DNA of 64,000 nt from Sulfitobacter sp. SK012 (GTDB taxonomy: Bacteria > Pseudomonadota > Alphaproteobacteria > Rhodobacterales > Rhodobacteraceae), in assembly GCF_003352085.1 (NCBI RefSeq), contig NZ_CP025804.1:4724205-4788204 (forward strand), given 5' to 3'. Under the pieces are notes generated by a model. It did no database searches. It was given only the letters and a program-made list of their open reading frames with translations, and was not told where the DNA came from. Numbering within the stretch: the stretch's first letter is position 1; every line of letters starts with the position of its first letter. The position numbers were made by a program, and so were the translations under genes. This document shows, one piece after another, positions 1 to 64,000 of the stretch.

Positions 1-190
1 CAACGCGAACGCCGCCCTCAGCGAGATGCAGAGCCGCGGAGAGGCCCGTAAATCCCGCCCCGATGATGGCGACATCTACATCTCGGTCGCCTTCAAGTAC
101 TTTACGCGCGACGGGTTCCGCCGTTTCGTCCCACCAACATTTTACGCGGGGAGCGTCAGAATAGGCAAATGGTGCAAAGATGCGCTTCAC
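1..190 (-). CDS. FAD-dependent oxidoreductase (DAO family), N-terminal fragment
   Basis: Only the first 63 codons lie in the window; the gene runs off the left edge. It begins at a GTG whose bases overlap the stop codon of the upstream permease (GTGA), so it is translationally coupled to the transporter. The peptide contains a Rossmann dinucleotide-binding motif, IIGAGFTGLSAALHLAEGG, near residues 44-62, preceded by a short Trp-rich segment (KCWWDE). This is the N-terminus of D-amino-acid-oxidase-like flavoenzymes such as gamma-glutamylputrescine oxidase (PuuB). A polyamine-oxidising role is inferred from its place at the end of a polyamine-type ABC operon. The catalytic part is not visible. 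Confidence 0.75.
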   Translation of the reverse strand, partial: MKRIFAPFAYSDAPRVKCWWDETAEPVARKVLEGDRDVDVAIIGAGFTGLSAALHLAEGGVRV

Positions 191-1005
191 GTTGGGCGTT
201 CTGCGGCGCGTTCCTCGCGTTGCTGGCGCAGTGAATTACGCTTTGAAACCAACGAGGCGCTTATCACACCAACGGCTACTATGCCGATCATCAGCGTCGA
301 AAGCGCATTAATTTCTGGCGACACCCCAAGGCGCACCGCGCTCCAGATTTTGATCGGCAGGGTGGTTGAAGATGGGCCCGTCACGAAGGACGCGATCACT
401 AAATCATCAAGGCTGAGCGTAAAGGCCAGCAGCCAACCCGCAACAACCGCAGGTGCGATGATTGGCAGTGTGACCAAACGGAACGCGTCAAAAGGCGAAC
501 AGCCAAGGTCGAGCGCTGCTTCTTCTAACGAGCGATCAAAACTCACCAACCTAGAGGACACAACAACAGAAACATAGCACATCGAAAACGTCGCATGAGC
601 TAGTACGATGGTGACGACCCCACGGTCGAGGCCGATACTGATGAACAGCAAAAGCAATGACAGACCAGTGATCACTTCAGGCATGACAAGTGGCGCATAG
701 ATCATGCCAGAGAATAACGTGCGCCCCAAGAACCGGCCGCCCCGCACCAAAACGTAAGCTGCCATCGTCCCAAGAATGGTGGCGAAAGAAGAGGAGATCA
801 CCGCAACCTTTAGCGTAACCCAAGCCGCGTCCAGAAACGCCTCGTTTTGGAGCAACTCACCGTACCATTTTGTTGAGAAACCTGCCCAAACCGTGACCAA
901 TTTTGACGCGTTGAAGCTGTAAACAATCAACAGAATCATTGGGAGATATAGAAACGCAAAACCAATCGTGAGTGACGTGACATTGAACCAACTGAACCGT
1001 TTCAT
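187..1005 (-). CDS. Polyamine-type ABC transporter permease (PotC/PotI-like)
   Basis: A 272-residue inner-membrane permease of the binding-protein-dependent transport family. About six hydrophobic segments are visible, the first at residues 10-30. The EAA loop that docks on the ATPase (EEAALDLG...LP) lies at about residues 161-181. Its ATG overlaps the stop codon of the preceding permease by 4 bp, and its own stop overlaps the next GTG start, so the genes are tightly coupled. Together with the other permease, ATPase and binding protein it forms a complete importer. Putrescine or spermidine as substrate is inferred from family resemblance; the sequence cannot settle the exact substrate. Confidence 0.88.
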   Translation of the reverse strand: MKRFSWFNVTSLTIGFAFLYLPMILLIVYSFNASKLVTVWAGFSTKWYGELLQNEAFLDAAWVTLKVAVISSSFATILGTMAAYVLVRGGRFLGRTLFSGMIYAPLVMPEVITGLSLLLLFISIGLDRGVVTIVLAHATFSMCYVSVVVSSRLVSFDRSLEEAALDLGCSPFDAFRLVTLPIIAPAVVAGWLLAFTLSLDDLVIASFVTGPSSTTLPIKIWSAVRLGVSPEINALSTLMIGIVAVGVISASLVSKRNSLRQQREERAAERPT

Positions 1006-1877
1006 GTTTCAGCCTCCGCTTGGCGTTGCTGATTGCGTTGAAACAGCACGATGGGGATGATCAAAATCAGCAGCAAGATCACGGCCACAGCACTTGCCAC
1101 CGGCCAATCGCGGTTATTGAAGAACTCTTCGAACAGAACCTTACCGATCATCAAAGTCCCCGACCCGCCAAGCAGCGATGGGATCACGAACTCCCCAAGC
1201 GCCGGGATAAAGACCAAAAAGCAGCCCGCAATGATGCCCGATTTCGACAGGGGCACCGTAACCAACCAGAAAGCGGAGATGCGAGAACATCCAAGATCCT
1301 CGGCGGCTTCGATCAGGCTATCGTCCATCCGGTCTAGGGCGGCATAGATCGGCAGGATCATAAATGGTAGATAGGTATAGACGATGCCAATGTAGACAGC
1401 CGTTGGAGTGTTCATGATGGTGAGCGGTGTATCAATCAGGCCCAGCCAGAGCAAAAACTGGTTCAAAAGCCCTTCGTTGCTGAGGATACCCATCCATGCG
1501 TAGACCCGGATCAGGAACGAAGTCCAGAACGGCAGGATCACCAACATCATCAGCGTCGCGCGCCATTCTTCGGGTGCGCGAGCCATGCCGTAGGCCATCG
1601 GATACCCGATCAACAACGTTAAGAGTGTTGAAATCAGCGCTATCTTAAGGCTGCTCAGGTAGGCTTTGTAGTAGAGTTCATCTGAGGTTAGGAACGCAAA
1701 GTTCTCAAAATCAAGCGCCGTGAGCATCTCGCTCAACCCGTCTTTCATCGTCGGCGCATAAGGTGGGATCGCCAGCGCTATGTCCGAGAGTGAAATCTTA
1801 AAAACGATCAAAAACGGAACGAGGAACAGCGCCAAAAGCCACAGATACGGTACAGCAATGAGGGTAAAGCGGCGCAT
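1002..1877 (-). CDS. Polyamine-type ABC transporter permease (PotB/PotH-like)
   Basis: A 291-residue permease. The start is placed at the ATG at 1877, giving MRRFTLIAVPYLW; a longer reading frame only adds codons overlapping the ATPase gene. A first membrane segment lies at residues 8-28, followed by a periplasmic stretch, the permease core, and an EAA motif at about residues 190-210. It begins 2 nt after the stop codon of the ATPase gene and overlaps the next permease by 4 bp. It is the partner subunit forming the transmembrane channel heterodimer. Assignment to the PotB/PotH class rests on its order before the PotC-like gene and on the LVILPFWTSFLIR segment typical of that class. Confidence 0.88.
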   Translation of the reverse strand: MRRFTLIAVPYLWLLALFLVPFLIVFKISLSDIALAIPPYAPTMKDGLSEMLTALDFENFAFLTSDELYYKAYLSSLKIALISTLLTLLIGYPMAYGMARAPEEWRATLMMLVILPFWTSFLIRVYAWMGILSNEGLLNQFLLWLGLIDTPLTIMNTPTAVYIGIVYTYLPFMILPIYAALDRMDDSLIEAAEDLGCSRISAFWLVTVPLSKSGIIAGCFLVFIPALGEFVIPSLLGGSGTLMIGKVLFEEFFNNRDWPVASAVAVILLLILIIPIVLFQRNQQRQAEAET

Positions 1878-1879
1878 GT

Positions 1880-3007
1880 TCAACGCTCCAACAGGACGCC
1901 GGCAGTCGCGCTCCAACTGATCCAGACGTTGTCTTCCCAGGTGAAACTGCGCCGGGATATGCGGCGGGTGTTGGCGGTTTGAGCCTTGATAATCTGCCCC
2001 CCCGGTAGCTCGACATAGTAAGTACTGAGGTTACCCAGATAGGCGATATCAAGCACTTTTCCTTCGATCGTATTTTGAGCGTCCGCGGGTCGTTCCTTGG
2101 TAATGGAGATTTTTTCAGGCCGGATCGCCAGATGGCATTCTTGGTCCTCCGAAAACGGTTGGGCCGAAACGGCAAGAACTGGAGCCTGATTTGCTGCCCA
2201 GTCGATGTAGTATTCATCTTTACCCGAGGATTTAGCCGTACCCTTAAGGATGTTCACGTCGCCAATGAAATCCGCGACGTAGACCGAATTTGGAGTCTCG
2301 TAGATACCGTCTGGGGTAGCAACTTGAATGATGCGCCCCTCGTCCATCACAGCTACACGCGAAGCTACGGTCATCGCCTCTTCTTGATCATGGGTAACGA
2401 TGACAAAGGTGGTCCCAGTGGTTTCCTGAATGTCCATTAATTCAAATTGGGTGTCCTGACGCAGCTTTTTGTCGAGCGCGCCAAGTGGTTCATCAAGCAG
2501 CAAAAGTTTAGGCGCTTTGGCAAGTGAGCGGGCCAGTGCGACACGCTGCCGTTGTCCGCCGGAAATCTGGTGTGGCTTGCGCCGAGCGAACTTCTCAAGA
2601 CGGGTAAGCTTCAACATTTCAGCCACCCTCACGTCGATGTCTGCCTTGCTCATGGCACCACGTTTAAGGCCGAAGGCGATATTATCCCAAATACTAAGAT
2701 GCGGAAATAGCGCGTAAGATTGGAACATCATGTTCACTGCGCGCTTGTTCGGCGGCACCGGACCGATGTCTTGGCCAGCAAGTTCAATCCGACCTGAACT
2801 GGCAGTTTCAAACCCACCGAGCATCCGCATCATCGTCGTCTTACCGCAGCCAGATGGCCCCAGCAGCGCAAAGAATTCCTTTTCATAGATATCAAGAGTG
2901 AGGTCGTCGATGGCGACAAAATCGCCGAACCGCTTGGTGACATTCTGAAAGCGGATCAGTGGCTCTTGGTTTGGGTCTTCCCAAGGGGCGAATACAGGCT
3001 CACTCAC
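1880..3007 (-). CDS. Polyamine-type ABC transporter ATP-binding protein (PotA/PotG-like)
   Basis: A 375-residue ATPase that energises the neighbouring permeases. Walker A (GPSGCGKTT) lies at about residues 50-58, the ABC signature (ISGGQRQR) near 148 and Walker B (LLLLDEP) near 168-174. A C-terminal TOBE-type region (IRPEKISI) follows. The start chosen is GTG at 3007 because AAGGA lies about 9 nt upstream. An in-frame ATG at 3076 would put a strong hairpin inside the coding region and add residues unlike the family N-terminus. The gene follows the binding-protein gene across that hairpin, which probably lowers its expression relative to the binding protein. Confidence 0.9.
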   Translation of the reverse strand: MSEPVFAPWEDPNQEPLIRFQNVTKRFGDFVAIDDLTLDIYEKEFFALLGPSGCGKTTMMRMLGGFETASSGRIELAGQDIGPVPPNKRAVNMMFQSYALFPHLSIWDNIAFGLKRGAMSKADIDVRVAEMLKLTRLEKFARRKPHQISGGQRQRVALARSLAKAPKLLLLDEPLGALDKKLRQDTQFELMDIQETTGTTFVIVTHDQEEAMTVASRVAVMDEGRIIQVATPDGIYETPNSVYVADFIGDVNILKGTAKSSGKDEYYIDWAANQAPVLAVSAQPFSEDQECHLAIRPEKISITKERPADAQNTIEGKVLDIAYLGNLSTYYVELPGGQIIKAQTANTRRISRRSFTWEDNVWISWSATAGVLLER

Positions 3008-3043
3008 GATTGCAAATTCCTTTGGTATGTCCTTGGGAAGGTA

Positions 3044-3069
3044 GGGGCGGCCCTCAACGGGACCGCCCC
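3044..3069 (-). terminator. GC-rich intergenic hairpin between binding protein and ATPase genes
   Basis: On the minus strand GGGGCGGTCCC is followed by a short GTTGA loop and GGGCCGCCCC. This gives a stem of about ten G-C-rich pairs with one bulged T. No U-tract follows, so it is unlikely to be a full terminator. In ABC operons such stems commonly stabilise the upstream binding-protein mRNA and attenuate the genes behind it; that role is inferred here from position. Confidence 0.55.
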
Positions 3070-3083
3070 GGATCAATACGGAC

Positions 3084-4169
3084 TTAGGTGCCAGATTTGA
3101 TCTTGGTCCATAGGCGCGTCACAACACGCTGCACCTTTGGATCGTAGGGCCGAGTTGTAAACAAGTTCTCGAGCGTGGCCTCATCGGGATAAATCGCGGT
3201 ATCGCCGATCACATCTTCGACCAAGAACTCTTGGCTCGCGAGGTTGCCATTTGCGTAATAAACATAGTTCGACGCCGCAGCCATGTTTTGCGCATCCATA
3301 ATAAAGTTCAAGAACTTATGGGCCGCTTCTGGGTTTGGCGCATCAACTGGAATTGCCATCTGATCGAACCACATTTGCGCGCCCTCTTTGGCCGCGTGGT
3401 AGGCGATTTCCACACCATTTTCAGCTTCTGCTGCGCGATCTCGTGCCTGTAGGATGTCACCAGACCAACCCACAGCAACGCAGATGTCACCGTTGGCCAG
3501 CGCGTTGATATACTCAGAACTATTGAATTTCTGGATATACGGGCGAACCTTCATCAGCACTTCTTCGGCTTTGGCGATGACTTCGGGGTCGTGGCTGTCA
3601 GGGTTCTCGCCGATATATTTCAGCGCCATTGGGATCATCTCTGACGGTGCATCAAGGAAATGCACGCCACAATCGCCAAGCTTGGACATGTTGTCTGGGT
3701 TCAATACCAGCTCAAGCGAATCCAAGGGGGCATCGTCACCTAGGATCTCCTTCACCTTGCCCACGTTCACGCCGATGCCGGTCGTGCCCCACATGTAGTT
3801 TACGGAATACGCATTGCCGGGGTCATACTGCTCTGTGCGGCTCTCAACCATTTGCCACATGTTCTGACTGTTCGGCAGTTTGGACACGTCGAGTTTCTGG
3901 AACGCGCCAGCAGAAATCTGGCGTTGCAGGAACGTGCCCGATGGCACCACAACGTCATAGCCTGAACCACCGGCAAGCATTTTGGTCTCCAGCACTTCGT
4001 TGCTGTCAAAGACGTCGTAGATCAATTGGATGCCGGTCTCTTCTTCGAACTTAGCGAGTAGTTCTTCTTCGATATAATCAGACCAGTTGTAAACGCGGAC
4101 TTCGTCGGCGAATGCCGTGCCTGCCAGCAGAGCGGCCGCAGCAACGCCGCCAAAAATGGAATGGACCAT
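3084..4169 (-). CDS. Periplasmic polyamine-binding protein (PotF/PotD-like)
   Basis: A 361-residue extracytoplasmic solute-binding protein, first gene of the leftward transport operon. The start at 4169 gives a clear signal peptide (MVHSIFGGVAAAALLAGTAFA, cleavage after AFA near residue 21) with GGGAG about 6-10 nt upstream. The mature protein opens with EVRVYNWSDYIEEELLAKF, the typical PotF/PotD beginning, followed by the GSGYDVVVPSG ligand-site segment. It would capture putrescine or spermidine and deliver it to the two permeases. The divergent GntR gene and the shared intergenic region suggest polyamine-responsive control. Confidence 0.9.
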   Translation of the reverse strand: MVHSIFGGVAAAALLAGTAFADEVRVYNWSDYIEEELLAKFEEETGIQLIYDVFDSNEVLETKMLAGGSGYDVVVPSGTFLQRQISAGAFQKLDVSKLPNSQNMWQMVESRTEQYDPGNAYSVNYMWGTTGIGVNVGKVKEILGDDAPLDSLELVLNPDNMSKLGDCGVHFLDAPSEMIPMALKYIGENPDSHDPEVIAKAEEVLMKVRPYIQKFNSSEYINALANGDICVAVGWSGDILQARDRAAEAENGVEIAYHAAKEGAQMWFDQMAIPVDAPNPEAAHKFLNFIMDAQNMAAASNYVYYANGNLASQEFLVEDVIGDTAIYPDEATLENLFTTRPYDPKVQRVVTRLWTKIKSGT

Positions 4170-4214
4170 GGTGTTCTCCCGTTGGTGAGGCAAGGTTGAT
4201 CCCAGCCTTTGGGT

Positions 4215-4232
4215 AATTTGATCAAGTTTTGC
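4215..4232 (+). promoter_or_regulatory. Candidate GntR operator, copy 1
   Basis: AATTTGATCAAGTTTTGC lies in the divergent region between the binding-protein gene and the GntR gene and includes the palindrome TTGATCAA. A near copy (15 of 18 positions identical) stands before the aminotransferase gene at 5032-5049. FCD-type GntR regulators often bind short palindromes of this kind next to their own genes. The operator role is inferred. Confidence 0.4.
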
Positions 4233-4337
4233 CTCGTGCGGCAAGTTACTTTATGGTTTCATTGTAAGTGGGCGGTGCAATTTGCCCAATCTCTACGCAA
4301 TCGGGAACAGAATGTGAGGATAGATTTGCAAGAACTG

Positions 4338-5006
4338 ATGCCTCTCAAAACCAAGGACGCGCCGATCAAACCAACTGCCCATCAGCAGGTGTATGAGGTG
4401 CTGCGCGCGCAGATTCTATTTGGTGATCTGGCACCTGGCCAGGCCGTCACGATACAAGGCCTGATTGCCACGCTTGACGCTGGCATGACGCCAGTGCGCG
4501 AAGGACTGCGTCGGTTGGTCTCAGAAGGGGCTCTTTTGCAGCAAGATAACCGACGGATCAGCGTACCTGTTTTATCACCCGAATGTGTGGATGAGCTTGG
4601 TTTCATACGAAAAACCCTGGAACCAGAGCTGGCGCGGCGCGCATCACAGCGGATGACGATCGAAAGGTCCGCCAATCTGCGCCGCATCGACGACGCGCTG
4701 AATGACGCGATCCGGCAGGGCGATGTGGGGAATTATCTTACCCAAAATTACCTGTTTCACGCCGAGATTTACCGGTTGGCCGAAGCCCCTATTATGGCCG
4801 CGACTGTTGACCGTCTTTGGCTTCGATTTGGTCCCTCACTCCGTGTAGTTTGTGGGCGGTTCGGCACCCAAAATTTACCCGACAAACATGTCGACATGCT
4901 GACCGCATTTGAGGCAGACGATCCGTCAGCCGCGGCGCAGGCCATGGCAGAGGATGTCGATCAAGGCATGAAACAGATCGCAGCCGCTCTGAGCAGCAGC
5001 GACTAG
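4338..5006 (+). CDS. GntR-family transcriptional regulator (FCD type)
   Basis: A 222-residue regulator with a winged-helix domain at about residues 12-75, including TPVREGLRRLVSEGAL, the usual GntR recognition-helix context. A helical FCD effector domain follows (LEPELARRAS... to the C-terminus). The start is uncertain. The ATG at 4338 is used, but a TTG at 4326 sits at better spacing behind GAGGA (4316-4320), and longer starts are open. It lies between two polyamine-transport and aminotransferase units and is divergent from the binding-protein operon, so control of polyamine uptake and breakdown is the likely role. Confidence 0.85.
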   Translation: MPLKTKDAPIKPTAHQQVYEVLRAQILFGDLAPGQAVTIQGLIATLDAGMTPVREGLRRLVSEGALLQQDNRRISVPVLSPECVDELGFIRKTLEPELARRASQRMTIERSANLRRIDDALNDAIRQGDVGNYLTQNYLFHAEIYRLAEAPIMAATVDRLWLRFGPSLRVVCGRFGTQNLPDKHVDMLTAFEADDPSAAAQAMAEDVDQGMKQIAAALSSSD

Positions 5007-5031
5007 CGAAGCGATTCGATTGACAGGAAAA

Positions 5032-5049
5032 AATTTGATCATATTCTGC
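5032..5049 (+). promoter_or_regulatory. Candidate GntR operator, copy 2
   Basis: AATTTGATCATATTCTGC, 31 nt before the aminotransferase start codon, repeats the site at 4215-4232 with three mismatches. The short gap between the GntR gene and the aminotransferase suggests a repressible promoter here. The role is inferred from the repeat and the context. Confidence 0.4.
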
Positions 5050-5080
5050 ACCTAACCTGTAAAACTGCACGAGGTGCGAC

Positions 5081-6481
5081 ATGACAACGATAACAAATCA
5101 TCTGCCAACGACCGAACTGCAGGCGCTAGATGCCGCGCATCATATGCACCCTTTTACCACAAATGACGAGTTAGCAGCCAAGGGCGCGCGGGTCATAACG
5201 CGGGCCAAGGGTGTGTATCTGACAGATAGCGACGGCAATGAAATTCTTGACGGTATGGCCGGCCTTTGGTGTGTAAATGTTGGGTACGGGCGCGAAGACA
5301 TAGTCAACGCTGCTGCACGACAGATGCTTGAGCTTCCTTACTACAACACCTTTTTTATGACGACCCATGTGCCCGCCATCGCACTGGCAAACGAGTTGGC
5401 AAAGCTGGCACCAGACGATTTGAACCACGTGTTCTTTGCCGGTTCAGGCTCCGAAGCAAACGACACCAACATTCGAATGGTCCGCACCTACTGGGCCCAA
5501 AAGGGCCAACCTGAGAAGTCCCATATCATCAGCCGCAAAAACGCATACCACGGATCCTCTGTTGGGTCCGGTAGCTTGGGCGGGATGACCTACATGCACG
5601 AACAGGGAGGCATGCCGATCCCCGGCATTCACCACATCGGACAACCCGATTGGTGGGCCGAAGGGAGCGATCACACACCCGAAGCCTTTGGTCTTGCCCG
5701 GGCGCAAGAACTTGAGGCGAAGATTCTTGAACTAGGTGCGGACAAAGTCGCTGCCTTTATCGGTGAACCCGTGCAGGGTGCGGGCGGCGTAATCGTACCG
5801 CCCTCAACGTATTGGCCCGAAATTCAGCGCATATGTGACAAATACGATGTGCTGATCATCGCGGATGAAGTGATCTGCGGCTTTGGTCGGACCGGCAACT
5901 GGTTCGGATCCCAGACCATGGGAATCAAGCCGCACATCATGACCATCGCAAAGGGCCTATCCTCAGGTTATGCGCCAATTGGCGGGTCGATTGTGTGTGA
6001 CAAGGTCGCGGAAGTTATCGGAGCTTGCGAATTTAATCATGGGTACACCTATTCCGGCCACCCAGTTTGTGCTGCTGTCGCCTTGGAAAACCTGCGTATT
6101 CTGCAAGAAGAGAATGTCATTGATCACGTGAACAATGTCGCGGGCCCCGCGTTGAAATCTGGGTTGGAAAAGCTGGCGGCGGAACACCCATTGGTTGGCG
6201 GGTTGAACATCTCGGGTATGATGGCCTCCCTGCCCCTAAGCCCGCATAAAGAAAGCCGCGCCAAGTTTGCAAGCGACGCAGGCACCGTTGGCTTCATGTG
6301 TCGCGAGCGTTGTTTTGCCAATAATCTGATAATGCGCCATGTGGGGGATCGCATGATCATTTCGCCCCCCCTCGTCATCACGGCCGAAGAGATCGACGTC
6401 TTTATGACTCGCGCAAAAAAGGCATTGGACGAGACATATACCGCCCTCAAAGAGCAAGATATGCTCAAGGCAGCATCTTGA
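5081..6481 (+). CDS. Class III PLP aminotransferase, probably polyamine (putrescine)-pyruvate type
   Basis: A 466-residue fold-type I aminotransferase. Visible are FAGSGSEANDTN (residues 119-130, phosphate-binding loop), the AYHGSS segment, IIADEVICGFGRTG with the PLP-pairing Asp near 262, and the PLP lysine at about residue 291 (IAKGLSSGY). Length and motifs match the SpuC and taurine-pyruvate group within aspartate aminotransferase family proteins. GAGG precedes the ATG by about 8 nt. Its position between two polyamine-type transporters and after a GntR gene supports polyamine transamination. The amino donor cannot be fixed from sequence. Confidence 0.85.
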   Translation: MTTITNHLPTTELQALDAAHHMHPFTTNDELAAKGARVITRAKGVYLTDSDGNEILDGMAGLWCVNVGYGREDIVNAAARQMLELPYYNTFFMTTHVPAIALANELAKLAPDDLNHVFFAGSGSEANDTNIRMVRTYWAQKGQPEKSHIISRKNAYHGSSVGSGSLGGMTYMHEQGGMPIPGIHHIGQPDWWAEGSDHTPEAFGLARAQELEAKILELGADKVAAFIGEPVQGAGGVIVPPSTYWPEIQRICDKYDVLIIADEVICGFGRTGNWFGSQTMGIKPHIMTIAKGLSSGYAPIGGSIVCDKVAEVIGACEFNHGYTYSGHPVCAAVALENLRILQEENVIDHVNNVAGPALKSGLEKLAAEHPLVGGLNISGMMASLPLSPHKESRAKFASDAGTVGFMCRERCFANNLIMRHVGDRMIISPPLVITAEEIDVFMTRAKKALDETYTALKEQDMLKAAS

Positions 6482-6713
6482 TATCTCACCTTAAAGTAGA
6501 ATCGTTGACGTTGGGTAATGTACAAACAGCGACTGTTTCAAGAGCCAGAATGCAGGCCATATCGCTGAACTGGGGCTGAAGACAGGATTTTGACCTAAAA
6601 AACCGTCGAAAATGGTGAAAATACTTTTATCAGTTGCAATGTAAATCAGGTGTGCGTTTACTTTGCCGCAATCAGCGGGACAACCGCCAAGAAAAAATAC
6701 GGGGAGCCATTCT

Positions 6714-7814
6714 TTGGCCAATAGGAAAGCGACAGATGCGTTCGTCGAATTTGAACGTGTGCAAAAAAGCTATGACGGCGAGAACCTCGTTGTTAAAGAT
6801 TTAAACCTCTCCATGCCCAAGGGCGAATTTCTAACCATGCTAGGGCCATCAGGGTCAGGTAAGACGACTTGCCTGATGATGCTGGCCGGGTTTGAGACCG
6901 CAACTCATGGCGACATCCGTCTTGATGGCGTGTCGATCAACAACATCCCGCCGCATAAACGCGGCATCGGCATGGTGTTTCAGAACTACGCATTGTTCCC
7001 GCATATGACGGTCGCCGAAAACCTCTCCTTTCCGCTCGAAGTTAGGAAGATGGGCAAATCAGACCGTGAAGCCAAAGTGATCCGCGCGCTGGACATGGTT
7101 CAGATGGTTGACTTTGCAGGCCGTCGTCCGACCCAATTATCGGGTGGCCAGCAACAGCGCATCGCCCTGGCCCGTGCGTTGGTTTTTGAACCCGAATTGG
7201 TTCTGATGGATGAACCTTTGGGAGCGCTCGACAAACAGCTGCGCGAGACCCTGCAGTTCGAAATTACCAATCTGGCACATGATCTGGGCATTACGACTGT
7301 CTATGTGACCCACGACCAAACCGAAGCGTTGACCATGTCGGACCGCGTTGCGGTGTTTGACGATGGCCGCATCCAGCAACTTGCTCCACCAGATCAACTT
7401 TATGAAGCACCCGAAAACAGCTTTGTTGCTCAATTTATCGGCGAAAATAATACGCTTGAGGGTGTCATCAAAGAGATCAAGGGCGGTGTTGCAATCGTTC
7501 AGCTTGATAGCGGTGATCTGATCGACGCCAAGCCTATTAACGTGTCCAAGGCCGGAGAGCGCACGCGCGTTTCCATCCGCCCTGAACGCGTCGAGTACAA
7601 CAAGGATCGCCTGCAGAAGGGTGCCCATACGCTTAAAGCCGAAGTACTTGAATTCATCTATATGGGTGACATTTTCCGGACACGCCTGCGGGTCGCTGGA
7701 AAAGAAGACTTTGTCATCAAAACTCGCAACGCACCAGATCAGGACCGGCTAAAGCCCGGCACCCAGATCGAAATTGGCTGGTTGCCAGAGGATTGCCGCG
7801 CTCTCGATGCTTGA
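6714..7814 (+). CDS. Polyamine-type ABC transporter ATP-binding protein
   Basis: A 366-residue ATPase heading the rightward transport operon. The start is taken as TTG at 6714, because GGGGAG (6701-6706) lies 7 nt upstream and the product MANRKATDAFVEFERV fits the family N-terminus; an earlier TTG has no comparable ribosome site. Walker A (GPSGSGKTT) lies at residues 44-52, LSGGQQQR near 143 and LVLMDEPLGALD just after. A C-terminal TOBE region (VSIRPERVEY) is present. It is paralogous to the ATPase at 1880-3007 but in a separate operon with a different binding protein, so the two systems probably differ in ligand. Confidence 0.9.
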   Translation: MANRKATDAFVEFERVQKSYDGENLVVKDLNLSMPKGEFLTMLGPSGSGKTTCLMMLAGFETATHGDIRLDGVSINNIPPHKRGIGMVFQNYALFPHMTVAENLSFPLEVRKMGKSDREAKVIRALDMVQMVDFAGRRPTQLSGGQQQRIALARALVFEPELVLMDEPLGALDKQLRETLQFEITNLAHDLGITTVYVTHDQTEALTMSDRVAVFDDGRIQQLAPPDQLYEAPENSFVAQFIGENNTLEGVIKEIKGGVAIVQLDSGDLIDAKPINVSKAGERTRVSIRPERVEYNKDRLQKGAHTLKAEVLEFIYMGDIFRTRLRVAGKEDFVIKTRNAPDQDRLKPGTQIEIGWLPEDCRALDA

Positions 7815-7830
7815 GCCGCGCATAATATCG

Positions 7831-7885
7831 CAGGTCAACGACCTGTGATAAAGACGGAGGATGTGGCCAAGCCCGTTGTCACAGG
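7831..7885 (+). other. Alternative hairpins between ATPase and binding-protein genes
   Basis: CAGGTC (7831-7836) can pair with GACCTG (7840-7845). The overlapping CCTGTGA (7842-7848) can instead pair with TCACAGG (7879-7885). The two pairings exclude each other. This may set the ratio of ATPase to binding protein, but no U-tract or ligand pocket is recognised. Confidence 0.3.
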
Positions 7886-7925
7886 CCTCCTTCTATCTAC
7901 AACGGGAAAACTCGGGAGACTAACA

Positions 7926-9032
7926 ATGAAACTCACAAAAACGCTTATGGCGTCGACAGCGATCACTGTTGCCGCCGGCATGTCATTTGCCGATGGCCAC
8001 ATGGCCGATGAAATGACAATCGTCAGCTGGGGCGGTGCTTACTCATCCTCACAGCAGAATGCGTATCACAACCCCTACGCCGAACAAACTGGCGTCAAGA
8101 TCATCAATGACGAATCCTCAGCTGAGGCCGTGTCAAAACTGCGCGCAATGAGCGAAGCAGGTAACGTGACATGGGACGTCGTTGACGTTGTTGCATCCGA
8201 CGCTCTGCGTCTTTGCGACGAAGGTTTGGCGATGGAAATCGATGCTGACGAAATGTTGGCAGATGGCGATGACGGCTCAAAGGCTTCCGACGATTTCGGT
8301 GACCTTTTGGTTGGTGACTGCTTTATCCCACAGATCGTTTATTCGACAACTGTTGGCTACCGCACAGATCTGGTTGGTGACACTCCTCCAACCGAAATCT
8401 GCGCACTCTTCGACACAGACACATATCCTGGCAAGCGCGCGCTCGAAAAGCGTCCGATTGGCAATATGGAATGGGCTCTGCTGTGTGACGGCGTCGCCAA
8501 GGACGAAATCTATGACGTCCTGGAGACCGAAGATGGTCAACAAAAAGCACTCGATAAGCTGGCAACCATCAAAGACGACGTGATCTGGTGGTCCGCTGGT
8601 GCTGACACACCCCAGCTGCTTGCTGATGGTGAAGTTGTCATGGGTTCGACCTACAACGGTCGTCTGTTCAGCTTGATCGTAGAGCAGAACCAGCCTGTTG
8701 GCATGCTTTGGGATGCGCAAGTTTTCGACCTTGACGGCTGGATTATTCCAACTGGTCTTTCGGACGAGCGCCAAGCCCGTGCATTGGACTACGTGAAGTT
8801 CGCGACAGATACACAGCGTCTCGCAGATCAAGCGAAGTACATCTCTTACGGTCCTGCACGTAAATCTTCCGCTCCTTTGGTTGGTAAGCATGCAGAATTG
8901 GGCATCGAAATGGCACCACACATGCCAACCGATCCTGAGAACGCCAAGAACACGTTCCTCTATAACTACGAGTTCTGGGCTGACTATCGCGACGATATCG
9001 ACGCGAAATTCCAAGCTTGGCTGGTAAAGTAA
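7926..9032 (+). CDS. Periplasmic substrate-binding protein of polyamine-type ABC transporter
   Basis: A 368-residue binding protein. The ATG at 7926 gives a signal peptide (MKLTKTLMASTAITVAAG, cleavage near SFA/DG). The mature chain starts EMTIVSWGGAYSSSQQNAY, typical of PotD-like proteins of the group that carries unusual permeases. The sequence is rich in Asp and Glu, as expected for a marine periplasmic protein. The upstream frame to 7845 lacks a ribosome site and would bury the signal peptide. It is the second gene of the rightward operon and is followed by a strong hairpin. The ligand, a polyamine or related cation, is inferred. Confidence 0.88.
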   Translation: MKLTKTLMASTAITVAAGMSFADGHMADEMTIVSWGGAYSSSQQNAYHNPYAEQTGVKIINDESSAEAVSKLRAMSEAGNVTWDVVDVVASDALRLCDEGLAMEIDADEMLADGDDGSKASDDFGDLLVGDCFIPQIVYSTTVGYRTDLVGDTPPTEICALFDTDTYPGKRALEKRPIGNMEWALLCDGVAKDEIYDVLETEDGQQKALDKLATIKDDVIWWSAGADTPQLLADGEVVMGSTYNGRLFSLIVEQNQPVGMLWDAQVFDLDGWIIPTGLSDERQARALDYVKFATDTQRLADQAKYISYGPARKSSAPLVGKHAELGIEMAPHMPTDPENAKNTFLYNYEFWADYRDDIDAKFQAWLVK

Positions 9033-9040
9033 GCCAGACA

Positions 9041-9071
9041 GTGAGGGGGCTACATATTGTGGCCCCCTCAC
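9041..9071 (+). terminator. Hairpin after binding-protein gene (attenuator or 3' stabiliser)
   Basis: GTGAGGGGGC (9041-9050) pairs perfectly with GCCCCCTCAC (9062-9071) across an 11-nt loop. The T-rich stretch after it is broken and distant (CGTTTTTCC near 9082). Partial termination or protection of the abundant binding-protein mRNA is more likely than complete termination, since the permease genes follow in the same direction. Confidence 0.6.
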
Positions 9072-9128
9072 ATTTCTACATTCGTTTTTCCATTTTTCTA
9101 ACGTTGACCTAACCCAAACGGGGACATC

Positions 9129-10772
9129 ATGAGTGACACCAACACAGCAGGCCCGGTCCTTGCCGCAGACGGCACGCCGCTCAAGAAATCACTGAACCGC
9201 GCTTTGCGTGTTCAAAAGATGCGGGCACTTGCGCTGATCGCGCCCCTTTTGATCTTTGTTCTTGTCACTTTCATCGCGCCTATCGCCGATATGCTCTTTC
9301 GCTCTGTCGAGAATGACATCGTGGCCGATACTTTGCCAAAAGCCACAACTGCGCTGGCAGATTGGGATGCAAGCAGCGGTGAGGTACCAGCAGAGCCTGT
9401 TTTCGCAGCTCTTTACGATGATATTTTCTTTGCCAAAGAGGCAAAGCAGCACACCCGCCTCGGTTCACGTTTGAACTATGAACTGACTGGGGTGTCCTCC
9501 TTGTTCCGCAAGTCCGGTCGCAAAGTTGAGGACATGGGAGAAGTTTACCAAGACCAGTTCGAAGATATTGATGCTTTCTGGAAGCAAGGTGAGAACTGGA
9601 ACAGCTTCATGGCGTCGGACAGCTGGCTTGCTGCGATGAAGGACTGGGACAAAGCATCCGGCAAGAAACAGCCAGAATTTGCACTGCGTGAGGGCGTTGC
9701 GGAACTTCTTCCGGCGACAGCTGTTTCATATCAGCGCTTTGCTGACTTTATCCAGAATGTGGATGAAGGTGATTTTTCCAAAGAAGACCCTTGGGCGATT
9801 ATCTACTCCTCTCTGCATGCAGATTTGACGGGTGATGCCGCCAGCGCGGTCTCAGCTTATACTGGCCCCGCCGCACAAGAGATTGTGGCCGCAGCCGCCG
9901 CCGCAACGGCCTTTGAAACGGTCAATTTCTCCGAGGCATTCGTGAAGATCGACAAAGACTGGCACGATCCAAATGTGTGGAGCACAATTCAGACCTACAG
10001 CCCAAAATACACCAACGGCTATTTCCTGAACGCCATCGACATGCAAAAGGGTGGCGATGGCCCCGAAATGCGCCCCGAAAATCAGCAAATCTATCTGACG
10101 CTGTTCTGGCGCACGATGGTCATGTCCGTCATGATCACATGCTCTTGCATTCTGCTTGGCTACCCGGTGGCTTGGTTGCTCGCAAACCTCCCAACGCGTA
10201 CCGCAAACGCCTTGATGATCTTGGTATTGCTGCCCTTCTGGACCTCGCTGCTGGTGCGGACCTCGGCTTGGAAAGTCATGCTGCAGCAACAGGGTGTGAT
10301 CAACGAAACACTGGTCTGGCTCGGGATCGTTGGTACTGATGATCGCCTTGCGCTCATCAACAACCAAACGGGCACGATCATCGCAATGACGCACATCTTG
10401 CTGCCGTTCATGATCCTGCCACTTTACTCGGTCATGCAGACCATCCCGCAAACGTACCTGCGGGCCGCCAAGAGCCTTGGCGCGACAAATTGGACAGCCT
10501 TCTGGCGCGTCTACTTCCCGCAATCCATTCCAGGAATTGGCGCGGGATCGATCCTCGTTTTCATCTTGGCGATTGGCTATTATATCACGCCTGAAATCGT
10601 TGGTGGTACATCAGGGACGTTCATCTCAAACCGGATTGCCTACCACATTTCATCCTCGTTGAATTGGGGCCTTGGGGCCGCGCTCGGGGCCATCCTGCTC
10701 GCTGCAGTTTTGATGCTCTACTATGCCTATGACAAGATCGTCGGCATCGATAACGTAAAGCTGGGGGGCTAA
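9129..10772 (+). CDS. ABC transporter permease with large periplasmic insert
   Basis: A 547-residue permease, far longer than the usual 280-300. A first membrane segment lies at residues 34-55 (LALIAPLLIFVLVTFIAP). About 250 mostly hydrophilic residues follow before the permease core begins near residue 320 (LFWRTMVMSVMITCSC). The core carries the EAA motif (LRAAKSLGATNW...FPQSIPG). The insert is acidic and predicted periplasmic, so it may contact the binding protein. The gene follows the binding-protein gene across a hairpin and precedes the second permease by 4 nt. The core places it with PotB-like polyamine permeases; the insert itself is not a domain I recognise. Confidence 0.85.
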   Translation: MSDTNTAGPVLAADGTPLKKSLNRALRVQKMRALALIAPLLIFVLVTFIAPIADMLFRSVENDIVADTLPKATTALADWDASSGEVPAEPVFAALYDDIFFAKEAKQHTRLGSRLNYELTGVSSLFRKSGRKVEDMGEVYQDQFEDIDAFWKQGENWNSFMASDSWLAAMKDWDKASGKKQPEFALREGVAELLPATAVSYQRFADFIQNVDEGDFSKEDPWAIIYSSLHADLTGDAASAVSAYTGPAAQEIVAAAAAATAFETVNFSEAFVKIDKDWHDPNVWSTIQTYSPKYTNGYFLNAIDMQKGGDGPEMRPENQQIYLTLFWRTMVMSVMITCSCILLGYPVAWLLANLPTRTANALMILVLLPFWTSLLVRTSAWKVMLQQQGVINETLVWLGIVGTDDRLALINNQTGTIIAMTHILLPFMILPLYSVMQTIPQTYLRAAKSLGATNWTAFWRVYFPQSIPGIGAGSILVFILAIGYYITPEIVGGTSGTFISNRIAYHISSSLNWGLGAALGAILLAAVLMLYYAYDKIVGIDNVKLGG

Positions 10773-10776
10773 GGAC

Positions 10777-11955
10777 ATGGTCGCACTTACACCAATCTCG
10801 CGCAAACCCGTGTCCTTTTATGTTCCAGTCGTTGCGGCATTTGGAGCGTTCGCTGGTCTCTTTGTTGGCACGGCACAAGGCAGTGGGATGATCGGTCTGC
10901 TGGTGGGGGCCGCGTTGATGGCTGCTGTTGCCTTTGTGCTCACGCAGCTAATCCCTTCTGAGCGTACAGGACGCTGGGGCCTTGTTGCTATCATGACCGT
11001 ACTCGGCGGGCTGATGGGCGGCGTTCCCGGGGTTATTCTTGGCGCGGCATTCGGTTGGTTCTTCGGCTGGCTCAGCTTTTGGCTCTTTGAGGGGCGCTAT
11101 CGCGAGCGCGTAGCCCCCTACCTCACTCCTGGACAAGTACTTTGGCATTTCTCATTCCGCGTGATCTGCGGTGCCATCCTTACGTTCCTGATTACGCCGA
11201 TACTTGTGGTCATGCCGCTCAGCTTTAATGCGCAAGACTTCTTTACATTTACACCTGAAATGCTGCGTTTTGACCCTGCCGGTTACTCACTCAAGCACTA
11301 CCGCGATTTCTTTACGAACCAAGACTGGCAGAACGCTGTGCGCAACTCGGTCAAGATCGCACCTGTCGCGACGCTACTTTCCGTGGGATTTGGCACGCTG
11401 GCCGCTATTGGCCTCAGCCAACCGCACGTACCGTTCCGCCGTGCCATCATGGCAATCCTGATTTCACCGATGATTGTGCCGCTGATTATTTCCGCTGCAG
11501 GTATGTATTTCTTCTACAGCCGCATCGGCCTTCAGGGCACATATATCGGTGTGGTTCTTGCCCACGCAGCCCTTGGCATTCCCTTTGTGATCATCACCGT
11601 GACTGCGACGCTGGTGGGTTTTGATAACTCTCTGACCCGTGCGGCGGCCAACATGGGGGCCAACCCGGTTACGACGTTCTTCCGCATCCAGATGCCTCTC
11701 ATTCTACCAGGCGTGATCTCAGGTGGCCTCTTCGCCTTCATCACGTCTTTTGATGAAGTTGTCGTTGTGCTCTTTGTCGGGTCTGCTGGTCAAAAGACCC
11801 TTCCATGGCAGATGTTCACAGGCTTGCGTGAGCAGATCAGCCCGACGATCTTGGCCGTTGCAACGATACTTGTGGGGATTTCGATCTGCCTACTGACTGT
11901 CGTTGAACTTCTGCGTCGTCGCTCTGAGCGTCTGCGTGGCATGTCGCCCGGCTAA
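10777..11955 (+). CDS. ABC transporter permease with N-terminal membrane extension (PotC-like)
   Basis: A 392-residue permease with AAGGA 4 nt before the ATG. The first 120 residues hold several short Gly/Ala-rich membrane segments not found in standard PotC. The usual permease starts at about residue 128 (VICGAILTFLITPILVVMPLSF). The EAA-type loop reads TRAAANMGANPVTTFFRIQMPLILPG. It closes the operon of ATPase, binding protein and two permeases; 48 nt later the convergent transglycosylase gene ends. The extra membrane segments and the large insert in its partner form a matching pair, which suggests a structurally distinct subtype of polyamine importer. Confidence 0.87.
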   Translation: MVALTPISRKPVSFYVPVVAAFGAFAGLFVGTAQGSGMIGLLVGAALMAAVAFVLTQLIPSERTGRWGLVAIMTVLGGLMGGVPGVILGAAFGWFFGWLSFWLFEGRYRERVAPYLTPGQVLWHFSFRVICGAILTFLITPILVVMPLSFNAQDFFTFTPEMLRFDPAGYSLKHYRDFFTNQDWQNAVRNSVKIAPVATLLSVGFGTLAAIGLSQPHVPFRRAIMAILISPMIVPLIISAAGMYFFYSRIGLQGTYIGVVLAHAALGIPFVIITVTATLVGFDNSLTRAAANMGANPVTTFFRIQMPLILPGVISGGLFAFITSFDEVVVVLFVGSAGQKTLPWQMFTGLREQISPTILAVATILVGISICLLTVVELLRRRSERLRGMSPG

Positions 11956-12003
11956 AGCATCAACTTCATACGATCTAACATCATCGCTTACAGCAAAACG
12001 GCT

Positions 12004-13209
12004 TCACAGCCCTTGCTGTAAGCTTCCAAGCATCGCCGGCGACGCATAGCCATCTGGCACAAGCCCATTAGATACCTGCCAAGCACGCAAAGCATTGATC
12101 GTCAAAGGCCCGATCTTTGCGTCGATCTTCTGAGTGTCGAAACCAGCAGCGGTCAAAAGCTCTTGCAGCGCGATACGCTCGTCGTAGCTCAACGCACGAT
12201 CTTCCCGTGGCCAGTCGCCCTGCAAAGGCCACGCCCCACCAATCCGGTCAGCGAGATGTCCCACACCAATTACGTAGGCGTCCGCCGTGTTGTAACTTTC
12301 AAGAACTTCGAAGTTATCAAAGATCATGAACGCCACCCCTTCTGCACCTCCGGGCAACAAGATGGACGCAAGGCCTTCTCCTGCCAAAGCACTCTCCTGT
12401 ACGCCTGCGACGCCCAGCAGCGCCCGGTCCTTCGGCTCCTTGCGGACCTCACGGTTGGCAAGAAAATAGTCGAAACCTTCAGGTAAAACCACCTCTACTC
12501 CCCATGGTTGGCCAGTCACCCAGCCATTCGCCTTAAGATATGCCGCGGTTGAGGCGAGCGCATCGCGCGGGTCGTCCCCCCAGATGTCGCGCTTGCCGTC
12601 TAGGGTCCAATCAACAGCGTGGTCCAGAAAGGACGTTGGCATGAACTGCGTATGCCCCATTGCGCCAGCCCAACTTCCCTGCATCTGCGCAGGTTTAGTG
12701 TCCCCGCTTTGCAATATCCGTAGAGCCGCCATCAGCTGGTCTTCAAAAAATGCAGCCCGGCGCGGATCGAATGACAAAGACGCGAGCGACCGGATAACGC
12801 TGTCACTGCCACGAAACGTGCCGTAAGCGCTTTCCAACCCCCAGATTGCCACAATGATTTCGGATGGCACACCAAAACGCTCCGAAATTGCATCCAGTGT
12901 TTGCTGATGGCCTTGCAGCGCCTTGCGTCCGTTGGCAACCCTTAGGTCAGACACAGCCGTCTCAAGATAATCCCAAACCGTCTTCGTAAATTCCGACTGG
13001 TTGCGATCACGCCGGACGACTTCCGCGTCGTAGGACACATCGGCAAAAGCTTGGTCAAGAACATCAGTTTCAATTCCAGCAACCTGCGCGCGTCCTCGAA
13101 ATGCGAGAACCCATTCCTGAAACGCCACGACTGAGACATCCGGCAAGGTTTGTGCCGGAACCGGTGTGGCCAGAACAGCGGCAAATGCAAGGATCAGAAG
13201 CGGTTTCAT
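12004..13209 (-). CDS. Lytic murein transglycosylase (MltB/SLT_2 family)
   Basis: A 401-residue cell-wall enzyme that cleaves the glycan between MurNAc and GlcNAc to give 1,6-anhydro ends. The start at 13209 gives a signal peptide (MKPLLILAFAAVLATPVPAQ). The SLT_2 domain covers about residues 28-320, with the catalytic Glu at about 126 in IWGLESAYGTF. The sequence GAMGHTQFMPTSF follows further on. A C-terminal peptidoglycan-binding domain (residues 340-400, GPLTINALRAWQ) is present. No lipobox Cys is seen, so the protein is probably soluble in the periplasm. A longer frame reaching 13326 has no signal peptide at its start and is rejected. Confidence 0.9.
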   Translation of the reverse strand: MKPLLILAFAAVLATPVPAQTLPDVSVVAFQEWVLAFRGRAQVAGIETDVLDQAFADVSYDAEVVRRDRNQSEFTKTVWDYLETAVSDLRVANGRKALQGHQQTLDAISERFGVPSEIIVAIWGLESAYGTFRGSDSVIRSLASLSFDPRRAAFFEDQLMAALRILQSGDTKPAQMQGSWAGAMGHTQFMPTSFLDHAVDWTLDGKRDIWGDDPRDALASTAAYLKANGWVTGQPWGVEVVLPEGFDYFLANREVRKEPKDRALLGVAGVQESALAGEGLASILLPGGAEGVAFMIFDNFEVLESYNTADAYVIGVGHLADRIGGAWPLQGDWPREDRALSYDERIALQELLTAAGFDTQKIDAKIGPLTINALRAWQVSNGLVPDGYASPAMLGSLQQGL

Positions 13210-13261
13210 GATTACCCTCAAGATGGTTTTCCGTCCCAAGAATACTCTGAACCAACAGCAA

Positions 13262-13978
13262 TCAAAAGCCGCCCTCAGCGGTAGTCCGCTGTGCGATCTC
13301 AGCACGCAACCGCGCCATGTGATCACGCAGCATCGGTACGCGGCGAGGGCGGAAGGATGCTCCCGTCAGCTCGAGGCTCTGCATTCGGTCCAACCGGAAC
13401 ACCCGAAAATCTGCACGCATATGACACCAAGCCATCAGCATATGCGCATCTTTCATATAGACGATGCTCAATGGGTCGGCGTCACGGGACGTGACCTGCC
13501 CCTTGGCGTCTTCATAGTCGATACGGATCGTAGCTTCGTCCCAGGTAGCGCGGCGCAAGGCCGCGACGTCAACGCTCGGTTTGGGTGGGCTGGTAAAGCG
13601 ACGCGCATCTAGTACCGCATGTTGCAAACGATGGGTCTGCCGGGCAGGCAGCCGCGCTTTGAGCTTGGCCAGCGCAGATACCGCTGCCGCTGCCAAAGTC
13701 GGATCACCAATCACGGCAACGTCGCGCAGGCCCAGCACCAATGCCTCCAGCTCATCGTCGCTGAAGGCAAGCGGTGGCAGCGCTGCATCTTCAATCAAGG
13801 TATAGCCAAACCCGGCCTCACCATCGATCACAGCGCCCAATCCGCGCAACGCGTCAATGTCGCGGTAGATCGTGCGCAACGAGACACCAGTTTCCTCAAC
13901 AAGTTGCGCCGCAGTAATGGGAGCAGGCAGACGGCGCAGCGTTTGCATCAACTGAAACAGTCGGTGAGTTCGGGTCAT
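13262..13978 (-). CDS. YafY-type HTH/WYL-domain transcriptional regulator
   Basis: A 238-residue regulator starting MTRTHRLFQLMQTLRR. An HTH_11 domain occupies residues 5-60 (ITAAQLVEETGVSLRTIYRDIDAL). A WYL-type ligand-sensing domain follows, with IVYMKDAHMLMAWCHMRADFRVFRLDRM near residues 155-185. The gene is divergent from the glutathione-transferase gene across 96 nt, a common arrangement for a regulator and its target. The ligand is unknown. Confidence 0.85.
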   Translation of the reverse strand: MTRTHRLFQLMQTLRRLPAPITAAQLVEETGVSLRTIYRDIDALRGLGAVIDGEAGFGYTLIEDAALPPLAFSDDELEALVLGLRDVAVIGDPTLAAAAVSALAKLKARLPARQTHRLQHAVLDARRFTSPPKPSVDVAALRRATWDEATIRIDYEDAKGQVTSRDADPLSIVYMKDAHMLMAWCHMRADFRVFRLDRMQSLELTGASFRPRRVPMLRDHMARLRAEIAQRTTAEGGF

Positions 13979-14074
13979 GGGCAGGCCTCCAATACGCCTA
14001 TTGTGATACACGCTACTGTCAGTTTCTGTCAGCAATCAAGCGTAGAGTGCACCCAATTCACACAAGGAAAACAC

Positions 14075-14767
14075 ATGATCACTCTGCTCACCTATGCACC
14101 TGCTTTCGGTCAGTCCAGCCCTAGTCCATTTTGCCTAAAGGCCGAATGGCTACTTAATCTTTCTAGCCAGCAGTGGCAGCGTGAGGACCTCAAGGATCCA
14201 CGCAAGATGCCTCATGCTAAGCTGCCTGCGATAAAGGTGGATGATCGGATCATCCCCGACAGCGACAACATTCGGGTTTACCTTGAAGAGCACGGTGCGC
14301 AATTCGATAAAGGCATGAGCGACATGGACAAAGCCACCGCGCGGGCGTTCATTCGCATGGCCGAAGAACATATGTATTTCCACCTGGTCATGGACCGCTG
14401 GGGCAATGATGCAGTCTGGCCGATGGTGCGCGACACTTACTTCGACATGATCCCCAAGATCGTTCGCGGCGTGATAACAAACCGCATCCGCAAGGCGGCG
14501 CTACAGGGGCTGCATGGTCAGGGCACCGGTCGCCTCAGTGAAGAGGAGCGCATGGCCCGGATTGAGCCTGACTTCGCCGCGATCTCGGCACGGCTGTGGC
14601 AAGGAGCTTACCTGTTCGAGGACGCACCAACTGCGGCTGACGCGTCTGTTGGCGCAGTTTTGGCGTCAATACGCGCAGCCCCTGCAGATACGGCATTGTC
14701 GCGACGCGTTTCCCAAGATCAGCAACTCAGTGCATACGCTGATCGTTGTATCGCCGCGTTGGGTTAG
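14075..14767 (+). CDS. Glutathione S-transferase family protein (FAXC/metaxin-like)
   Basis: A 230-residue protein of two-domain GST fold. The N-terminal thioredoxin-like half (residues 1-78) includes SPSPFCLKAEWLL and the cis-Pro context KLPAIKVDDRIIPDSDNI. The C-terminal helical half follows (AFIRMAEEHMYFHLVMDRW). The pattern resembles the 'failed axon connections' and metaxin branch of GSTs found in proteobacteria more than the classical detoxifying enzymes. AAGGA precedes the ATG by 5-6 nt. The gene is probably controlled by the divergent WYL regulator. Its stop codon overlaps the convergent RNase R stop by four bases. Confidence 0.82.
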   Translation: MITLLTYAPAFGQSSPSPFCLKAEWLLNLSSQQWQREDLKDPRKMPHAKLPAIKVDDRIIPDSDNIRVYLEEHGAQFDKGMSDMDKATARAFIRMAEEHMYFHLVMDRWGNDAVWPMVRDTYFDMIPKIVRGVITNRIRKAALQGLHGQGTGRLSEEERMARIEPDFAAISARLWQGAYLFEDAPTAADASVGAVLASIRAAPADTALSRRVSQDQQLSAYADRCIAALG

Positions 14768-17019
14768 CGGCGGGTGCGGGTGACCTTGCGCTTGATCTTG
14801 TCCTTTTTACGCTTGGCGTTGCTGCCTTTTCGGCGCGGGCTGCGACCAGCTGGGCTGCGGCTGCCTTGCTTGATCTTCTCGCCTTCGATGGCCAATAACT
14901 CAAGAGCGATGCCACCCGTTACCGGCGTGACCTCAGCAAGGCGAACGGTGACCCGCTGGCCAATGCCAATGGTCAAGCCCGTGTCAGACCCCATGAGCGT
15001 ATTTACCTCTGCGTCATGGTGAAAATACTCACGGCCCAGGCTGCGCATGGGAAGCAAACCGTCGGCACCCGTTTCATCCAATTTCACAAAGGCACCAAAG
15101 CGTGCAATGCCACTGATACGGCCCGTCATCTCATTGCCGACACGCTCTGAAAGATAAGACGCTAAATACCGATCGGTCGTGTCACGTTCGGCCACCATCG
15201 AGCGACGCTCAGTATCAGAAATTTGCGCACCCGTAGCTTCGAGATCGTCAATGTCGTGCTGGGACAATCCGTCTTTGCCCCAACCATGCGCTGTGATCAG
15301 CGCACGGTGCACAATCAGGTCCGCATAACGTCGGATCGGCGATGTGAAATGTGCATAGGACCGCAGCGCTAGGCCGAAATGGCCAATATGCGCAGGTGAG
15401 TAATAAGCCTGTGTCATCGAACGCAGCGTCGAGATGTTGATCAGTTCCGCATCCGGCGTACCGGCGGCATCATTCAGCAGTCGGTTTAGATGCGCCGTTT
15501 GCAACACCTGTCCCTTGGCCAGCGTAAAGCCTGCCGCTTGCGCCGTTTCCCGAAGGCTTTCGAGTTTTTCGGGGGGTGGCTCTTCGTGTGCACGGAAAAG
15601 CTGCGGCGTCTTGTTGGCAAGCAGCGTCTCGGCTGCAGCGACATTGGCCAGTACCATGAATTCTTCGATCAGCTTATGCGCGTCCAATCGGTCCTTGAAG
15701 TTAACCGATTTGACCGTGCCCTCCTCGTCCAGCTCAATCCGCCGCTCTGGCAAATCCAAATCCAACGGCTGACGACGTTTGCGCGCCTCTTTCAGTGCTG
15801 CATAGGCCGCGTAAAGCGGTTTGAGAACCGATTCCAGCAAGGGCTCGGTGCGGTCATTCGGCGTGCCGTCGATGGCGTCCTGAACCTCTTCGTAGTGCAG
15901 GCTGGCAGGCGAGCGCATGAGTGCGCGGTGAAAGTCATGCGATAGCTTTTCGCCCGTGGCGTCCAGCACCATACGCACCGCAATACAGGCACGGTCGACG
16001 CCTTCGTGCAGGCTGCATAGATCACCGGACAAGACGTCGGGCAGCATTGGCACCACACGGTCCGGGAAATACGTGGAATTTCCGCGCTTCCGTGCCTCGA
16101 CGTCCAACGCTGAGCCCGGAGTGACATAGCCTGCTACATCCGCAATCGCGACCCAGAGGATGTGACCACCGACGTTCTTTGGATCGGGGTCACTTTGGGC
16201 AAAACATGCATCATCGTGATCGCGCGCGTCTGATGGATCGATCGTAATCAACGGCAGTTCACGGAGGTCTTCGCGACCCTTAAGGGTCATTGGCTTGGCC
16301 TTGTCCGCCTGTGCCACAACGTCATCGGGAAATGCGTCTGGGATGCCGTGCTGGTGAATTGCAATCAGGGAAACCGCTCGGGGAGCAGATGGATCGCCTA
16401 ACCGCTCAACAATGCGGGCACGAGGAAGGCCCATACGGCCCTTGGGACCTGCCTGTTCCGCCTCGACCAGCTCACCGTCTTTGGCGCCAAACATTGCATC
16501 ACTGGAAACGATCCACTCGCGGTCAGCCCCTTTGTCTATCGGCTGAATGCGCCCGCCGTCTGAGCCCTTGCGAAAAATGCCCATCACTCGTTTCGGGTTG
16601 GTCCCGATGCGCCGGATCAACCGCCCTTCGTAATGGTACGTCTCACCTTTGACCTGAGTTAGGCGCGCAAGAATACGGTCTCCTTCACCAAGAGCAGGAT
16701 CAGAGGCGCGGGTCATCAACAGGACATTTGGAATAATGCCTTCGCCTTGCCACTCCATTGGCTTGGCAAAAAGATCTCCGTCAGAATCGGCACCTGTCAC
16801 CATCAGAACGGATACGGGCGGCAGGCGTTCGGGGTCCGAATAACTGCGTTTGCGTTTTTCCAGATGCCCTTCGGCCTCTAGCTCCTTGAGGATACGCTTG
16901 AGATCAATTCTTGCCGCGCCTTTGATGCCAAAGGCCTTGGCGATCTCGCGCTTCGCACCGAGAGTTGGGTTTTGTTCGATCCATTCAAGGATCTCGGGTT
17001 TTGATGGTATCTTGCTCAT
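14764..17019 (-). CDS. rnr: Ribonuclease R
   Basis: A 751-residue 3'-5' exoribonuclease that degrades structured RNA and takes part in rRNA and tmRNA-linked decay. The N-terminal winged-helix region (residues 5-55) is followed by cold-shock OB folds (about 65-230). The RNB catalytic domain begins near 245, with the metal-binding Asp cluster DPSDARDHDD at 261-270. An S1 domain lies near 620-700 (VGNEMTGRISGIARFGAFVKL). A strongly basic Lys/Arg-rich tail ends the protein. The length fits RNase R rather than RNase II. The stop codon shares bases with that of the convergent GST gene. Confidence 0.95.
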   Translation of the reverse strand: MSKIPSKPEILEWIEQNPTLGAKREIAKAFGIKGAARIDLKRILKELEAEGHLEKRKRSYSDPERLPPVSVLMVTGADSDGDLFAKPMEWQGEGIIPNVLLMTRASDPALGEGDRILARLTQVKGETYHYEGRLIRRIGTNPKRVMGIFRKGSDGGRIQPIDKGADREWIVSSDAMFGAKDGELVEAEQAGPKGRMGLPRARIVERLGDPSAPRAVSLIAIHQHGIPDAFPDDVVAQADKAKPMTLKGREDLRELPLITIDPSDARDHDDACFAQSDPDPKNVGGHILWVAIADVAGYVTPGSALDVEARKRGNSTYFPDRVVPMLPDVLSGDLCSLHEGVDRACIAVRMVLDATGEKLSHDFHRALMRSPASLHYEEVQDAIDGTPNDRTEPLLESVLKPLYAAYAALKEARKRRQPLDLDLPERRIELDEEGTVKSVNFKDRLDAHKLIEEFMVLANVAAAETLLANKTPQLFRAHEEPPPEKLESLRETAQAAGFTLAKGQVLQTAHLNRLLNDAAGTPDAELINISTLRSMTQAYYSPAHIGHFGLALRSYAHFTSPIRRYADLIVHRALITAHGWGKDGLSQHDIDDLEATGAQISDTERRSMVAERDTTDRYLASYLSERVGNEMTGRISGIARFGAFVKLDETGADGLLPMRSLGREYFHHDAEVNTLMGSDTGLTIGIGQRVTVRLAEVTPVTGGIALELLAIEGEKIKQGSRSPAGRSPRRKGSNAKRKKDKIKRKVTRTRR

Positions 17020-17055
17020 AGCATGCAGGTAGCACGCACATCCGGTGGCGTCACA

Positions 17056-17637
17056 TTATTTCCGGAGCGGCAGATCAGCAGCAGTATCCACATCACGCAG
17101 AATAGCTGTTTTGGCGATCCGATAGTCAGGGAGGCTGGCAATACTATCCGCAAGTGCATGCTGCGTTGACCAACGCACATCCTTGAATATCGTGGGCGGA
17201 ATGGCCTGATTGTTTTTCAACCCGATCAACCAAAAACCGCCATCGGGCGCCGGGCCAAATACAGCGTCATTGCGACCTAAAGCGCGAAACGCATCGTTGA
17301 CGTGGGCCGCTGTTATGCCGGGAATATCGGCTCCAATCACACAGACGGGGCCCGGCGGCGCGCTGCGAAGCATCCGCGCCATGCGGTCACCAAGGTTTCC
17401 GCCACCTTGTGGCCAGCGTGGCAAATGCGCAGGCCAGACACGACTGTTCATTCCAGCCACATCCGGCGCGACCGCAAGCACGGTCTGCCAGTGTGGACGT
17501 GTAACTTGGCGCAGCAAGGATCGCACTTGATGCCGGAACCACCACGCTGCGGCTACCATCCCAATGTCACGGCCCAACCGGGTTTTTACACGACCCGGAC
17601 GAGGCTCTTTCACCATTACGATCAGCGTGCGGTTCAT
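17056..17637 (-). CDS. TIGR04282-family glycosyltransferase-like protein (DUF2064)
   Basis: A 193-residue single-domain protein resembling nucleotidyl- and glycosyl-transferases of the A fold. It opens TLIVMVKEPRPGRVKTRLG, a loop typical of the family, and has GGNLGDRMARML and CVIGADIPGI, where an acidic motif binds metal. The biochemical role is not established for this family. Its start overlaps the stop of the acetyltransferase gene by 4 bp, and it is the last gene of the dapE transcript. Confidence 0.82.
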   Translation of the reverse strand: MNRTLIVMVKEPRPGRVKTRLGRDIGMVAAAWWFRHQVRSLLRQVTRPHWQTVLAVAPDVAGMNSRVWPAHLPRWPQGGGNLGDRMARMLRSAPPGPVCVIGADIPGITAAHVNDAFRALGRNDAVFGPAPDGGFWLIGLKNNQAIPPTIFKDVRWSTQHALADSIASLPDYRIAKTAILRDVDTAADLPLRK

Positions 17638-18053
17638 AGCCCTCGCACCATATCCCTGTGCGGAATGCCAGCGTCGTCATAGACGGGACCAGTCGCGACA
17701 AAGCCCAGCTTTTCATAGAAGCCCAGCGCATGTGTTTGCGCACCAAGCTTTGCCTGTGTAGCGCCTTGGGCCGTGGCGACTTCCAAACCCTGTCGGATCA
17801 GAGCGGCACCAAGTCCAGTTCCACGATGCGAAGGCAGGACGCACACACGCCCAATCTTGGCCACGCCGCCCGCCAGTGTGATCCGTGCTGTCCCTACGGG
17901 CTGATGCGCATCATGTGCGATCAAATGGGTGCTGGCTTCATCCAGATCGTCGATTTCATCCGACAGGGGCACATGTTGTTCTTGGACAAACACAATGTGT
18001 CGCAAAGTCCGGCAAAGCGCGATGTCATTACTGCGCCCAATCCGAATGGTCAT
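17634..18053 (-). CDS. GNAT-family N-acetyltransferase
   Basis: A 139-residue acetyltransferase with the acetyl-CoA-binding motif at residues 70-90 ([17 protein letters not shown]) and a C-terminal GFYEKLGF segment. It resembles the ElaA/PhnO-like small GNATs. Its ATG overlaps the dapE stop and its stop overlaps the next start, each by 4 bp. Substrate unknown. Confidence 0.88.
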
Positions 18054-19195
18054 GCAAAGTAATCCGTCAGGATGCGCCCATAGATTTCTTTGAGCTGCCG
18101 GATATGATCGACCCGAACATGTTCATCCACCTGATGCATAGACTGGCCAACAAGGCCGAATTCGACGACAGGACAATGTGCTTTGACAAAGCGAGCATCT
18201 GAGGTTCCGCCTGTCGTCGATAAGGTGGGCGTGACGCCGGTAACGCTTTGAACCGCTTTACCAACAAGATCTGACAGAGGCCCCGGTTGTGTAATAAAGC
18301 TCTCGCCAGAGATTTTGACGCCTAGTTCGATTTCAACGCCGTGGGTTTCGCGAATTGTGGCGGCTTGGTTTTCTAGCCACTCAGTCAGGCTGGCACCAGA
18401 ATGGATGTCGTTAAAGCGAATGTTCACCGTCGCGCGACAATCGGCCGGGATCACATTGGATGCCGGGTTGCCCGTATCCAGCGTCACGACCGCGAGTGTC
18501 GAGGGATCAAAATGATCTGTACCGGTGTCCAACTCATGGGTCGCAAGACGGTCCATCAGACACACCATTGCGGTCAGCGGATTGTTGGCGCGGTGCGGAT
18601 AAGCGGAATGTCCTTGTTTGCCGATCACATGGAACTTCACTGTCACTGATCCGCGGCGGCCAATTTTGATCATATCGCCCATCTGTTCGGGGCACGTCGG
18701 TTCGCCGACAAGGCAAACGTCCATCCGTTCGCCGTTTTGCGCCATGTACTCCAACAGCGCGGTCGTTCCATCAATTGCGTCACCTTCCTCATCGCCGGTA
18801 ATCGCGATCACCACGGCGCCATCAGGAGGCGTATCACGCACGAAATCCACCGCGGCGGCAACAAAAGCGGCAACGCCCGATTTCATATCCGTTGTGCCGC
18901 GGCCGTACATGATCCCGTCTTTGATTTCTGCGCCAAAAGGCGGCATCGTCCAAGCGGCCTCATCCCCCAAAGGCACCACATCGGTATGTCCGTTAAAGCC
19001 AAAGCTGCGGGAATTTCCAGCGTTGCCCCAGCGGGCAAACAGGTTGCGGATCCCGCCTCGATCCGCCCAAGCGCAATCAAAGCCAGCATCGCTGAGCACC
19101 TTGTACAGAATATCAAGCGCACCAGCATCTTGTGGCGTTACAGAGGGGCACCGCACCAAATCGGCGGTCAAAATTACGGGATCAAGTCCAGGCAT
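18050..19195 (-). CDS. dapE: Succinyl-diaminopimelate desuccinylase
   Basis: A 381-residue M20-family metallohydrolase. It removes succinate from N-succinyl-LL-diaminopimelate in the lysine and peptidoglycan precursor pathway. Metal ligands are visible in [12 protein letters not shown] (His near 68), [11 protein letters not shown] (Asp near 100) and [11 protein letters not shown] (catalytic Glu near 134). The ATG at 19195 is supported by GAAGGGAG 5 nt upstream and by the family N-terminus ([21 protein letters not shown]); the frame stays open far upstream without a better start. The next step enzyme before it, DapD, is encoded at 23220, but in another transcript. Confidence 0.95.
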
Positions 19196-19466
19196 GTAGG
19201 CTCCCTTCAGGAAAAACGTTTGATCCTTCATTCCATCTGGGACGCAAAAGCACCAGACCCCGCTACTCTGCGCGAAGTAAATGCTTCTCAAATTCACGCT
19301 GGCCGTGTTAGTATCACGGCAACAATAGACCCGAGGCAGGGCATAAGCAGTATTGGCACCTGAAAACAGGGCCAACATGTTCGAAAAACGAACTTGAAGA
19401 GCAAGGGGAAAACCCGTGCCACGCTGTGAGCTGTGCCGCCTCGAAATTGGGTAGCAAGGCAGTGTA

Positions 19467-21047
19467 ATGGTAGCAGCATCAGAACTTCCAATTGAGACGG
19501 TGCGCGAGGGCACAACCGCAACAGATATGGCCGATGCGATCTTTGGTGACGGTGTAACCGTCACTGGGGCCACGTATATTGGTGACATCGACAGTGCAGG
19601 TACGTACTCAAGCGGGGATAGCGTCTCGCCGGGGGTCATGCCGGGCGATACGGGTGTCATTCTTTCGACAGGTAATGCCGAAGATTTTACGAATTCAACC
19701 GGTTCCTCAAACCAGTCAAACAATACCTCCACCAACACATCTGGCGTCAACAATAACCCAACCTTCAACGCCGAGGCAGGTGCCAGGACCTATGACGCGT
19801 CCGTCCTTGATGTAGATTTCATCCCGGACACGTCTGTGATGACGATGCAATTCGTGTTCAGTTCCGAGGAATATCCTGAATTCCAGAACTCGATCTATCA
19901 GGATTTCGTAGGTGTCTGGATCAACGGCAGCCTGGTTAATTTGGATGTGGGCGACGGCGATACCGATCCCGGCAACATCAACACAACCAATAACATCAAC
20001 ATGTACGTTGATAACAGCAGCGATGCTTACAACACCGAGATGGACGGCTTTACGATCACGATGACCCTTACGATGAACGTCAATCCTGGTGTTGTGAATT
20101 CCATGCGCATCGCGATCGCGGATGTGGCCGATTCCAGTTACGATTCCAACCTGCTCATTGCTGGCGATTCAGTTCAAACTGGTCTTGTCGCAATCTCTGA
20201 CGATGTAAACGTTTACCCCGATGGCACCACCACGCTTGATGTGTTGGCCAATGACATTAACAACGGCCCCGGTACGCTGACGATTACCCAGGTCAACGGC
20301 CAGGACGTGAGTGTCGGCAGTACAGTGACCCTGCCAACCGGCCAGCAAGTCACGCTGAACGCTGATGGCACCTTTAGCGTTCTGGGCGACGGCGACGAAG
20401 AAGATTTCAACTTCACGTACACAGTTGAAAACGGTGATAATGTCGATGTCGGTTTTGTCAATGCAACGTCCGTTCCGTGCTTTGTGGCCGGGACGTTGAT
20501 TGCCACACCTGATGGCGACCGTTGCGCAGAGACACTGCGCCCTGGTGACATGGTAATAACCAAGGACGAAGGACCGCAGCCATTGCGGTGGATCGGTTCT
20601 CGGGTTGTGTTAGCAGAGGGTGATTTCGCCCCTATCCACATTCGTGCGGGTACGTTGGGCCAGCACCGCGATCTGCTCGTGTCACCTCTGCACCGCGTCT
20701 TGATCCGCGATAACCTTGCGGAGCTGCTGTTTGGTGAGGCCGAAGTCCTGATAGCAGCTCGTGATCTGATCAACGATCATTCGATAACCCGTCGCGTAGG
20801 CGGTGAGGTCACTTATGTTCACCTGCTTTTTGACCGCCACCAAGTTGTCTTTTCTGAAGGCTTAGAGACCGAGAGCTTTTTGCCCGGACCCCAAACCGCC
20901 AGCAGTTTTGAGGCAGAAGTCGTCGAAGAAATCTGCACTATTTTCCCAGAACTTGATCCTGTTACGGGCACAGGATACCCCGCTGCAGCGCGCCGAACCC
21001 TCAAACGCTACGAGGCACAATTGCTTCTTGCGTCACAGGCGGCCTAG
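19467..21047 (+). CDS. Choice-of-anchor L domain protein with C-terminal Hint_2 domain
   Basis: A 526-residue probably secreted protein without an N-terminal signal peptide. Residues 1-240 form a choice-of-anchor L region ([40 protein letters not shown]). Residues 243-335 look like a cadherin/Ig-like repeat ([21 protein letters not shown]). From residue 337 a Hint_2 (hedgehog/intein-like) domain starts at [14 protein letters not shown], with Cys338 as the predicted nucleophile; SPLHRVLI supplies the conserved His further on. Such proteins are frequent in Roseobacters and are thought to be type I secretion substrates, perhaps self-cleaving. Function unknown. The next gene is a second Hint_2 protein, 3 nt away. 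Confidence 0.82.
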
Positions 21048-21050
21048 GGG

Positions 21051-22145
21051 ATGGCATGGCTTGCCCTTGCTGATCGTAGTGGTCGACGGTTGTCTTTGCG
21101 GGGTCTGGGATCGGACAAGCGCGAAGAGCCGCGGTTGCCCGATGATCCACGACACCTGCTGACCCGCGGCAGTATCATGCTTGAAACGCGCATGTCACCG
21201 GATGGTCGCCCGCAGGTCCTTTTCGGCTATACGACAATCCACCCATGGCACCGCAGCCTCGTGTTTCAGGCAATTCCCGGCGGCGGCATCGCGATGGTGC
21301 AGGTGCAGGGCAAAGAAATCACCCACGCCGCAATCCAGCATAAAAACTCCGGACGCACCGACGTGCTGCGGATCACCTATTCTTGGGACAGCCCCAGTCG
21401 TTGGGGCCGCTTGACGCTGGAGCAACCCGAGGCCGCGACCTTGATCAGCGTTGCCGTTGAAAACCCCTCTCCATTGTCACTGCAGGATGTTCGCGCTTTG
21501 ATGTTGGGCCAAGGGTCTCATGATTTTGCCAGCGATGTGGTTTTTGCGGCCCTCTCGAATGAGATTGAACCGATCGGAATTACCCCTACCCTGTCTGGCG
21601 ATGTGCCCATCGCAACGCCTTGGGGATACCGCCGAGCAGATACGCTCTTACGTGGCGATACCGTCTATACCCACAGTGGCGAGGTTGTGCCGGTGTTGCA
21701 TACGGTCACGCGTACGGTTCCTGCGCGCGGCAGCTTTGCTCCAATCCGCTTGCGCGCACCCTATTATGGGCTGAAGCAGGACATCGTCGTCGCGCCCGAT
21801 CAGCGCGTAGTCATTGACGGCCCCGAAGTCGAATACATGTTCAACCAAGAATCCGTGCTGACGCCAGCTCGTCATCTGGTGAATGGCTTTGCTGCATTGG
21901 ATGCGCATTGCGGTCCGACGATTGCCTATACTCAAGTCATCTTGCCCGGCCATGAAACCATGATGGTGGCAAACGCCCCACTAGAAAGCCTCTTTGTTGG
22001 TCGCATCCGCCGCAACATGCCACAGCTTGAAGCCAGTGTACTGAACGGTATCGACCGAAACACATTGCCTGAGCACGGGCGCGAATCCCACAAGGTGTTG
22101 AAGTGGTACGAAGCGATCAGCCTCGCCAAACGCCGTGCAGCTTAA
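21051..22145 (+). CDS. Hint_2-domain protein lacking the usual Hint cysteine
   Basis: A 364-residue protein. The first 190 residues have no recognised domain (RSGRRLSLRGLGSDKRE..., FGYTTIHPWHRSLVF). Residues about 195-335 align with the Hint_2 domain of the preceding gene (GDVPIATPWGYRRADTLLRGDTV, APDQRVVIDG, LTPARHLVNG). The position of the nucleophilic Cys in the neighbour ([11 protein letters not shown]) reads TLSGDVPIATP here, so self-splicing or cleavage chemistry is not expected. The gene begins 3 nt after the previous stop, so the two are surely co-transcribed. It may be a partner or an inactivated paralogue. Confidence 0.8.
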   Translation: MAWLALADRSGRRLSLRGLGSDKREEPRLPDDPRHLLTRGSIMLETRMSPDGRPQVLFGYTTIHPWHRSLVFQAIPGGGIAMVQVQGKEITHAAIQHKNSGRTDVLRITYSWDSPSRWGRLTLEQPEAATLISVAVENPSPLSLQDVRALMLGQGSHDFASDVVFAALSNEIEPIGITPTLSGDVPIATPWGYRRADTLLRGDTVYTHSGEVVPVLHTVTRTVPARGSFAPIRLRAPYYGLKQDIVVAPDQRVVIDGPEVEYMFNQESVLTPARHLVNGFAALDAHCGPTIAYTQVILPGHETMMVANAPLESLFVGRIRRNMPQLEASVLNGIDRNTLPEHGRESHKVLKWYEAISLAKRRAA

Positions 22146-22151
22146 GGCGGA

Positions 22152-22490
22152 TTAGTCAAAGAACGGCGTCATCTGCGCCACGATCACCGAGTTCTCCTCC
22201 AACGCGCGCTGCATGAGGGCGCGTTCTTCATCGTCAATTTCCTGCTCGTCGGCTTCTCGTTCTGCAAGCGTGCCGTAACCGGTCACGTCCAGCGGATTTG
22301 TGTCGGCCTGTTTGAGGATGGCAACTGTTTCGCGAACGGCTTCGGCCTCGTCGATGCCGGAAGCAAAGCACATCAATGCCGCACCTGTCGCCCTATCGGG
22401 CAGACCGTCGCCATCTTTGCGTCCAATCTCGACCAGCAAAGTATAGACTTGCTGGCGCGATGGTTTCTTAGGTTTTTTAGGTTCAGACAT
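22152..22490 (-). CDS. Conserved hypothetical cytoplasmic protein
   Basis: A 112-residue protein with a basic start (MSEPKKPKKPSRQQVYTLL) and a helical, acidic C-terminal half (EREADEQEIDDEERALMQRAL). No signal peptide or membrane segment is present, and I recognise no domain. It lies convergent to the Hint_2 gene, with stops 6 nt apart. The charge pattern resembles short conserved proteins of Rhodobacterales. Confidence 0.6.
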   Translation of the reverse strand: MSEPKKPKKPSRQQVYTLLVEIGRKDGDGLPDRATGAALMCFASGIDEAEAVRETVAILKQADTNPLDVTGYGTLAEREADEQEIDDEERALMQRALEENSVIVAQMTPFFD

Positions 22491-22550
22491 GACTGGGCCG
22501 CCCTTGCAAATCCAGAGCAGCCCTAGCGCGAAGCTGCGCCTTTGGAAAGC

Positions 22551-22808
22551 CTATGAGTTGCGGTCGCGGATCATCTTAGCTGCAGCGATCAACAAGCATG
22601 CGCCTGCAAAACCCACAAAAGTCTGCCCGATCAGGCCACCAAGTGTTGAGCCCAAAATTGTGCTCAGGATCCAATTTAAGACCATTGCGCCCACCACACC
22701 AAGCACAATGTTCATAATCAGACTGTGTTCACGGTCCATGAACCTCCCTGCGAGCCATCCCGCAAGCGCGCCAATAATGAGCGACATAAACCAACCGATA
22801 CCTGTCAT
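22551..22808 (-). CDS. GlsB/YeaQ/YmgE-family small membrane protein
   Basis: An 85-residue protein with three hydrophobic segments (residues 3-22, 30-48 and 55-77). Glycine patterns are those of the transglycosylase-associated or stress-response membrane family (GALAGWLAGRFM, GFAGACLLIAAAKMI). A GGAG site lies upstream of the ATG. The function of this family is not settled. Confidence 0.85.
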   Translation of the reverse strand: MTGIGWFMSLIIGALAGWLAGRFMDREHSLIMNIVLGVVGAMVLNWILSTILGSTLGGLIGQTFVGFAGACLLIAAAKMIRDRNS

Positions 22809-22866
22809 GATCGTTTCTCCTGCTATGTTTTGAGGAGTATAGACCTCAAACGCGTCGAAAGTTCAA

Positions 22867-23214
22867 TTATTCGCAGCGACGCAAGCGCATGACCGTGCCG
22901 CCATTTTCTATCATCGCGATGCCACTTTGTGTTTTCATCACCATAACCCGACGCTGCCATGCCTCGCCTTCGCCACTACACACCAGATCAAAAAGGGTGG
23001 CGTCCATGTCACGCACCGCCGTTTCATTCTGCAGCGCGCAACGGCTCTCGACTCCAAAGAACGCACCGTTGGCAATCGCGATTGCACCACCATCTTGGCC
23101 AATGGTTGTGCAATCCCAATCCGCGCTTACGTCAACATCTGGCCGATAGCGACCGTCGTAAGGTCCGGCCAACGCAAAACTCGGCAACAAGATCAACACC
23201 CACAACGCCCGCAT
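22867..23214 (-). CDS. Hypothetical exported protein
   Basis: A 115-residue protein with a signal peptide (MRALWVLILLPSFALA, cleavage before GPYDGRY) and four cysteines in the mature part (WDC, RCALQ, LVCSG, RRCE), consistent with two periplasmic disulfides. It starts 5 nt after the dapD stop, so it is co-transcribed with it. No known domain is recognised. Confidence 0.65.
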   Translation of the reverse strand: MRALWVLILLPSFALAGPYDGRYRPDVDVSADWDCTTIGQDGGAIAIANGAFFGVESRCALQNETAVRDMDATLFDLVCSGEGEAWQRRVMVMKTQSGIAMIENGGTVMRLRRCE

Positions 23215-23219
23215 CGAAA

Positions 23220-24047
23220 TCAGTCCCGAAGCAATTCGTTGATAGAGGTTTTCGACCGAGTGCGTTCATCCACACGCTTCACGATCACCGCGCAATAGAG
23301 GTGCACGCCATTCTTGGACGGCATTGAACCCGCAACAACAACAGATCCACTTGGGACTTCGCCGTACATAACCTTGCCGGTTTCGCGGTCCAAAATCTTG
23401 GTCGACTGGCCGATAAACACGCCCATACCCAGAACAGAACCTTCGCGCACGATGCAGCCTTCGACCACCTCGGACCGTGCGCCGATGAAGCAGTTGTCTT
23501 CGATGATTGTTGGGCCGGCTTGCATCGGCTCCAATACGCCCCCAATGCCGACACCACCCGAAAGATGCACATTTTTGCCGATCTGGGCGCAGCTGCCAAC
23601 CGTAGCCCACGTATCAACCATCGTGCCGCTATCCACGTAGGCACCAATGTTGACGAAGCTTGGCATCAACACGACGCCCGGCGCGATGAAGGCGGATTTG
23701 CGCACGACGCAATTTGGCACAGCCCGAAAACCGGCCTCTTTCCATTCCGCATCGCCCCAGCCTTTGAACTTGCTGTCGACCTTGTCCCACCAGCCAGCGC
23801 CCTGTGGGCCGCCTTCATGCTGCTGCATGTCCTTGATCCGGAACCCCAGAAGCACGGCCTTTTTAGCCCACTGGTTCACATGCCAGCTGCCGTCATCCTG
23901 CTTTTCGGCCACGCGCAACTTGCCGCTGTCGAGAGCGTTCAACGTAGCTTCGATCGCATCGCGGGCCTCGCCCGTGGTGGCAGAGGATATGGTGTCGCGG
24001 GCATCCCACGCGGATTCAATTGCGGTTTCAAGTTGGGCATTGGACAT
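23220..24047 (-). CDS. dapD: Tetrahydrodipicolinate N-succinyltransferase
   Basis: A 275-residue trimeric left-handed beta-helix acyltransferase. It transfers succinyl from succinyl-CoA to tetrahydrodipicolinate in the succinylase branch of lysine and DAP synthesis. The helical N-terminal domain (residues 1-95) is followed by hexapeptide repeats ([54 protein letters not shown]). It works upstream of the DapE encoded at 18050-19195. A small exported-protein gene follows 5 nt after its stop. Confidence 0.96.
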
Positions 24048-24243
24048 GATGAAATCTCCGGTCTGATAAATGGCTCCCCAGCGCTATACGCGGGCGTCCC
24101 TTCCCGTGCAATCACCTCGGTTTGATTTGCGCCGGGGCCTTGTCATCTCGGCTGCAGAATAGCGCGTGGTCAATCGCGCTAATACGTTGCATGGTGCGTA
24201 TAAATTAGGGGCTCTGCCCCGGATATTCCGACCGGAGAAATAC

Positions 24244-25086
24244 ATGGACAAGACCAGCCGCCACCCTTTGCGCAAAGCTGACAAAGACCGCACGAGCGCC
24301 AAGGAGGTGCCGATCACGCCGCAAACCCAAGCGCCTGCATACAAACTGGCCTTTTCTGATGACGAATTTCTGCTGCGCGACGAATTGCGCCCCGTTCGGT
24401 TGCAGCTTGAGCTTTTGAAACCTCAGATGATGCTGGACGAGTATGGGATTGAATCCACTATCGTCCTGTTTGGCGGCGCGCGTATCCCTGAGCCTGCGAA
24501 AAAGAGCGAAGCACGCACGAAAACGCTCGCTGATTTGTCGCGGTTCTATGACGAAGCGCGCGAATTCTCGCGCCTGATGACGCTAAAATCCATGGAAACT
24601 GGTGGCCATGAGAACGTCGTGGTCACTGGCGGTGGCCCCGGTGTAATGGAGGCGGGAAACCGCGGTGCAATTGATGCAGGCGGCGCTTCCATCGGTCTAA
24701 ATATCGTGCTGCCTTTTGAGCAGGCCCCGAACGAATATGTCACGCCGGAGTTGTGTTTCAACTTTCACTACTTTGCGATCCGCAAGATGCATTTCCTGAT
24801 GCGCGCCCGTGCAATCTGCGTTTTTCCAGGCGGCTTTGGCACCATGGACGAAACTTTCGAGGCCCTGACTTTGATCCAGACAGGGCGCATGCAGCGCGTG
24901 CCGTTTTTGTTGTTTGGGCGAGAATTCTGGGAGAAAATCATCAACTGGGATGCGCTGGCTGAGGCTGGCACCATCTCGGCTGAGGACCTTAGTCTGTTCC
25001 GCTTTGTAGAAACCGCGCAAGACGCAATGGAATTGATCGAACAGTGGGGCGATACTGAAACCCGAGACAGCATACCCGGCCGTTGA
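24244..25086 (+). CDS. LOG-family (TIGR00730) Rossmann-fold protein
   Basis: A 280-residue protein with the PGGFGTMDE motif (about residues 197-205) and GGGPGVMEAGNRGA (about 127-140). These are the nucleotide-binding and catalytic signatures of LOG-type phosphoribohydrolases and related lysine-decarboxylase-like proteins. The start at 24244 is supported by GGAG 6-9 nt upstream. The roughly 80-residue N-terminal extension is typical of the larger bacterial class. Cleavage of AMP-like nucleotides is the family activity; the physiological role here is unknown. It stands alone between dapD and the protease gene. Confidence 0.85.
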   Translation: MDKTSRHPLRKADKDRTSAKEVPITPQTQAPAYKLAFSDDEFLLRDELRPVRLQLELLKPQMMLDEYGIESTIVLFGGARIPEPAKKSEARTKTLADLSRFYDEAREFSRLMTLKSMETGGHENVVVTGGGPGVMEAGNRGAIDAGGASIGLNIVLPFEQAPNEYVTPELCFNFHYFAIRKMHFLMRARAICVFPGGFGTMDETFEALTLIQTGRMQRVPFLLFGREFWEKIINWDALAEAGTISAEDLSLFRFVETAQDAMELIEQWGDTETRDSIPGR

Positions 25087-25177
25087 AACAAACTGTTTCT
25101 CTTTCAATGGGTAAGTGGCCCCATATCCACCACAGTTAACACATACCTCCTGCCCGACACGGAATGGAGCAAAGCTG

Positions 25178-26818
25178 ATGGCCGAAGAAACCGGTACTCA
25201 CACGCATAGCCACGAACATGCTGAGGCAGGATCACAGATCCAATCCCCCGCAAGTAGCGCGCAAGTGGTTTCAGACTACCGTGGAATCACTGCCCATTTC
25301 GACAATCAATACTTACGCTGGAACACAGTGACAGAAGCCGCAACGCCGGTGGTGGTTACTTACAGTTTTACCAACACGCCCACGACATCGGAATACCGAC
25401 CGTATCCAGTGAGCAGTTATTGGTCTTATAACGCGACACAGCAGGCCAATTTCCGCAGTGCCTTAGCCGAATTTGAAGCCGCATCTGGTGTGATGTTTGT
25501 CGAAGTGCAGGGCGAAGCAATGATCAACGCGTTCGGCGCGGATGGCGCAAGCAGCGGTGGTTGGGCAAGTCTCGCATTCAGCACACAAACCAGCACCGGC
25601 GACGGATATCTTGTAAATGCCAGCCGCAACATGGCACCAGGCGATTACGGTTATCAAGTTCTGCTTCACGAGCTTGGCCATGCGATGGGGTTAAGCCACC
25701 CACATAGTGGCAACACCTATGTCTTGGACGAAAATGCAGATACGCAGGCCAACACGGTCATGACCTATAACCTTGAAAATGGCGCGGCAACAGATCTTGG
25801 ACCACTGGATATCGCAGCCCTGCGCAGTATTTACGGAACCACCGCAGGTACGGCCGGGTGGACTGTTAGCACCGTTAACAACATTCCTGTCATCATAGCC
25901 TCGGACCGCTCAGAGGTCGTAATGGCCGCCGGCCAAGGATCACGGGTCGAAGCCGGTCGCGGTGATGACACCGTTTATGGCCGCGAAGGCAACGACCTGC
26001 TGTTTGGCGGCAGCGGGGACGACACGATTTCAGGCGGCGACGGAAATGATCGCGTCTACGGTGGATCTGGCGACGACCTGATTTACACCGACCTTGAAGT
26101 TTACAACACACTGGGCGGCCACGACAGCGCGGCAGGTGGATACGGCAATGATCATATCTATCTGGGTTACGGCAATGATAGATCTACGGGCCAAGCAGGC
26201 CATGACACGCTTGAAGGTGGCTATGGAAACGATTCCCTGAATGGCAGCATCGGCAACGACAGCTTGCTAGGCCAACAGGGCGATGATCGGATATTTGGTG
26301 GCTCTGGACAGGATTCGATTTATGGAAGCGTGGGCAATGACACTTTGAACGGCCACACCGATCACGACATCCTCTTTGGAGAGAGCGGCAACGACGTGAT
26401 GCTCGGCGGTCTTGGTGACGACACCTTGGATGGTGGCTCTGGTGATGACGTGATATTTGGCAACGATGGCGACGATATGATCACCGGCGGAAGAGGTGCT
26501 GATGGGCTGCGCGGATTGGCCGGAAACGACACCTTGAACGGCGGTGACGGTGCGGACCGCATGTTTGGAGGGGCAGGGGCGGACACGTTCGTCTTTGGCA
26601 ATTCCGATGCTTTTGAGACCAACCGCATTTACGACTTTGAGGGTGGCCAGGACATCATCCGCATCGAAGGCTTGAACCTGCGTTGGGAAATCATGACGCT
26701 CGTCGAAACAGGCAATGACGGTGCAGATGCAAGCCTGCAGTATTCCAACTGGTTCCGCCTAGATCTGTTGAACACAGATGTAAGCGAACTCAGCGAAACG
26801 GATTTCGTCTTTTCCTAA
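25178..26818 (+). CDS. Serralysin-like secreted metalloprotease with RTX repeats
   Basis: A 546-residue protease. The zinc-binding motif HELGHAMGLSH lies at about residues 164-174 and the Met-turn (VMTYN) near 195, together defining the M10 metzincin fold. From about residue 250 onward run many calcium-binding GGxGxDxxx nonapeptides (GREGNDLLFGGSGDDTISGGDGNDRVYGG and similar). A C-terminal region follows (TFVFGNSDAFETNRIYDFEGGQDII) of the type used for type I secretion. No Sec signal peptide is present, and the His-rich N-terminus (HTHSHEH) may be part of a short propeptide. No type I exporter is encoded in the window. The start at 25178 has GGAG 8 nt upstream. Confidence 0.92.
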   Translation: MAEETGTHTHSHEHAEAGSQIQSPASSAQVVSDYRGITAHFDNQYLRWNTVTEAATPVVVTYSFTNTPTTSEYRPYPVSSYWSYNATQQANFRSALAEFEAASGVMFVEVQGEAMINAFGADGASSGGWASLAFSTQTSTGDGYLVNASRNMAPGDYGYQVLLHELGHAMGLSHPHSGNTYVLDENADTQANTVMTYNLENGAATDLGPLDIAALRSIYGTTAGTAGWTVSTVNNIPVIIASDRSEVVMAAGQGSRVEAGRGDDTVYGREGNDLLFGGSGDDTISGGDGNDRVYGGSGDDLIYTDLEVYNTLGGHDSAAGGYGNDHIYLGYGNDRSTGQAGHDTLEGGYGNDSLNGSIGNDSLLGQQGDDRIFGGSGQDSIYGSVGNDTLNGHTDHDILFGESGNDVMLGGLGDDTLDGGSGDDVIFGNDGDDMITGGRGADGLRGLAGNDTLNGGDGADRMFGGAGADTFVFGNSDAFETNRIYDFEGGQDIIRIEGLNLRWEIMTLVETGNDGADASLQYSNWFRLDLLNTDVSELSETDFVFS

Positions 26819-26830
26819 AGCCTTTTGGCT

Positions 26831-27046
26831 TCAGGCAAAGAGGTCTTGGGGCAAAATGCAAACATCAATTTTTTTGGATAGCGATTGCAGCATGTGGTGG
26901 CCGGTATCGGCCGCGCGGATGGCGTAACCGTATCCTGCAAGGCGGTGCTTCCACTCACGGGCAGACAACGCAATGGAGCGCTCGCGTGAAACCAGCTCGA
27001 TCAGCTTTTCGGCTTCGGAACTTTCAAACTTGGCAAAAACAGACAT
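26831..27046 (-). CDS. Small conserved hypothetical protein
   Basis: A 71-residue soluble protein starting MSVFAKFESSEAEKLIELVSRE, with AGGAG 7 nt before the ATG. No domain, signal peptide or membrane segment is seen. It ends 12 nt from the convergent protease stop and is separate from rlmN. The good ribosome site and balanced composition support a real gene. Confidence 0.6.
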   Translation of the reverse strand: MSVFAKFESSEAEKLIELVSRERSIALSAREWKHRLAGYGYAIRAADTGHHMLQSLSKKIDVCILPQDLFA

Positions 27047-27175
27047 CTTAAATCTCCTGAGTTAATATTCTCAGGAACCACCTTGTTGGAGCAGCGTGGC
27101 ATGAATTGTGCCGAAATAGGGCCATATCTGGGTCATACTGTGAACAGTGCACGCATGAAGGGTGGTATTGTTTCC

Positions 27176-28372
27176 TTATTCGCCAGCTAACCCTGTTTCA
27201 GCAGCAATTTGTTTCCGGGATTTGCGCCCCCGTTCGGTTGCGGATTTTAACTGACCACAAGCTGCCATGATATCTTCGCCGCGTGGTTTGCGCACCGGCG
27301 AGGGATATCCAGCCTTATAGATGATTTCTGAAAACGCGCGGATACGGTTGTTGCTTGAGCGTGTGTAGGGTGCGCCGGGCCATTCGTTAAACGGGATCAA
27401 GTTGATCTTGGCCGGGATGCCCTCAATCAGCTTTACCAAACGGTGCGCGTCTTCATCACTATCGTTTACGCCGTGCAGCATCACGTATTCAAAAGTTATC
27501 CGTTCTGAATTGCTAACCTTGGGGTACGTGCGCAGAGCATCGAGGAGTGCTTCGATATTCCAGCGCTTGTTGATCGGCACCAATGTGTCGCGCACTTCGT
27601 CGGTCGTCGCGTGAAAGGACACGGCGAGCAGGCAGCCAATTTCTTGGGCTGTGCGCGCAATTTCCGGCACAACGCCTGATGTTGAAAGGGTGATGCGGCG
27701 ACGCGATATCTGGATGCCCTCGGGATCCATGGCGATTTTCATCGCGTCGCGCACATTTTCAAAGTTATAGAGAGGTTCGCCCATGCCCATCAAAACGATG
27801 TTCGACAAGAGCCGGGCTTCGTAGGTGCGCGCACCTGTTTCTGGCCATTCACCCAGATCGTCGCGCGCCACCATAACTTGGCCAATGATCTCGCCGGCGG
27901 TCAGGTTACGCACTAGTTTTTGCGTCCCTGTGTGACAGAACGAGCAAGTCAGCGTACATCCAACCTGAGACGAAACACAAAGCGTTCCGCGCCCCTCTTC
28001 AGGAATGTAGACAATCTCAACCTCGTGGCCGCCCGCGATGCGCACCAGATACTTGCGCGTCCCGTCGGTGCTTACTTGCTTGGTAACAACATGCGGCACT
28101 TCGAGCACGAAATGCTCTGCCAACTCGGCACGGAACGCCTTGCTGAGGTTGGTCATCGCTTCAAAATCGCGCACGCCCCATTGGTAGATCCACTGCCAGA
28201 TCTGACCGACCCGCATCTTGGCCTGCTTTTCCGTCGTGCCCATCGCAATAAGTGCTTCACGCATGCCGTCACGGGTCATGCCGATAAGGTTTGCGGGCCC
28301 CTCCGGCAGTTTACGCGGCATTGTGTGCACGTCTTGCGTGATGGGGGCTTTTGGTTGCTCTGACGGGGTCAT
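27176..28372 (-). CDS. rlmN: Dual-specificity 23S rRNA/tRNA adenine-C2 methyltransferase
   Basis: A 398-residue radical SAM enzyme that methylates C2 of adenosine in 23S rRNA (A2503 in E. coli numbering) and in some tRNAs. The radical SAM cluster cysteines are C139, C143 and C146 in [17 protein letters not shown]. The methyl-carrying Cys is near residue 372 ([10 protein letters not shown]). [12 protein letters not shown] and the [13 protein letters not shown] region are also typical. It appears monocistronic, with upstream spacing to the IalB-family gene filled by that gene's terminator. Confidence 0.96.
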
Positions 28373-28420
28373 GGGATATCTCTCAATCGGTAAGATAGCG
28401 TATATAGGGGCTTTGGGCCC

Positions 28421-28454
28421 AAAAAGAAAACAGCCCCACCATTTGGCAGGGCTG
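28421..28454 (-). terminator. Rho-independent terminator of the IalB-family gene
   Basis: On the minus strand CAGCCC (28454-28449) pairs with GGGCTG (28436-28431) around a 12-nt loop, followed by TTTTCTTTTT. It stands 24 nt after the IalB-family stop and before rlmN, so it separates the two transcripts. Confidence 0.75.
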
Positions 28455-28477
28455 AACCAATAACAGGTGTGCGGGTT

Positions 28478-29008
28478 TTAACCGCTGCAGCGCTTAGCCG
28501 CGTCTTCTACGGCAGCCGTGAAACCCAGCAACGAAAAGCTATCTTTGGTTTCTGTTCCGCGACCTGAACGGCCAACGAGAACAGCATCGGCACCGCGTTT
28601 CATTGCGCTGACAACCTTTTTGTCATCATCTACGTTCGCGGTCCACGCCCACTCGCCGTCGGTAAACATCTTAAATTTGGTACCGGAGATATCCAACTGA
28701 ACGGTCGAGCCGCTTGCAAAAGGATAACCGCCAGTAAAGGCGATCTGACCCTTTTCCCCCGGACTCGGGCGGTAGGTCACCATCAACAGTGTTTGACCCC
28801 GGTTAACAGCGACCACACGTCCATCGCGTGAGTTCACTGATTCCTTTGGGGTTGAAACGGCCCAACATTCTGTCGGATTGTCTTCGACAAAAACGCTCCA
28901 ATCCGTATTGGCCGCAACGCGGTTGGTGCTCTGGCTTTGCGCAAATGCGCTGCCAGCCACCAAGGCGGTTAGCCCTGCTACCAAAACAACAGACTTCATA
29001 TTAATCAT
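28478..29008 (-). CDS. Invasion-associated locus B (IalB) family periplasmic protein
   Basis: A 176-residue exported protein with a signal peptide (MINMKSVVLVAGLTALVAGSAFAQ). The IalB-type core follows (DWSVFVEDNPTECWAVSTPKES, GGYPFASGSTVQLDI, TDGEWAWTAN). IalB proteins are common in alphaproteobacteria and were named after a Bartonella gene; their molecular role is unclear. GGAGG precedes the first ATG by 8 nt, so that start is kept over the second Met at residue 4. A terminator follows. Confidence 0.85.
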   Translation of the reverse strand: MINMKSVVLVAGLTALVAGSAFAQSQSTNRVAANTDWSVFVEDNPTECWAVSTPKESVNSRDGRVVAVNRGQTLLMVTYRPSPGEKGQIAFTGGYPFASGSTVQLDISGTKFKMFTDGEWAWTANVDDDKKVVSAMKRGADAVLVGRSGRGTETKDSFSLLGFTAAVEDAAKRCSG

Positions 29009-29184
29009 CTCTACAGCCTCCAGCCGTGCCTTACCTCAATATTGTGCAAACTGCCCGGCACCCCTTTTTCGGGATGCTCTCTTGCCAAGGCTTGCGTTCT
29101 TCCCGACAACAATCACCATAACGCCAAACAAGCGAGTGACGAAACCCTGATTGGCAGGTTTTCGCCCATTAAAAGGATGATTTT

Positions 29185-30165
29185 ATGCAGTTTGCAGCCC
29201 CCTTTGCTGAAATCTGGCGCGGGCCTTTTCTGGAAAGCGTTCATTCGGGTCATGCGGTGATTTGCAACAGCGCCGGGCAAGTGGTTGAGGCATGGGGAAA
29301 TCCGTCTGCTGAAATACTACCGCGCAGCTCCTCAAAGATGATTCAGGCGATCCCACTTTTGAACAGTGGGGCGGCCGATATGATGGGTCTGGGAACCGAG
29401 CAACTGGCGCTAGCCTGTGCATCACATACAGGTGCTTCAATCCATACCGACGGCGTGGCCAAGTGGCTTAAAACGCTCAACCTGAGCGATGATGACTTTC
29501 GCTGCGGCCCGCAAGAACCAAGCGACCAGGATGCGCGTGACGCCTTAATCCGTGCGCATGAACGCCCCTGTCAAATCCACAACAACTGTTCTGGTAAACA
29601 CACCGGATTTCTAACGCTGGCCCGGCATTTGGGTGGTGGGCCAGACTATGTTGACCCAACACATCCCGTGCAAGAAGCCTGTCTGGCCACGTTCGAAGAA
29701 GTCACCCAAGAAACCAGCCCCGGATTTGGCATCGATGGCTGTTCGGCCCCAAATTACGCCTGCACGCTAAAGGGGATGGCACGCGCCATGGCCCATTTTG
29801 CCGCTGCCCCTGATGGGTCTGCCGAAAAGCGCCTGCACGAAGCAATGCGCCTGCATCCAGAGCTGGTCGCTGGTGAGGGGCGCGCCTGCACAGAGTTGAT
29901 GCGCGCGATGGACGGCAAAGTGGCGATCAAGACTGGGGCCGAGGGCTTTTTTATTGCGATCTTGCCAGAACAAAAGCTCGGGATTGCGCTGAAAGCGGCT
30001 TGCGGGACAACCCGCGCTGCGGAATGTGCAATCGCCGCGCTGTTGGTTAAACTGGGGGTGCTGGATGCAGCACACCCAGCAGCGATGAAGCGGATGAATG
30101 CAGCAATCACGAACAGGCGCGGCATTCAGACCGGTGTTATGAAGGCGAGCGCCGCTCTGCTTTGA
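29185..30165 (+). CDS. Asparaginase II family protein (PF06089 type)
   Basis: A 326-residue enzyme of the rhizobial-type thermolabile L-asparaginase family, which hydrolyses asparagine to aspartate and ammonia. The family motif HNNCSGKHTGFL (residues about 132-143) and GFGIDGCSAPNYA (about 181-193) are present. AAGGA lies about 9 nt upstream of the ATG. No signal peptide is seen, so it is cytoplasmic. It converges on serB, with stops 2 nt apart. Confidence 0.88.
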   Translation: MQFAAPFAEIWRGPFLESVHSGHAVICNSAGQVVEAWGNPSAEILPRSSSKMIQAIPLLNSGAADMMGLGTEQLALACASHTGASIHTDGVAKWLKTLNLSDDDFRCGPQEPSDQDARDALIRAHERPCQIHNNCSGKHTGFLTLARHLGGGPDYVDPTHPVQEACLATFEEVTQETSPGFGIDGCSAPNYACTLKGMARAMAHFAAAPDGSAEKRLHEAMRLHPELVAGEGRACTELMRAMDGKVAIKTGAEGFFIAILPEQKLGIALKAACGTTRAAECAIAALLVKLGVLDAAHPAAMKRMNAAITNRRGIQTGVMKASAALL

Positions 30166-30167
30166 GG

Positions 30168-31043
30168 TTAGTTGACGAACTCGTCGAGGCTATAGCCCTG
30201 CACAAATAGCAGTGCGGTCAGGTCACCAAAATTGATCCGGACCTCGCATTCTGCTGCCACCGCGGGCTTTGCGTGTAGGGCCACGCCCAAGCCCGCGCGA
30301 TGCAGCATGCCCAGATCATTCGCGCCATCACCCACAGCGATCACATCAGCATCCGTAATTCCGAGCCGCGCAGTGATTTGCTCCAGCGCGTCGACCTTGG
30401 CTTGCTTGCCTAATATCGGGGTGCCGACTTCGCCTGTCAGAACTTCACCATCGGTCTTGAGCACATTCGCGCGGTTCTCATCAAAACCTAAAGCGTCGGC
30501 AACCTGCGCTGTGAACGCAGTGAAGCCTCCGGAAACCAACGCTGCGTGTCCACCATTTGCCTTCATCGTCGCAAGCAAGGTTTTGCCACCGGGCATATAG
30601 GTGATCCGCTCTGCTAACACCTTGTCGATCACATTCATGGGCAGACCTTTGAGCAGGCCGACGCGCTCGCGAAGCGCACCATCAAAATCAAGTTCACCGT
30701 TCATCGCGCGGGCTGTGATTTCCTTGACGCGAGGCCCAACGCCCGCCTCTTCGGCCAATTCATCAATGCACTCTTGCTGGATCATCGTACTGTCCATGTC
30801 CGCAAGCAGCATCTTCTTGCGGCGACCTTCGGTTGGGACGACAACCAGATCGATACCCATCTTGCGGCAATCTTCCCAAACGTCCCATCGGTTGGATGGA
30901 ATTTCGGCCAATGCGAATTCCGCGGCCACGTCTGGTGCCAGCCACATGGCATCACCTCCACCCCATGCATTACGCAGGCTTTCCACCAATGCAGGGTCCA
31001 ACGTAGGCGTTGAAGGTGAAGTCAGGAGGAGCGCAGTGAACAT
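30168..31043 (-). CDS. serB: Phosphoserine phosphatase
   Basis: A 291-residue HAD-family enzyme catalysing the last step of serine synthesis. The nucleophile motif DMDSTMIQQECIDEL starts at residue 82. SGGFTAFTAQVADALG and GDGANDLGMLHRAG are the later HAD motifs. The roughly 80-residue N-terminal part is the small regulatory region typical of SerB. In related bacteria serB commonly lies near serC and serA. Here those genes stand about 19 kb away at 50426-53253, beyond the exopolysaccharide cluster. Confidence 0.95.
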   Translation of the reverse strand: MFTALLLTSPSTPTLDPALVESLRNAWGGGDAMWLAPDVAAEFALAEIPSNRWDVWEDCRKMGIDLVVVPTEGRRKKMLLADMDSTMIQQECIDELAEEAGVGPRVKEITARAMNGELDFDGALRERVGLLKGLPMNVIDKVLAERITYMPGGKTLLATMKANGGHAALVSGGFTAFTAQVADALGFDENRANVLKTDGEVLTGEVGTPILGKQAKVDALEQITARLGITDADVIAVGDGANDLGMLHRAGLGVALHAKPAVAAECEVRINFGDLTALLFVQGYSLDEFVN

Positions 31044-31325
31044 AAATGGTTTCCGATCCGCGCCAGGGTTGTCGTAAAAGACGGTTTAGCGGCGCTATAA
31101 CTTCATTTTCAGGACTTTGCCAGCCTGTTACCTCAAGGGGTCATGCGGTGGGGCGCCCTTATCACAGGCGCTGCGGGAAGCATTGCTGATCGCTAAGTAG
31201 CACAAAGCAGACGCTTGTTGAGGCGGTAAATATCAAACTGTGAAGACGGAACATCTCTTCTGACAATTAGGTTCCAACTTGGGGGTTCAGGTGGTAACTT
31301 CAGATAGTAACGTGGTGAGGGAAAT
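31044..31325. other. Intergenic region between serB and the response-regulator gene
   Basis: These 282 bases lie between two divergent genes and must hold the serB promoter and that of the response regulator. I see no open frame with a ribosome site, no strong hairpin, and no copy of the CTATNCTTTGGNATAG motif found at the other cluster promoters. Confidence 0.6.
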
Positions 31326-31940
31326 GTGAGAATTCTTTTAGCTGACGACCATGAATTGGTACGAGAAACAATTGCAGCTTTTCTTGAAGCTGAAGGCGCT
31401 TTTCAGGTGGTGCAATACCCCGATTTGCCAAGTGTAGAAAAAGCGCTGATGGCGCATGATCCATTTGATCTTGTACTGCTTGATTACGAAATGCCCGGCA
31501 TGAATGGGCTGGACGGCTTGGACAAAATTCTTTTGGCAACGCGGCCACGGCCCGTGGCATTGATCTCAGGCACGGCAAACAAAGAAATCGCAGAGCAAGC
31601 GCTTGAGCGAGGGGCTGCTGGATTTTTACCAAAGAGCATGGCTGCCAAGTCGCTGGTCAACGCAATCAAATTTATGGCGATGGGTGAGAAATACGCGCCA
31701 ATCGATTTCATGACCAAAGAAGTTGAAGAGTCGGATCACCCGATGAAAAAGCTTCTGACGGCGCGAGAGCTTCAGGTTTTATCATGCCTTACCCGTGGCC
31801 TTGCCAACAAAGAGATCGCACGCGAGATCGAGCTGCAAGAAGTTACTATCAAGCTGCACGTTAAAACGTTGTGCCGCAAGATAGAGGCTAAAAACCGCAC
31901 ACATGCAGCAATGATTGCGAAAGAGGCGGGCCTTTTCTGA
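31326..31940 (+). CDS. LuxR/FixJ-type response regulator
   Basis: A 204-residue two-domain regulator. The receiver domain (residues 1-120) starts MRILLADDHE, with the phosphoacceptor Asp at 53 (LVLLDYEMPG) and the conserved Lys in GFLPKSM. A LuxR-type helix-turn-helix lies at about 138-200 (LTARELQVLSCLTRGLANKEIAREIELQEVTIKLHVKTL). The start codon is GTG with GAGGG 4-5 nt upstream. It is the only gene of the alginate-type cluster on the plus strand and lies at its end. It is the natural output partner for the hybrid kinase at 41074-43665, and the candidate binder of the four repeated operators. That pairing is inferred. Confidence 0.9.
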   Translation: MRILLADDHELVRETIAAFLEAEGAFQVVQYPDLPSVEKALMAHDPFDLVLLDYEMPGMNGLDGLDKILLATRPRPVALISGTANKEIAEQALERGAAGFLPKSMAAKSLVNAIKFMAMGEKYAPIDFMTKEVEESDHPMKKLLTARELQVLSCLTRGLANKEIAREIELQEVTIKLHVKTLCRKIEAKNRTHAAMIAKEAGLF

Positions 31941-31956
31941 CCCGCCTCTGACTTTG

Positions 31957-34662
31957 TTATAGTTGTAGCCCGTCCAACACCTGATCGAAGAATTGATCTT
32001 GGATATCGGCATGGTCAATCAAGTTGATCGCGAGATTGCCCAGATCAATTGTAACGCTATTGTCGGCATTCTGGGTGATGTGATCGTTGATCCAATCTGC
32101 CGTCGACATTCCATTCCCCAGAGCATCAAAGCTACGAAGATCAAGACGGTCATTTTCGACACCATCATGTGTGTAGTCAAACAACGTGTCGGTGCTGTTG
32201 TTTGCGTCTGACGTAAGGAAGACAAACCAGTCAGTGTCGGCACCACCCCAGATGTCGTCAGACCCTGTGCCAGACAAAACCTTATCACGGCCTTGGCCTG
32301 CATTGATCACATCGTCTCCGTGTCCGGCGTTGATGTAGTCACTGCCCTGGTCCCCATTGATAATATCATTGCCGTTGCCGCCGTAGAGTTTGTCTTTGTC
32401 ATCCCCACCATTCAGCGTGTCATCGCCTGTGCCGCCCTTAAGAACGTCACGTTCGCCTTCACCTGACAACACATCGTCGCCAGAGCCGCCTATGATGTTG
32501 TCCACACCAGAACCGCCTGTCATGTTGTCATGACCGGACCCACCATTCATGGTGTTGTCGCCTGCGACATCGGACAACGTGTCGTTACCAGTGCTTCCGT
32601 TTAAAACATCGTCACCAGTCCCACCAATTAAGATGTCATCACCGATACCGCCGTTCAGTAGGTCGTCACCAGCACCGCCATCCAGCGTGTCAGCACCTGT
32701 GCCGCCCGCCAAATCATCAATGCCGTCGTCGCCTGACAATGCGTCGTCACCTGAACCGCCGATCAACTGATCATCGCCTTCGCCACCATGGACAACATCG
32801 CTTTCGGACCCCGAGGCAAGGACATCGTTCCCGGTCCCACCATTCAGCACGTCACTGCCGGAGCCACCATTCAGATTGTCGTTGCCAGTACCGCCATCAA
32901 GGGAGTCGTGACCAGAACCGCCATGCATGATATCGTTGCCAGCACCGCCAAAGAGCTCGTCGTTTTCCTCAGGCAGGAGGTTTCCGCCGGCATCGTAGCG
33001 GTTGCCGAACTCATCGTATGTGTAGATCTCGACTGGTGAGTTCTGAGTTGAATTTCCGCCAAAGAGCTCATCGTCTCCTTCGCCACCAATCAACGTGTCG
33101 TTGCCACTTTGACCTGCAATTGTGTCCTGGCCAATGCCGCCATCAGATTGATCTGCACCACTGCCATTTTCGATGACATCGTCATACGTTTCTTCTGAAT
33201 TTGGTGCGATTGTTAGATCCAAATTCCGGATCAATACGGACGCACTGACATCAATTTCAGAAAATGGATCCATAGCACGTGGATCAGATGTACCGTCATT
33301 TGACGAAGAACGCGGACTGGTAGCAACCAACTCGAGGTGAGCCGTTTCGCTGCCAGCATCCATTACGACACGGTAGATGCCGCCAGCACTCGCTGTGGAA
33401 TCGTTCATGTCGTGATCGCCACTATTGCCTGCCACATAAAAGTTGCCGTCGGCGTCTTGGATTGCGGCCCCAAACGTAATCGCTGGCACACCATCATGCA
33501 TAACACCGTCGATTAATGTGCCAGTCACATCGTGCGTTTCGAACGTTGGCTCACCGCCATTGGCGACTTCTGACACGTTGATAACGTACATCGTCGATGT
33601 CGCACCTTCGCTTGTTGGGCGTGTCACACCCATGAAGCTTTGAGACGTTGCATCATAAGCAACATCCCAAAGTTGGTCGGTGATCATGTCCTTGGGAAAC
33701 TTGAAAGTCTTGGTTGCGACATCACCGTTGGCATCTACCGAATTCACATCGATCATCGTAATGCTGTCCATGCTAGACTGGAAAGCCCACAGATTGCCGT
33801 TGGAGTCGAAATCACCCGTCCATGAACGGTAAGGCGTGGACCCAATCTTGTAGCTGTCGCCAGCCGCATCCAGCATTATGAGATCGGTTTTCTCAACGGC
33901 GTTTCCAAGACTGTCGACTCCGTTTCCGACGGCGAGGCCGTAGATCAGATTATCTTGGACGTTGAAACCAATCGCGTTCACTGTGACCGTCGCTGGGCTA
34001 CCTGCTACGGTATAAGTGGCATCGACAGGATCAAAGACTTGCAAGGTGCCGTTGATGACCTGGTAGATGCCGGTTTGACCCTCTGCAAAGGTTTTGACCT
34101 CGACAGATTGGTTGCCAATTTCTTTGTTTTCCAAAGTGTAAAAGATTGGGCCATCGGTATTGACGACCGGGCCGGATGCGTTGGTGCTTTCTATCGAACG
34201 GAATGTGAGTTCACCCGGACCACCAGCACCTTGAAAGGAGATACCGTGCGCTGCAAAAGTTGCGCTGTTGGTGTCAAAGCTGTCGATGACCTCACCGTTC
34301 CACAAGACTTCGACGGCACCGCTGACGGATTGCGCGCCATAGTTTGCTGCAAGATCAAAATTGATCTCATATGCCTCACCCGGCTCTGTATCGATCACCT
34401 GTGTCATACTGGTGTGGCCACCGGCCTCTTCTTGAACAATCCATGCGCCAGATTCACCGTATTGCGTAAAACTCGAAGCGCCATCCGTGCCTGAGAGCAG
34501 GTTGCTCGTGGTAAAATCTCCAAAGACGACATCATTGCCGTCGCCAGATGTTATTGTGTCGTTGCCTGACAGACCCTGAACCAGGTCTGCGCCGTTCGTA
34601 CCATCCAACACTTCGGACACATTGGTGCCGGTCTGTTGGTTTGTAGTTTGAGATGAATTCAT
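31957..34662 (-). CDS. Large RTX (hemolysin-type calcium-binding) secreted protein
   Basis: A 901-residue acidic protein with no Sec signal peptide. It has a short RTX block at residues 17-50, then a 450-residue middle part with beta-propeller-like features (NAIGFNVQDNLIYGLAVGNG, GDFDSNGNLWAFQSSMDSITMIDV). A long RTX array at about 510-820 carries some twenty or more GGxGxDxLxGG nonapeptides. A C-terminal segment (DWFVFLTSDANNSTDTLFDYTHDG) resembles type I secretion signals. It is preceded by GAGGAAAAC before the ATG and lies 42 nt after algD, so the two are probably co-transcribed. It is not an AlgE-type epimerase: no parallel beta-helix epimerase module or its catalytic motifs are seen. A matrix or polymer-associated protein is a reasonable guess. 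Confidence 0.85.
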   Translation of the reverse strand: MNSSQTTNQQTGTNVSEVLDGTNGADLVQGLSGNDTITSGDGNDVVFGDFTTSNLLSGTDGASSFTQYGESGAWIVQEEAGGHTSMTQVIDTEPGEAYEINFDLAANYGAQSVSGAVEVLWNGEVIDSFDTNSATFAAHGISFQGAGGPGELTFRSIESTNASGPVVNTDGPIFYTLENKEIGNQSVEVKTFAEGQTGIYQVINGTLQVFDPVDATYTVAGSPATVTVNAIGFNVQDNLIYGLAVGNGVDSLGNAVEKTDLIMLDAAGDSYKIGSTPYRSWTGDFDSNGNLWAFQSSMDSITMIDVNSVDANGDVATKTFKFPKDMITDQLWDVAYDATSQSFMGVTRPTSEGATSTMYVINVSEVANGGEPTFETHDVTGTLIDGVMHDGVPAITFGAAIQDADGNFYVAGNSGDHDMNDSTASAGGIYRVVMDAGSETAHLELVATSPRSSSNDGTSDPRAMDPFSEIDVSASVLIRNLDLTIAPNSEETYDDVIENGSGADQSDGGIGQDTIAGQSGNDTLIGGEGDDELFGGNSTQNSPVEIYTYDEFGNRYDAGGNLLPEENDELFGGAGNDIMHGGSGHDSLDGGTGNDNLNGGSGSDVLNGGTGNDVLASGSESDVVHGGEGDDQLIGGSGDDALSGDDGIDDLAGGTGADTLDGGAGDDLLNGGIGDDILIGGTGDDVLNGSTGNDTLSDVAGDNTMNGGSGHDNMTGGSGVDNIIGGSGDDVLSGEGERDVLKGGTGDDTLNGGDDKDKLYGGNGNDIINGDQGSDYINAGHGDDVINAGQGRDKVLSGTGSDDIWGGADTDWFVFLTSDANNSTDTLFDYTHDGVENDRLDLRSFDALGNGMSTADWINDHITQNADNSVTIDLGNLAINLIDHADIQDQFFDQVLDGLQL

Positions 34663-34704
34663 GTTTTCCTCTTTAAGAACACTTCGGTGGAAGGAGGATT
34701 GGGG

Positions 34705-36117
34705 TTACCAACCGATCCCGTTGTAGTTTTGCTGTGGGTCAACTTTGGTGTTGATGCGGACCAAATCGATGACCGATTTTCCGTCTGCATCTTCGATCGC
34801 CTTGCGGTACAAATCGTTGGAGTGGGTCACGATCAATGTGTCGGCCGCGGCCACTACATCGGCGCAATCTGCGCGCATCATTGCAGGTAGATCGGTAGCC
34901 AAAGATTGTAGACCGGCACTACCGTGGCGGACATAAGCCAGCTGGCCTGCCAAAGGCGTTTCTGGGGTAATTGCGGGGTCGTGAACTACAACTTCGACGC
35001 CCTCAGCATGCAGCCTTGCAATCACTTCCAAGATTGGACTTTCACGCAGATCATCGGTTCCAGGTTTGAACGCTAATCCGAGCACACCAACACTCTTTGC
35101 GCCCGTTTCACGGACCATCTCAACCGCACGATCAATGTGGGTCGCGTTGGACACGCCAAGACTTTCGATCAGGGGGAGAGATACCCCTTGTTGTTTGGCG
35201 ATATGTGCAACCGCGCGCACCTCTTTTGGCAAGCAAGAGCCACCAAAAGCAAAGCCGGGCTTAAGGTAATAAGGGGAGAGGTTTAGTTTCGTGTCTTGAA
35301 CAAAAACGTCCATGACATCGTGGCTGTCGACACCCAAAGGTTTGCACAAACGACCAACCTCATTTGCAAAACAAACCTTCGTGGCGTGCCAAACGTTGTC
35401 GACATATTTCACCATTTCGGCAGTCTCGATCGAGGTGACAATTGGCTTTTCATCAATGGCTTCAAAGATGCGGGTCATGATGGCAGCGCTGCGGTTATCG
35501 TTGGTGCCGATAACGGTTTTTGACGGAGCATAGAAATCTGCGACCGCTACGCCTTCACGCAGGAATTCGGGGTTGAAGCAGACACCAAAATCAACGCCGG
35601 CTTTTTTGCCGCTGATTTCTTCGATGATTGGGGCCATAAATCCCATTGTGACACCCGGTGGGATCGAACAACGCATGACCACAACGTGAAAGTCATTTTT
35701 GCGCTTTAATCCGGCGCCAATCATGCGGGCAGCGACGTCGATATAACTGTGATCGCATCCGCCATCCGCAGCAGTTGGTGTACCCACCGAGACAAAGGTC
35801 AAATCTGTGTCAACGACAGCCTGCTCGAGGTCGTGAGTGGTGGCGATCAGGCCGTCATCGACACCTTGGCGCAGGAGCCGTTCCAAGTCGTATTCGTGAA
35901 TAGGAGATTTCCCATTTGCGATGCAGGTGACTTTGGCCGGATCAATGTCTACGCCAATGACATGATGCCCCAAGTTGGAAAAACACGCGGTTGATACAGC
36001 GCCGACATATCCAAGACCGACAACACTGATGGAGGGTTTTGTGTCTACGACGTGCAGTGGAGCCAGGGCAGTTTGACCAAATAGATGGTCGTCGAATTGT
36101 GAGTGGATATCGAGCAT
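34705..36117 (-). CDS. algD: GDP-mannose 6-dehydrogenase
   Basis: A 470-residue NAD-dependent four-electron dehydrogenase. It converts GDP-mannose to GDP-mannuronate, the committed precursor of alginate. GLGYVG (residues 34-39) binds NAD. The catalytic Cys is at 295 in PGFAFGGSCLPKEVRA, and SGKKAGVDFGV, VWHATKVCFANE and the terminal NGIGW match Pseudomonas AlgD rather than UDP-glucose dehydrogenases. About 28 extra residues precede the Rossmann fold. AGGA lies 8 nt before the ATG. A terminator of the preceding unit and a copy of the 16-bp motif stand upstream, so algD and the RTX gene form their own transcript. Confidence 0.93.
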   Translation of the reverse strand: MLDIHSQFDDHLFGQTALAPLHVVDTKPSISVVGLGYVGAVSTACFSNLGHHVIGVDIDPAKVTCIANGKSPIHEYDLERLLRQGVDDGLIATTHDLEQAVVDTDLTFVSVGTPTAADGGCDHSYIDVAARMIGAGLKRKNDFHVVVMRCSIPPGVTMGFMAPIIEEISGKKAGVDFGVCFNPEFLREGVAVADFYAPSKTVIGTNDNRSAAIMTRIFEAIDEKPIVTSIETAEMVKYVDNVWHATKVCFANEVGRLCKPLGVDSHDVMDVFVQDTKLNLSPYYLKPGFAFGGSCLPKEVRAVAHIAKQQGVSLPLIESLGVSNATHIDRAVEMVRETGAKSVGVLGLAFKPGTDDLRESPILEVIARLHAEGVEVVVHDPAITPETPLAGQLAYVRHGSAGLQSLATDLPAMMRADCADVVAAADTLIVTHSNDLYRKAIEDADGKSVIDLVRINTKVDPQQNYNGIGW

Positions 36118-36216
36118 GTGTTCATTCCTAACTTGTGACTAAACACTGTATATCCGTCTGATTTTATTGATTCTATTTCACCAAAGGCTAAAAACTGCAT
36201 CCTCCGTATGCATGCA

Positions 36217-36232
36217 CTATCCTTTGGCATAG
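36217..36232 (-). promoter_or_regulatory. Cluster operator motif, copy upstream of algD
   Basis: CTATCCTTTGGCATAG (plus-strand reading) matches the shared consensus CTATNCTTTGGNATAG exactly; the arms CTATNC and GNATAG are inverted repeats around TTTG. It ends 99 nt before the algD start codon and lies just past the algA terminator, where a new promoter is expected. A possible extra half-site (GTATG) lies 11 nt to the left. Confidence 0.7.
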
Positions 36233-36267
36233 GGGGGCTGTCCTTGCCGTTTAGGATGGCTTTTTGC

Positions 36268-36295
36268 AAAAAAAGGCGGCGCCCGAAGGCGCCGC
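36268..36295 (-). terminator. Rho-independent terminator after algA
   Basis: On the minus strand GCGGCGCC, loop TTCG and GGCGCCGC form an 8-bp perfect stem followed by CTTTTTTT. It starts 35 nt after the algA stop and closes the alg44-alg8-algA transcript. Confidence 0.9.
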
Positions 36296-36329
36296 TAAAG
36301 GTGGTGTGAGAGTGCTTATTGGTCTTGGT

Positions 36330-37769
36330 TTATGCAGCTTTGTCATCGGTCCGATCACGGGCATAAATATCCTCGTAACGAACGATGTCATCTTCGCCTA
36401 GGTAGGCACCAGTTTGCACTTCAATGAGGTGCAGCGGTACTTTTCCCGGGTTTTCCAACCGGTGGGTCGCACCAAGTGGAATGTATACGGATTGGTTTTC
36501 TGAGACGAGTTTTACATCCTCATCCACGGTTACATTCGCAGATCCAGCAACCACGATCCAATGTTCGGAACGGTGTACGTGGCTTTGCAAGGAGAGGGCC
36601 GCGCCAGGATGAACAACGATCTGCTTCACCTGGAATCTCTCGCCCAAAGATAGGGTTTCAAAGTAGCCCCACGGACGGTGATCTTTGGGGAACTGCTCGG
36701 CCTGTTTTGCCTTTTCTGCTTTCAACATTTTCACTGCAGTTTTAACGCTTTCGGACTTACTCATATCCGCAACAAGTACCGCATCGCCCATCGCGATGGC
36801 CGTGATGTTGCTCAGGCCAATTCCAACCAGTTGAACGCCGTCCGTCTCTGAGCGCAGCAAAGTGTTCTCACATTCGATCGCTGTTGTATTGCCATGCTCT
36901 ACGACGCCATTCTCGTCGGCATCCCCAGTTTGCCAGACCGAAGCCCAACTGCCCAAATCAGACCAACCGCAGCTCAGCGGGATCACAGACAGCGATTCAC
37001 AGGCTTCCATGATTGCGTAGTCAATCGAGATGTCTTCGGCAGTTTTGTATGGCGTTTCATCCAAGCGGTAGAAGTCTAGATCGTGGCGGGCACCTTCGAC
37101 AGAGCGGCGCACAGGCATCATCAGACGTGGGCACAACACCTCAAATGCCTCAAGGATCTCAGCGACGCGGAACATGAAGATGCCGGCGTTCCAAAGATGA
37201 CGGCGAGAAGCTAGAAACTCGTCGGCTAAGTCTTGCTCAGGCTTTTCTACAAAGGCTTTGAGCGGCTGTGCAAACGGCGCTGCGCTGCTGATGGGATCAA
37301 ATAGTTCTAGGTAGCCATAGCCTGTCTCAGCGCGATTTGGGGTTACCCCGAACGTGATCAACTTACCGGCTTCGGCGGCTTGCTCACCGGCACGTACCGC
37401 TTGTTCGAACGCAGCCTCATCAGCAATCGCGTGGTCTGAGGGCATGACCAACATAATCGCGTTCGGCTGGTCCTGCAGGCTAAGTGCTGCGGCCAAGATT
37501 GCCGGGGCCGTATTGCGCGCTTCGGGTTCGATCATGATTGTTGGTTTGACAGCACCAGCCGTTTGAAGTTGCTCAGCCACGATAAAGCGGTAGTCGGTAT
37601 TTGTGACGACGATTGGGTCTGCAATGCCGGCAGCCTGAACCCGCTTGATCGTTTGTTCAAACAGGCTGGTGTCGCCATTCAATTGCGCGAATTGTTTCGG
37701 GTAGCTTTTGCGTGACAAAGGCCAAAGGCGTGTTCCGCTGCCGCCCGCTAGAATTACTGGATAGATCAT
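36330..37769 (-). CDS. algA: Mannose-1-phosphate guanylyltransferase/mannose-6-phosphate isomerase
   Basis: A 479-residue bifunctional enzyme making mannose-6-phosphate and GDP-mannose for the polymer. The N-terminal nucleotidyltransferase has GGSGTRLWPLSRKSYPKQF (residues 9-27) and MPSDHAI near 109. FVEKPEQD is also present. The C-terminal cupin isomerase domain covers about 345-470, with LSLQSHVHRSEHWIVVAGSA, where His residues and Glu bind zinc. AGGAG precedes the ATG by 7 nt. It is the last gene before a strong terminator. Its start overlaps a small open frame by ATGA. Confidence 0.93.
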   Translation of the reverse strand: MIYPVILAGGSGTRLWPLSRKSYPKQFAQLNGDTSLFEQTIKRVQAAGIADPIVVTNTDYRFIVAEQLQTAGAVKPTIMIEPEARNTAPAILAAALSLQDQPNAIMLVMPSDHAIADEAAFEQAVRAGEQAAEAGKLITFGVTPNRAETGYGYLELFDPISSAAPFAQPLKAFVEKPEQDLADEFLASRRHLWNAGIFMFRVAEILEAFEVLCPRLMMPVRRSVEGARHDLDFYRLDETPYKTAEDISIDYAIMEACESLSVIPLSCGWSDLGSWASVWQTGDADENGVVEHGNTTAIECENTLLRSETDGVQLVGIGLSNITAIAMGDAVLVADMSKSESVKTAVKMLKAEKAKQAEQFPKDHRPWGYFETLSLGERFQVKQIVVHPGAALSLQSHVHRSEHWIVVAGSANVTVDEDVKLVSENQSVYIPLGATHRLENPGKVPLHLIEVQTGAYLGEDDIVRYEDIYARDRTDDKAA

Positions 37770-37951
37770 TGGTTAACTCCTAACACTCTCACATGTGACC
37801 GCACGTTCATCGATTGGCCTAACAATAAGGTTAGAGGTGTTGGAGAATTAATACGTGGCGCCACAAGGACAGTTTTGAGTCCAATGGAATGGACGATGTA
37901 TTCAGAAGTATAGTTTACGAAATTCGAAACAAACCATTTTAATTTCAGCAT
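37766..37951 (-). CDS. Possible small coupled ORF between alg8 and algA
   Basis: A 61-codon frame, MLKLKWFVSNFVNYTSEYIV and onward. It starts 9 nt after the alg8 stop with AGGCGGG just before its ATG and ends in an ATGA overlap with algA. It fills the 191-nt gap almost exactly, as a translationally coupled gene would. Against it: its base composition is more A+T-rich than its neighbours, its codon use looks untypical, and no domain is recognised. It may instead be a coupling leader for algA or chance. Confidence 0.35.
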   Translation of the reverse strand: MLKLKWFVSNFVNYTSEYIVHSIGLKTVLVAPRINSPTPLTLLLGQSMNVRSHVRVLGVNQ

Positions 37952-37960
37952 GTTACCCGC

Positions 37961-39544
37961 CTAAAATAGATATGGAAGAGACAGTAGATCTATATAGATC
38001 GCCAGCCCAATCAGGAAGCCAATCACTGTCGTGACTAGCTGGAACATAGCCATCGAATTCTTGATTTTGTCGATTGTAGCCGTACCTCCACCCGAACTTT
38101 GGTTTCCGCGGTTTGACCATTTCTGTTTGCTTAAATGGAAGATCATATAGACCTTAACGCTCGCATTGATGATCTGGTTGAAATACAAAATGAAGGGCCA
38201 GGTGATGTCAGGTGCGCGCGCATAGCGAAACAAGAATAGGCAAAGAAACGTGCGGCTCAACACGATCCAAATCAAGCAATGAACGATGTACATTGGCTCT
38301 ACAAATAGTGTGAGAATTGCCAATACTGGGCTGACCAACATCGTCCACATCGCGATGCGCTGATCTACTAAGCACCACCAAATGAATGGCTTGGCGACAA
38401 GCGGGCCAAGGGCAATTGCGCGCGATCCATTGCGCAACATGTTACCGGACCAACGGCGAAAGTTCTGGATCATTCGACCCGTACCCGACCCTTCGATCTG
38501 TTCGATCGTGTAGACACAGGCATCGGGTACATAGGTCATCTTGGCGCGCTTTGATAACAGGTAATACCAGGTGCTTTTGTCATCCCCGGACAAAAACCGG
38601 AAACGCCCCCACAGCCAATGATCCAAATGATCCGCTTCGATCGTGCGGATGAACTTTTCATCGATAATGTAGCGGGCGCGAAACACGCTCATCCGGCCAG
38701 TCAGGGTCAACACCCTGTCCGACATTGCATGGCTTTGCATAGCGAGACGCCGTTGAGCGAACCGCATGGACAGCCAGCTTTGGATCCACTGAGGGCCGTA
38801 GCAAATGACTTCTTCATTGGTGGTCAGCGCTTGCAAAATAGGATCAGCGCCAAACATCGAACAAGTTTTCTCCAGCACGTCGATGCCATAGACCGCATCA
38901 CCGTCCATAAAGATTACAAGATCGTCCGGGCCGACATTTGCGCGGTTAATCGCACGCAAAATCATACCGATCGCCATGCGCTTTCCCGGTTGATTTTGGC
39001 GCAGGAAAACGATTTCTGCATCTACGTCCGCTCCATGGGTGCGCACGAAATCAGTGATTATTTCCTCGTCATATGACGATCCTGTTCCAATCCAAAGCGT
39101 TGTTGGAATCCCTTCGCGCCTGATCTGTCCGATGATGGATCCGATGACGCGTCGCGTGATTGCAGGCTCTTCAAAGTAGGTGGTCATCTGGATGTGCAAA
39201 TGTCTTGGACGCCAACCAGATTGCCAAACCGCATTTGCCCGCGCCCTCATCTTGGGAAATTTGGTGCAAGAGAATATTTCGGCCCTTGCGGCGTGCGTGA
39301 ACCACCAGCCAAAGCGCCAAATTCCGAGAGACCCGAGCACGAAAGTGATGTTGATCAAATCTGGGTCAAAAAAGTTATTTGGCCAAAACACCAATGCTGC
39401 AATCAGCATAGTGATCAAGACTGTGAATTGCGTAATTTTCCGAGGGGGCCATTTATCTAGCCCTTTGGGGGAAGGGCCAGCCAAACTGTGCAACCAGCCG
39501 TCCAGATGCTTTTCAAACGCATAAATCGATTTAGGTGCGTTCAT
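37961..39544 (-). CDS. alg8: Mannuronan synthase catalytic subunit (Alg8-like GT2)
   Basis: A 527-residue inner-membrane glycosyltransferase that polymerises GDP-mannuronate. Membrane segments appear near residues 40-56 and 65-82 and as a cluster at about 395-510. The GT2 domain has FMDGDAVYG (Asp 214 and 216), QRRLAMQSHAMS with LTLTGRMSVFRA, and RFRFLSGDDKSTWYYLL with GDDKS at about 320-324, all matching Pseudomonas Alg8. The second of two adjacent ATG codons (39544) has GGAG at a 6-nt spacing. It overlaps the end of alg44 by 14 nt, so the synthase and its partner are coupled. Confidence 0.92.
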   Translation of the reverse strand: MNAPKSIYAFEKHLDGWLHSLAGPSPKGLDKWPPRKITQFTVLITMLIAALVFWPNNFFDPDLINITFVLGSLGIWRFGWWFTHAARAEIFSCTKFPKMRARANAVWQSGWRPRHLHIQMTTYFEEPAITRRVIGSIIGQIRREGIPTTLWIGTGSSYDEEIITDFVRTHGADVDAEIVFLRQNQPGKRMAIGMILRAINRANVGPDDLVIFMDGDAVYGIDVLEKTCSMFGADPILQALTTNEEVICYGPQWIQSWLSMRFAQRRLAMQSHAMSDRVLTLTGRMSVFRARYIIDEKFIRTIEADHLDHWLWGRFRFLSGDDKSTWYYLLSKRAKMTYVPDACVYTIEQIEGSGTGRMIQNFRRWSGNMLRNGSRAIALGPLVAKPFIWWCLVDQRIAMWTMLVSPVLAILTLFVEPMYIVHCLIWIVLSRTFLCLFLFRYARAPDITWPFILYFNQIINASVKVYMIFHLSKQKWSNRGNQSSGGGTATIDKIKNSMAMFQLVTTVIGFLIGLAIYIDLLSLPYLF

Positions 39545-40955
39545 CATTATCTCCAAACCAAGACGCAAAGAAGTCACGCTTCAGACGGATGCGGGCGGGG
39601 GCGTTGCGGCGGAACCATTTACGTGTCTTTTTGATGCCTGCGTCGTCGGCCTTGATCGTGATGACCATCCCGAACTTGTCAGGTTGTGCGATATCGGTGC
39701 CGGCCTGGATGTCAGTCACTTGTCCCTGGATGCGCTTGGATTGCCCTCGAAAAACGTAAGCAACATCTGCCGTCATGCCAATGTGCACGCTCGTGGCCAT
39801 ACTATCATCCACCCAACCGACAGCGATCCGCGGGGTATTATCCTCAATCTCTACGACCAAGTCATCGCGGGTCACGTAGCTGCCTTTGAGCGCATAGAGA
39901 CCAAACACGGTGCCATCATATTTGGCACGTACAACCAGCTCATCTGCGGCGGCTTTACGGTGGCGTAACTCACGTTTCCAACGGCGCAGATCTAGGTCGC
40001 GTTCGTTGACTGCTTCTTGGTGCGTGCTGAGCATATCGAAATGCGTCAGGGCGTTGATGTCCCGGCGGCGGTCAAAGTCATACAGCGCGCGGCGGGCAGC
40101 CTCGATACTTTCAGGGTAGATCAGCAGGTGTGGGTCATTTTTCTGCCACGGCACCCAAAGCACTTGAAACCTTACCCAAAGGGCCGCGCGCAGGCCGCTA
40201 CGTTGCAATATGTGTTGTGCAAGACGGTCTTGGGCTGTGCGCAAACGACGTTCGGCCAAGAGAACCTCAGCACGCACGTCTTCTACATCGCTTTCACGAT
40301 CAGGATCTTCGATACGGGCCAGAATATCGCCGGGTTTAACCTGATCGCCAACGCTCACATTAATACGCGTGATATATCCTGATTCAGGAGCATCATATGT
40401 TGTGATTGGTGCCACAAAACGAGCGTGATCCAATTGAACGTGTGACAGGCGTTGCCAGATTTGGCCTCCTAGAAACAGCACCAAAAATGCTGCCGCAGCC
40501 ATATAAAAGAAGGTATTCCAGATGATCCGTAGCGACCGGGGTTTGGCTTTGGCGCGCCCGGCAGTTTCTTCTTCTTCTGTTTCGCCCATTGGGACCAAAT
40601 CAACCGGGGTATCGAGGCTAGAAATCATATCACCCGTCGACACCATCTGACCCGTCATTACACCCTTGTAGAACGTACCAAGTGTTTCGCGCTGGCGAAC
40701 TGTCAGTTCATGAAAGGTGTAGTGCCCAGGTGTTTCCGTCTCATTCAGTCGCGCAGGAAAGGATACCTCAACGCCTTGGAAAGGTACTGACAGAATAACG
40801 TCACCGGACATGTCGTCTTGATCAGGATCAAGCCATACTCCAGCCAAAGACCAACGGTTTGCAATAACTTTGCATCCGTTCGCTTTGTTTAAATGCAACG
40901 GCGCTGTCACCGAAAAGGACAGATCCGGCATTGGACATTCATGACGAATGTTCAT
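39531..40955 (-). CDS. alg44: Alg44-like membrane-fusion partner of mannuronan synthase
   Basis: A 474-residue protein with the Alg44 layout. A cytoplasmic N-terminal domain covers residues 1-120, a membrane segment lies near 147-165 (WNTFFYMAAAAFLVLFLGG), and a periplasmic HlyD-like part follows (SGYITRINVSVGDQVKPGDILARI; coiled region about 230-340). In Pseudomonas the N-terminal PilZ domain binds c-di-GMP through RxxxR and D/NxSxxG. Here the region keeps only NRWSLAGVWL and shows no RxxxR, so c-di-GMP binding is doubtful. GGAG lies 6 nt before the ATG. It is the first gene of its unit, with an operator motif upstream at 41074-41089. Confidence 0.88.
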   Translation of the reverse strand: MNIRHECPMPDLSFSVTAPLHLNKANGCKVIANRWSLAGVWLDPDQDDMSGDVILSVPFQGVEVSFPARLNETETPGHYTFHELTVRQRETLGTFYKGVMTGQMVSTGDMISSLDTPVDLVPMGETEEEETAGRAKAKPRSLRIIWNTFFYMAAAAFLVLFLGGQIWQRLSHVQLDHARFVAPITTYDAPESGYITRINVSVGDQVKPGDILARIEDPDRESDVEDVRAEVLLAERRLRTAQDRLAQHILQRSGLRAALWVRFQVLWVPWQKNDPHLLIYPESIEAARRALYDFDRRRDINALTHFDMLSTHQEAVNERDLDLRRWKRELRHRKAAADELVVRAKYDGTVFGLYALKGSYVTRDDLVVEIEDNTPRIAVGWVDDSMATSVHIGMTADVAYVFRGQSKRIQGQVTDIQAGTDIAQPDKFGMVITIKADDAGIKKTRKWFRRNAPARIRLKRDFFASWFGDNDERT

Positions 40956-41073
40956 TGCATACTCCAGGTTAATACCGGCACGCCGGCGACTCTCACCCTG
41001 AAATAATATCTGTTAAGATTTTGTTTTGTTGGCACGCAGGGGTTCAGTCTGCTGTGCTGGCGTATAGGGCCCG

Positions 41074-41089
41074 CTATCCCAAAGTATAG
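41074..41089 (-). promoter_or_regulatory. Cluster operator motif, copy upstream of alg44
   Basis: The plus strand reads CTATCCCAAAGTATAG; the minus strand reads CTATACTTTGGGATAG, an exact match to the consensus. It overlaps the last codons and stop of the hybrid-kinase gene and ends 118 nt before the alg44 start. An extra GTATAG half-site lies 12 nt to the left (41062-41067). Confidence 0.7.
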
Positions 41090-43665
41090 GATTTAGCTTT
41101 GAGTGCAGATTGTGTGGCCGGCCATGCTGAAACGACGTCATCTACACATTTCATTACGCGCTTTTCATCACCAGCCTTCGCGGCATGCTCCAGTTCGCGC
41201 AAGAGGTTTTGGAAATGATGAGCGCCGATCATGCCAGAAGATCCAACAGATTTGTGCGTATCAGAGGCTAAGCTTAGCATATCCCCCTGCTGCAACAGCA
41301 AAGGGATTTGGGCAAGAAATGCGGTGATTTCAACTTCAAAACCTGAGACCAATCTCTGCAATAGATCTGATTTGAGAATTTGCTCGAGTTCAGAAAATGT
41401 CGCTGCATCGATCAAGATAATGTCTGATGAAACAATGCTAGCTTCTTGATAGGAAGAATTTGCTTGAACGACTGACAGCAACGCTTCAATCAAAGTGGAT
41501 TGAGATATCGGTTTGTTCAAAACCGTATCCATTCCCGCAGCTATGAAGCGAGCTTGCTCATCGGGAAGTGCATGCGCGGTTAATCCTAAAATCTTGGCGT
41601 TTTGGTTGGGACCAACAGTGCTTCGAATGATCTCGGTGGCATCAACTCCGTTCATGACAGGCATGCTGACATCCATCAGAATCGCTGCGTACTCTCGTAT
41701 CTGCGCAAGGTCTACCGCCTCTTGGCCATTGAGAGCCTCATACACAACCATCCCATTCAACTTCAGCATTTCACAAAAAATCAGCCGGTTGATTTCGTTG
41801 TCCTCAACCAACAAGATCTCTTGACCTTCGAGCGGCGTCACGTCGACTTCATGTTCGAACCGGGTGCTTTCTTGCTGTGGTGCTTCATCCATTTCAAATG
41901 GCAGTGACACGGTAAAGCTGGAGCCTTTGCCAGCGCTACTTTGCAACGAAATCGTACCACCCATCATGTCGATTAATTGTTTGCAAATTGCTAAGCCGAG
42001 ACCCGCACCAGAGGCAAATCGATCGTAAGATCGCTCTTGGGTGTAGAAACGGTCGAAAACAAATGCCTGATCCTCTGCGTGAATTCCGACACCAGTGTCG
42101 ATCACAGAAAACTCCAAAGTCATCTGGCCATCTTGATCCGCAAACGTGTTCGCGCGCAATGTTACGGTGCCGTTGGAGGTAAATTTCAGAGCATTGCTGA
42201 TCAGGTTGTAAGTGACCTGTCGCATCCTACGCTCGTCCAATAGGACGGCACCCTTGGGCATCTTTTCCAGTTGTAGCTCAAGCACGTTGCATTGCGCATC
42301 CGCAGTCGCTTCATTCGCAGTAACCACATCTGAGAAAAACTGTGCCAGATCAAAACTGTCTTCGACTAGTTCCATCTTTTCCGCATCCATGCGCGACACA
42401 TCCAACACATCGTTGACGTGGTGCAACAAGATGTCACCCGAGCGTTTGGCGATTTCCAGGAAACTGCGTTGTTTCTCTGTTACTTTGGAATTGCTCAAGA
42501 GTTCGAGTGTGCCAAAAATTCCATTCAAGGGTGTGCGCATTTCATGGCTCATGACAGCCAGAAAATTGGACTTCGCAGTTTCGGCGGCCAGTGCTTCGTC
42601 ACGCGCCGATTTCAAATCCTGTTCGGCGGCCACGCGTTCAGTGATGTCGCGCAGATACGAGATGAAAATCGTACCCCGGTGATCTGCGGCCATGCCTATT
42701 GAAATCTCAACAGGGAATTCTTCACCAGATTTTCGCAGGCCCGTGATCTCGATCCGTCCCTTGCCAACCAGTCGCGCGTCTTGCGTCTTGTTGAACCGTG
42801 CCATCCCAGCTGTATGGGCTGCACGCAGGTGCTTGGGAACAATCAGATCGGTCATTTCCTGCCCGACAGCTTCACTTGCCGCAAAACCGAAAACGGCTTC
42901 TGCAGCTTCGTTGAATTCCAAAATGACGCCCTCTGTGTCGGCCACAACAATAGCATCTAAGGACACATCGAATGTTGATTTAAGACGGGCATTGGCTCTC
43001 ACAACGGCATCAGATGCATCTTGGTGCAAGCGATGCTGACGGACGATCACAGTTAAAACGAATGCAAGAAACAAAATAGTCGCAAGACTTACAATCGCTG
43101 CAACGAACAATAACCGAGCCAGCGATTTTCGTTCGACATCGGAAGTCTCTGAACGCAGCCCAATGCCCGTTAAAGCAATGGCATGGGCCTCCTCGCGAAT
43201 TCGTTTCAGTTCATCAATTAGAGGGTCCAAGTTGGCCAAGAGCGCGGCATCAGAGCTGTCGATGATTTTCGTTAACTTCGTTAAGCATCTTTCGAGCGTT
43301 TCGAGTTGACTACTAAAAACTGCATCCGTGCGCATCTGTGCAAACACAGGCGCATCACGCAACGTACTGGTTCGGCTGTATAGATTGTCGAAACGGCGGC
43401 GGATGTCAGATACATCGGTCGTTTCGGCCTGTGCAGTGAGTAAAGCCTCGTCCATCAGAATTAAGACGTCAACTTCGACCTGCGAGAGCGTCCAAGTTAA
43501 GTTGTCGCCCGGTGCCTCGCTTAGGTCGTCCATGCGCTGGGTAATGACGATGGCCAGTCCTGCCAGCAAAAATATACCGACGAGGATGACTGCCAGCGGT
43601 ACTAAACGGCGCGCCTTATCATTCTTTTCAAACAAGATCTGAGCCCTTTTAGCGCCTATGGGCAT
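41074..43665 (-). CDS. Hybrid sensor histidine kinase (PAS-HisKA-HATPase-REC-Hpt)
   Basis: An 863-residue membrane kinase. Two transmembrane segments (residues 21-42 and 184-207) flank a helical periplasmic sensor of about 140 residues. A PAS domain follows (about 225-350, ending SYLRDITERVAAEQ). The HisKA box has His374 in AVMSHEMRTPLNG, and ATP binding is shown by GAGLGLAICKQL near 553. A receiver domain has Asp665 in ILMDVSMPVMNG, and an Hpt domain has His804 (SDTHKSVGSSGMIGA). This is a complete His-Asp-His relay that needs an external response regulator; the LuxR-type protein at 31326 is the likely one. It begins 9 nt after a periplasmic molybdopterin-fold gene, its probable sensing partner. 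Confidence 0.92.
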   Translation of the reverse strand: MPIGAKRAQILFEKNDKARRLVPLAVILVGIFLLAGLAIVITQRMDDLSEAPGDNLTWTLSQVEVDVLILMDEALLTAQAETTDVSDIRRRFDNLYSRTSTLRDAPVFAQMRTDAVFSSQLETLERCLTKLTKIIDSSDAALLANLDPLIDELKRIREEAHAIALTGIGLRSETSDVERKSLARLLFVAAIVSLATILFLAFVLTVIVRQHRLHQDASDAVVRANARLKSTFDVSLDAIVVADTEGVILEFNEAAEAVFGFAASEAVGQEMTDLIVPKHLRAAHTAGMARFNKTQDARLVGKGRIEITGLRKSGEEFPVEISIGMAADHRGTIFISYLRDITERVAAEQDLKSARDEALAAETAKSNFLAVMSHEMRTPLNGIFGTLELLSNSKVTEKQRSFLEIAKRSGDILLHHVNDVLDVSRMDAEKMELVEDSFDLAQFFSDVVTANEATADAQCNVLELQLEKMPKGAVLLDERRMRQVTYNLISNALKFTSNGTVTLRANTFADQDGQMTLEFSVIDTGVGIHAEDQAFVFDRFYTQERSYDRFASGAGLGLAICKQLIDMMGGTISLQSSAGKGSSFTVSLPFEMDEAPQQESTRFEHEVDVTPLEGQEILLVEDNEINRLIFCEMLKLNGMVVYEALNGQEAVDLAQIREYAAILMDVSMPVMNGVDATEIIRSTVGPNQNAKILGLTAHALPDEQARFIAAGMDTVLNKPISQSTLIEALLSVVQANSSYQEASIVSSDIILIDAATFSELEQILKSDLLQRLVSGFEVEITAFLAQIPLLLQQGDMLSLASDTHKSVGSSGMIGAHHFQNLLRELEHAAKAGDEKRVMKCVDDVVSAWPATQSALKAKSYTLG

Positions 43666-43674
43666 TGTGATGCC

Positions 43675-44196
43675 CTAGTTAACCGACTCTATTCGATCCA
43701 TCTGCCAGATTGAGCGCGAATAGATCACCTCTGTACGATATTTTGCATCGTCGTCGTAGGGGTAAACAATCCAAAGTGGGCCCTTGCCACGGGCCGACAT
43801 TTCTGAACCGTTCATCAAGTAAGCGACGATAGGTGCGTCTGCTTCCAACCCGTCTGTCGGAATTTCTACCTTGTAGTCGTTTGATGCGATGGCCCCAATA
43901 GTGGCTCCTGTAGCCCCTGCGTAGTCCAATACATCGCTTAGGCTAACTCCGGTAAATTCAACGTCTCCTTCGACCCATATCGTAGAAGTAGTAAATACTT
44001 TGGTGCCCAGCGATTTAAGGATCTCTAGGTCCAGCGTTACGCTGCCATCCGGTGCTTCAGCTGTCTGATTGTTCAGGTCGCCTGAGATGGTCAACAGAAC
44101 CTTACCCGTTGGGGCGGGCAGCGTGTCGGCCAAAGCAGGGAGTGAGGCGAACGAAAGAATGGCTACGGTGGCGCGAAAGGTGTTCATCAAGGACAT
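43675..44196 (-). CDS. Periplasmic molybdopterin-oxidoreductase-fold protein
   Basis: A 173-residue exported protein. The start at 44196 gives MSLMNTFRATVAILSFASLPALA (signal peptide) with GGAG 7 nt upstream. The mature part matches the small oxidoreductase molybdopterin-binding fold (GKVLLTISGDLNN, FTGVSLSDVLDYAGA, YKVEIPTDGL, GKGPLWIVYPYD, YSRSIWQMDRI). The cofactor-binding Cys of true sulfite-oxidase-type enzymes is absent, so it is likely a ligand sensor rather than an enzyme. Family members often stand next to signalling genes. Here it is the first gene of a two-gene unit with the hybrid kinase, with an operator motif 80 nt before its start. Confidence 0.82.
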   Translation of the reverse strand: MSLMNTFRATVAILSFASLPALADTLPAPTGKVLLTISGDLNNQTAEAPDGSVTLDLEILKSLGTKVFTTSTIWVEGDVEFTGVSLSDVLDYAGATGATIGAIASNDYKVEIPTDGLEADAPIVAYLMNGSEMSARGKGPLWIVYPYDDDAKYRTEVIYSRSIWQMDRIESVN

Positions 44197-44276
44197 CAAG
44201 TGCTCCGATCTAAAGGCAACTAAAATGGTGCTAACAGCCGTGCCTGAAAACACACACCACGCAGGGGTATAGCGGA

Positions 44277-44292
44277 CTATACTTTGGTATAG
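44277..44292 (-). promoter_or_regulatory. Cluster operator motif, copy upstream of the sensor unit
   Basis: CTATACTTTGGTATAG matches the consensus exactly. It is embedded in a larger inverted repeat: TAGCGG on its left and CCGCTA on its right. An extra GTATAG half-site is at 44267-44272. It lies between algX and the molybdopterin-fold gene, 80 nt before the latter's start. The kinase genes therefore appear to belong to the regulon they may control. Confidence 0.72.
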
Positions 44293-44317
44293 CCCGCTAC
44301 GATTTGAAACATAACAG

Positions 44318-45631
44318 TCAGTTGAAAAAGTGAATTTTTGCAACCACTTGCTTGCTCTCTTTTGGTAGGCGCAACTTGATGCGGGCAATCTGATCTGCAG
44401 GCATTCCACTCAAGGAAATTGTCCATTTGTTGCTGCGCAGCTCCGCTGATACTCGGTCTGTTTTAACCAGTTTTGTCCGTATTTTTCCACCATCGACATT
44501 GACTAACTCGACAATCAATTGACCTGAATTGATGTCACCGGTCTCAATCTCAAGACTACGTACGTCCGAGACCAGGAAGCTGTGATCAAGACCAACCCAA
44601 TCTTTTCCGATATTGGCTTCTAATGTGCCAACCTGGGCTTGCTCGCCTGTCATTTGCAGCGCGCCCAAGATTTGGCGCAACCCATCAACGTAGGTCAGGG
44701 GCGCCGAGTACGGAGTTTCCCAGACGACTGTCTTGTAGCTTCCGTTTTTCAATGCACCAGTGCGGATGAACGCTTCCATTGATCCAACCAGACCGCCACC
44801 TGTGGCAGAAAAGTTGTCGACCGATGCATCCATCATGAACGCCAGAGCATCCGCAACTTGATAAGCGTCTCGCTGGTAACGGTCAGAAAAGCTGGTGCCC
44901 ACCAATGCGATCTTATCTTTCACGGGAGCGTCACCTAGCAATGATTGCGCCGAACCCTCTTGGGCGTATTGTGGCGCAGATGCCGTTTCGATTGTAGGAC
45001 GGGTCCCGCAAACCTCTTTTACCACACCAGCCAAAGACCCTTTTTCCTCATAGGTGGCGGTCGCGTTGATCCGCGCCACGCTGTCTTGGACAGATCCGTT
45101 GCGCATTGCTGCGTTTAGATGTGCTGCCGACAACGCCGCGCCCGTTGGTGTCCAATGTGTATCCCGAGCAAAGTAGAACTCTTCGGCTGTTGGACTATCC
45201 GCAATAACAGACAAATCAGGCGCAGTGATACCTGCAGAGTTTAGGGCCGCAATATAGGCGCTGAACCCAGTTTTGATTTCAGACAGGTCTACGTCATTGG
45301 GTAGCCCCATCGCATCGATTGCTTCGTCAGATGCGAACAAGGGCCTTGGCGGCGCGGCCATAACAACCAATTCAACACCGTGCTTGTCAAATTCCGCTTT
45401 AATATTTTGCCACATTGCAGTCGTTTCATCCGTAACGGCGTATTTATCCTTCAGCTGATCATGGCCGATAATCCAGCCCGTAGAAACGTCCGAATAGAAC
45501 GGTCCACGTTTTTGATACTTCTTGGGCAGTTGATCTTGGATACCCAGGTCGGCGCAAAAAGGTGCCGCACTTGCCGGCGCTGCATATGCCATGGTCGCTG
45601 CAAGTATTAGATGTGTCAGTGTACGGTTCAT
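44318..45631 (-). CDS. algX: Alginate O-acetyltransferase AlgX-like protein
   Basis: A 437-residue periplasmic protein with signal peptide MNRTLTHLILAATMAYAAPASA. The SGNH-like acetyltransferase domain shows Asp157 and His159 in ARDTHWTP and Ser247 in LVGTSFSDRY, matching the catalytic triad of Pseudomonas AlgX. A C-terminal domain of about 120 residues corresponds to the AlgX carbohydrate-binding module. The ATG at 45631 overlaps the algJ stop (ATGA). It is the last gene of the algE-F-I-J-X unit. AlgX transfers acetyl groups to mannuronate residues during export. Confidence 0.88.
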   Translation of the reverse strand: MNRTLTHLILAATMAYAAPASAAPFCADLGIQDQLPKKYQKRGPFYSDVSTGWIIGHDQLKDKYAVTDETTAMWQNIKAEFDKHGVELVVMAAPPRPLFASDEAIDAMGLPNDVDLSEIKTGFSAYIAALNSAGITAPDLSVIADSPTAEEFYFARDTHWTPTGAALSAAHLNAAMRNGSVQDSVARINATATYEEKGSLAGVVKEVCGTRPTIETASAPQYAQEGSAQSLLGDAPVKDKIALVGTSFSDRYQRDAYQVADALAFMMDASVDNFSATGGGLVGSMEAFIRTGALKNGSYKTVVWETPYSAPLTYVDGLRQILGALQMTGEQAQVGTLEANIGKDWVGLDHSFLVSDVRSLEIETGDINSGQLIVELVNVDGGKIRTKLVKTDRVSAELRSNKWTISLSGMPADQIARIKLRLPKESKQVVAKIHFFN

Positions 45632-46677
45632 TGGATCATTTCCTTGGATGTATAGCGCGAGGGAATTTCCCAAACGACGATTTTTGGAGGGGTGTCTTGG
45701 AATGTGTCGGAGGCTAAGAAAGCCACCATTGGAGCGAATGGGCCTTGGCCTTCAGATGCGAAATTCAGGACATCTGCCGCAAGGGCATCTTGTAAAAATC
45801 CAGTGAAGTTCCATTCGGGTTTGGCGCTAAAACTGGTCCCAACCAATGCAACGTCAACGTTCGCATCACCGAATAGACCGCCTGCCGCTTCCACGGTGGT
45901 TGTGTAAGTGGCGATCTGGTTTTGCTCGGGGCCGAAGACTTTGCGCAATGCTCCAGTAGGTACAAATTGCAGCAGGTCCCCGTCAAAATCTACTTTTGGT
46001 CCCTGCACTGTTGTGACCGTCGCAGGTGCTAGTTCGACATCCAAATTCTTAAGATGTGCTGCAACAATTTCGGCGACAGCACGGCTACCGGTTGGAGACC
46101 AATGTGTATCATCTTTGATGAACCCATTGGCCCGTAGATCGTTCGGACGCAGAGCATCGTAGGCATCCAGAGCCATCACATTTCTTGCGGCCAATAATGA
46201 AAAAAAATCTTTCCGACGTGTCTGCGTTTCAGCTGGGCGAGAAACCCGCAAATGCTTTGCGTACACATCTGCTTTGTCAGGGACAATCACAGGGATTAGC
46301 GTAATCCCCTTCCGCTTCAGGAATGCTTGAACACGCGCGATCTCAGTCGCAGACTGGGACATGTTTTCGTAAAAATCAGGGCTCACTTCGAACTCTTCCG
46401 ACGTGAACAGCCAACCGTCCTTGCCAACAACAGCGCCCTGTTCTGCTTGCCCAAAAGCCGCATACTTAATAGTGCCCATGACCGATATTGACGCATCGTT
46501 CAGAGGGTTAGCCTCGGTAAAGCCTTTCTCGTAGATCGACTGCATTGCTCCGTCTATGACGCTGGTGTTTATGGCTGGCTTCTCCATCAGCATGTGTGCG
46601 CTAAGGCCAATTGCAGCCAAAAAATACAAGAATCCAACCGAAGCCATCATTTGAGTTTTTTCGTTAATCATTAACAT
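45628..46677 (-). CDS. algJ: Alginate O-acetyltransferase AlgJ-like protein
   Basis: A 349-residue protein with an N-terminal membrane anchor (residues 11-29) and an SGNH-like periplasmic domain. It has Asp190/His192 in KDDTHWSPTG and Ser282 in LVGTSFSAKP, the same triad layout as algX, and GAVVGKDGWLF near 81-91. AlgJ works with AlgI and AlgF in passing acetyl groups to the polymer. The gene starts 10 nt after algI, with AAGG 8 nt before the first ATG, and overlaps algX by 4 bp. Only the order and membrane anchor separate AlgJ from its paralogue AlgX. Confidence 0.85.
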   Translation of the reverse strand: MLMINEKTQMMASVGFLYFLAAIGLSAHMLMEKPAINTSVIDGAMQSIYEKGFTEANPLNDASISVMGTIKYAAFGQAEQGAVVGKDGWLFTSEEFEVSPDFYENMSQSATEIARVQAFLKRKGITLIPVIVPDKADVYAKHLRVSRPAETQTRRKDFFSLLAARNVMALDAYDALRPNDLRANGFIKDDTHWSPTGSRAVAEIVAAHLKNLDVELAPATVTTVQGPKVDFDGDLLQFVPTGALRKVFGPEQNQIATYTTTVEAAGGLFGDANVDVALVGTSFSAKPEWNFTGFLQDALAADVLNFASEGQGPFAPMVAFLASDTFQDTPPKIVVWEIPSRYTSKEMIQ

Positions 46678-46687
46678 GTCATGAACC

Positions 46688-48085
46688 TTAAAATTGGAAA
46701 TACAGGAAAGGAGAGTGAGTTTGTGCGAGCAGGGCCATGCAGGCCATGACCATCAACGCAAAAGTAGAGGTAAGCTGCAAAGCTGCAGGTGTGTCTGTAG
46801 TCATCCCAGCCAAGCGTTGGCCGAAGACTGAGATCACACTGCCCAAGAGCAGGGCAACAATTTCTGTCGGTTGAATTTGCCAAGCCATCGAGGCCGACAA
46901 GGACCAGCCATTAAGTCCGATCATCCCTGCATACATATTGAATGCTTCTGTGACGGAGGCTGCGCGAAACATGACCCAACCAATCATCACAAGGGTCATT
47001 GTGAGCGGCCAGGCAATCAGTGCAGGCCAAACCTGGGTTTTGGATTTCGCTCCTAAAGCGCGCTCAAATGCCAACCAGATACCGTGCCATGCGCCCCACA
47101 AAATGAAGGTCCAGTTTGCGCCGTGCCACAATCCACCCAACAGCATTGTCATTGCTAAGTTGATGTAGGTGCGTGCAGCACCGCGGCGGTTGCCACCTAG
47201 TGGTAAATACAGATAGTCGCGCAACCACATAGAAAGGCTGATGTGCCAGCGGCGCCAGAACTCTGTGATCGATTGGCTGATGTAGGGGGCGTTGAAATTT
47301 TCGACGAACTGAAAACCAATCATCAGGCCCAGACCAATGGCCATCGATGAATAACCCGCGAAATCAAACAGCAGCTGGATGGAATAGGCCGATGCGCCCA
47401 ACCAGCTCTCGGTCCCTGTTGGATTAGAGAGCGCAAATATCCGGTCGGCAAGAGGGGCAACATTGTCTGCGATCAGGAGTTTCATTGCCAACCCTTGGGC
47501 AAACCGGCTGATGCCTTGGACGAATTTTGCAGGCGTATGGGTACGGTTAGCGAACTGATCCGCCAAGTCTTTGTAGCGCAAAACCGGACCTGCAATAAGT
47601 TGCGGGAACAAAGAACCAAAAGCCAGAAAGTCGATCAGATTGCGGGCGGGTGGCGCGTCTTTGCGCGACACATCAATGATATAGCTGATTGATTGAAACG
47701 TGTGAAAGCTGATGCCGATCGGAAGGATGATTGCTGGGACGGTAATGTCAGCCCCACCCAAAGCAACGGACAAATCACTAAGACCTGACATCGCAAACAT
47801 AGTGTATTTGAAATACCCGAGAACCGCCAAATCGAAGGCGACGCCAAGGCGAACGGCCCATGTTTTGATCGTGGTCGTGGTGGCGGTGTAAGCCACATAT
47901 GCGGCTAAATAGCTAATCACCGACATGCCAAACACTACGGCCAAATAATCGAGCCGCCACCAGCCGTAGAAAGCGTAACTGCCTATCAAGATCACGACAG
48001 AACGAGCTGATTTTGGAGCGGCGTAATAAACAGTAAGAAACAAGGGCAAGAAGCCGAAGATAAAGATTGAACTAGAAAAAATCAT
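46688..48085 (-). CDS. algI: MBOAT-family alginate O-acetylation protein AlgI
   Basis: A 465-residue polytopic membrane protein with about ten or more hydrophobic segments. The start MIFSSSIFIFGFLPLFLTVYY is typical of AlgI/DltB. The conserved MBOAT histidine lies in GGLWHGANWTFILWGAWHG (about residues 312-330), and the SITEFWRRWHISLSMWLRDYLY motif precedes it. It moves acetyl groups across the inner membrane to AlgJ, AlgX and AlgF. It starts 24 nt after the algF stop and ends 10 nt before algJ. Confidence 0.93.
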   Translation of the reverse strand: MIFSSSIFIFGFLPLFLTVYYAAPKSARSVVILIGSYAFYGWWRLDYLAVVFGMSVISYLAAYVAYTATTTTIKTWAVRLGVAFDLAVLGYFKYTMFAMSGLSDLSVALGGADITVPAIILPIGISFHTFQSISYIIDVSRKDAPPARNLIDFLAFGSLFPQLIAGPVLRYKDLADQFANRTHTPAKFVQGISRFAQGLAMKLLIADNVAPLADRIFALSNPTGTESWLGASAYSIQLLFDFAGYSSMAIGLGLMIGFQFVENFNAPYISQSITEFWRRWHISLSMWLRDYLYLPLGGNRRGAARTYINLAMTMLLGGLWHGANWTFILWGAWHGIWLAFERALGAKSKTQVWPALIAWPLTMTLVMIGWVMFRAASVTEAFNMYAGMIGLNGWSLSASMAWQIQPTEIVALLLGSVISVFGQRLAGMTTDTPAALQLTSTFALMVMACMALLAQTHSPFLYFQF

Positions 48086-48109
48086 GACATCGTCCCTTTT
48101 GAAAAATCG

Positions 48110-48706
48110 TTATTTGGCCAGGGGCGCAAATTGGTTTTCGATCAACCGCACACCATCTGCATCCGCCACAAAGCTGAGGTTCTGACCCCGGCGCAGAGAC
48201 ACATCAAAGGTCGCCAACGGTGCTTCTTGATCGGCTTCGAAAACACCTAAGCTGATGGCCACAGGATTGACTTCGCGCAGCGCAGAGGTGGTCGGCGCAA
48301 CAGCTTCGAGCACTGCGACAGTCCCATCGGCCAAACGCAGTTCTAGCTGCGTGTCTGTGCCATTCACCAATAATAGAGCCACTTTGGATTGACGTGTCCG
48401 TGGACCTTCATCAATCGTTTGGAGCTCTCCATCAGCTGCGCGGAGCACAGATATGAAGCTGCCGGATGTGATGTTGCTCAGTTGGGATGCTGACACTGGG
48501 ATGTATTTCCCGACTTCATCGGCAACCAAATCGAATGTGAAACCGGCAAACTCGGCGCTGTTTTGACCATCAAATCCGACAAAGCGCACAAAGCTTGCAT
48601 CGTCAGGCAGCGCTTCGGCATACAAACTGTTGTCGTCGGCAAGGACTGGGGAGCAGGTTGAAAAGAAAGACATGCAAACTGCGGCGAACAGGGAGGGATT
48701 ATTCAT
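48110..48706 (-). CDS. algF: AlgF-like periplasmic O-acetylation accessory protein
   Basis: A 198-residue exported protein. The start at 48706 gives signal peptide MNNPSLFAAVCMSFFSTCSPVLA with AAGG upstream. The mature part starts DDNSLYAEALPDDASFVRFVGF, typical of AlgF, and contains short beta-strand-like segments. Its length is close to that of the Pseudomonas protein. It lies between algE and algI, as AlgF is expected to act with the acetylation machinery. Resemblance is moderate but the context is strong. Confidence 0.82.
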   Translation of the reverse strand: MNNPSLFAAVCMSFFSTCSPVLADDNSLYAEALPDDASFVRFVGFDGQNSAEFAGFTFDLVADEVGKYIPVSASQLSNITSGSFISVLRAADGELQTIDEGPRTRQSKVALLLVNGTDTQLELRLADGTVAVLEAVAPTTSALREVNPVAISLGVFEADQEAPLATFDVSLRRGQNLSFVADADGVRLIENQFAPLAK

Positions 48707-48716
48707 TTTGACAACC

Positions 48717-49970
48717 TTAAAAATATACGGATACACGCATGTAAATCCGTGTTGCAGAGGATTGATCGACATAGGCCGGACCGGGGGTAAAGCGGCCCGC
48801 ACCGAACTCGATTTTAGATTTTTTGTTGGGGCGCCATGCTCCGGCAAGGCTGACTTCTGTGCCCAAGAAAGAGGAGCTACCGGTGGTCGCTCCGGACAAC
48901 CTTGCGCTTGGACCAGTGGTTGATTTGGTGGGTTGTCCGTAGACGTGAAAACCCAAGTCCACTGACAGCATGCGAGAAGGGCGAATGCCGACAGCAACCG
49001 ACCCAACGGCCAGGTTCGTCAGATCAGGGCGAAACACATAGCCGTAACGGTGGACCTGTGTTTGGCCGCTATTGTAGGTTTTGTTCTGGTGCAAACCGGA
49101 TTGGCGGTAGCCATCGGAGCCAATTGCAAAGCCAGCCATCAGTTGTGGGTTTAACTTGCTTGAGCCCAACTTGTGGATCGTACGGAGATCAAACCCTATG
49201 CCCGCAGATTTGTCGTTGGCAGCATCACCAGCAACGGCACCGACATTAAGCTCAAAGGAAAACCGCTGCGAAACGGCAGCATTTGCATACCCCGCAAGGT
49301 GAACTCGATTTTCGTCACCGTCGTTTTCGATCAAAGCCAACGCGCCGTAGCGCAAATTGTTCTTTACGCGGCCGTGATGCGCAAACAAATAAGAAGCGCC
49401 TGGATCTTTGACCCCAGTGACGGCAGCTAGCTCTGTCACTCGTTTGTCTGTTCTATGTCCGAAGTGAACACCATCGACAGCCGCATCTGCGACCCATTTG
49501 TTCAAGTCAGAAAATCGCATGCGGCCAACCGTCAGGCGCGCTTGGTCGTTCACTTCAAAAGAGACAAGCGCTTCTTTTGTCCTCCAGCGTGTCGCCAAAC
49601 TACTCGTGCCATCACGGGTGGTTTTAGACCGATAATCCAACTCACCATGGCCAAATGCGATTATGCCGTGACCCAAATCAACGCGCCCAACAAACCCCAC
49701 ATGTAGCGCATAGCTTTCTGTGCGGTCATCAACGTCATCGTCGCGGCGCCGGTTGCGCTCGCTTTGAAAACGAACGTTGGAATAGAGCGAATAAGACAAA
49801 CGCTGCCCGACTTCGTGTTTGGTTCTTTTGCGTTTTTCAGCATTGAACACCGACGCAGCGGTCAGCACTTTGGCTTTCTTGGTGCCAGCTTCACTGGCTT
49901 GAGGTGTCAAAAAAACAGCACTTATAAGCGCCGCAGTGGCGAAACGCACAACCTTGTTACTCATCATCAT
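48717..49970 (-). CDS. algE: Alginate export outer-membrane protein (AlgE-like)
   Basis: A 417-residue predicted beta-barrel with signal peptide (MMMSNKVVRFATAALISAVFLTPQASEA). It contains alternating strands and an Arg/Asp-rich region (SERNRRRDDDVDD), and motifs such as GRMRFSDLNKWVADAAVDGVHFG. The end (IYMRVSVYF) has the terminal aromatic residue of outer-membrane barrels. AlgE is the pore for alginate release. It is the first gene of the export/acetylation unit, with an operator motif 104 nt upstream. Three in-frame ATG codons at 49970, 49967 and 49964 make the exact start uncertain. It is shorter than the Pseudomonas protein of about 490 residues. Confidence 0.8.
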   Translation of the reverse strand: MMMSNKVVRFATAALISAVFLTPQASEAGTKKAKVLTAASVFNAEKRKRTKHEVGQRLSYSLYSNVRFQSERNRRRDDDVDDRTESYALHVGFVGRVDLGHGIIAFGHGELDYRSKTTRDGTSSLATRWRTKEALVSFEVNDQARLTVGRMRFSDLNKWVADAAVDGVHFGHRTDKRVTELAAVTGVKDPGASYLFAHHGRVKNNLRYGALALIENDGDENRVHLAGYANAAVSQRFSFELNVGAVAGDAANDKSAGIGFDLRTIHKLGSSKLNPQLMAGFAIGSDGYRQSGLHQNKTYNSGQTQVHRYGYVFRPDLTNLAVGSVAVGIRPSRMLSVDLGFHVYGQPTKSTTGPSARLSGATTGSSSFLGTEVSLAGAWRPNKKSKIEFGAGRFTPGPAYVDQSSATRIYMRVSVYF

Positions 49971-50074
49971 TATCTCAGCTCTCACACTAAAAAGGATGAG
50001 TGATAACTACCGACTGAGGATGGTTTGGAGCAGACTGCCAAAGGTCTACAGATAGGGCAATTGGCCTAGCACGG

Positions 50075-50090
50075 CTATTCTTTGGGATAG
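50075..50090 (-). promoter_or_regulatory. Cluster operator motif, copy upstream of algE
   Basis: CTATTCTTTGGGATAG matches the consensus exactly. It ends 104 nt before the algE start, in the region between divergent algE and serC. GCCTAG, a possible half-site, lies 11 nt to the left (50064-50069). Confidence 0.7.
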
Positions 50091-50425
50091 GTGCAAGGTT
50101 ATACTTGGTGTTCCCAACCGGCTTAAAAACTGACGGCCACGTTTGAGTATGTTTCGTTGGCAGGTGGCTTTTCAAATTGAACGTTGAGTAAAGTGCCGGC
50201 TCTTTCAGTGCTTTGCCTTTGTCAGACAGGCCTGTGAATCAAACCAACTCTCTTGTGTCAGATGTGTTCCTATCGGAAACACGCGTGCCTGCGTCGCTCT
50301 GCAAAACACCACTTTTGCCTAAAAAGCATGTGCCTTGCCTATTGCTGTTTTTGAAGTGCCTGCGTATTCCGAAAAGTGGGACACCCTTCCCCAACGAAGG
50401 GCGCTTATCTGGAAGGATAGCATCA
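50091..50425 (+). promoter_or_regulatory. Leader and promoter region of serC with two hairpins
   Basis: About 335 bases precede serC without a convincing gene. GTGTTCC with GGAAACAC (near 50264-50284) can form one stem. CCCTTC (50384-50389) with GAAGGG (50396-50401) forms another just before the ribosome site AAGGA. A conserved 'serC' RNA motif has been described upstream of serC in alphaproteobacteria, and the position fits. The match to its consensus cannot be confirmed by eye. Confidence 0.35.
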
Positions 50426-51565
50426 ATGGCTATGACAACACCCGGCACGCGGCCGGCAAATCCGCGTTTTTCTTCTGGCCCCTGTGCCAAACCCCCCACA
50501 TATGATTTAGCAAAGCTATCGGGCGCGCCTTTGGGCCGAAGCCACCGCGCGGCTCCGGGCAAGGCAAAACTGCTCGAGGCGATTGAAGCAACGCGCGAGG
50601 TGCTGGGCATCCCTGCGGACTACCGCATTGGGATTGTGCCCGCCTCTGACACCGGCGCCTTTGAGATGGCGATGTGGTCGCTGCTGGGCGAACGCCCTGC
50701 CCAAATGGTCGCTTGGGAGAGCTTTGGCGCGGGCTGGGTCACAGATGTGGTCAAACAGCTCAAGATCGACGCAACCACCCACACCGCTGAGTACGGCGAG
50801 ATCGTGGACATGGCGGCGCTCAACTATGACAATGACGTTTGTTTTACGTGGAACGGCACGACGTCTGGCGTGCGGATGCCACATGGCGACATGATCTCAA
50901 TAGATCGCGCTGGGCTAACCCTGTGTGATGCGACATCTGCTGCATTTGCGATGGATTTGCCCTGGGACAAACTAGATGCGACGACCTTCTCTTGGCAAAA
51001 AGTGTTGGGTGGTGAAGCTGCCCATGGCGTGCTGGTCCTTAGCCCCCGCGCTGTAGAACGGCTGGAAAGCTATACGCCTGCTTGGCCGATGCCAAAGATC
51101 TTTCGACTGACCAAAGGTGGAAAGTTGATCGAGGGCATTTTTAGGGGCGAAACAATCAACACGCCTTCAATGCTTTGCGTCGAAGATTACCTCTTTGCGC
51201 TGGATTGGGCCAAATCGGTTGGCGGCCTAGAAGGCATGATTGCTCGGGCCGATGCCAATGCAAGCGCCATCACCGAGTTTGTAAATGAGCACAACTGGAT
51301 TGAGTTTCTTGCCGTTGATCCGGCAACCCGGTCCAACACATCTGTCTGTCTGAAGTTCAATGATGACCGGATTGTAGATGGTGGTGCCTTTGCAAAAGCG
51401 GTGGCCAAGCGCCTCGCGGATGAAGATGTTGCACTCGATATCGGTGCATATCGTGACGCGCCAGCCGGTCTGCGGATATGGTGTGGTGGCACGGTAGAGA
51501 CTGCCGATATCGACGCAATGTTGCCATGGCTAGCTTGGGCTTTTGAAGCAGAAATCAACGCCTAG
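50426..51565 (+). CDS. serC: Phosphoserine aminotransferase
   Basis: A 379-residue PLP enzyme that transaminates 3-phosphohydroxypyruvate to phosphoserine. Visible are [15 protein letters not shown] at the N-terminus, [37 protein letters not shown] and the PLP lysine in [16 protein letters not shown]. The ATG at 50426 has AAGGA 8 nt upstream. The frame is open to 50213, but those residues are outside the family. It heads the serC-serA transcript; serB lies beyond the alginate-type cluster at 30168. Confidence 0.94.
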
Positions 51566-51657
51566 GAAGCGGTGGGCAGATTGCCCACCCAACCCGACTT
51601 TTCCCAAATTATATGGCAGGCATTTGCCTGCTGCCCCTTCGATAAAGGACCACCGAC

Positions 51658-53253
51658 ATGGCCCCCAAAGTACTTATCTCCGACAAACTATCCGCCGCTG
51701 CCGTCCAGATCTTTAAGGACCGCGGCATTGATGTCGATTTTCAACCCGATCTAGGCAAGGATAAAGACAAGCTCGCCGCGATCATCGGGAACTACGACGG
51801 GCTCGCGATCCGCTCGGCCACCAAAGTAACGGACAAGATTTTGGCGAACGCGCCAAACCTGAAGGTTATCGGGCGTGCCGGGATCGGGACGGATAACATC
51901 GACAAGGACGCCGCCTCTAAACAGGGGGTGATCGTTATGAACACGCCCTTCGGCAACATGATCACCACAGCCGAACACGCCATCGCAATGATGTTTGCCG
52001 TAGCACGACAGATCCCCGAAGCCTCTACATCGACCCATGCTGGCAAATGGGAAAAATCCAAATTTATGGGCGTCGAGCTGACGGGCAAGACGCTTGGCGT
52101 GATCGGTGCCGGCAATATTGGTGGGATCGTTTGCGACCGAGCGCGCGGCCTCAAGATGAAGGTGGTTGCCTATGATCCCTTCCTTGGCGATGAAAAAGCT
52201 CAGAAGATGGGTGTCGAAAAGGTCGAGCTGGAAGAACTACTGGCGCGGGCTGACTTCATCACATTGCACGTGCCCTTCACCGAGCAGACCGCCAATATCC
52301 TCAGCCGCGAAAATCTAGCCAAAACCAAAAAAGGCGTGCGCGTGATCAACTGTGCCCGTGGTGGATTGGTTGACGAAGAAGCATTGGCAGAGCTGCTGGC
52401 GTCGGGCCATGTGGCCGGTGCTGCCTTTGACGTTTTTGCCAAAGAGCCCGCTACTGAAAACCCACTTTTCAATCTGCCGAACGTCGTCTGCACGCCGCAT
52501 CTTGGTGCCGCAACCACAGAGGCCCAGGAAAACGTCGCTCTTCAGGTTGCTGAGCAGATGTCAGATTATTTGCTCACAGGTGCCGTGAGCAATGCGCTGA
52601 ACATGCCGTCGGTGACTGCCGAAGAGGCCGCGGTGATGGGCCCGTGGATTAAACTGGCCGGACATCTGGGTGCATTTATTGGCCAGATGACCGACGAGCC
52701 AATCAAGGCGATCAACATTCTTTATGATGGGGCCGTGGCAGAAATGAACTTGGCGGCGCTCAACTGTAGCGTTGTTGCCGGCATCATGAAGCGGGCAAAT
52801 CCAGATGTGAATATGGTCAGTGCACCCGTTGTTGCCCGCGAAAAAGGCATTCAGATCAGCACGACAAACCAAGACAAATCTGGCGTCTTTGACGGGTATA
52901 TTAAGGTAACGGTTGTCACCGACAAGCGCGAGCGTTCGGTCGCGGGGACCGTGTTCTCGGACGGCAAGCCACGGTTCATCCAGATCAAAGGCATCCAGGT
53001 TGACGCAGAAATTGGCGCTCATATGCTTTATACCACTAACGAAGACATTCCCGGTATCATCGGTATGCTTGGCCAAACTATGGGCGAAAATGGCGTGAAC
53101 ATCGCCAACTTTACTCTTGGTCGTGCTGGCGTGCAGGGCGAAGCGATTGCCCTACTTTATGTAGACGAAGCCGTCCCAGCCCCGGTGATCAAAAAGCTTC
53201 AAGACACGGGCATGTTCACACAGGTCAAACCGCTCCAGTTTGAACTGGCATAG
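51658..53253 (+). CDS. serA: D-3-phosphoglycerate dehydrogenase
   Basis: A 531-residue first enzyme of serine biosynthesis. The NAD-binding domain carries GVIGAGNIGGIV (about residues 145-156). The catalytic Arg, Glu and His occur in NCARGGLVDEEAL, the FAKEPATENPLF region and TPHLGAAT. A long C-terminal part has the ASB region and an ACT domain (MLYTTNEDIPGIIGMLGQTM) for serine feedback. The length matches the long bacterial/mammalian form. It lies 92 nt after serC in the same direction. Confidence 0.96.
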   Translation: MAPKVLISDKLSAAAVQIFKDRGIDVDFQPDLGKDKDKLAAIIGNYDGLAIRSATKVTDKILANAPNLKVIGRAGIGTDNIDKDAASKQGVIVMNTPFGNMITTAEHAIAMMFAVARQIPEASTSTHAGKWEKSKFMGVELTGKTLGVIGAGNIGGIVCDRARGLKMKVVAYDPFLGDEKAQKMGVEKVELEELLARADFITLHVPFTEQTANILSRENLAKTKKGVRVINCARGGLVDEEALAELLASGHVAGAAFDVFAKEPATENPLFNLPNVVCTPHLGAATTEAQENVALQVAEQMSDYLLTGAVSNALNMPSVTAEEAAVMGPWIKLAGHLGAFIGQMTDEPIKAINILYDGAVAEMNLAALNCSVVAGIMKRANPDVNMVSAPVVAREKGIQISTTNQDKSGVFDGYIKVTVVTDKRERSVAGTVFSDGKPRFIQIKGIQVDAEIGAHMLYTTNEDIPGIIGMLGQTMGENGVNIANFTLGRAGVQGEAIALLYVDEAVPAPVIKKLQDTGMFTQVKPLQFELA

Positions 53254-53323
53254 GCGTCCTCGCCTGTTACATCTTGCAGCGCGGCCTTCGGGTGGCGCTG
53301 TTTGCCTATAAGGACTGCACATC

Positions 53324-54061
53324 ATGACCAACGCTATCTATGCCATCGGTGATATCCACGGCCAACTTTCGCAGTTGGAGCGGGTGCTAGGGCTGATTGA
53401 AAAAGACGGCGGCAGGGATGCTCAGATCGTTTTCTTGGGCGACTACACCGATCGCGGCCCCAAAAGCCGCGACGTGCTGGATGTGTTGATCGAAGGGAGA
53501 GATGCTCAGCGGAATTGGACCTTTTTGAAGGGTAACCACGACCGTATGTTTGAGTGGTTTCTTGAAAGCCCGCTGCGCCATGACCCTTTCTTGATGGTTG
53601 AGCTTTATTGGCTGCATCCCCGGCTTGGCGGCGACACGACGCTCGTGTCTTACGGTGTTGATGCTAGCGGACGGAGACGTGAAAAAGATGTGCACCGCGA
53701 CAGCCTTGAAGCGATCCCAAAAAAACACATCGCCTTTCTGAATGAGTTGAAGCTTAGCCATGCCGTCGAGGATTTGATGTTCGTTCATGCGGGCATTCGT
53801 CCCGACGTCGCTTTAGATGCTCAAATCGAGGAAGACTTGCTTTGGATCCGACAAGAATTTCATGACCACTTGGGTTCTCACCCCAAGCTGATTATCCATG
53901 GCCACACGCCCGTTGACGCAGCTACGCACTATGGCAACCGGGTAAATCTGGACACAGGGGCGGGGTACGGAAAACCGCTGACAGCCGCAGTCTTCGAGGG
54001 CGGCCAGTGCTGGCAGCTTACGGATCGCGGTCGGGTTTTGCTTGATCAGGAAGCCCAATAG
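53324..54061 (+). CDS. Metallophosphoesterase, serine/threonine phosphatase-like
   Basis: A 245-residue phosphatase of the PPP/ApaH-like group. Metal-binding motifs appear in order: GDIHGQ (residues 8-13), GDYTDRGPKS (about 38-47), KGNHDRMFEW (about 68-77), FVHAGIRPD and HGHTPVD near 195. Substrate unknown: phosphoproteins and dinucleoside polyphosphates are both possible. It follows serA by 70 nt. Its 3' end overlaps the convergent membrane-protein gene by 44 nt. Confidence 0.88.
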   Translation: MTNAIYAIGDIHGQLSQLERVLGLIEKDGGRDAQIVFLGDYTDRGPKSRDVLDVLIEGRDAQRNWTFLKGNHDRMFEWFLESPLRHDPFLMVELYWLHPRLGGDTTLVSYGVDASGRRREKDVHRDSLEAIPKKHIAFLNELKLSHAVEDLMFVHAGIRPDVALDAQIEEDLLWIRQEFHDHLGSHPKLIIHGHTPVDAATHYGNRVNLDTGAGYGKPLTAAVFEGGQCWQLTDRGRVLLDQEAQ

Positions 54062-54428
54062 GGCGCAGCCACCACGCGAGCCAAACCAAGGCCCAAAATA
54101 GTGCGCCCAAGCCATGCGCAGATAGTGTTCCTGGCCCGGTGAACGTCACAATCCCCAATAGAGCATCCAACGTCGGTGGCGCACCAATCACGATCTGCGC
54201 TGGCAACCCATCGAAAATCATTTGGTAGTAGGCGTAGTAAGCTTGCGGCGAGACCCATGCAAAGAGCGAAAATAAAAGTGTCGCAGTGGCGAGCCGAACA
54301 GTCCCACGCTTCTTGCGCATTACTGCGATCGCAATCCCCAAAACGAGTAGGATCAAAACTGCTGTAAGGGTAAGCAGCCCCATTCTTTGTGCGAGGCTTA
54401 GCGTGTAAAATGAGTCTTCTGCATACAT
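54018..54428 (-). CDS. Small membrane protein of unknown function
   Basis: A 136-residue protein with three or four hydrophobic segments (about residues 16-36, 46-70, 85-98 and 104-122) and a soluble C-terminus (LPDQAKPDRDP). No known family is recognised. The last 44 bases overlap the phosphatase gene on the other strand, which is long for a convergent pair. The regular membrane pattern over the whole length still supports a real gene. Confidence 0.6.
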   Translation of the reverse strand: MYAEDSFYTLSLAQRMGLLTLTAVLILLVLGIAIAVMRKKRGTVRLATATLLFSLFAWVSPQAYYAYYQMIFDGLPAQIVIGAPPTLDALLGIVTFTGPGTLSAHGLGALFWALVWLAWWLRPIGLPDQAKPDRDP

Positions 54429-54635
54429 CCCGCAATCTTGGCGCTATTTGGGTTCTACCGCCAGCGGTTCCGACAAAAACCGTTCTGCAAAGCCGCCTAC
54501 TCTGACACCATTCAGCTGTGGCACGGATATTGCCTGTGCGGGCCCCAGATCAGTTCGGTTAAAGGAAGTACGTTGAGCTCGAATTGGTACGGATTTCAGG
54601 AGCTGGGACCTATGGCGTAGATCCATCCTTGATGG

Positions 54636-55679
54636 TCAGGCTGAGGTCCAATCCAAAACCACTTTGCCTGACTGGCCTGATTTCATCGCCGCAAAGCCCT
54701 GCTCGAATTCATCCACTCCAAAACGGTGGGTTATGATCTTGGACACGTCCAACCCGTTCTCAAGCATGGCAATCATCTTGTACCAAGTCTCAAATATCTC
54801 GCGGCCATAGACACCCTTTATGGTAATCGCTTTGAAAACAATGCGGCTCCAGTCGACAGGGGACTTGCCGGGGGGAATGCCAAGCATCGCGATCCGACCC
54901 CCCATCGTCATCGCCTCGACCATCTGATCAAGCGCCTGCTGATTGCCTGACATCTCAAGGCCCACGTCAAAGCCCTGCTTCATTTTCAGACGTGGAATGA
55001 CATCTGATAATTCTTCTTCAGCGACATTAACGGTGATCACATCAGCAACCCGTGCAGCCAGTGCAAGGCGGTCAGGATTTACATCCGTTATCACCACATG
55101 CCGCGCGCCCACATGTCGGGCAACTGCTGCTGCCATTATGCCGATGGGCCCAGCGCCAGTAATCAGCACATCCTCGCCCACAAGATCAAAGCTCAGTGCA
55201 GTGTGAACAGCATTGCCAAGCGGATCCAGGATCGCCCCAATGTCATCGGAAATCTCGTCGGGCAAAGGCACGACGTTGAAAGCTGGCAGGCGGAGGTACT
55301 GCGCAAAAGCCCCCTGCTCGTTCACGCCAATACCCCGCGTCGCAGGATCGAGGTGGAACTTACCCGCCCGGCTTTGCCGTGAGTTTTTGCCAATCAAATG
55401 ACCTTCCCCAGAACAACGCTGACCTAGGCTTAGATCTTTGACGTTTGCGCCCAATTCAACAATCTCACCAGCAAATTCGTGACCAGTAATCAGGGGAACT
55501 GGGACAGTCTTCTCAGCCCATTCATCCCAATTCCATATGTGAATGTCGGTGCCACAAATGCCCGTTTTGTTGATCTTGATCAGCACATCATCCGGGCCAA
55601 TTTCGGGCACTGGTGCATGGGTCATCCACAAGCCTTCTTTGGCGTGCAACTTAGCCAGTGCTTTCATTTCATTGCTCAT
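54636..55679 (-). CDS. tdh: L-threonine 3-dehydrogenase, lacking the structural-zinc cysteines
   Basis: A 347-residue zinc-dependent alcohol dehydrogenase-type enzyme oxidising threonine to 2-amino-3-ketobutyrate. The catalytic zinc ligands are intact (Cys42 in [15 protein letters not shown]; His67-Glu68 in GHEF). [25 protein letters not shown] is the NAD fold, and [12 protein letters not shown] is a Tdh signature. The four structural-zinc cysteines of E. coli Tdh align with Gly97, Ser100, Ser103 and Asp111 here, so that site is lost. The ATG overlaps the kbl stop (ATGA). Tdh and Kbl together convert threonine to glycine and acetyl-CoA. Confidence 0.92.
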
Positions 55680-56863
55680 GACACGACCCCGCACGCGCGA
55701 CCCGCTACGCCGAAGGCATCCAGCGCGCGATCCAGTTCTTCTCGGGTCAATGCGGCGTTCATCTGGGTCCTAATCCGCGCCTGACCCCGTGGGACAACTG
55801 GGAAAAAGAAACCTGAGACATAGACGCCTTCGTCGAACAAGCGGGCGGCCATGTCCTGCGCCAATTGCGCTTCGCCTAACATGACAGGCACAATTGGATG
55901 CTCGCCCGGTAACAAATTGAAGCCCAACGCCTGCAAGCCACTGCGCCAATACCGGGTGTTCTCAAAAAGCCTCTCGCGCAGGGCATCGCCCTGCTCAACC
56001 AGTTCCAGCGCTTTGATACCCGCCATGACGATGGAGGGCGGGAGTGAATTCGAAAACAGATAGGGCCGCGCACGTTGGCGCAAAAGATCAATCACGGGCT
56101 GCGGTCCAGCAATATAACCGCCGATCGCGCCGCCCAGCGCTTTGCCCAAAGTGCCGGTAAGGATATCCACCTCAACCCCGTTGTGAGCTGGTGTACCTGC
56201 GCCCTTGGGACCCATAAAACCGGTGGCGTGGCAGTCATCGACCATAACCATCGCATCGTATTTCTTTGCCAGCGCCGTGATTTCCGGCAGCTTGGCCAAA
56301 TATCCGTCCATCGAAAACACGCCATCGGTCGCGATCATGATGAACCGCGCACCGCCCTCCCGTGCGTTCTTTAATTGGCCTTCAAGGTCGGTCATATCGC
56401 TGTTTGCGTAGCGAAAGCGTTTGGCTTTGCACAAACGAATGCCATCAATGATTGATGCATGGTTCAAGGCGTCTGAAACAATTGCATCCTCGGGCCCTAA
56501 CAGCGGCTCAAACAACCCAGCGTTGGCGTCAAAACACGCTGCAAAGAGGATGCTATCGTCCTTGCCCAGGAATGCCGCCAGCCTTTGCTCAAGTGTTCGG
56601 TGAATATCTTGGGTGCCGCAGATGAAGCGGACTGATGCCATACCGAAGCCTCTAGGATCCATCGCATCTTTTGCGGCCGCGATCAGCTCGGGATGGTCGG
56701 CAAGCCCAAGGTAGTTGTTCGCGCATAGATTTATGACCGAACGGCCTCCCACTGTGACCTCGCCACCTTGAGGGGAGGTGATGAGGCGTTCGCGTTTCAT
56801 CATGCCCTCCGCATCAATTTGAGCCAAGGTATCGGTGATATGGCTGAGATAGGCTTGTGTCAT
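55676..56863 (-). CDS. kbl: Glycine C-acetyltransferase (2-amino-3-ketobutyrate CoA ligase)
   Basis: A 395-residue PLP enzyme of the alpha-oxoamine synthase family, cleaving 2-amino-3-ketobutyrate with CoA to glycine and acetyl-CoA. Visible are [14 protein letters not shown] (residues 48-61), [29 protein letters not shown] and the PLP lysine at about 241 ([14 protein letters not shown]). It is the first gene of the kbl-tdh operon, downstream of the XRE-cupin regulator gene. Repeated CGGAATG sites lie in the 105-nt gap before it. Confidence 0.95.
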
Positions 56864-56902
56864 GTGAACGCTCCCTTTCGGAGAGAGCTACCATAGCTTA
56901 GG

Positions 56903-56942
56903 TGATTCCGGAATGAGAAATTTCCATCATCACGGAATGTTT
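56903..56942 (-). promoter_or_regulatory. Repeated CGGAATG/TTTCC elements upstream of kbl
   Basis: The 10-bp palindrome ATTCCGGAAT (56903-56912) overlaps the first CGGAATG (56907-56913); a second copy is at 56931-56937. Each is followed by TTTCC (56919-56923 and 56938-56942). The repeats stand in the kbl promoter region next to the XRE regulator gene and may be its operator. The role is inferred only from location. Confidence 0.35.
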
Positions 56943-56968
56943 CCACTATACGGGAAGTTCAGCAGAAA

Positions 56969-57535
56969 CTAGGCGTCCTGCACCACAAGAAACGCGCGGA
57001 CCGGGCCATCAACCGCTGCGATAGAATGCGCAACATCTGCGGCATAGCGGGCTGTATCCCCTGCCGTGACGCGGCTGGTCGCATCCGCACTGGTCACATC
57101 GACGGTGCCTTCGACGATACTGAGATGCTCGCGTGCGCCGCGCGTATGCGGTTTACTCTCAAGCTTCCCGCCTTGGGCGATCAGCAACTCATAGACCTCA
57201 TGCTTACCTGCTTCTTCTGGTGGCGACAGAATGCGGATGCGGCAACCAGACCCAAGATTGTCGATGGATGGCACATCAGCCGCGCGGAGCGTTTCAATCT
57301 GTGCCAAGCCCGATGCGCCATCAAGCAGACCTGCAAAGTCGACCTGCAAAGCTCGGGTCAAGTTCCACAGCGTCGCGATTGTTGGACTGGATTCGCCGCG
57401 CTCAATCTGACTGACCATGGAGCGGCTGACCCCAGACAGCTTTGCCACCCCATCGAGCGACAGACCTTGTGTGCGCCGTGCTTCTTTGAGCCGCGCAGGG
57501 AGTTGAGTCAGGATAGTGTCGGGATTTTCCGTCAT
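56969..57535 (-). CDS. XRE-family regulator with C-terminal cupin
   Basis: A 188-residue regulator starting MTENPDTILTQLPARLKEARR. The helix-turn-helix covers residues 10-70 (LSLDGVAKLSGVSRSMVSQIERGESSPTIATLWNL). A cupin domain covers about 110-185 (KPHTRGAREHLSIVEGTVDVTS). This layout is typical of small-molecule-responsive repressors of amino-acid and polyamine genes. It is upstream of kbl-tdh on the same strand and nearly divergent from the thiolase gene, so either could be its target. No strong ribosome site is visible, so the start could shift. Confidence 0.82.
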   Translation of the reverse strand: MTENPDTILTQLPARLKEARRTQGLSLDGVAKLSGVSRSMVSQIERGESSPTIATLWNLTRALQVDFAGLLDGASGLAQIETLRAADVPSIDNLGSGCRIRILSPPEEAGKHEVYELLIAQGGKLESKPHTRGAREHLSIVEGTVDVTSADATSRVTAGDTARYAADVAHSIAAVDGPVRAFLVVQDA

Positions 57536-57644
57536 ACCGGATATGTGCCGTTTGGTATTGGCTACGTCAAGGTTACGACACGTTGCTGCTGACAAACCCG
57601 CCCGAGAGCGACATAGTTCTGTGAAACATAGAATGGAAAATATC

Positions 57645-58826
57645 ATGACCCAAGAGATCGTCATCCTCAGCGGCGCGCGTACTGCCATCGGCACCTTTGG
57701 CGGCGCTTTGGCAGGCACGACACCAACGGCGCTCGGCGCAACCGTAGCCAAAGCAGCGCTCAGCCGCGCCGACGTCGATCCGGCCCAGATCGGTCATGTG
57801 GTTTTCGGCCATGTCATTAATACTGAGCCACGCGACATGTATCTGTCCCGTGTTGCTGCGATGGATGCCGGGATTCCGGAAACGGTGCCTGCAATGAACG
57901 TGAACCGCCTTTGTGGGTCGGGGGTGCAGGCGATTGTCTCGGCGATGCAATCATTGATGCTGGGTGATGCTTCCTTTGCCCTTGCAGGCGGTGCGGAAAA
58001 TATGAGCCGATCGCCGTTCATTCTTCCCGCTGCCCGCTGGGGTCAGAAGATGGGCGATGTCAAGACGATGGACATGATGCTAGGCGCGCTGAACTGCCCA
58101 TTCGGAACGGGACATATGGGCGTGACCGCTGAGAACGTAGCGGATGAACATGACATTAGCCGCGCGGACCAGGATGCTTTTGCACTGCAAAGCCAAGAAC
58201 GCGCCGCGGCTGCTATCCAAGCCGGGCATTTCACAGATCAAATCGTTCCAATTGAGGTGCGCAAAGGACGCGATACCGTAGCCTTTGAAGTTGATGAGCA
58301 CCCTAAGGCAACAACGCTCGACGTTCTGGGGGGCCTGCGCCCTGTCTTTCGCAAGGAGGGCCGCGTGACAGCCGGAAACGCCAGCGGCATTAATGATGGC
58401 GCTGCTGCACTTGTTTTGGCGACGGCAGAGGCGGCCCATGCATCGGGGCTGAGGCCGCGTGCACGTATCCTAGGGTATGCCCATGCAGGGGTACGCCCCG
58501 AGGTCATGGGAATTGGTCCTGTGCCAGCAGTGAAACAGCTGCTGGAAAAGACCGGGCTGAGCATTGCAGATTTCGACGTGATCGAGAGCAATGAGGCATT
58601 TGCCAGCCAAGCTTTGGCTGTCAGCAAAGAGCTTGCCCTTGATCCTGCGCGGGTCAATCCGAATGGAGGCGCTATCGCGCTTGGACACCCCGTTGGGGCA
58701 ACAGGCGCGATCATCACCATAAAGGCGCTTTGTGAATTGGAGCGGATTGGAGGACGTCGCGGGTTGATCACGATGTGCATCGGCGGTGGTCAGGGCATTG
58801 CCTTGGCGATCGAGTTGATTGGGTAG
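57645..58826 (+). CDS. Acetyl-CoA C-acyltransferase (thiolase)
   Basis: A 393-residue thiolase. The acyl-carrying Cys is at 90 (VNRLCGSGVQAI), the catalytic His lies in NGGAIALGHPVGATGA and the second Cys in TMCIGGGQG near the C-terminus. The start at 57645 is preferred, but a second ATG 12 nt upstream is open. The family condenses or cleaves acyl-CoAs (acetoacetyl-CoA synthesis or beta-ketoacyl-CoA cleavage); the chain-length range cannot be judged. The XRE regulator is divergent and may control it. Confidence 0.92.
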   Translation: MTQEIVILSGARTAIGTFGGALAGTTPTALGATVAKAALSRADVDPAQIGHVVFGHVINTEPRDMYLSRVAAMDAGIPETVPAMNVNRLCGSGVQAIVSAMQSLMLGDASFALAGGAENMSRSPFILPAARWGQKMGDVKTMDMMLGALNCPFGTGHMGVTAENVADEHDISRADQDAFALQSQERAAAAIQAGHFTDQIVPIEVRKGRDTVAFEVDEHPKATTLDVLGGLRPVFRKEGRVTAGNASGINDGAAALVLATAEAAHASGLRPRARILGYAHAGVRPEVMGIGPVPAVKQLLEKTGLSIADFDVIESNEAFASQALAVSKELALDPARVNPNGGAIALGHPVGATGAIITIKALCELERIGGRRGLITMCIGGGQGIALAIELIG

Positions 58827-58922
58827 TTTACCGCGGCCTTCTTGCTGCAAAATCAATACGAAACCTTGGGGGTTTTATACCCCCAAGGCCCACACAACAG
58901 TCATGTCAAAAACTGAATGAAG

Positions 58923-60455
58923 TCAGCCCAGCGCGGTGAAAATTGCATTGGCCCCTAAGGCGATTGCTGCACCGGAGATCGCAGCTGCAGCGATCCAGCG
59001 TTTAAAGCCGCGCTTTGGTTCGGGTGTCACATTTTGCTGACGAATAAGCGCGTCTTCGACCAACGCAGGCAAACGTGGGCCAAAGCGCGCCAACACGCGG
59101 GCGGTCGCGGTGAGGTCAGAGAGAACGGCGCGAGGGCCGATCGATTTGGTGATATAATCCGTCACCACGGGGCTCGCGACTTGCCAGATGTTCATGTTTG
59201 GGTTCAAGGACCGTGCCACCCCTTCGACCACAACCATCGTGCGCTGTAACAAGATCAACTCTGTGCGGGTTTCCATGCCGAAACGTTCGGTCACTTCAAA
59301 CAGGTAGCTAAGCAGCCTAGCCATCGAGATGTGCGATGCATCCATGCCAAAGATCGGCTCGCCGACGGCGCGCAACGCGCGGGCGAATTCATCCACGTCC
59401 TTATCGGCGGGGACATATCCCGCCTCAAAATGCACTTTAGCGACGCGTTTGTAATCTTTACGGATGAACCCATAAAGGATCTCGGCGTAGACTCGTCGGG
59501 TGTACTCATCGATGTGACCCATGATGCCAAAATCATACGCAATGATGTCGCCATTTGGGGCGACCTTGAGGTTGCCTTGGTGCATATCGCCGTGGAAATA
59601 TCCGTCGCGCAGAGCATGCTGTAGGAAAAGTTGCAGGATCCGTTCGGACAGCTCAACGCGGTCATGACCCGCAGCATCAATCGCCGCATTGTCACCCATT
59701 GGCACGCCATCGGCCCATTCCAGCGTCATCACACGGCGGGCGGAATGTTCCCACTTGATGGCAGGCAGTTGGAAGCCGGGGTCGTCTTTGGTGTTGGCGG
59801 CATATTCAGACGCGGCAGAGGATTCCAGCCGAAGGTCAAGCTCCCCCCTGACAACACCATCAAAATGCTCAATCACTTCCATCGGGCGCAGGCGTCGCGA
59901 GCCCGGCGAGAAAAGCTCAACCATGCGCGCGCAGAGATAAAAGGCATCAACATCCTTGCGAAATGCCTTTTCGATACCCGGGCGCAGAACTTTGACAGCG
60001 ACCTCTTCGCCATTGCTGACCATTCGCGCCTTGTGAACCTGTGCGATAGATGCGGCGGCGACGGAATCGCTGAATTCAGAGAACATCGCGTCCAGCGGCA
60101 TACCGAGCTCTTTTTCCACTTCAGCCTTGGCGACGTCGGTTGGGAAGGGCGGTAATTTGTCTTGGAGCACCCGCAATTGGACGGCAAGTTCATCACCAAC
60201 AACATCAGGGCGGGTCGACAGCACTTGGCCAAATTTGATGTAGGCTGGACCCAGAGCCGTGAGCGCACGGGTGGCGGGGGGCATGGACGGATCGCCCTTG
60301 TAGCCGAGAAACTTGAACGGCAGGCCCAGCGCCCGCGCGACAAAGCGCAGGGCCGGCGTTGCATCGAATGCGTCGAGCACGACGTTCATGGCACCCGTGC
60401 GTTCAAACGTGGCGCCAGTGCGGATAAGTCGCCAAATGTTGTGAGGGCCGCGCAC
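58923..60455 (-). CDS. ubiB: Ubiquinone biosynthesis protein UbiB (ABC1/ADCK kinase-like)
   Basis: A 510-residue atypical kinase/ATPase needed for coenzyme Q synthesis. Family motifs are LGPAYIKFGQVLSTRPD, PAASIAQVHKA (Ala-rich replacement of the glycine loop), VKVLRPGIEKAF and YFHGDMHQGNLKV with DFGIMGH (catalytic-loop and metal-binding residues). Two hydrophobic segments near residues 490-510 anchor it to the membrane. It starts 1 nt after the ubiE stop, so both ubiquinone genes form one operon. Confidence 0.95.
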   Translation of the reverse strand: MRGPHNIWRLIRTGATFERTGAMNVVLDAFDATPALRFVARALGLPFKFLGYKGDPSMPPATRALTALGPAYIKFGQVLSTRPDVVGDELAVQLRVLQDKLPPFPTDVAKAEVEKELGMPLDAMFSEFSDSVAAASIAQVHKARMVSNGEEVAVKVLRPGIEKAFRKDVDAFYLCARMVELFSPGSRRLRPMEVIEHFDGVVRGELDLRLESSAASEYAANTKDDPGFQLPAIKWEHSARRVMTLEWADGVPMGDNAAIDAAGHDRVELSERILQLFLQHALRDGYFHGDMHQGNLKVAPNGDIIAYDFGIMGHIDEYTRRVYAEILYGFIRKDYKRVAKVHFEAGYVPADKDVDEFARALRAVGEPIFGMDASHISMARLLSYLFEVTERFGMETRTELILLQRTMVVVEGVARSLNPNMNIWQVASPVVTDYITKSIGPRAVLSDLTATARVLARFGPRLPALVEDALIRQQNVTPEPKRGFKRWIAAAAISGAAIALGANAIFTALG

Positions 60456-60456
60456 G

Positions 60457-61200
60457 CTAGATCTTCCAGCCGGAGTGGAGCGCTGCGACGCCCATCGTCA
60501 GATTGCGGTACTTGGCGTTATCAAATCCAGCCTCCCGCACCATCCCAAGGAACGTTTCCTGATCGGGAAAGTTACGAATCGATTCGACCAGATACTGATA
60601 ACTGTCGCGGTCATTGGCGATCATCTGACCCATCCGTGGAATTACGTTAAAGCTGTAAAGATCATACGCTTTTTGCATCCCAGCGTTTGGGAGCTGACTG
60701 AATTCAAGCACCATAAGGCGGCCACCGGGGCGCAAAACGCGGTAAGCTTCGTTCAGCGCTTCTTGGGGGCGTGTGACGTTACGAATGCCAAAGCTGATTG
60801 TGTAAACGTCAAAGCTGTTATCCTCGAAAGGCAGCGCCATTGCGTCACCAACGATCCAGTCAAGACTGCCTTCAAGCTGCGCGGCCTCGGCGCGTTTGCG
60901 GCCTTCGATCAACATGGATTCGGTCAAATCCAACACAGTGGCATGGCCCGATCCGGCGCGTTTGAGGAATTTGAACGACACATCGCCAGTGCCGCCTGCG
61001 ACATCCAGAAGCTTTTGCCCAGCACGCGGGGCCAGCCAATCCATCATCGCTTCTTTCCAGACGCGGTGGATGCCCATGCTCATAACATCGTTCATGATGT
61101 CATATTTATTGGCCACGTCGGTAAAGAGATTGCGGACTTTGCCTGCTTTCTCCCCTTCCGGGATTGTCTGCGCGCCGAAATGGGTTGTCTTGTCGGTCAT
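60457..61200 (-). CDS. ubiE: Ubiquinone/menaquinone biosynthesis C-methyltransferase
   Basis: A 247-residue SAM-dependent methyltransferase of ubiquinone synthesis. The chosen start [22 protein letters not shown] matches the family. [21 protein letters not shown] N-terminal motif, [19 protein letters not shown] (SAM-binding) and [11 protein letters not shown] with NVIPRMGQ are present. The first gene of the ubiE-ubiB operon, divergent from mutM across 98 nt. Confidence 0.95.
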
Positions 61201-61298
61201 GTCCGATTTCCGGATATTGTTGAGCATAAGGTTGCCATAGCGGGGATATAGCCTCAGATAGCCAGATACAAACCGCCATTTGACGCAGGACACAGACA

Positions 61299-62150
61299 TT
61301 GCCCGAACTGCCCGAAGTTGAAACCGTTCGCCGAGGCCTTGCGCCCGTCATGGAAGGCGTTGTGATTGAGCGGGCGGACGTCAATCGCCCCGATCTGCGA
61401 TGGCCCTTTCCAACGAACATGGCAGAGCGCCTGTCGGGACAAAAGGTCGAGCTTTTGCGGCGCCGCTCCAAGTATCTTTTGGCGGATTTAAGCAGTGGCG
61501 AGACGCTGCTGGTGCATTTGGGTATGTCCGGTCGAATGCTAGTGTCTGGCGATCCACTGGGACGTTTTGTGCATGAACACCCCCCAGCGGAAAAGCATGA
61601 CCATGTTGTTTTTCACATGCAAAACGGTACGCGGATTACATTTAACGACCCACGCCGTTTTGGCGCGATGGACTTGATGGCAACGGAGGCAGGTGCAACC
61701 CATAAGCTTCTGGCGGTTTTGGGACCGGAGCCATTGGGCAATGATTTTCATGAAAAGCACCTGATCGACGCGCTCAAGGGGCGCAATATGCCAATCAAAT
61801 CGGCCCTGCTGGATCAGCGAATCGTCGCGGGATTGGGCAACATCTACGTTTGCGAGGCGCTGTTTCGAGCGGGGATCAGCCCAGCGCGCAAGGCTGGGCA
61901 AATTTCTGCGCAGCGGATTGGGGCGTTGGTGCCGATCATCCGCGACGTCCTATCAGCGGCGATCGAGGCGGGCGGCTCTTCGTTACGAGATTTTCGCCAA
62001 GCAGATGGAGAACTTGGGTATTTTCAGCACTCTTTTGATGTCTACGGACGCGAAAACGAACCCTGCAGAACCGTGGGTTGTACTGCGCATATCAGTCGCA
62101 TGGTACAATCAGGCCGCTCCTCTTTCTACTGTGCGTCATGTCAAAGATAG
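61299..62150 (+). CDS. mutM: Formamidopyrimidine-DNA glycosylase
   Basis: A 283-residue base-excision repair enzyme for 8-oxoguanine. It begins at TTG (61299), which places the essential catalytic Pro as residue 2 ([13 protein letters not shown]) with Glu3; AGGA lies 8 nt upstream. RSKYLLADL holds the conserved Lys, and MSGR and [14 protein letters not shown] are family motifs. The C-terminal zinc finger has four cysteines (CRTVGC...CASCQR). It is divergent from ubiE and is followed by the enoyl-CoA hydratase gene after 64 nt. Confidence 0.95.
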
Positions 62151-62214
62151 CTTGAACAGCAGCGAGCCCGTGATAGTTACGGTCGTCTGAGCGCAACAAT
62201 CGAAGGCTTTGCAT

Positions 62215-62991
62215 ATGGCTTATGAAACGATCATCGTAAATGTGGACAGCCATGTGGCACTGATCACGCTGAACCGGCCTGACGCGCTGAATGCGCTCAA
62301 CGATCAGTTGATGAAGGAGCTAGCAAGCGCGCTGAAATCAGCACAGGAAAACGATAAAGTACGTTGCATTGTCATCACCGGATCGGAAAAGGCATTTGCT
62401 GCCGGGGCCGATATCGCAATGATGCGCGACAAGACATTTGTAGAAGCATTTAGCGGCGATCTGTTCACACCTGAGACGGAACAAATCATGCGGGTGCGCA
62501 AGCCAATCATCGCGGCCGTTTCTGGATATGCGTTGGGCGGTGGATGCGAATTGGCGATGATGTGTGATTTTATCATCTGCTCTGAGACAGCTAAATTTGG
62601 CCAGCCCGAGATTAACCTTGGCGTGGTGGCCGGCATTGGTGGAACCCAGCGTTTGACGCGGATCGTGGGTAAATCCAAGGCAATGGACATGAACTTGACT
62701 GGCCGCTTTATGGATTCCGCCGAAGCGGAACGCTCAGGCCTTGCCTCGCGCGTGGTACCCGTCAAAAAACTGATGGAAGAGGCGATGGGTGCGGCACATA
62801 AGATTGCTGAGAAATCGATGATCTCGGTGATGGTGGTTAAGGAATCTGTGAACCGCGCCTATGAAGTACCTCTGCGCGAGGGGCTATTGTTTGAGCGGCG
62901 GATGTTCCACTCGCTCTTTGCTACCGAGGATCAGTCCGAGGGCATGTCTGCCTTCCTCGAAAAGCGCGAAGCGCAGTTTCGGGACAAATAA
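62215..62991 (+). CDS. Enoyl-CoA hydratase
   Basis: A 258-residue crotonase-fold enzyme starting [10 protein letters not shown]. The catalytic glutamates lie in [11 protein letters not shown] (Glu near 112) and [20 protein letters not shown] (Glu near 132). [15 protein letters not shown] holds the oxyanion-hole loop. It hydrates enoyl-CoA in beta-oxidation. An ATG at 62215 is used with AAGG 8 nt upstream. The mutM-enoyl-CoA hydratase-rpsT order is typical of Rhodobacterales. Confidence 0.93.
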
Positions 62992-63024
62992 TCTGCCAAT
63001 GAAACAGCTGGGCGGGGAGGTAAG

Positions 63025-63093
63025 ATGCAGATTCTGGCCCGGCACCGCGACCTCAGCGGCGCGATGCACCTCCTAGGCTTTACAACCAACTGA
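63025..63093 (+). CDS. Possible 22-codon peptide frame
   Basis: ATG at 63025 follows the strong GGGGAGG by 4 nt and opens a 22-codon frame ending in TGA. It lies between the hydratase and rpsT. It could be a small protein, a translation-coupling leader, or chance; composition gives no help. Confidence 0.2.
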   Translation: MQILARHRDLSGAMHLLGFTTN

Positions 63094-63231
63094 AAATGCG
63101 GCTATAGCCCGCTTCAATACATGCGCGTGCAGCCCGCTCTGGCTAGAATCACCTGTCGGCAATAGTCCGCAGTAGGCTTGGCGTTGCGCTAATATATAGA
63201 CACACAACCAAGACACGAAGGTAGAATTCTC

Positions 63232-63495
63232 ATGGCAAACACACCACAGGCGAAAAAACGGGCCCGTCAAAACGAAAAACGTTTTGCTATCAACAAGGCA
63301 CGCCGTTCGCGCATCCGTACATACCTGCGCAATGTTGAAGAGGCGATCGCCTCTGGTGACAAAGACGCAGCTGCTGCTGCGCTGCTCGCGGCTCAGCCCG
63401 AACTGATGCGAGGTGTCACAAAAGGCGTCTTCCACAAGAATACAGCGTCGCGGAAAATGTCGCGCCTGTCTTCACGGGTTAAATCGCTCGGTTAA
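63232..63495 (+). CDS. rpsT: 30S ribosomal protein S20
   Basis: An 87-residue ribosomal protein with the S20 pattern: basic N-terminus ([17 protein letters not shown]), [29 protein letters not shown] and VKSLG. It binds 16S rRNA and forms helical bundles. A strong terminator follows, so it is its own transcript. In Rhodobacterales dnaA usually comes next. Confidence 0.97.
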
Positions 63496-63519
63496 TCCGG
63501 CTAACAGACTGATATTCAA

Positions 63520-63545
63520 GGCACCGCTCCGGCGGTGCCTTTTTT
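63520..63545 (+). terminator. Rho-independent terminator of rpsT
   Basis: GGCACCGC (63520-63527) pairs with GCGGTGCC (63532-63539) across a TCCG loop and is followed by six T residues. It lies 25 nt after the rpsT stop. Confidence 0.92.
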
Positions 63546-64000
63546 GTTCGTGTGACATACTTGCAGAGCTTCATAGATTCTTTTCGCGCAATCACCGAGT
63601 CAACAATGAAGATATGTTGAAACCAACATCAAACGCTTGTTACCAAGTCCATGCGATTCACGTCGCTGGGGGGACAGGCTTTGGGGCAGGGCGGTATGTG
63701 CTAGCATATCAACTCTGAACTCAAAGGCTCGGACGAAGGCCTATCTAAAGGGCTACCGTCCGCATTGCGGATGCTGCTGCCGGCACATTTGCCCTGTCGA
63801 ATTAGTCGAACGGTGGTGTTCGGTATGGTCTGGGCTTTCTTCTGCCAGAGGCAACCAACGCCATCATTCAAATATGTCCAAAGGACGATTGGCCTGTTTC
63901 CTGTGGGAATCGGAACGGCTGAGTATTGTCTGGAGGTTAACGGTTGGGGTTGTGCCGGAGTTTGTCGGGCAGCATGTAAAATGAAGGCGGTAATTGACGA
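63546..64000. other. Non-coding tail of window, probably upstream of dnaA
   Basis: About 455 bases follow the rpsT terminator without a frame of plausible composition, ribosome site or family resemblance. No DnaA box (TTATNCACA or its complement) and no obvious AT-rich unwinding element was found by eye. The conserved dnaA N-terminus is absent, so that gene, if present, starts beyond the window. Confidence 0.5.

Follow-up and report, generated by a model that had tools for sequence, protein, structure and literature searches.

A palindrome before the four transcription units of a predicted alginate cluster in Sulfitobacter sp. SK012: candidate operator of a response regulator associated with a PruR-kinase pair

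Alginate production in Pseudomonas is controlled by AlgU, AlgR and AmrZ, which regulators are of another kind than the one considered here. Response regulators of the NarL/FixJ family, such as NarL and VraR, join a REC to a GerE domain and have paired inverted half-sites, the NarL site being a 7-2-7 arrangement of heptamers. AcfR, too, is a FixJ-family regulator (PMC7945327), the words motif and binding site being absent from its text. On the side of the sensors, the pterin-PruR-DcpA system lowers biofilm formation in Agrobacterium; and DTB (DcpA-TorS-BaeS-like) kinases paired with PruR, with Ruegeria pomeroyi DSS-3 as an example, are broadly spread among Proteobacteria (review PMC13259868). 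The sections covered of that review give no output for the PruR-kinase pairs, its sections 7 and 8 contain neither a DNA site nor target genes for PruR-DTB, and a text search of it for the terms LuxR, response regulator, alginate and Roseobacter gave no match. Among the matches listed by searches of titles and the beginnings of abstracts, with the subscription literature outside their scope, none describes the palindrome or the regulon treated below.

The window—the whole 64,000-nucleotide stretch of Sulfitobacter sp. SK012 DNA that we analysed—carries a predicted alginate cluster, whose host is probably a marine bacterium. The algD, alg8, alg44, algX, algE, algI, algJ, algF and algA homologs are all present, as in the clusters of Pseudomonas and Azotobacter; unlike those, the cluster in the window is divided into four units with a common site, has sensor genes embedded within it and includes an RTX gene, and a general scan of 20 ORFs turned up no AlgG, AlgK or AlgL. 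All four units lie on the minus strand. One consists of algD (34705..36117), encoding a nucleotide-sugar dehydrogenase of the GDP-mannose type, and, downstream, the gene of an RTX calcium-binding-repeat protein (31957..34662). Another comprises alg44 (HlyD-like, 39531..40955), alg8 (glycosyltransferase, 37961..39577) and algA (mannose-1-phosphate guanylyltransferase/mannose-6-phosphate isomerase, 36330..37769), after which the terminator reported in the initial annotation was indeed found, as a GC-rich intrinsic-terminator-like hairpin with a T-run (36276..36295, read from 36295 to 36276 on the minus strand). A third contains algE (predicted alginate export, 48717..49970, with the ATG at 49970 chosen as the start), algF (48110..49006), algI (MBOAT, 46688..48085), an algJ-like gene (45628..46677) and an algX-like gene (44318..45673). 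The remaining unit holds the sensor genes.

That unit had been recognised as one beginning with a molybdopterin-fold gene preceded by a site, which part of the description stands; that the product is of the PruR type, and that the following gene encodes the kinase paired with it, had been missed. The first gene (43675..44196, start ATG at 44196) encodes a PruR-type pterin-binding protein, of the SUOX fold by homology, that matches the PDB entries 7rkb (E 2.1e-33), 7kos (7.3e-32) and 7kp2 (1.2e-19), 7KOS and 7KP2 being named PruR in PMC13259868. Its Trp aligns with the Trp of 7kos and 7rkb that replaces the molybdenum-ligating Cys; read from the ATG at 44196, the protein has 173 amino acids and no Cys, a length of about 170 being the PruR criterion, and the N-terminus resembles a signal peptide by eye. 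The protein probably carries a bound reduced pterin. The second gene (41074..43665), co-directional with pruR at a distance of 9 nt and predicted to form a two-gene operon with it, encodes a TorS-like hybrid histidine kinase with the order PAS-HisKA-HATPase-REC-HPt, which protein scored 347 bits over residues 344–856 against the TorS model, the best of the list, though short of the cut-off of 676.5. By homology the two proteins are a PruR-DTB pair: as in the systems described in PMC13259868, the gene of a pterin-binding protein of the SUOX fold, its Trp conserved, is paired with that of a PAS hybrid kinase of the TorS type, whereas the window kinase differs through the added HPt and through W-x7-D in place of the W-x7-E of the DcpA-type periplasmic domain. 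In a permissive pattern search among the family kinases, some W-x7-E was present in 61/76, only W-x7-D in 13/76 and neither in 2/76. With the PruR-DcpA system of Agrobacterium tumefaciens the pair would share a PruR-type sensor that governs surface polysaccharide and attachment; the output there is c-di-GMP turnover, as against a histidine kinase plus a DNA-binding response regulator here.

The response regulator in question, of the NarL/LuxR family and with REC and GerE domains according to Pfam, is encoded on the plus strand (31326..31940) and is the proposed binder of the sites. NarL (1a04) was its best PDB match, NarL and VraR being at the top among the solved structures, and the phospho-acceptor region LLDYEMPG aligns with the LLDLNMPG of NarL. 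The gene lies 4–18 kb from the sites, and its own upstream region contains no palindrome; in the family, a relative of the RTX gene is located at most 1.5 kb from the regulator gene in 11 of 30 loci, the own genome included.

The initial annotation had claimed four copies of a 16-bp inverted repeat with arms CTATNC and GNATAG around a centre of four nucleotides, and all four are there without a mismatch. The predicted operator sites are located at 36217..36232 (plus strand, CTATCCTTTGGCATAG, matrix score 20.3), 99 nt before the algD start at 36117; at 41074..41089 (minus strand, CTATACTTTGGGATAG on that strand, score 22.2), 118 nt before the alg44 start at 40955; at 44277..44292 (plus strand, CTATACTTTGGTATAG, score 20.4), 80 nt before the pruR start; and at 50075..50090 (plus strand, CTATTCTTTGGGATAG, score 20.6), 104 nt before the algE start at 49970. 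The arms are symmetric and the centre is asymmetric and free in its orientation, as the reversed alg44 site illustrates; that same site extends over the stop codon of the kinase gene preceding alg44, and the site at 44277 is accompanied by an extra CTATAC on the minus strand, 20 nt after the palindrome start. A weak candidate for a fifth site (37898..37913, no strand assigned, GTATTCAGAAGTATAG), 128 nt before algA, has one mismatch and a score of 7.2, about 1.1 such scores being expected per window, which is not significant by itself and does not support a full site there; among ten relatives scanned upstream of algA, four had scores of 14–24, five had none and genome G187 a weak one.

In agreement with the earlier remark that no copy stood at other promoters, the exact pattern occurs four times in the 5.18-Mb genome, at precisely these places; the genome-wide scan for unrelated copies, proposed at the outset as a means of refutation, found the exact palindrome nowhere outside the cluster. 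A reversed control pattern likewise has 4 matches in the genome, so that the significance resides in the position and not in the number. Sites with one mismatch amount to 53 by count, and 6 of the 7 inspected fall within ORFs that are 100 or more codons long. When the window was ranked with a matrix trained solely on 58 sites of other genomes, each with at most one mismatch, the four sites took ranks 1–4 (scores 20.3–22.2), the next score being 11.2 and the highest across 400 simulated windows 16.7. In those simulations the exact palindrome with any centre was expected 0.0125 times per 64-kb window, and the palindrome with a TTTG/CAAA centre had 0 occurrences in 400.

Conservation in orthologous clusters, the second proposed means of refutation, was found as well. 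The exact palindrome stands 20–260 bp before pruR in 37 of 80 neighbourhoods, and the reversed control in none (0/80); these neighbourhoods were the top PruR hits by rank with the own genome excluded, some hits being skipped (G021 twice, G158, G056 and others) and the lower-ranked G107 and G243 taken in, the latter already known to carry the motif, so that 37/80 does not represent a random sample. Three genomes contribute two loci each, the pruR start was fixed by alignment to the window protein and not by a start codon, and the counts of regulators and kinases around pruR refer to the fetched stretch only. Over the 1.05 Mb of these neighbourhoods there were 61 exact palindromes versus 0 control matches. 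Near matches (p<0.02), according to a matrix trained on the exact sites and then applied to the other loci, were present in 30 of the remaining 43 loci, and 13/80 had no site at that threshold. Before alg44 an exact site occurs at 76–118 bp in 7 of 20 loci, while 12/20 have none within one mismatch there, L158, which has no upstream sequence, among them; an alg44 scan of the named genomes yielded one relative only, an Ascidiaceihabitans MAG. The sites, their uniqueness and their conservation are matters of computation and stand as such.

Among relatives, alg44, algD, algA, algE and further exopolysaccharide genes have the site ahead of them, and in other genomes it precedes genes with the Pfam domains Polysacc_synt (Wzx-like) and Poly_export (Wza-like) as well as further exopolysaccharide-synthesis genes. 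The notion of a dedicated regulon is supported, the exact palindrome being confined to the cluster in the own genome. Elsewhere the site is not peculiar to alginate; and 8 of the 26 exact CTATNCTTTGGNATAG loci outside the window are at genes without an evident link. Among 289 genomes of the class, 12 had regulator matches at E≤1e-38, 2 of these being in the family; of the ten loci outside the family, L201 carries an exact site and L199 a site with one mismatch, so that the code is not demonstrated beyond the family. That the palindrome stands before both the alginate units and the sensor genes that probably control them, and recurs in relatives, suggests that a single regulator docks there.

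The LuxR-type regulator at 31326–31940 had been nominated as the cognate factor, and in 295 family genomes the motif follows the regulator gene and not pruR alone. With presence defined as E≤1e-45 for the regulator and E≤1e-8 for PruR, exact palindromes and reversed-control matches numbered 239/231 with the regulator ortholog present and 48/205 with it absent; by genotype, 218/201 with both genes (127 genomes), 21/30 with the regulator but without PruR (15 genomes), 9/47 with PruR but without the regulator (39 genomes) and 39/158 with neither (114 genomes), which table, compiled by hand, agrees in its totals with the tallies (148, 166 and 142 genomes). At least one exact motif was present in 108/142 regulator genomes versus 40/153 of the others (p=4e-18), and PruR was present in 127 of those 142 (p=1e-30); against the genomes with neither gene, the regulator without PruR gave p=0.003 on motif hits and PruR without the regulator p=0.70, independence of the hits or of the genomes being assumed in the Fisher tests (the 295 genomes represent 294 genera, no tree being used). 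The tie of the sites to the regulator gene is, then, a computational observation. Since the motif is not over-represented relative to the reversed control genome-wide, even where the regulator is present, the case rests on contrast and position. PruR itself as the direct partner of the motif was not supported, its ratio without the regulator being as low as that with neither gene; nevertheless, PruR matches in the genomes lacking the regulator are mostly weaker and belong perhaps to another type, only 6/39 attaining E≤1e-30 (motif 0, control 5), so that PruR and the regulator are separated less cleanly than the totals would indicate. The 15 regulator genomes without PruR imply that the regulator has other inputs. 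Genome G215 has a single regulator match (E≤1e-15), situated in the alg cluster; a PruR-kinase pair stands on another contig, and the site is present at both loci.

In six alginate clusters the regulator gene adjoins a different PAS hybrid kinase, and five of these clusters have a confirmed FIST gene as well; in these five the arrangement of FIST, PAS hybrid kinase and regulator resembles that of the FIST/NosP-associated kinases, and its place is occupied elsewhere by the PruR-kinase pair. Two of the five FIST proteins were scanned as NosP and gave 28.7 and 39.3 bits versus a cut-off of 450, so that by this test those two are not NosP; the window genome has no FIST. On balance we lean towards a fixed core for exopolysaccharide control across the family, consisting of regulator and operator, around which the polymer (either alginate or a Wzx/Wza-type polysaccharide) and the sensor (either the pterin-type PruR-kinase or the FIST-PAS kinase) would be exchanged during evolution.

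In the family the site lies mostly 80–130 nt before the gene start, with variable spacing, and tends to be followed by a third half-site in direct orientation 20 nt on. An alignment suggests by eye a -10-like element some 55–60 nt past the site start, which promoter geometry is weak, a consensus promoter scan having given 10 sites versus 16.5 in shuffles and hence nothing above the latter.

We consider it probable, from sequence comparison, that the regulator at 31326–31940 has the palindrome as its operator and is the output of the PruR-kinase phosphorelay, its binding being predicted. From the same material we infer the DNA binding, the phosphotransfer, the pterin input, the place of the transcription start and the sign of the regulation. 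PruR, predicted to be periplasmic and probably carrying a reduced pterin, would act on the TorS-like kinase through the latter's periplasmic domain; the phosphate would pass through the kinase REC and HPt and on to the regulator, a dimer of which would occupy the two arms of the site at each of the four promoters and most likely activate from a position some 60 bp ahead of the transcription start. The regulon in this genome would be the alginate cluster plus the sensor, and, with the pruR-kinase operon having the same operator, the sensor would itself be subject to feedback from the circuit. Elsewhere in the family, other exopolysaccharide genes would be under the control of this regulator and site.

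If, as one alternative, a different, unlinked transcription factor bound the palindrome and the regulator merely co-occurred, the lack of a palindrome at the regulator gene would be readily understood, as would the deviation of the CTATNC arm and the 4-nt centre from the NarL heptamers in sequence and spacing; but the motif excess tracks the regulator even in the genomes without PruR and is not seen with PruR alone, and alginate clusters with the regulator but no PruR match in the fetched stretch keep the site, so that we hold such a factor to be quite unlikely. If, alternatively, the sites were operators of the regulator at which it repressed, with the regulator or the pterin signal turning polysaccharide synthesis off, the parallel would be Agrobacterium, where the pterin-PruR signal disfavours attachment (PMC13259868); the usual distance of the site from the gene start, together with the -10 hints, suits an upstream activator, and we regard repression as unlikely, though conceivable. 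Even so, pterin could act on the kinase as an inhibitory signal, the two signs, of signal and of binding, being separate matters.

The fairly fixed place before genes might also bespeak promoter elements read by an alternative sigma factor, or hairpins in the transcript, instead of operators; the symmetric arms around a freely oriented asymmetric centre, the directly oriented third half-site, the varying distance to the start and the dependence on the presence of the regulator gene all make that reading very improbable. As for chance repetition inside the cluster, the equal number of reversed-pattern matches in the genome would speak for it, but the expectation per window, the conservation across the family and the control in the pruR neighbourhoods oppose it, and on the genome-wide count, that control and the simulated windows we rejected it as next to impossible. 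An operator of the response regulator, then, is the reading that we retain.

With a readable operator, the output of PruR-DTB systems would become predictable from sequence, the response regulator being named and the target promoters being listed in many genomes; if the reading is true, these systems acquire a response regulator together with a DNA code and a set of targets, and pterin signalling is linked to matrix production with c-di-GMP turnover not the direct output. The alginate genes outside Pseudomonas and Azotobacter thereby receive a proposed control circuit, and the comparison among relatives suggests that matrix production has been rewired by the exchange of sensors and polymers around one regulator, which regulator, if the operator is read correctly, would decide when these bacteria make matrix.

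The four copies of the palindrome CTATNC-N4-GNATAG claimed in the initial annotation (36217-36232, 44277-44292 and 50075-50090 on the + strand, 41074-41089 on the - strand) were all present and exact, against an expectation of 0.0125 exact palindromes in simulated windows of the same composition; and in the complete genome (5,176,795 bases) those four, all within the window, were the only exact ones. Allowing one mismatch gave 57 sites versus 113 for the reversed control (the pattern reversed), so that only the strict palindrome is informative. Each of the four transcription units begins 80–118 nt past a site, as first proposed, and the terminator assigned to algA corresponds to a GC-rich hairpin and a T-run 3' of that gene. 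As an independent check, we used a matrix trained on 58 pruR-upstream sites, all from other genomes: the window sites scored 22.2, 20.6, 20.4, and 20.3, the next-best window position 11.2, and the top of 400 simulated windows 16.7. The alg44-upstream site overlaps the stop codon of the kinase gene (41074-43665, - strand), an overlap also seen in the sample genome G187 (one-mismatch site) and in an Ascidiaceihabitans MAG (exact site; Rhodobacterales, Paracoccaceae in the NCBI taxonomy).

The units algE-algF-algI-algJ-algX, pruR-kinase, alg44-alg8-algA, and algD-RTX follow in that order, all on the - strand, with the response-regulator gene (RR; 31326-31940, + strand) at the far end of the cluster, convergent to them. 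The RR, described initially as LuxR-type, is a response regulator of REC+GerE type; NarL is its best match in the PDB, and the next-best relative in its own genome is 30% identical. The gene first labelled as of molybdopterin fold (43675-44196, - strand) matches solved pterin-binding proteins (E 2e-33 versus 7rkb, 7e-32 versus 7kos), and that label is now narrowed to PruR-type; its own Trp aligns with the Trp of both structures, the residue which, according to section 7 of a review (PMC13259868), replaces the molybdenum-ligating Cys in PruR. The next gene encodes a PAS-HisKA-HATPase-REC-HPt kinase, most like TorS with a score below the TorS model's cut-off, and pruR and this hybrid kinase show the same arrangement as the PruR-DTB systems of section 8 of that review. 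Alg44 (39531-40955) has HlyD/biotinyl-lipoyl matches and no PilZ match at E ≤ 0.001, and therefore its PilZ-based c-di-GMP control may, judging from the sequence, be lost or strongly diverged. The RTX repeat protein of 901 aa encoded 3' of algD (31957-34662) has relatives that adjoin the RR in the alginate clusters of other genomes.

The phylogenetic footprinting suggested at the outset was carried out on 295 genomes from 294 genera, "family" denoting the group used by the genome search, and the site proved to be kept before pruR and alg44 in relatives. PruR homologs occur in 166 of the 295 genomes; among the 80 PruR neighbourhoods fetched (77 genomes), 76 contained a kinase relative and 67 an RR with an identity of 38% or more. 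Whatever its centre, the exact palindrome stood 20–260 bp upstream of pruR in 37/80 (reversed control, 0/80), and the neighbourhoods in total (1.05 Mb) held 61 exact palindromes versus 0 reversed controls. Of the remaining 43, 30 had a near match (p < 0.02 versus Markov simulations), 26 of these 80–130 bp before the gene, and 13 lacked a near match at that threshold too. In the aligned family sites the palindrome is preceded by C and followed by G, and 20 nt from the site start lies a third half-site (approximately CTATCCC), which reads CTATAC at the pruR promoter of the window; degenerate extra half-palindromes at 41052-41067 and 44257-44272, some 20 bp away from the sites of alg44 and pruR, fit that third half-site. 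Outside the family, a locus of G410 (L193) carries an RR about 50% identical beside PruR and kinase, with the palindrome absent within one mismatch, and there the site code may be different.

The string CTATNCTTTGGNATAG was found in 21/295 family genomes, counting that of the window; its reversed control was found in 3. Among its 26 loci outside the window, 17 fall at or next to genes for PruR-kinase, RR, alg, FIST/globin or glycosyltransferases, another (L024) is about 0.5 kb upstream of a kinase that has an RR ortholog as its neighbour, and 8 show no evident link. Two genomes (loci L015, L023) carry an exact CTATCCTTTGGTATAG in the same place (position 1501), next to one ORF for a pseudouridine synthase and one for DUF6476 and with no evident polysaccharide link; the exact site at position 1501 of L013, 86 bp upstream of a class I tRNA synthetase gene, is probably due to chance.

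Alg44 homologs occur in 20 family genomes of 295, and an exact site stands 76–118 bp upstream of alg44 in seven of them, counting the window genome; one more has a one-mismatch site there, and the other 12 have neither; algD, algE, and algA are also preceded by sites in some relatives. Away from pruR, the 80 neighbourhoods hold 24 exact sites, 17 at polysaccharide genes (Pfam Polysacc_synt and Poly_export, which we read as Wzx-like and Wza-like, WecG, Bac_transf, GNVR, pyruvyl transferase, glycosyltransferase, and alg), one upstream of an RR gene, and six at genes with no Pfam match. Three of the 17 (L062 3737, L109 14175, L124 18556) lie within the called ORF, upstream of the matched domain. 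Another two of the 17, those of L092 (8163 and 8209), belong to a single promoter. Four loci (L070, L086, L099, L103) each have, just downstream of an exact site, a 477–499-aa gene with no Pfam match in the place where two others carry a GNVR match, which genes are possibly one chain-length-type family.

The proposal that the RR binds the palindrome agrees with a co-occurrence: at least one exact motif was present in 108 of the 142 family genomes (of 295) with an RR ortholog versus 40 of the 153 without (p = 4e-18). With presence cut at E ≤ 1e-45 for RR and E ≤ 1e-8 for PruR, the ratios of motif to reversed-control hits were 218/201 with both genes (127 genomes), 21/30 with RR alone (15), 9/47 with PruR alone (39), and 39/158 with neither (114), the low baseline reflecting, in our reading, scarcity of the motif string in these genomes. 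Genomes with RR and no PruR differed from those lacking both genes (p = 0.003 for hits, 0.0009 for genomes), and for PruR without RR no such difference was found (p = 0.70 and 0.40). Many PruR matches in the PruR-alone genomes are weak, with E ≤ 1e-30 in only six (motif 0, control 5), which weakness counts against a clean separation of the two genes. In G215, the single RR match is within the alginate cluster, a PruR-kinase pair, whose PruR is one of the genome's two matches, is on a different contig, and the site is present at both loci.

In the alginate clusters of six genomes (G139, G035, G264, G215, G230, G072) the RR adjoins a kinase 24–26% identical to that of the window, with PAS domains and REC in all six, and the fetched stretches contained no PruR match; four of these genomes (G264, G215, G230, G072) have a PruR match elsewhere. 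Next to the kinase, a FIST-domain protein was confirmed in five of the six (G139, G215, G230, G072, and G264), in G035 the single ORF tried giving no match. FIST plus PAS-type kinase in place of PruR-kinase is an apparent sensor swap in these five clusters, which are the loci L211, L212, L213, L215 and L217. Two FIST proteins scanned as candidate NosP fell far below the NosP cut-off, and we therefore make no claim of nitric-oxide sensing. In L213 and L211 a globin gene adjoins the site; the window genome lacks FIST proteins. Its genus has one further member in the sample (G055), which has a weak PruR match alone, RR ortholog, alg44 match, and exact site all being absent, and the cluster thus varies within the genus.

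The PruR-DTB class is already published, and the abstract, sections 7 and 8, and passages of its review (PMC13259868) name no RR, DNA site or targets for it; among the literature matches listed, none describes this palindrome or regulon, and passages of PMC9238374 report alginate genes in another alphaproteobacterium, of the family Micavibrionaceae. On the model of PruR-DcpA, as the review describes it, periplasmic PruR would probably sense a pterin and set the state of the kinase. Domain make-up, the geometry of the sites, gene content, and co-occurrence lead us to infer the probable subsequent steps: phosphate would be relayed to the RR via the REC and HPt of the kinase, the RR would bind the palindrome as a dimer, with a further subunit perhaps at the third half-site, and, once bound, it would activate all four promoters, including that of its own sensor operon.
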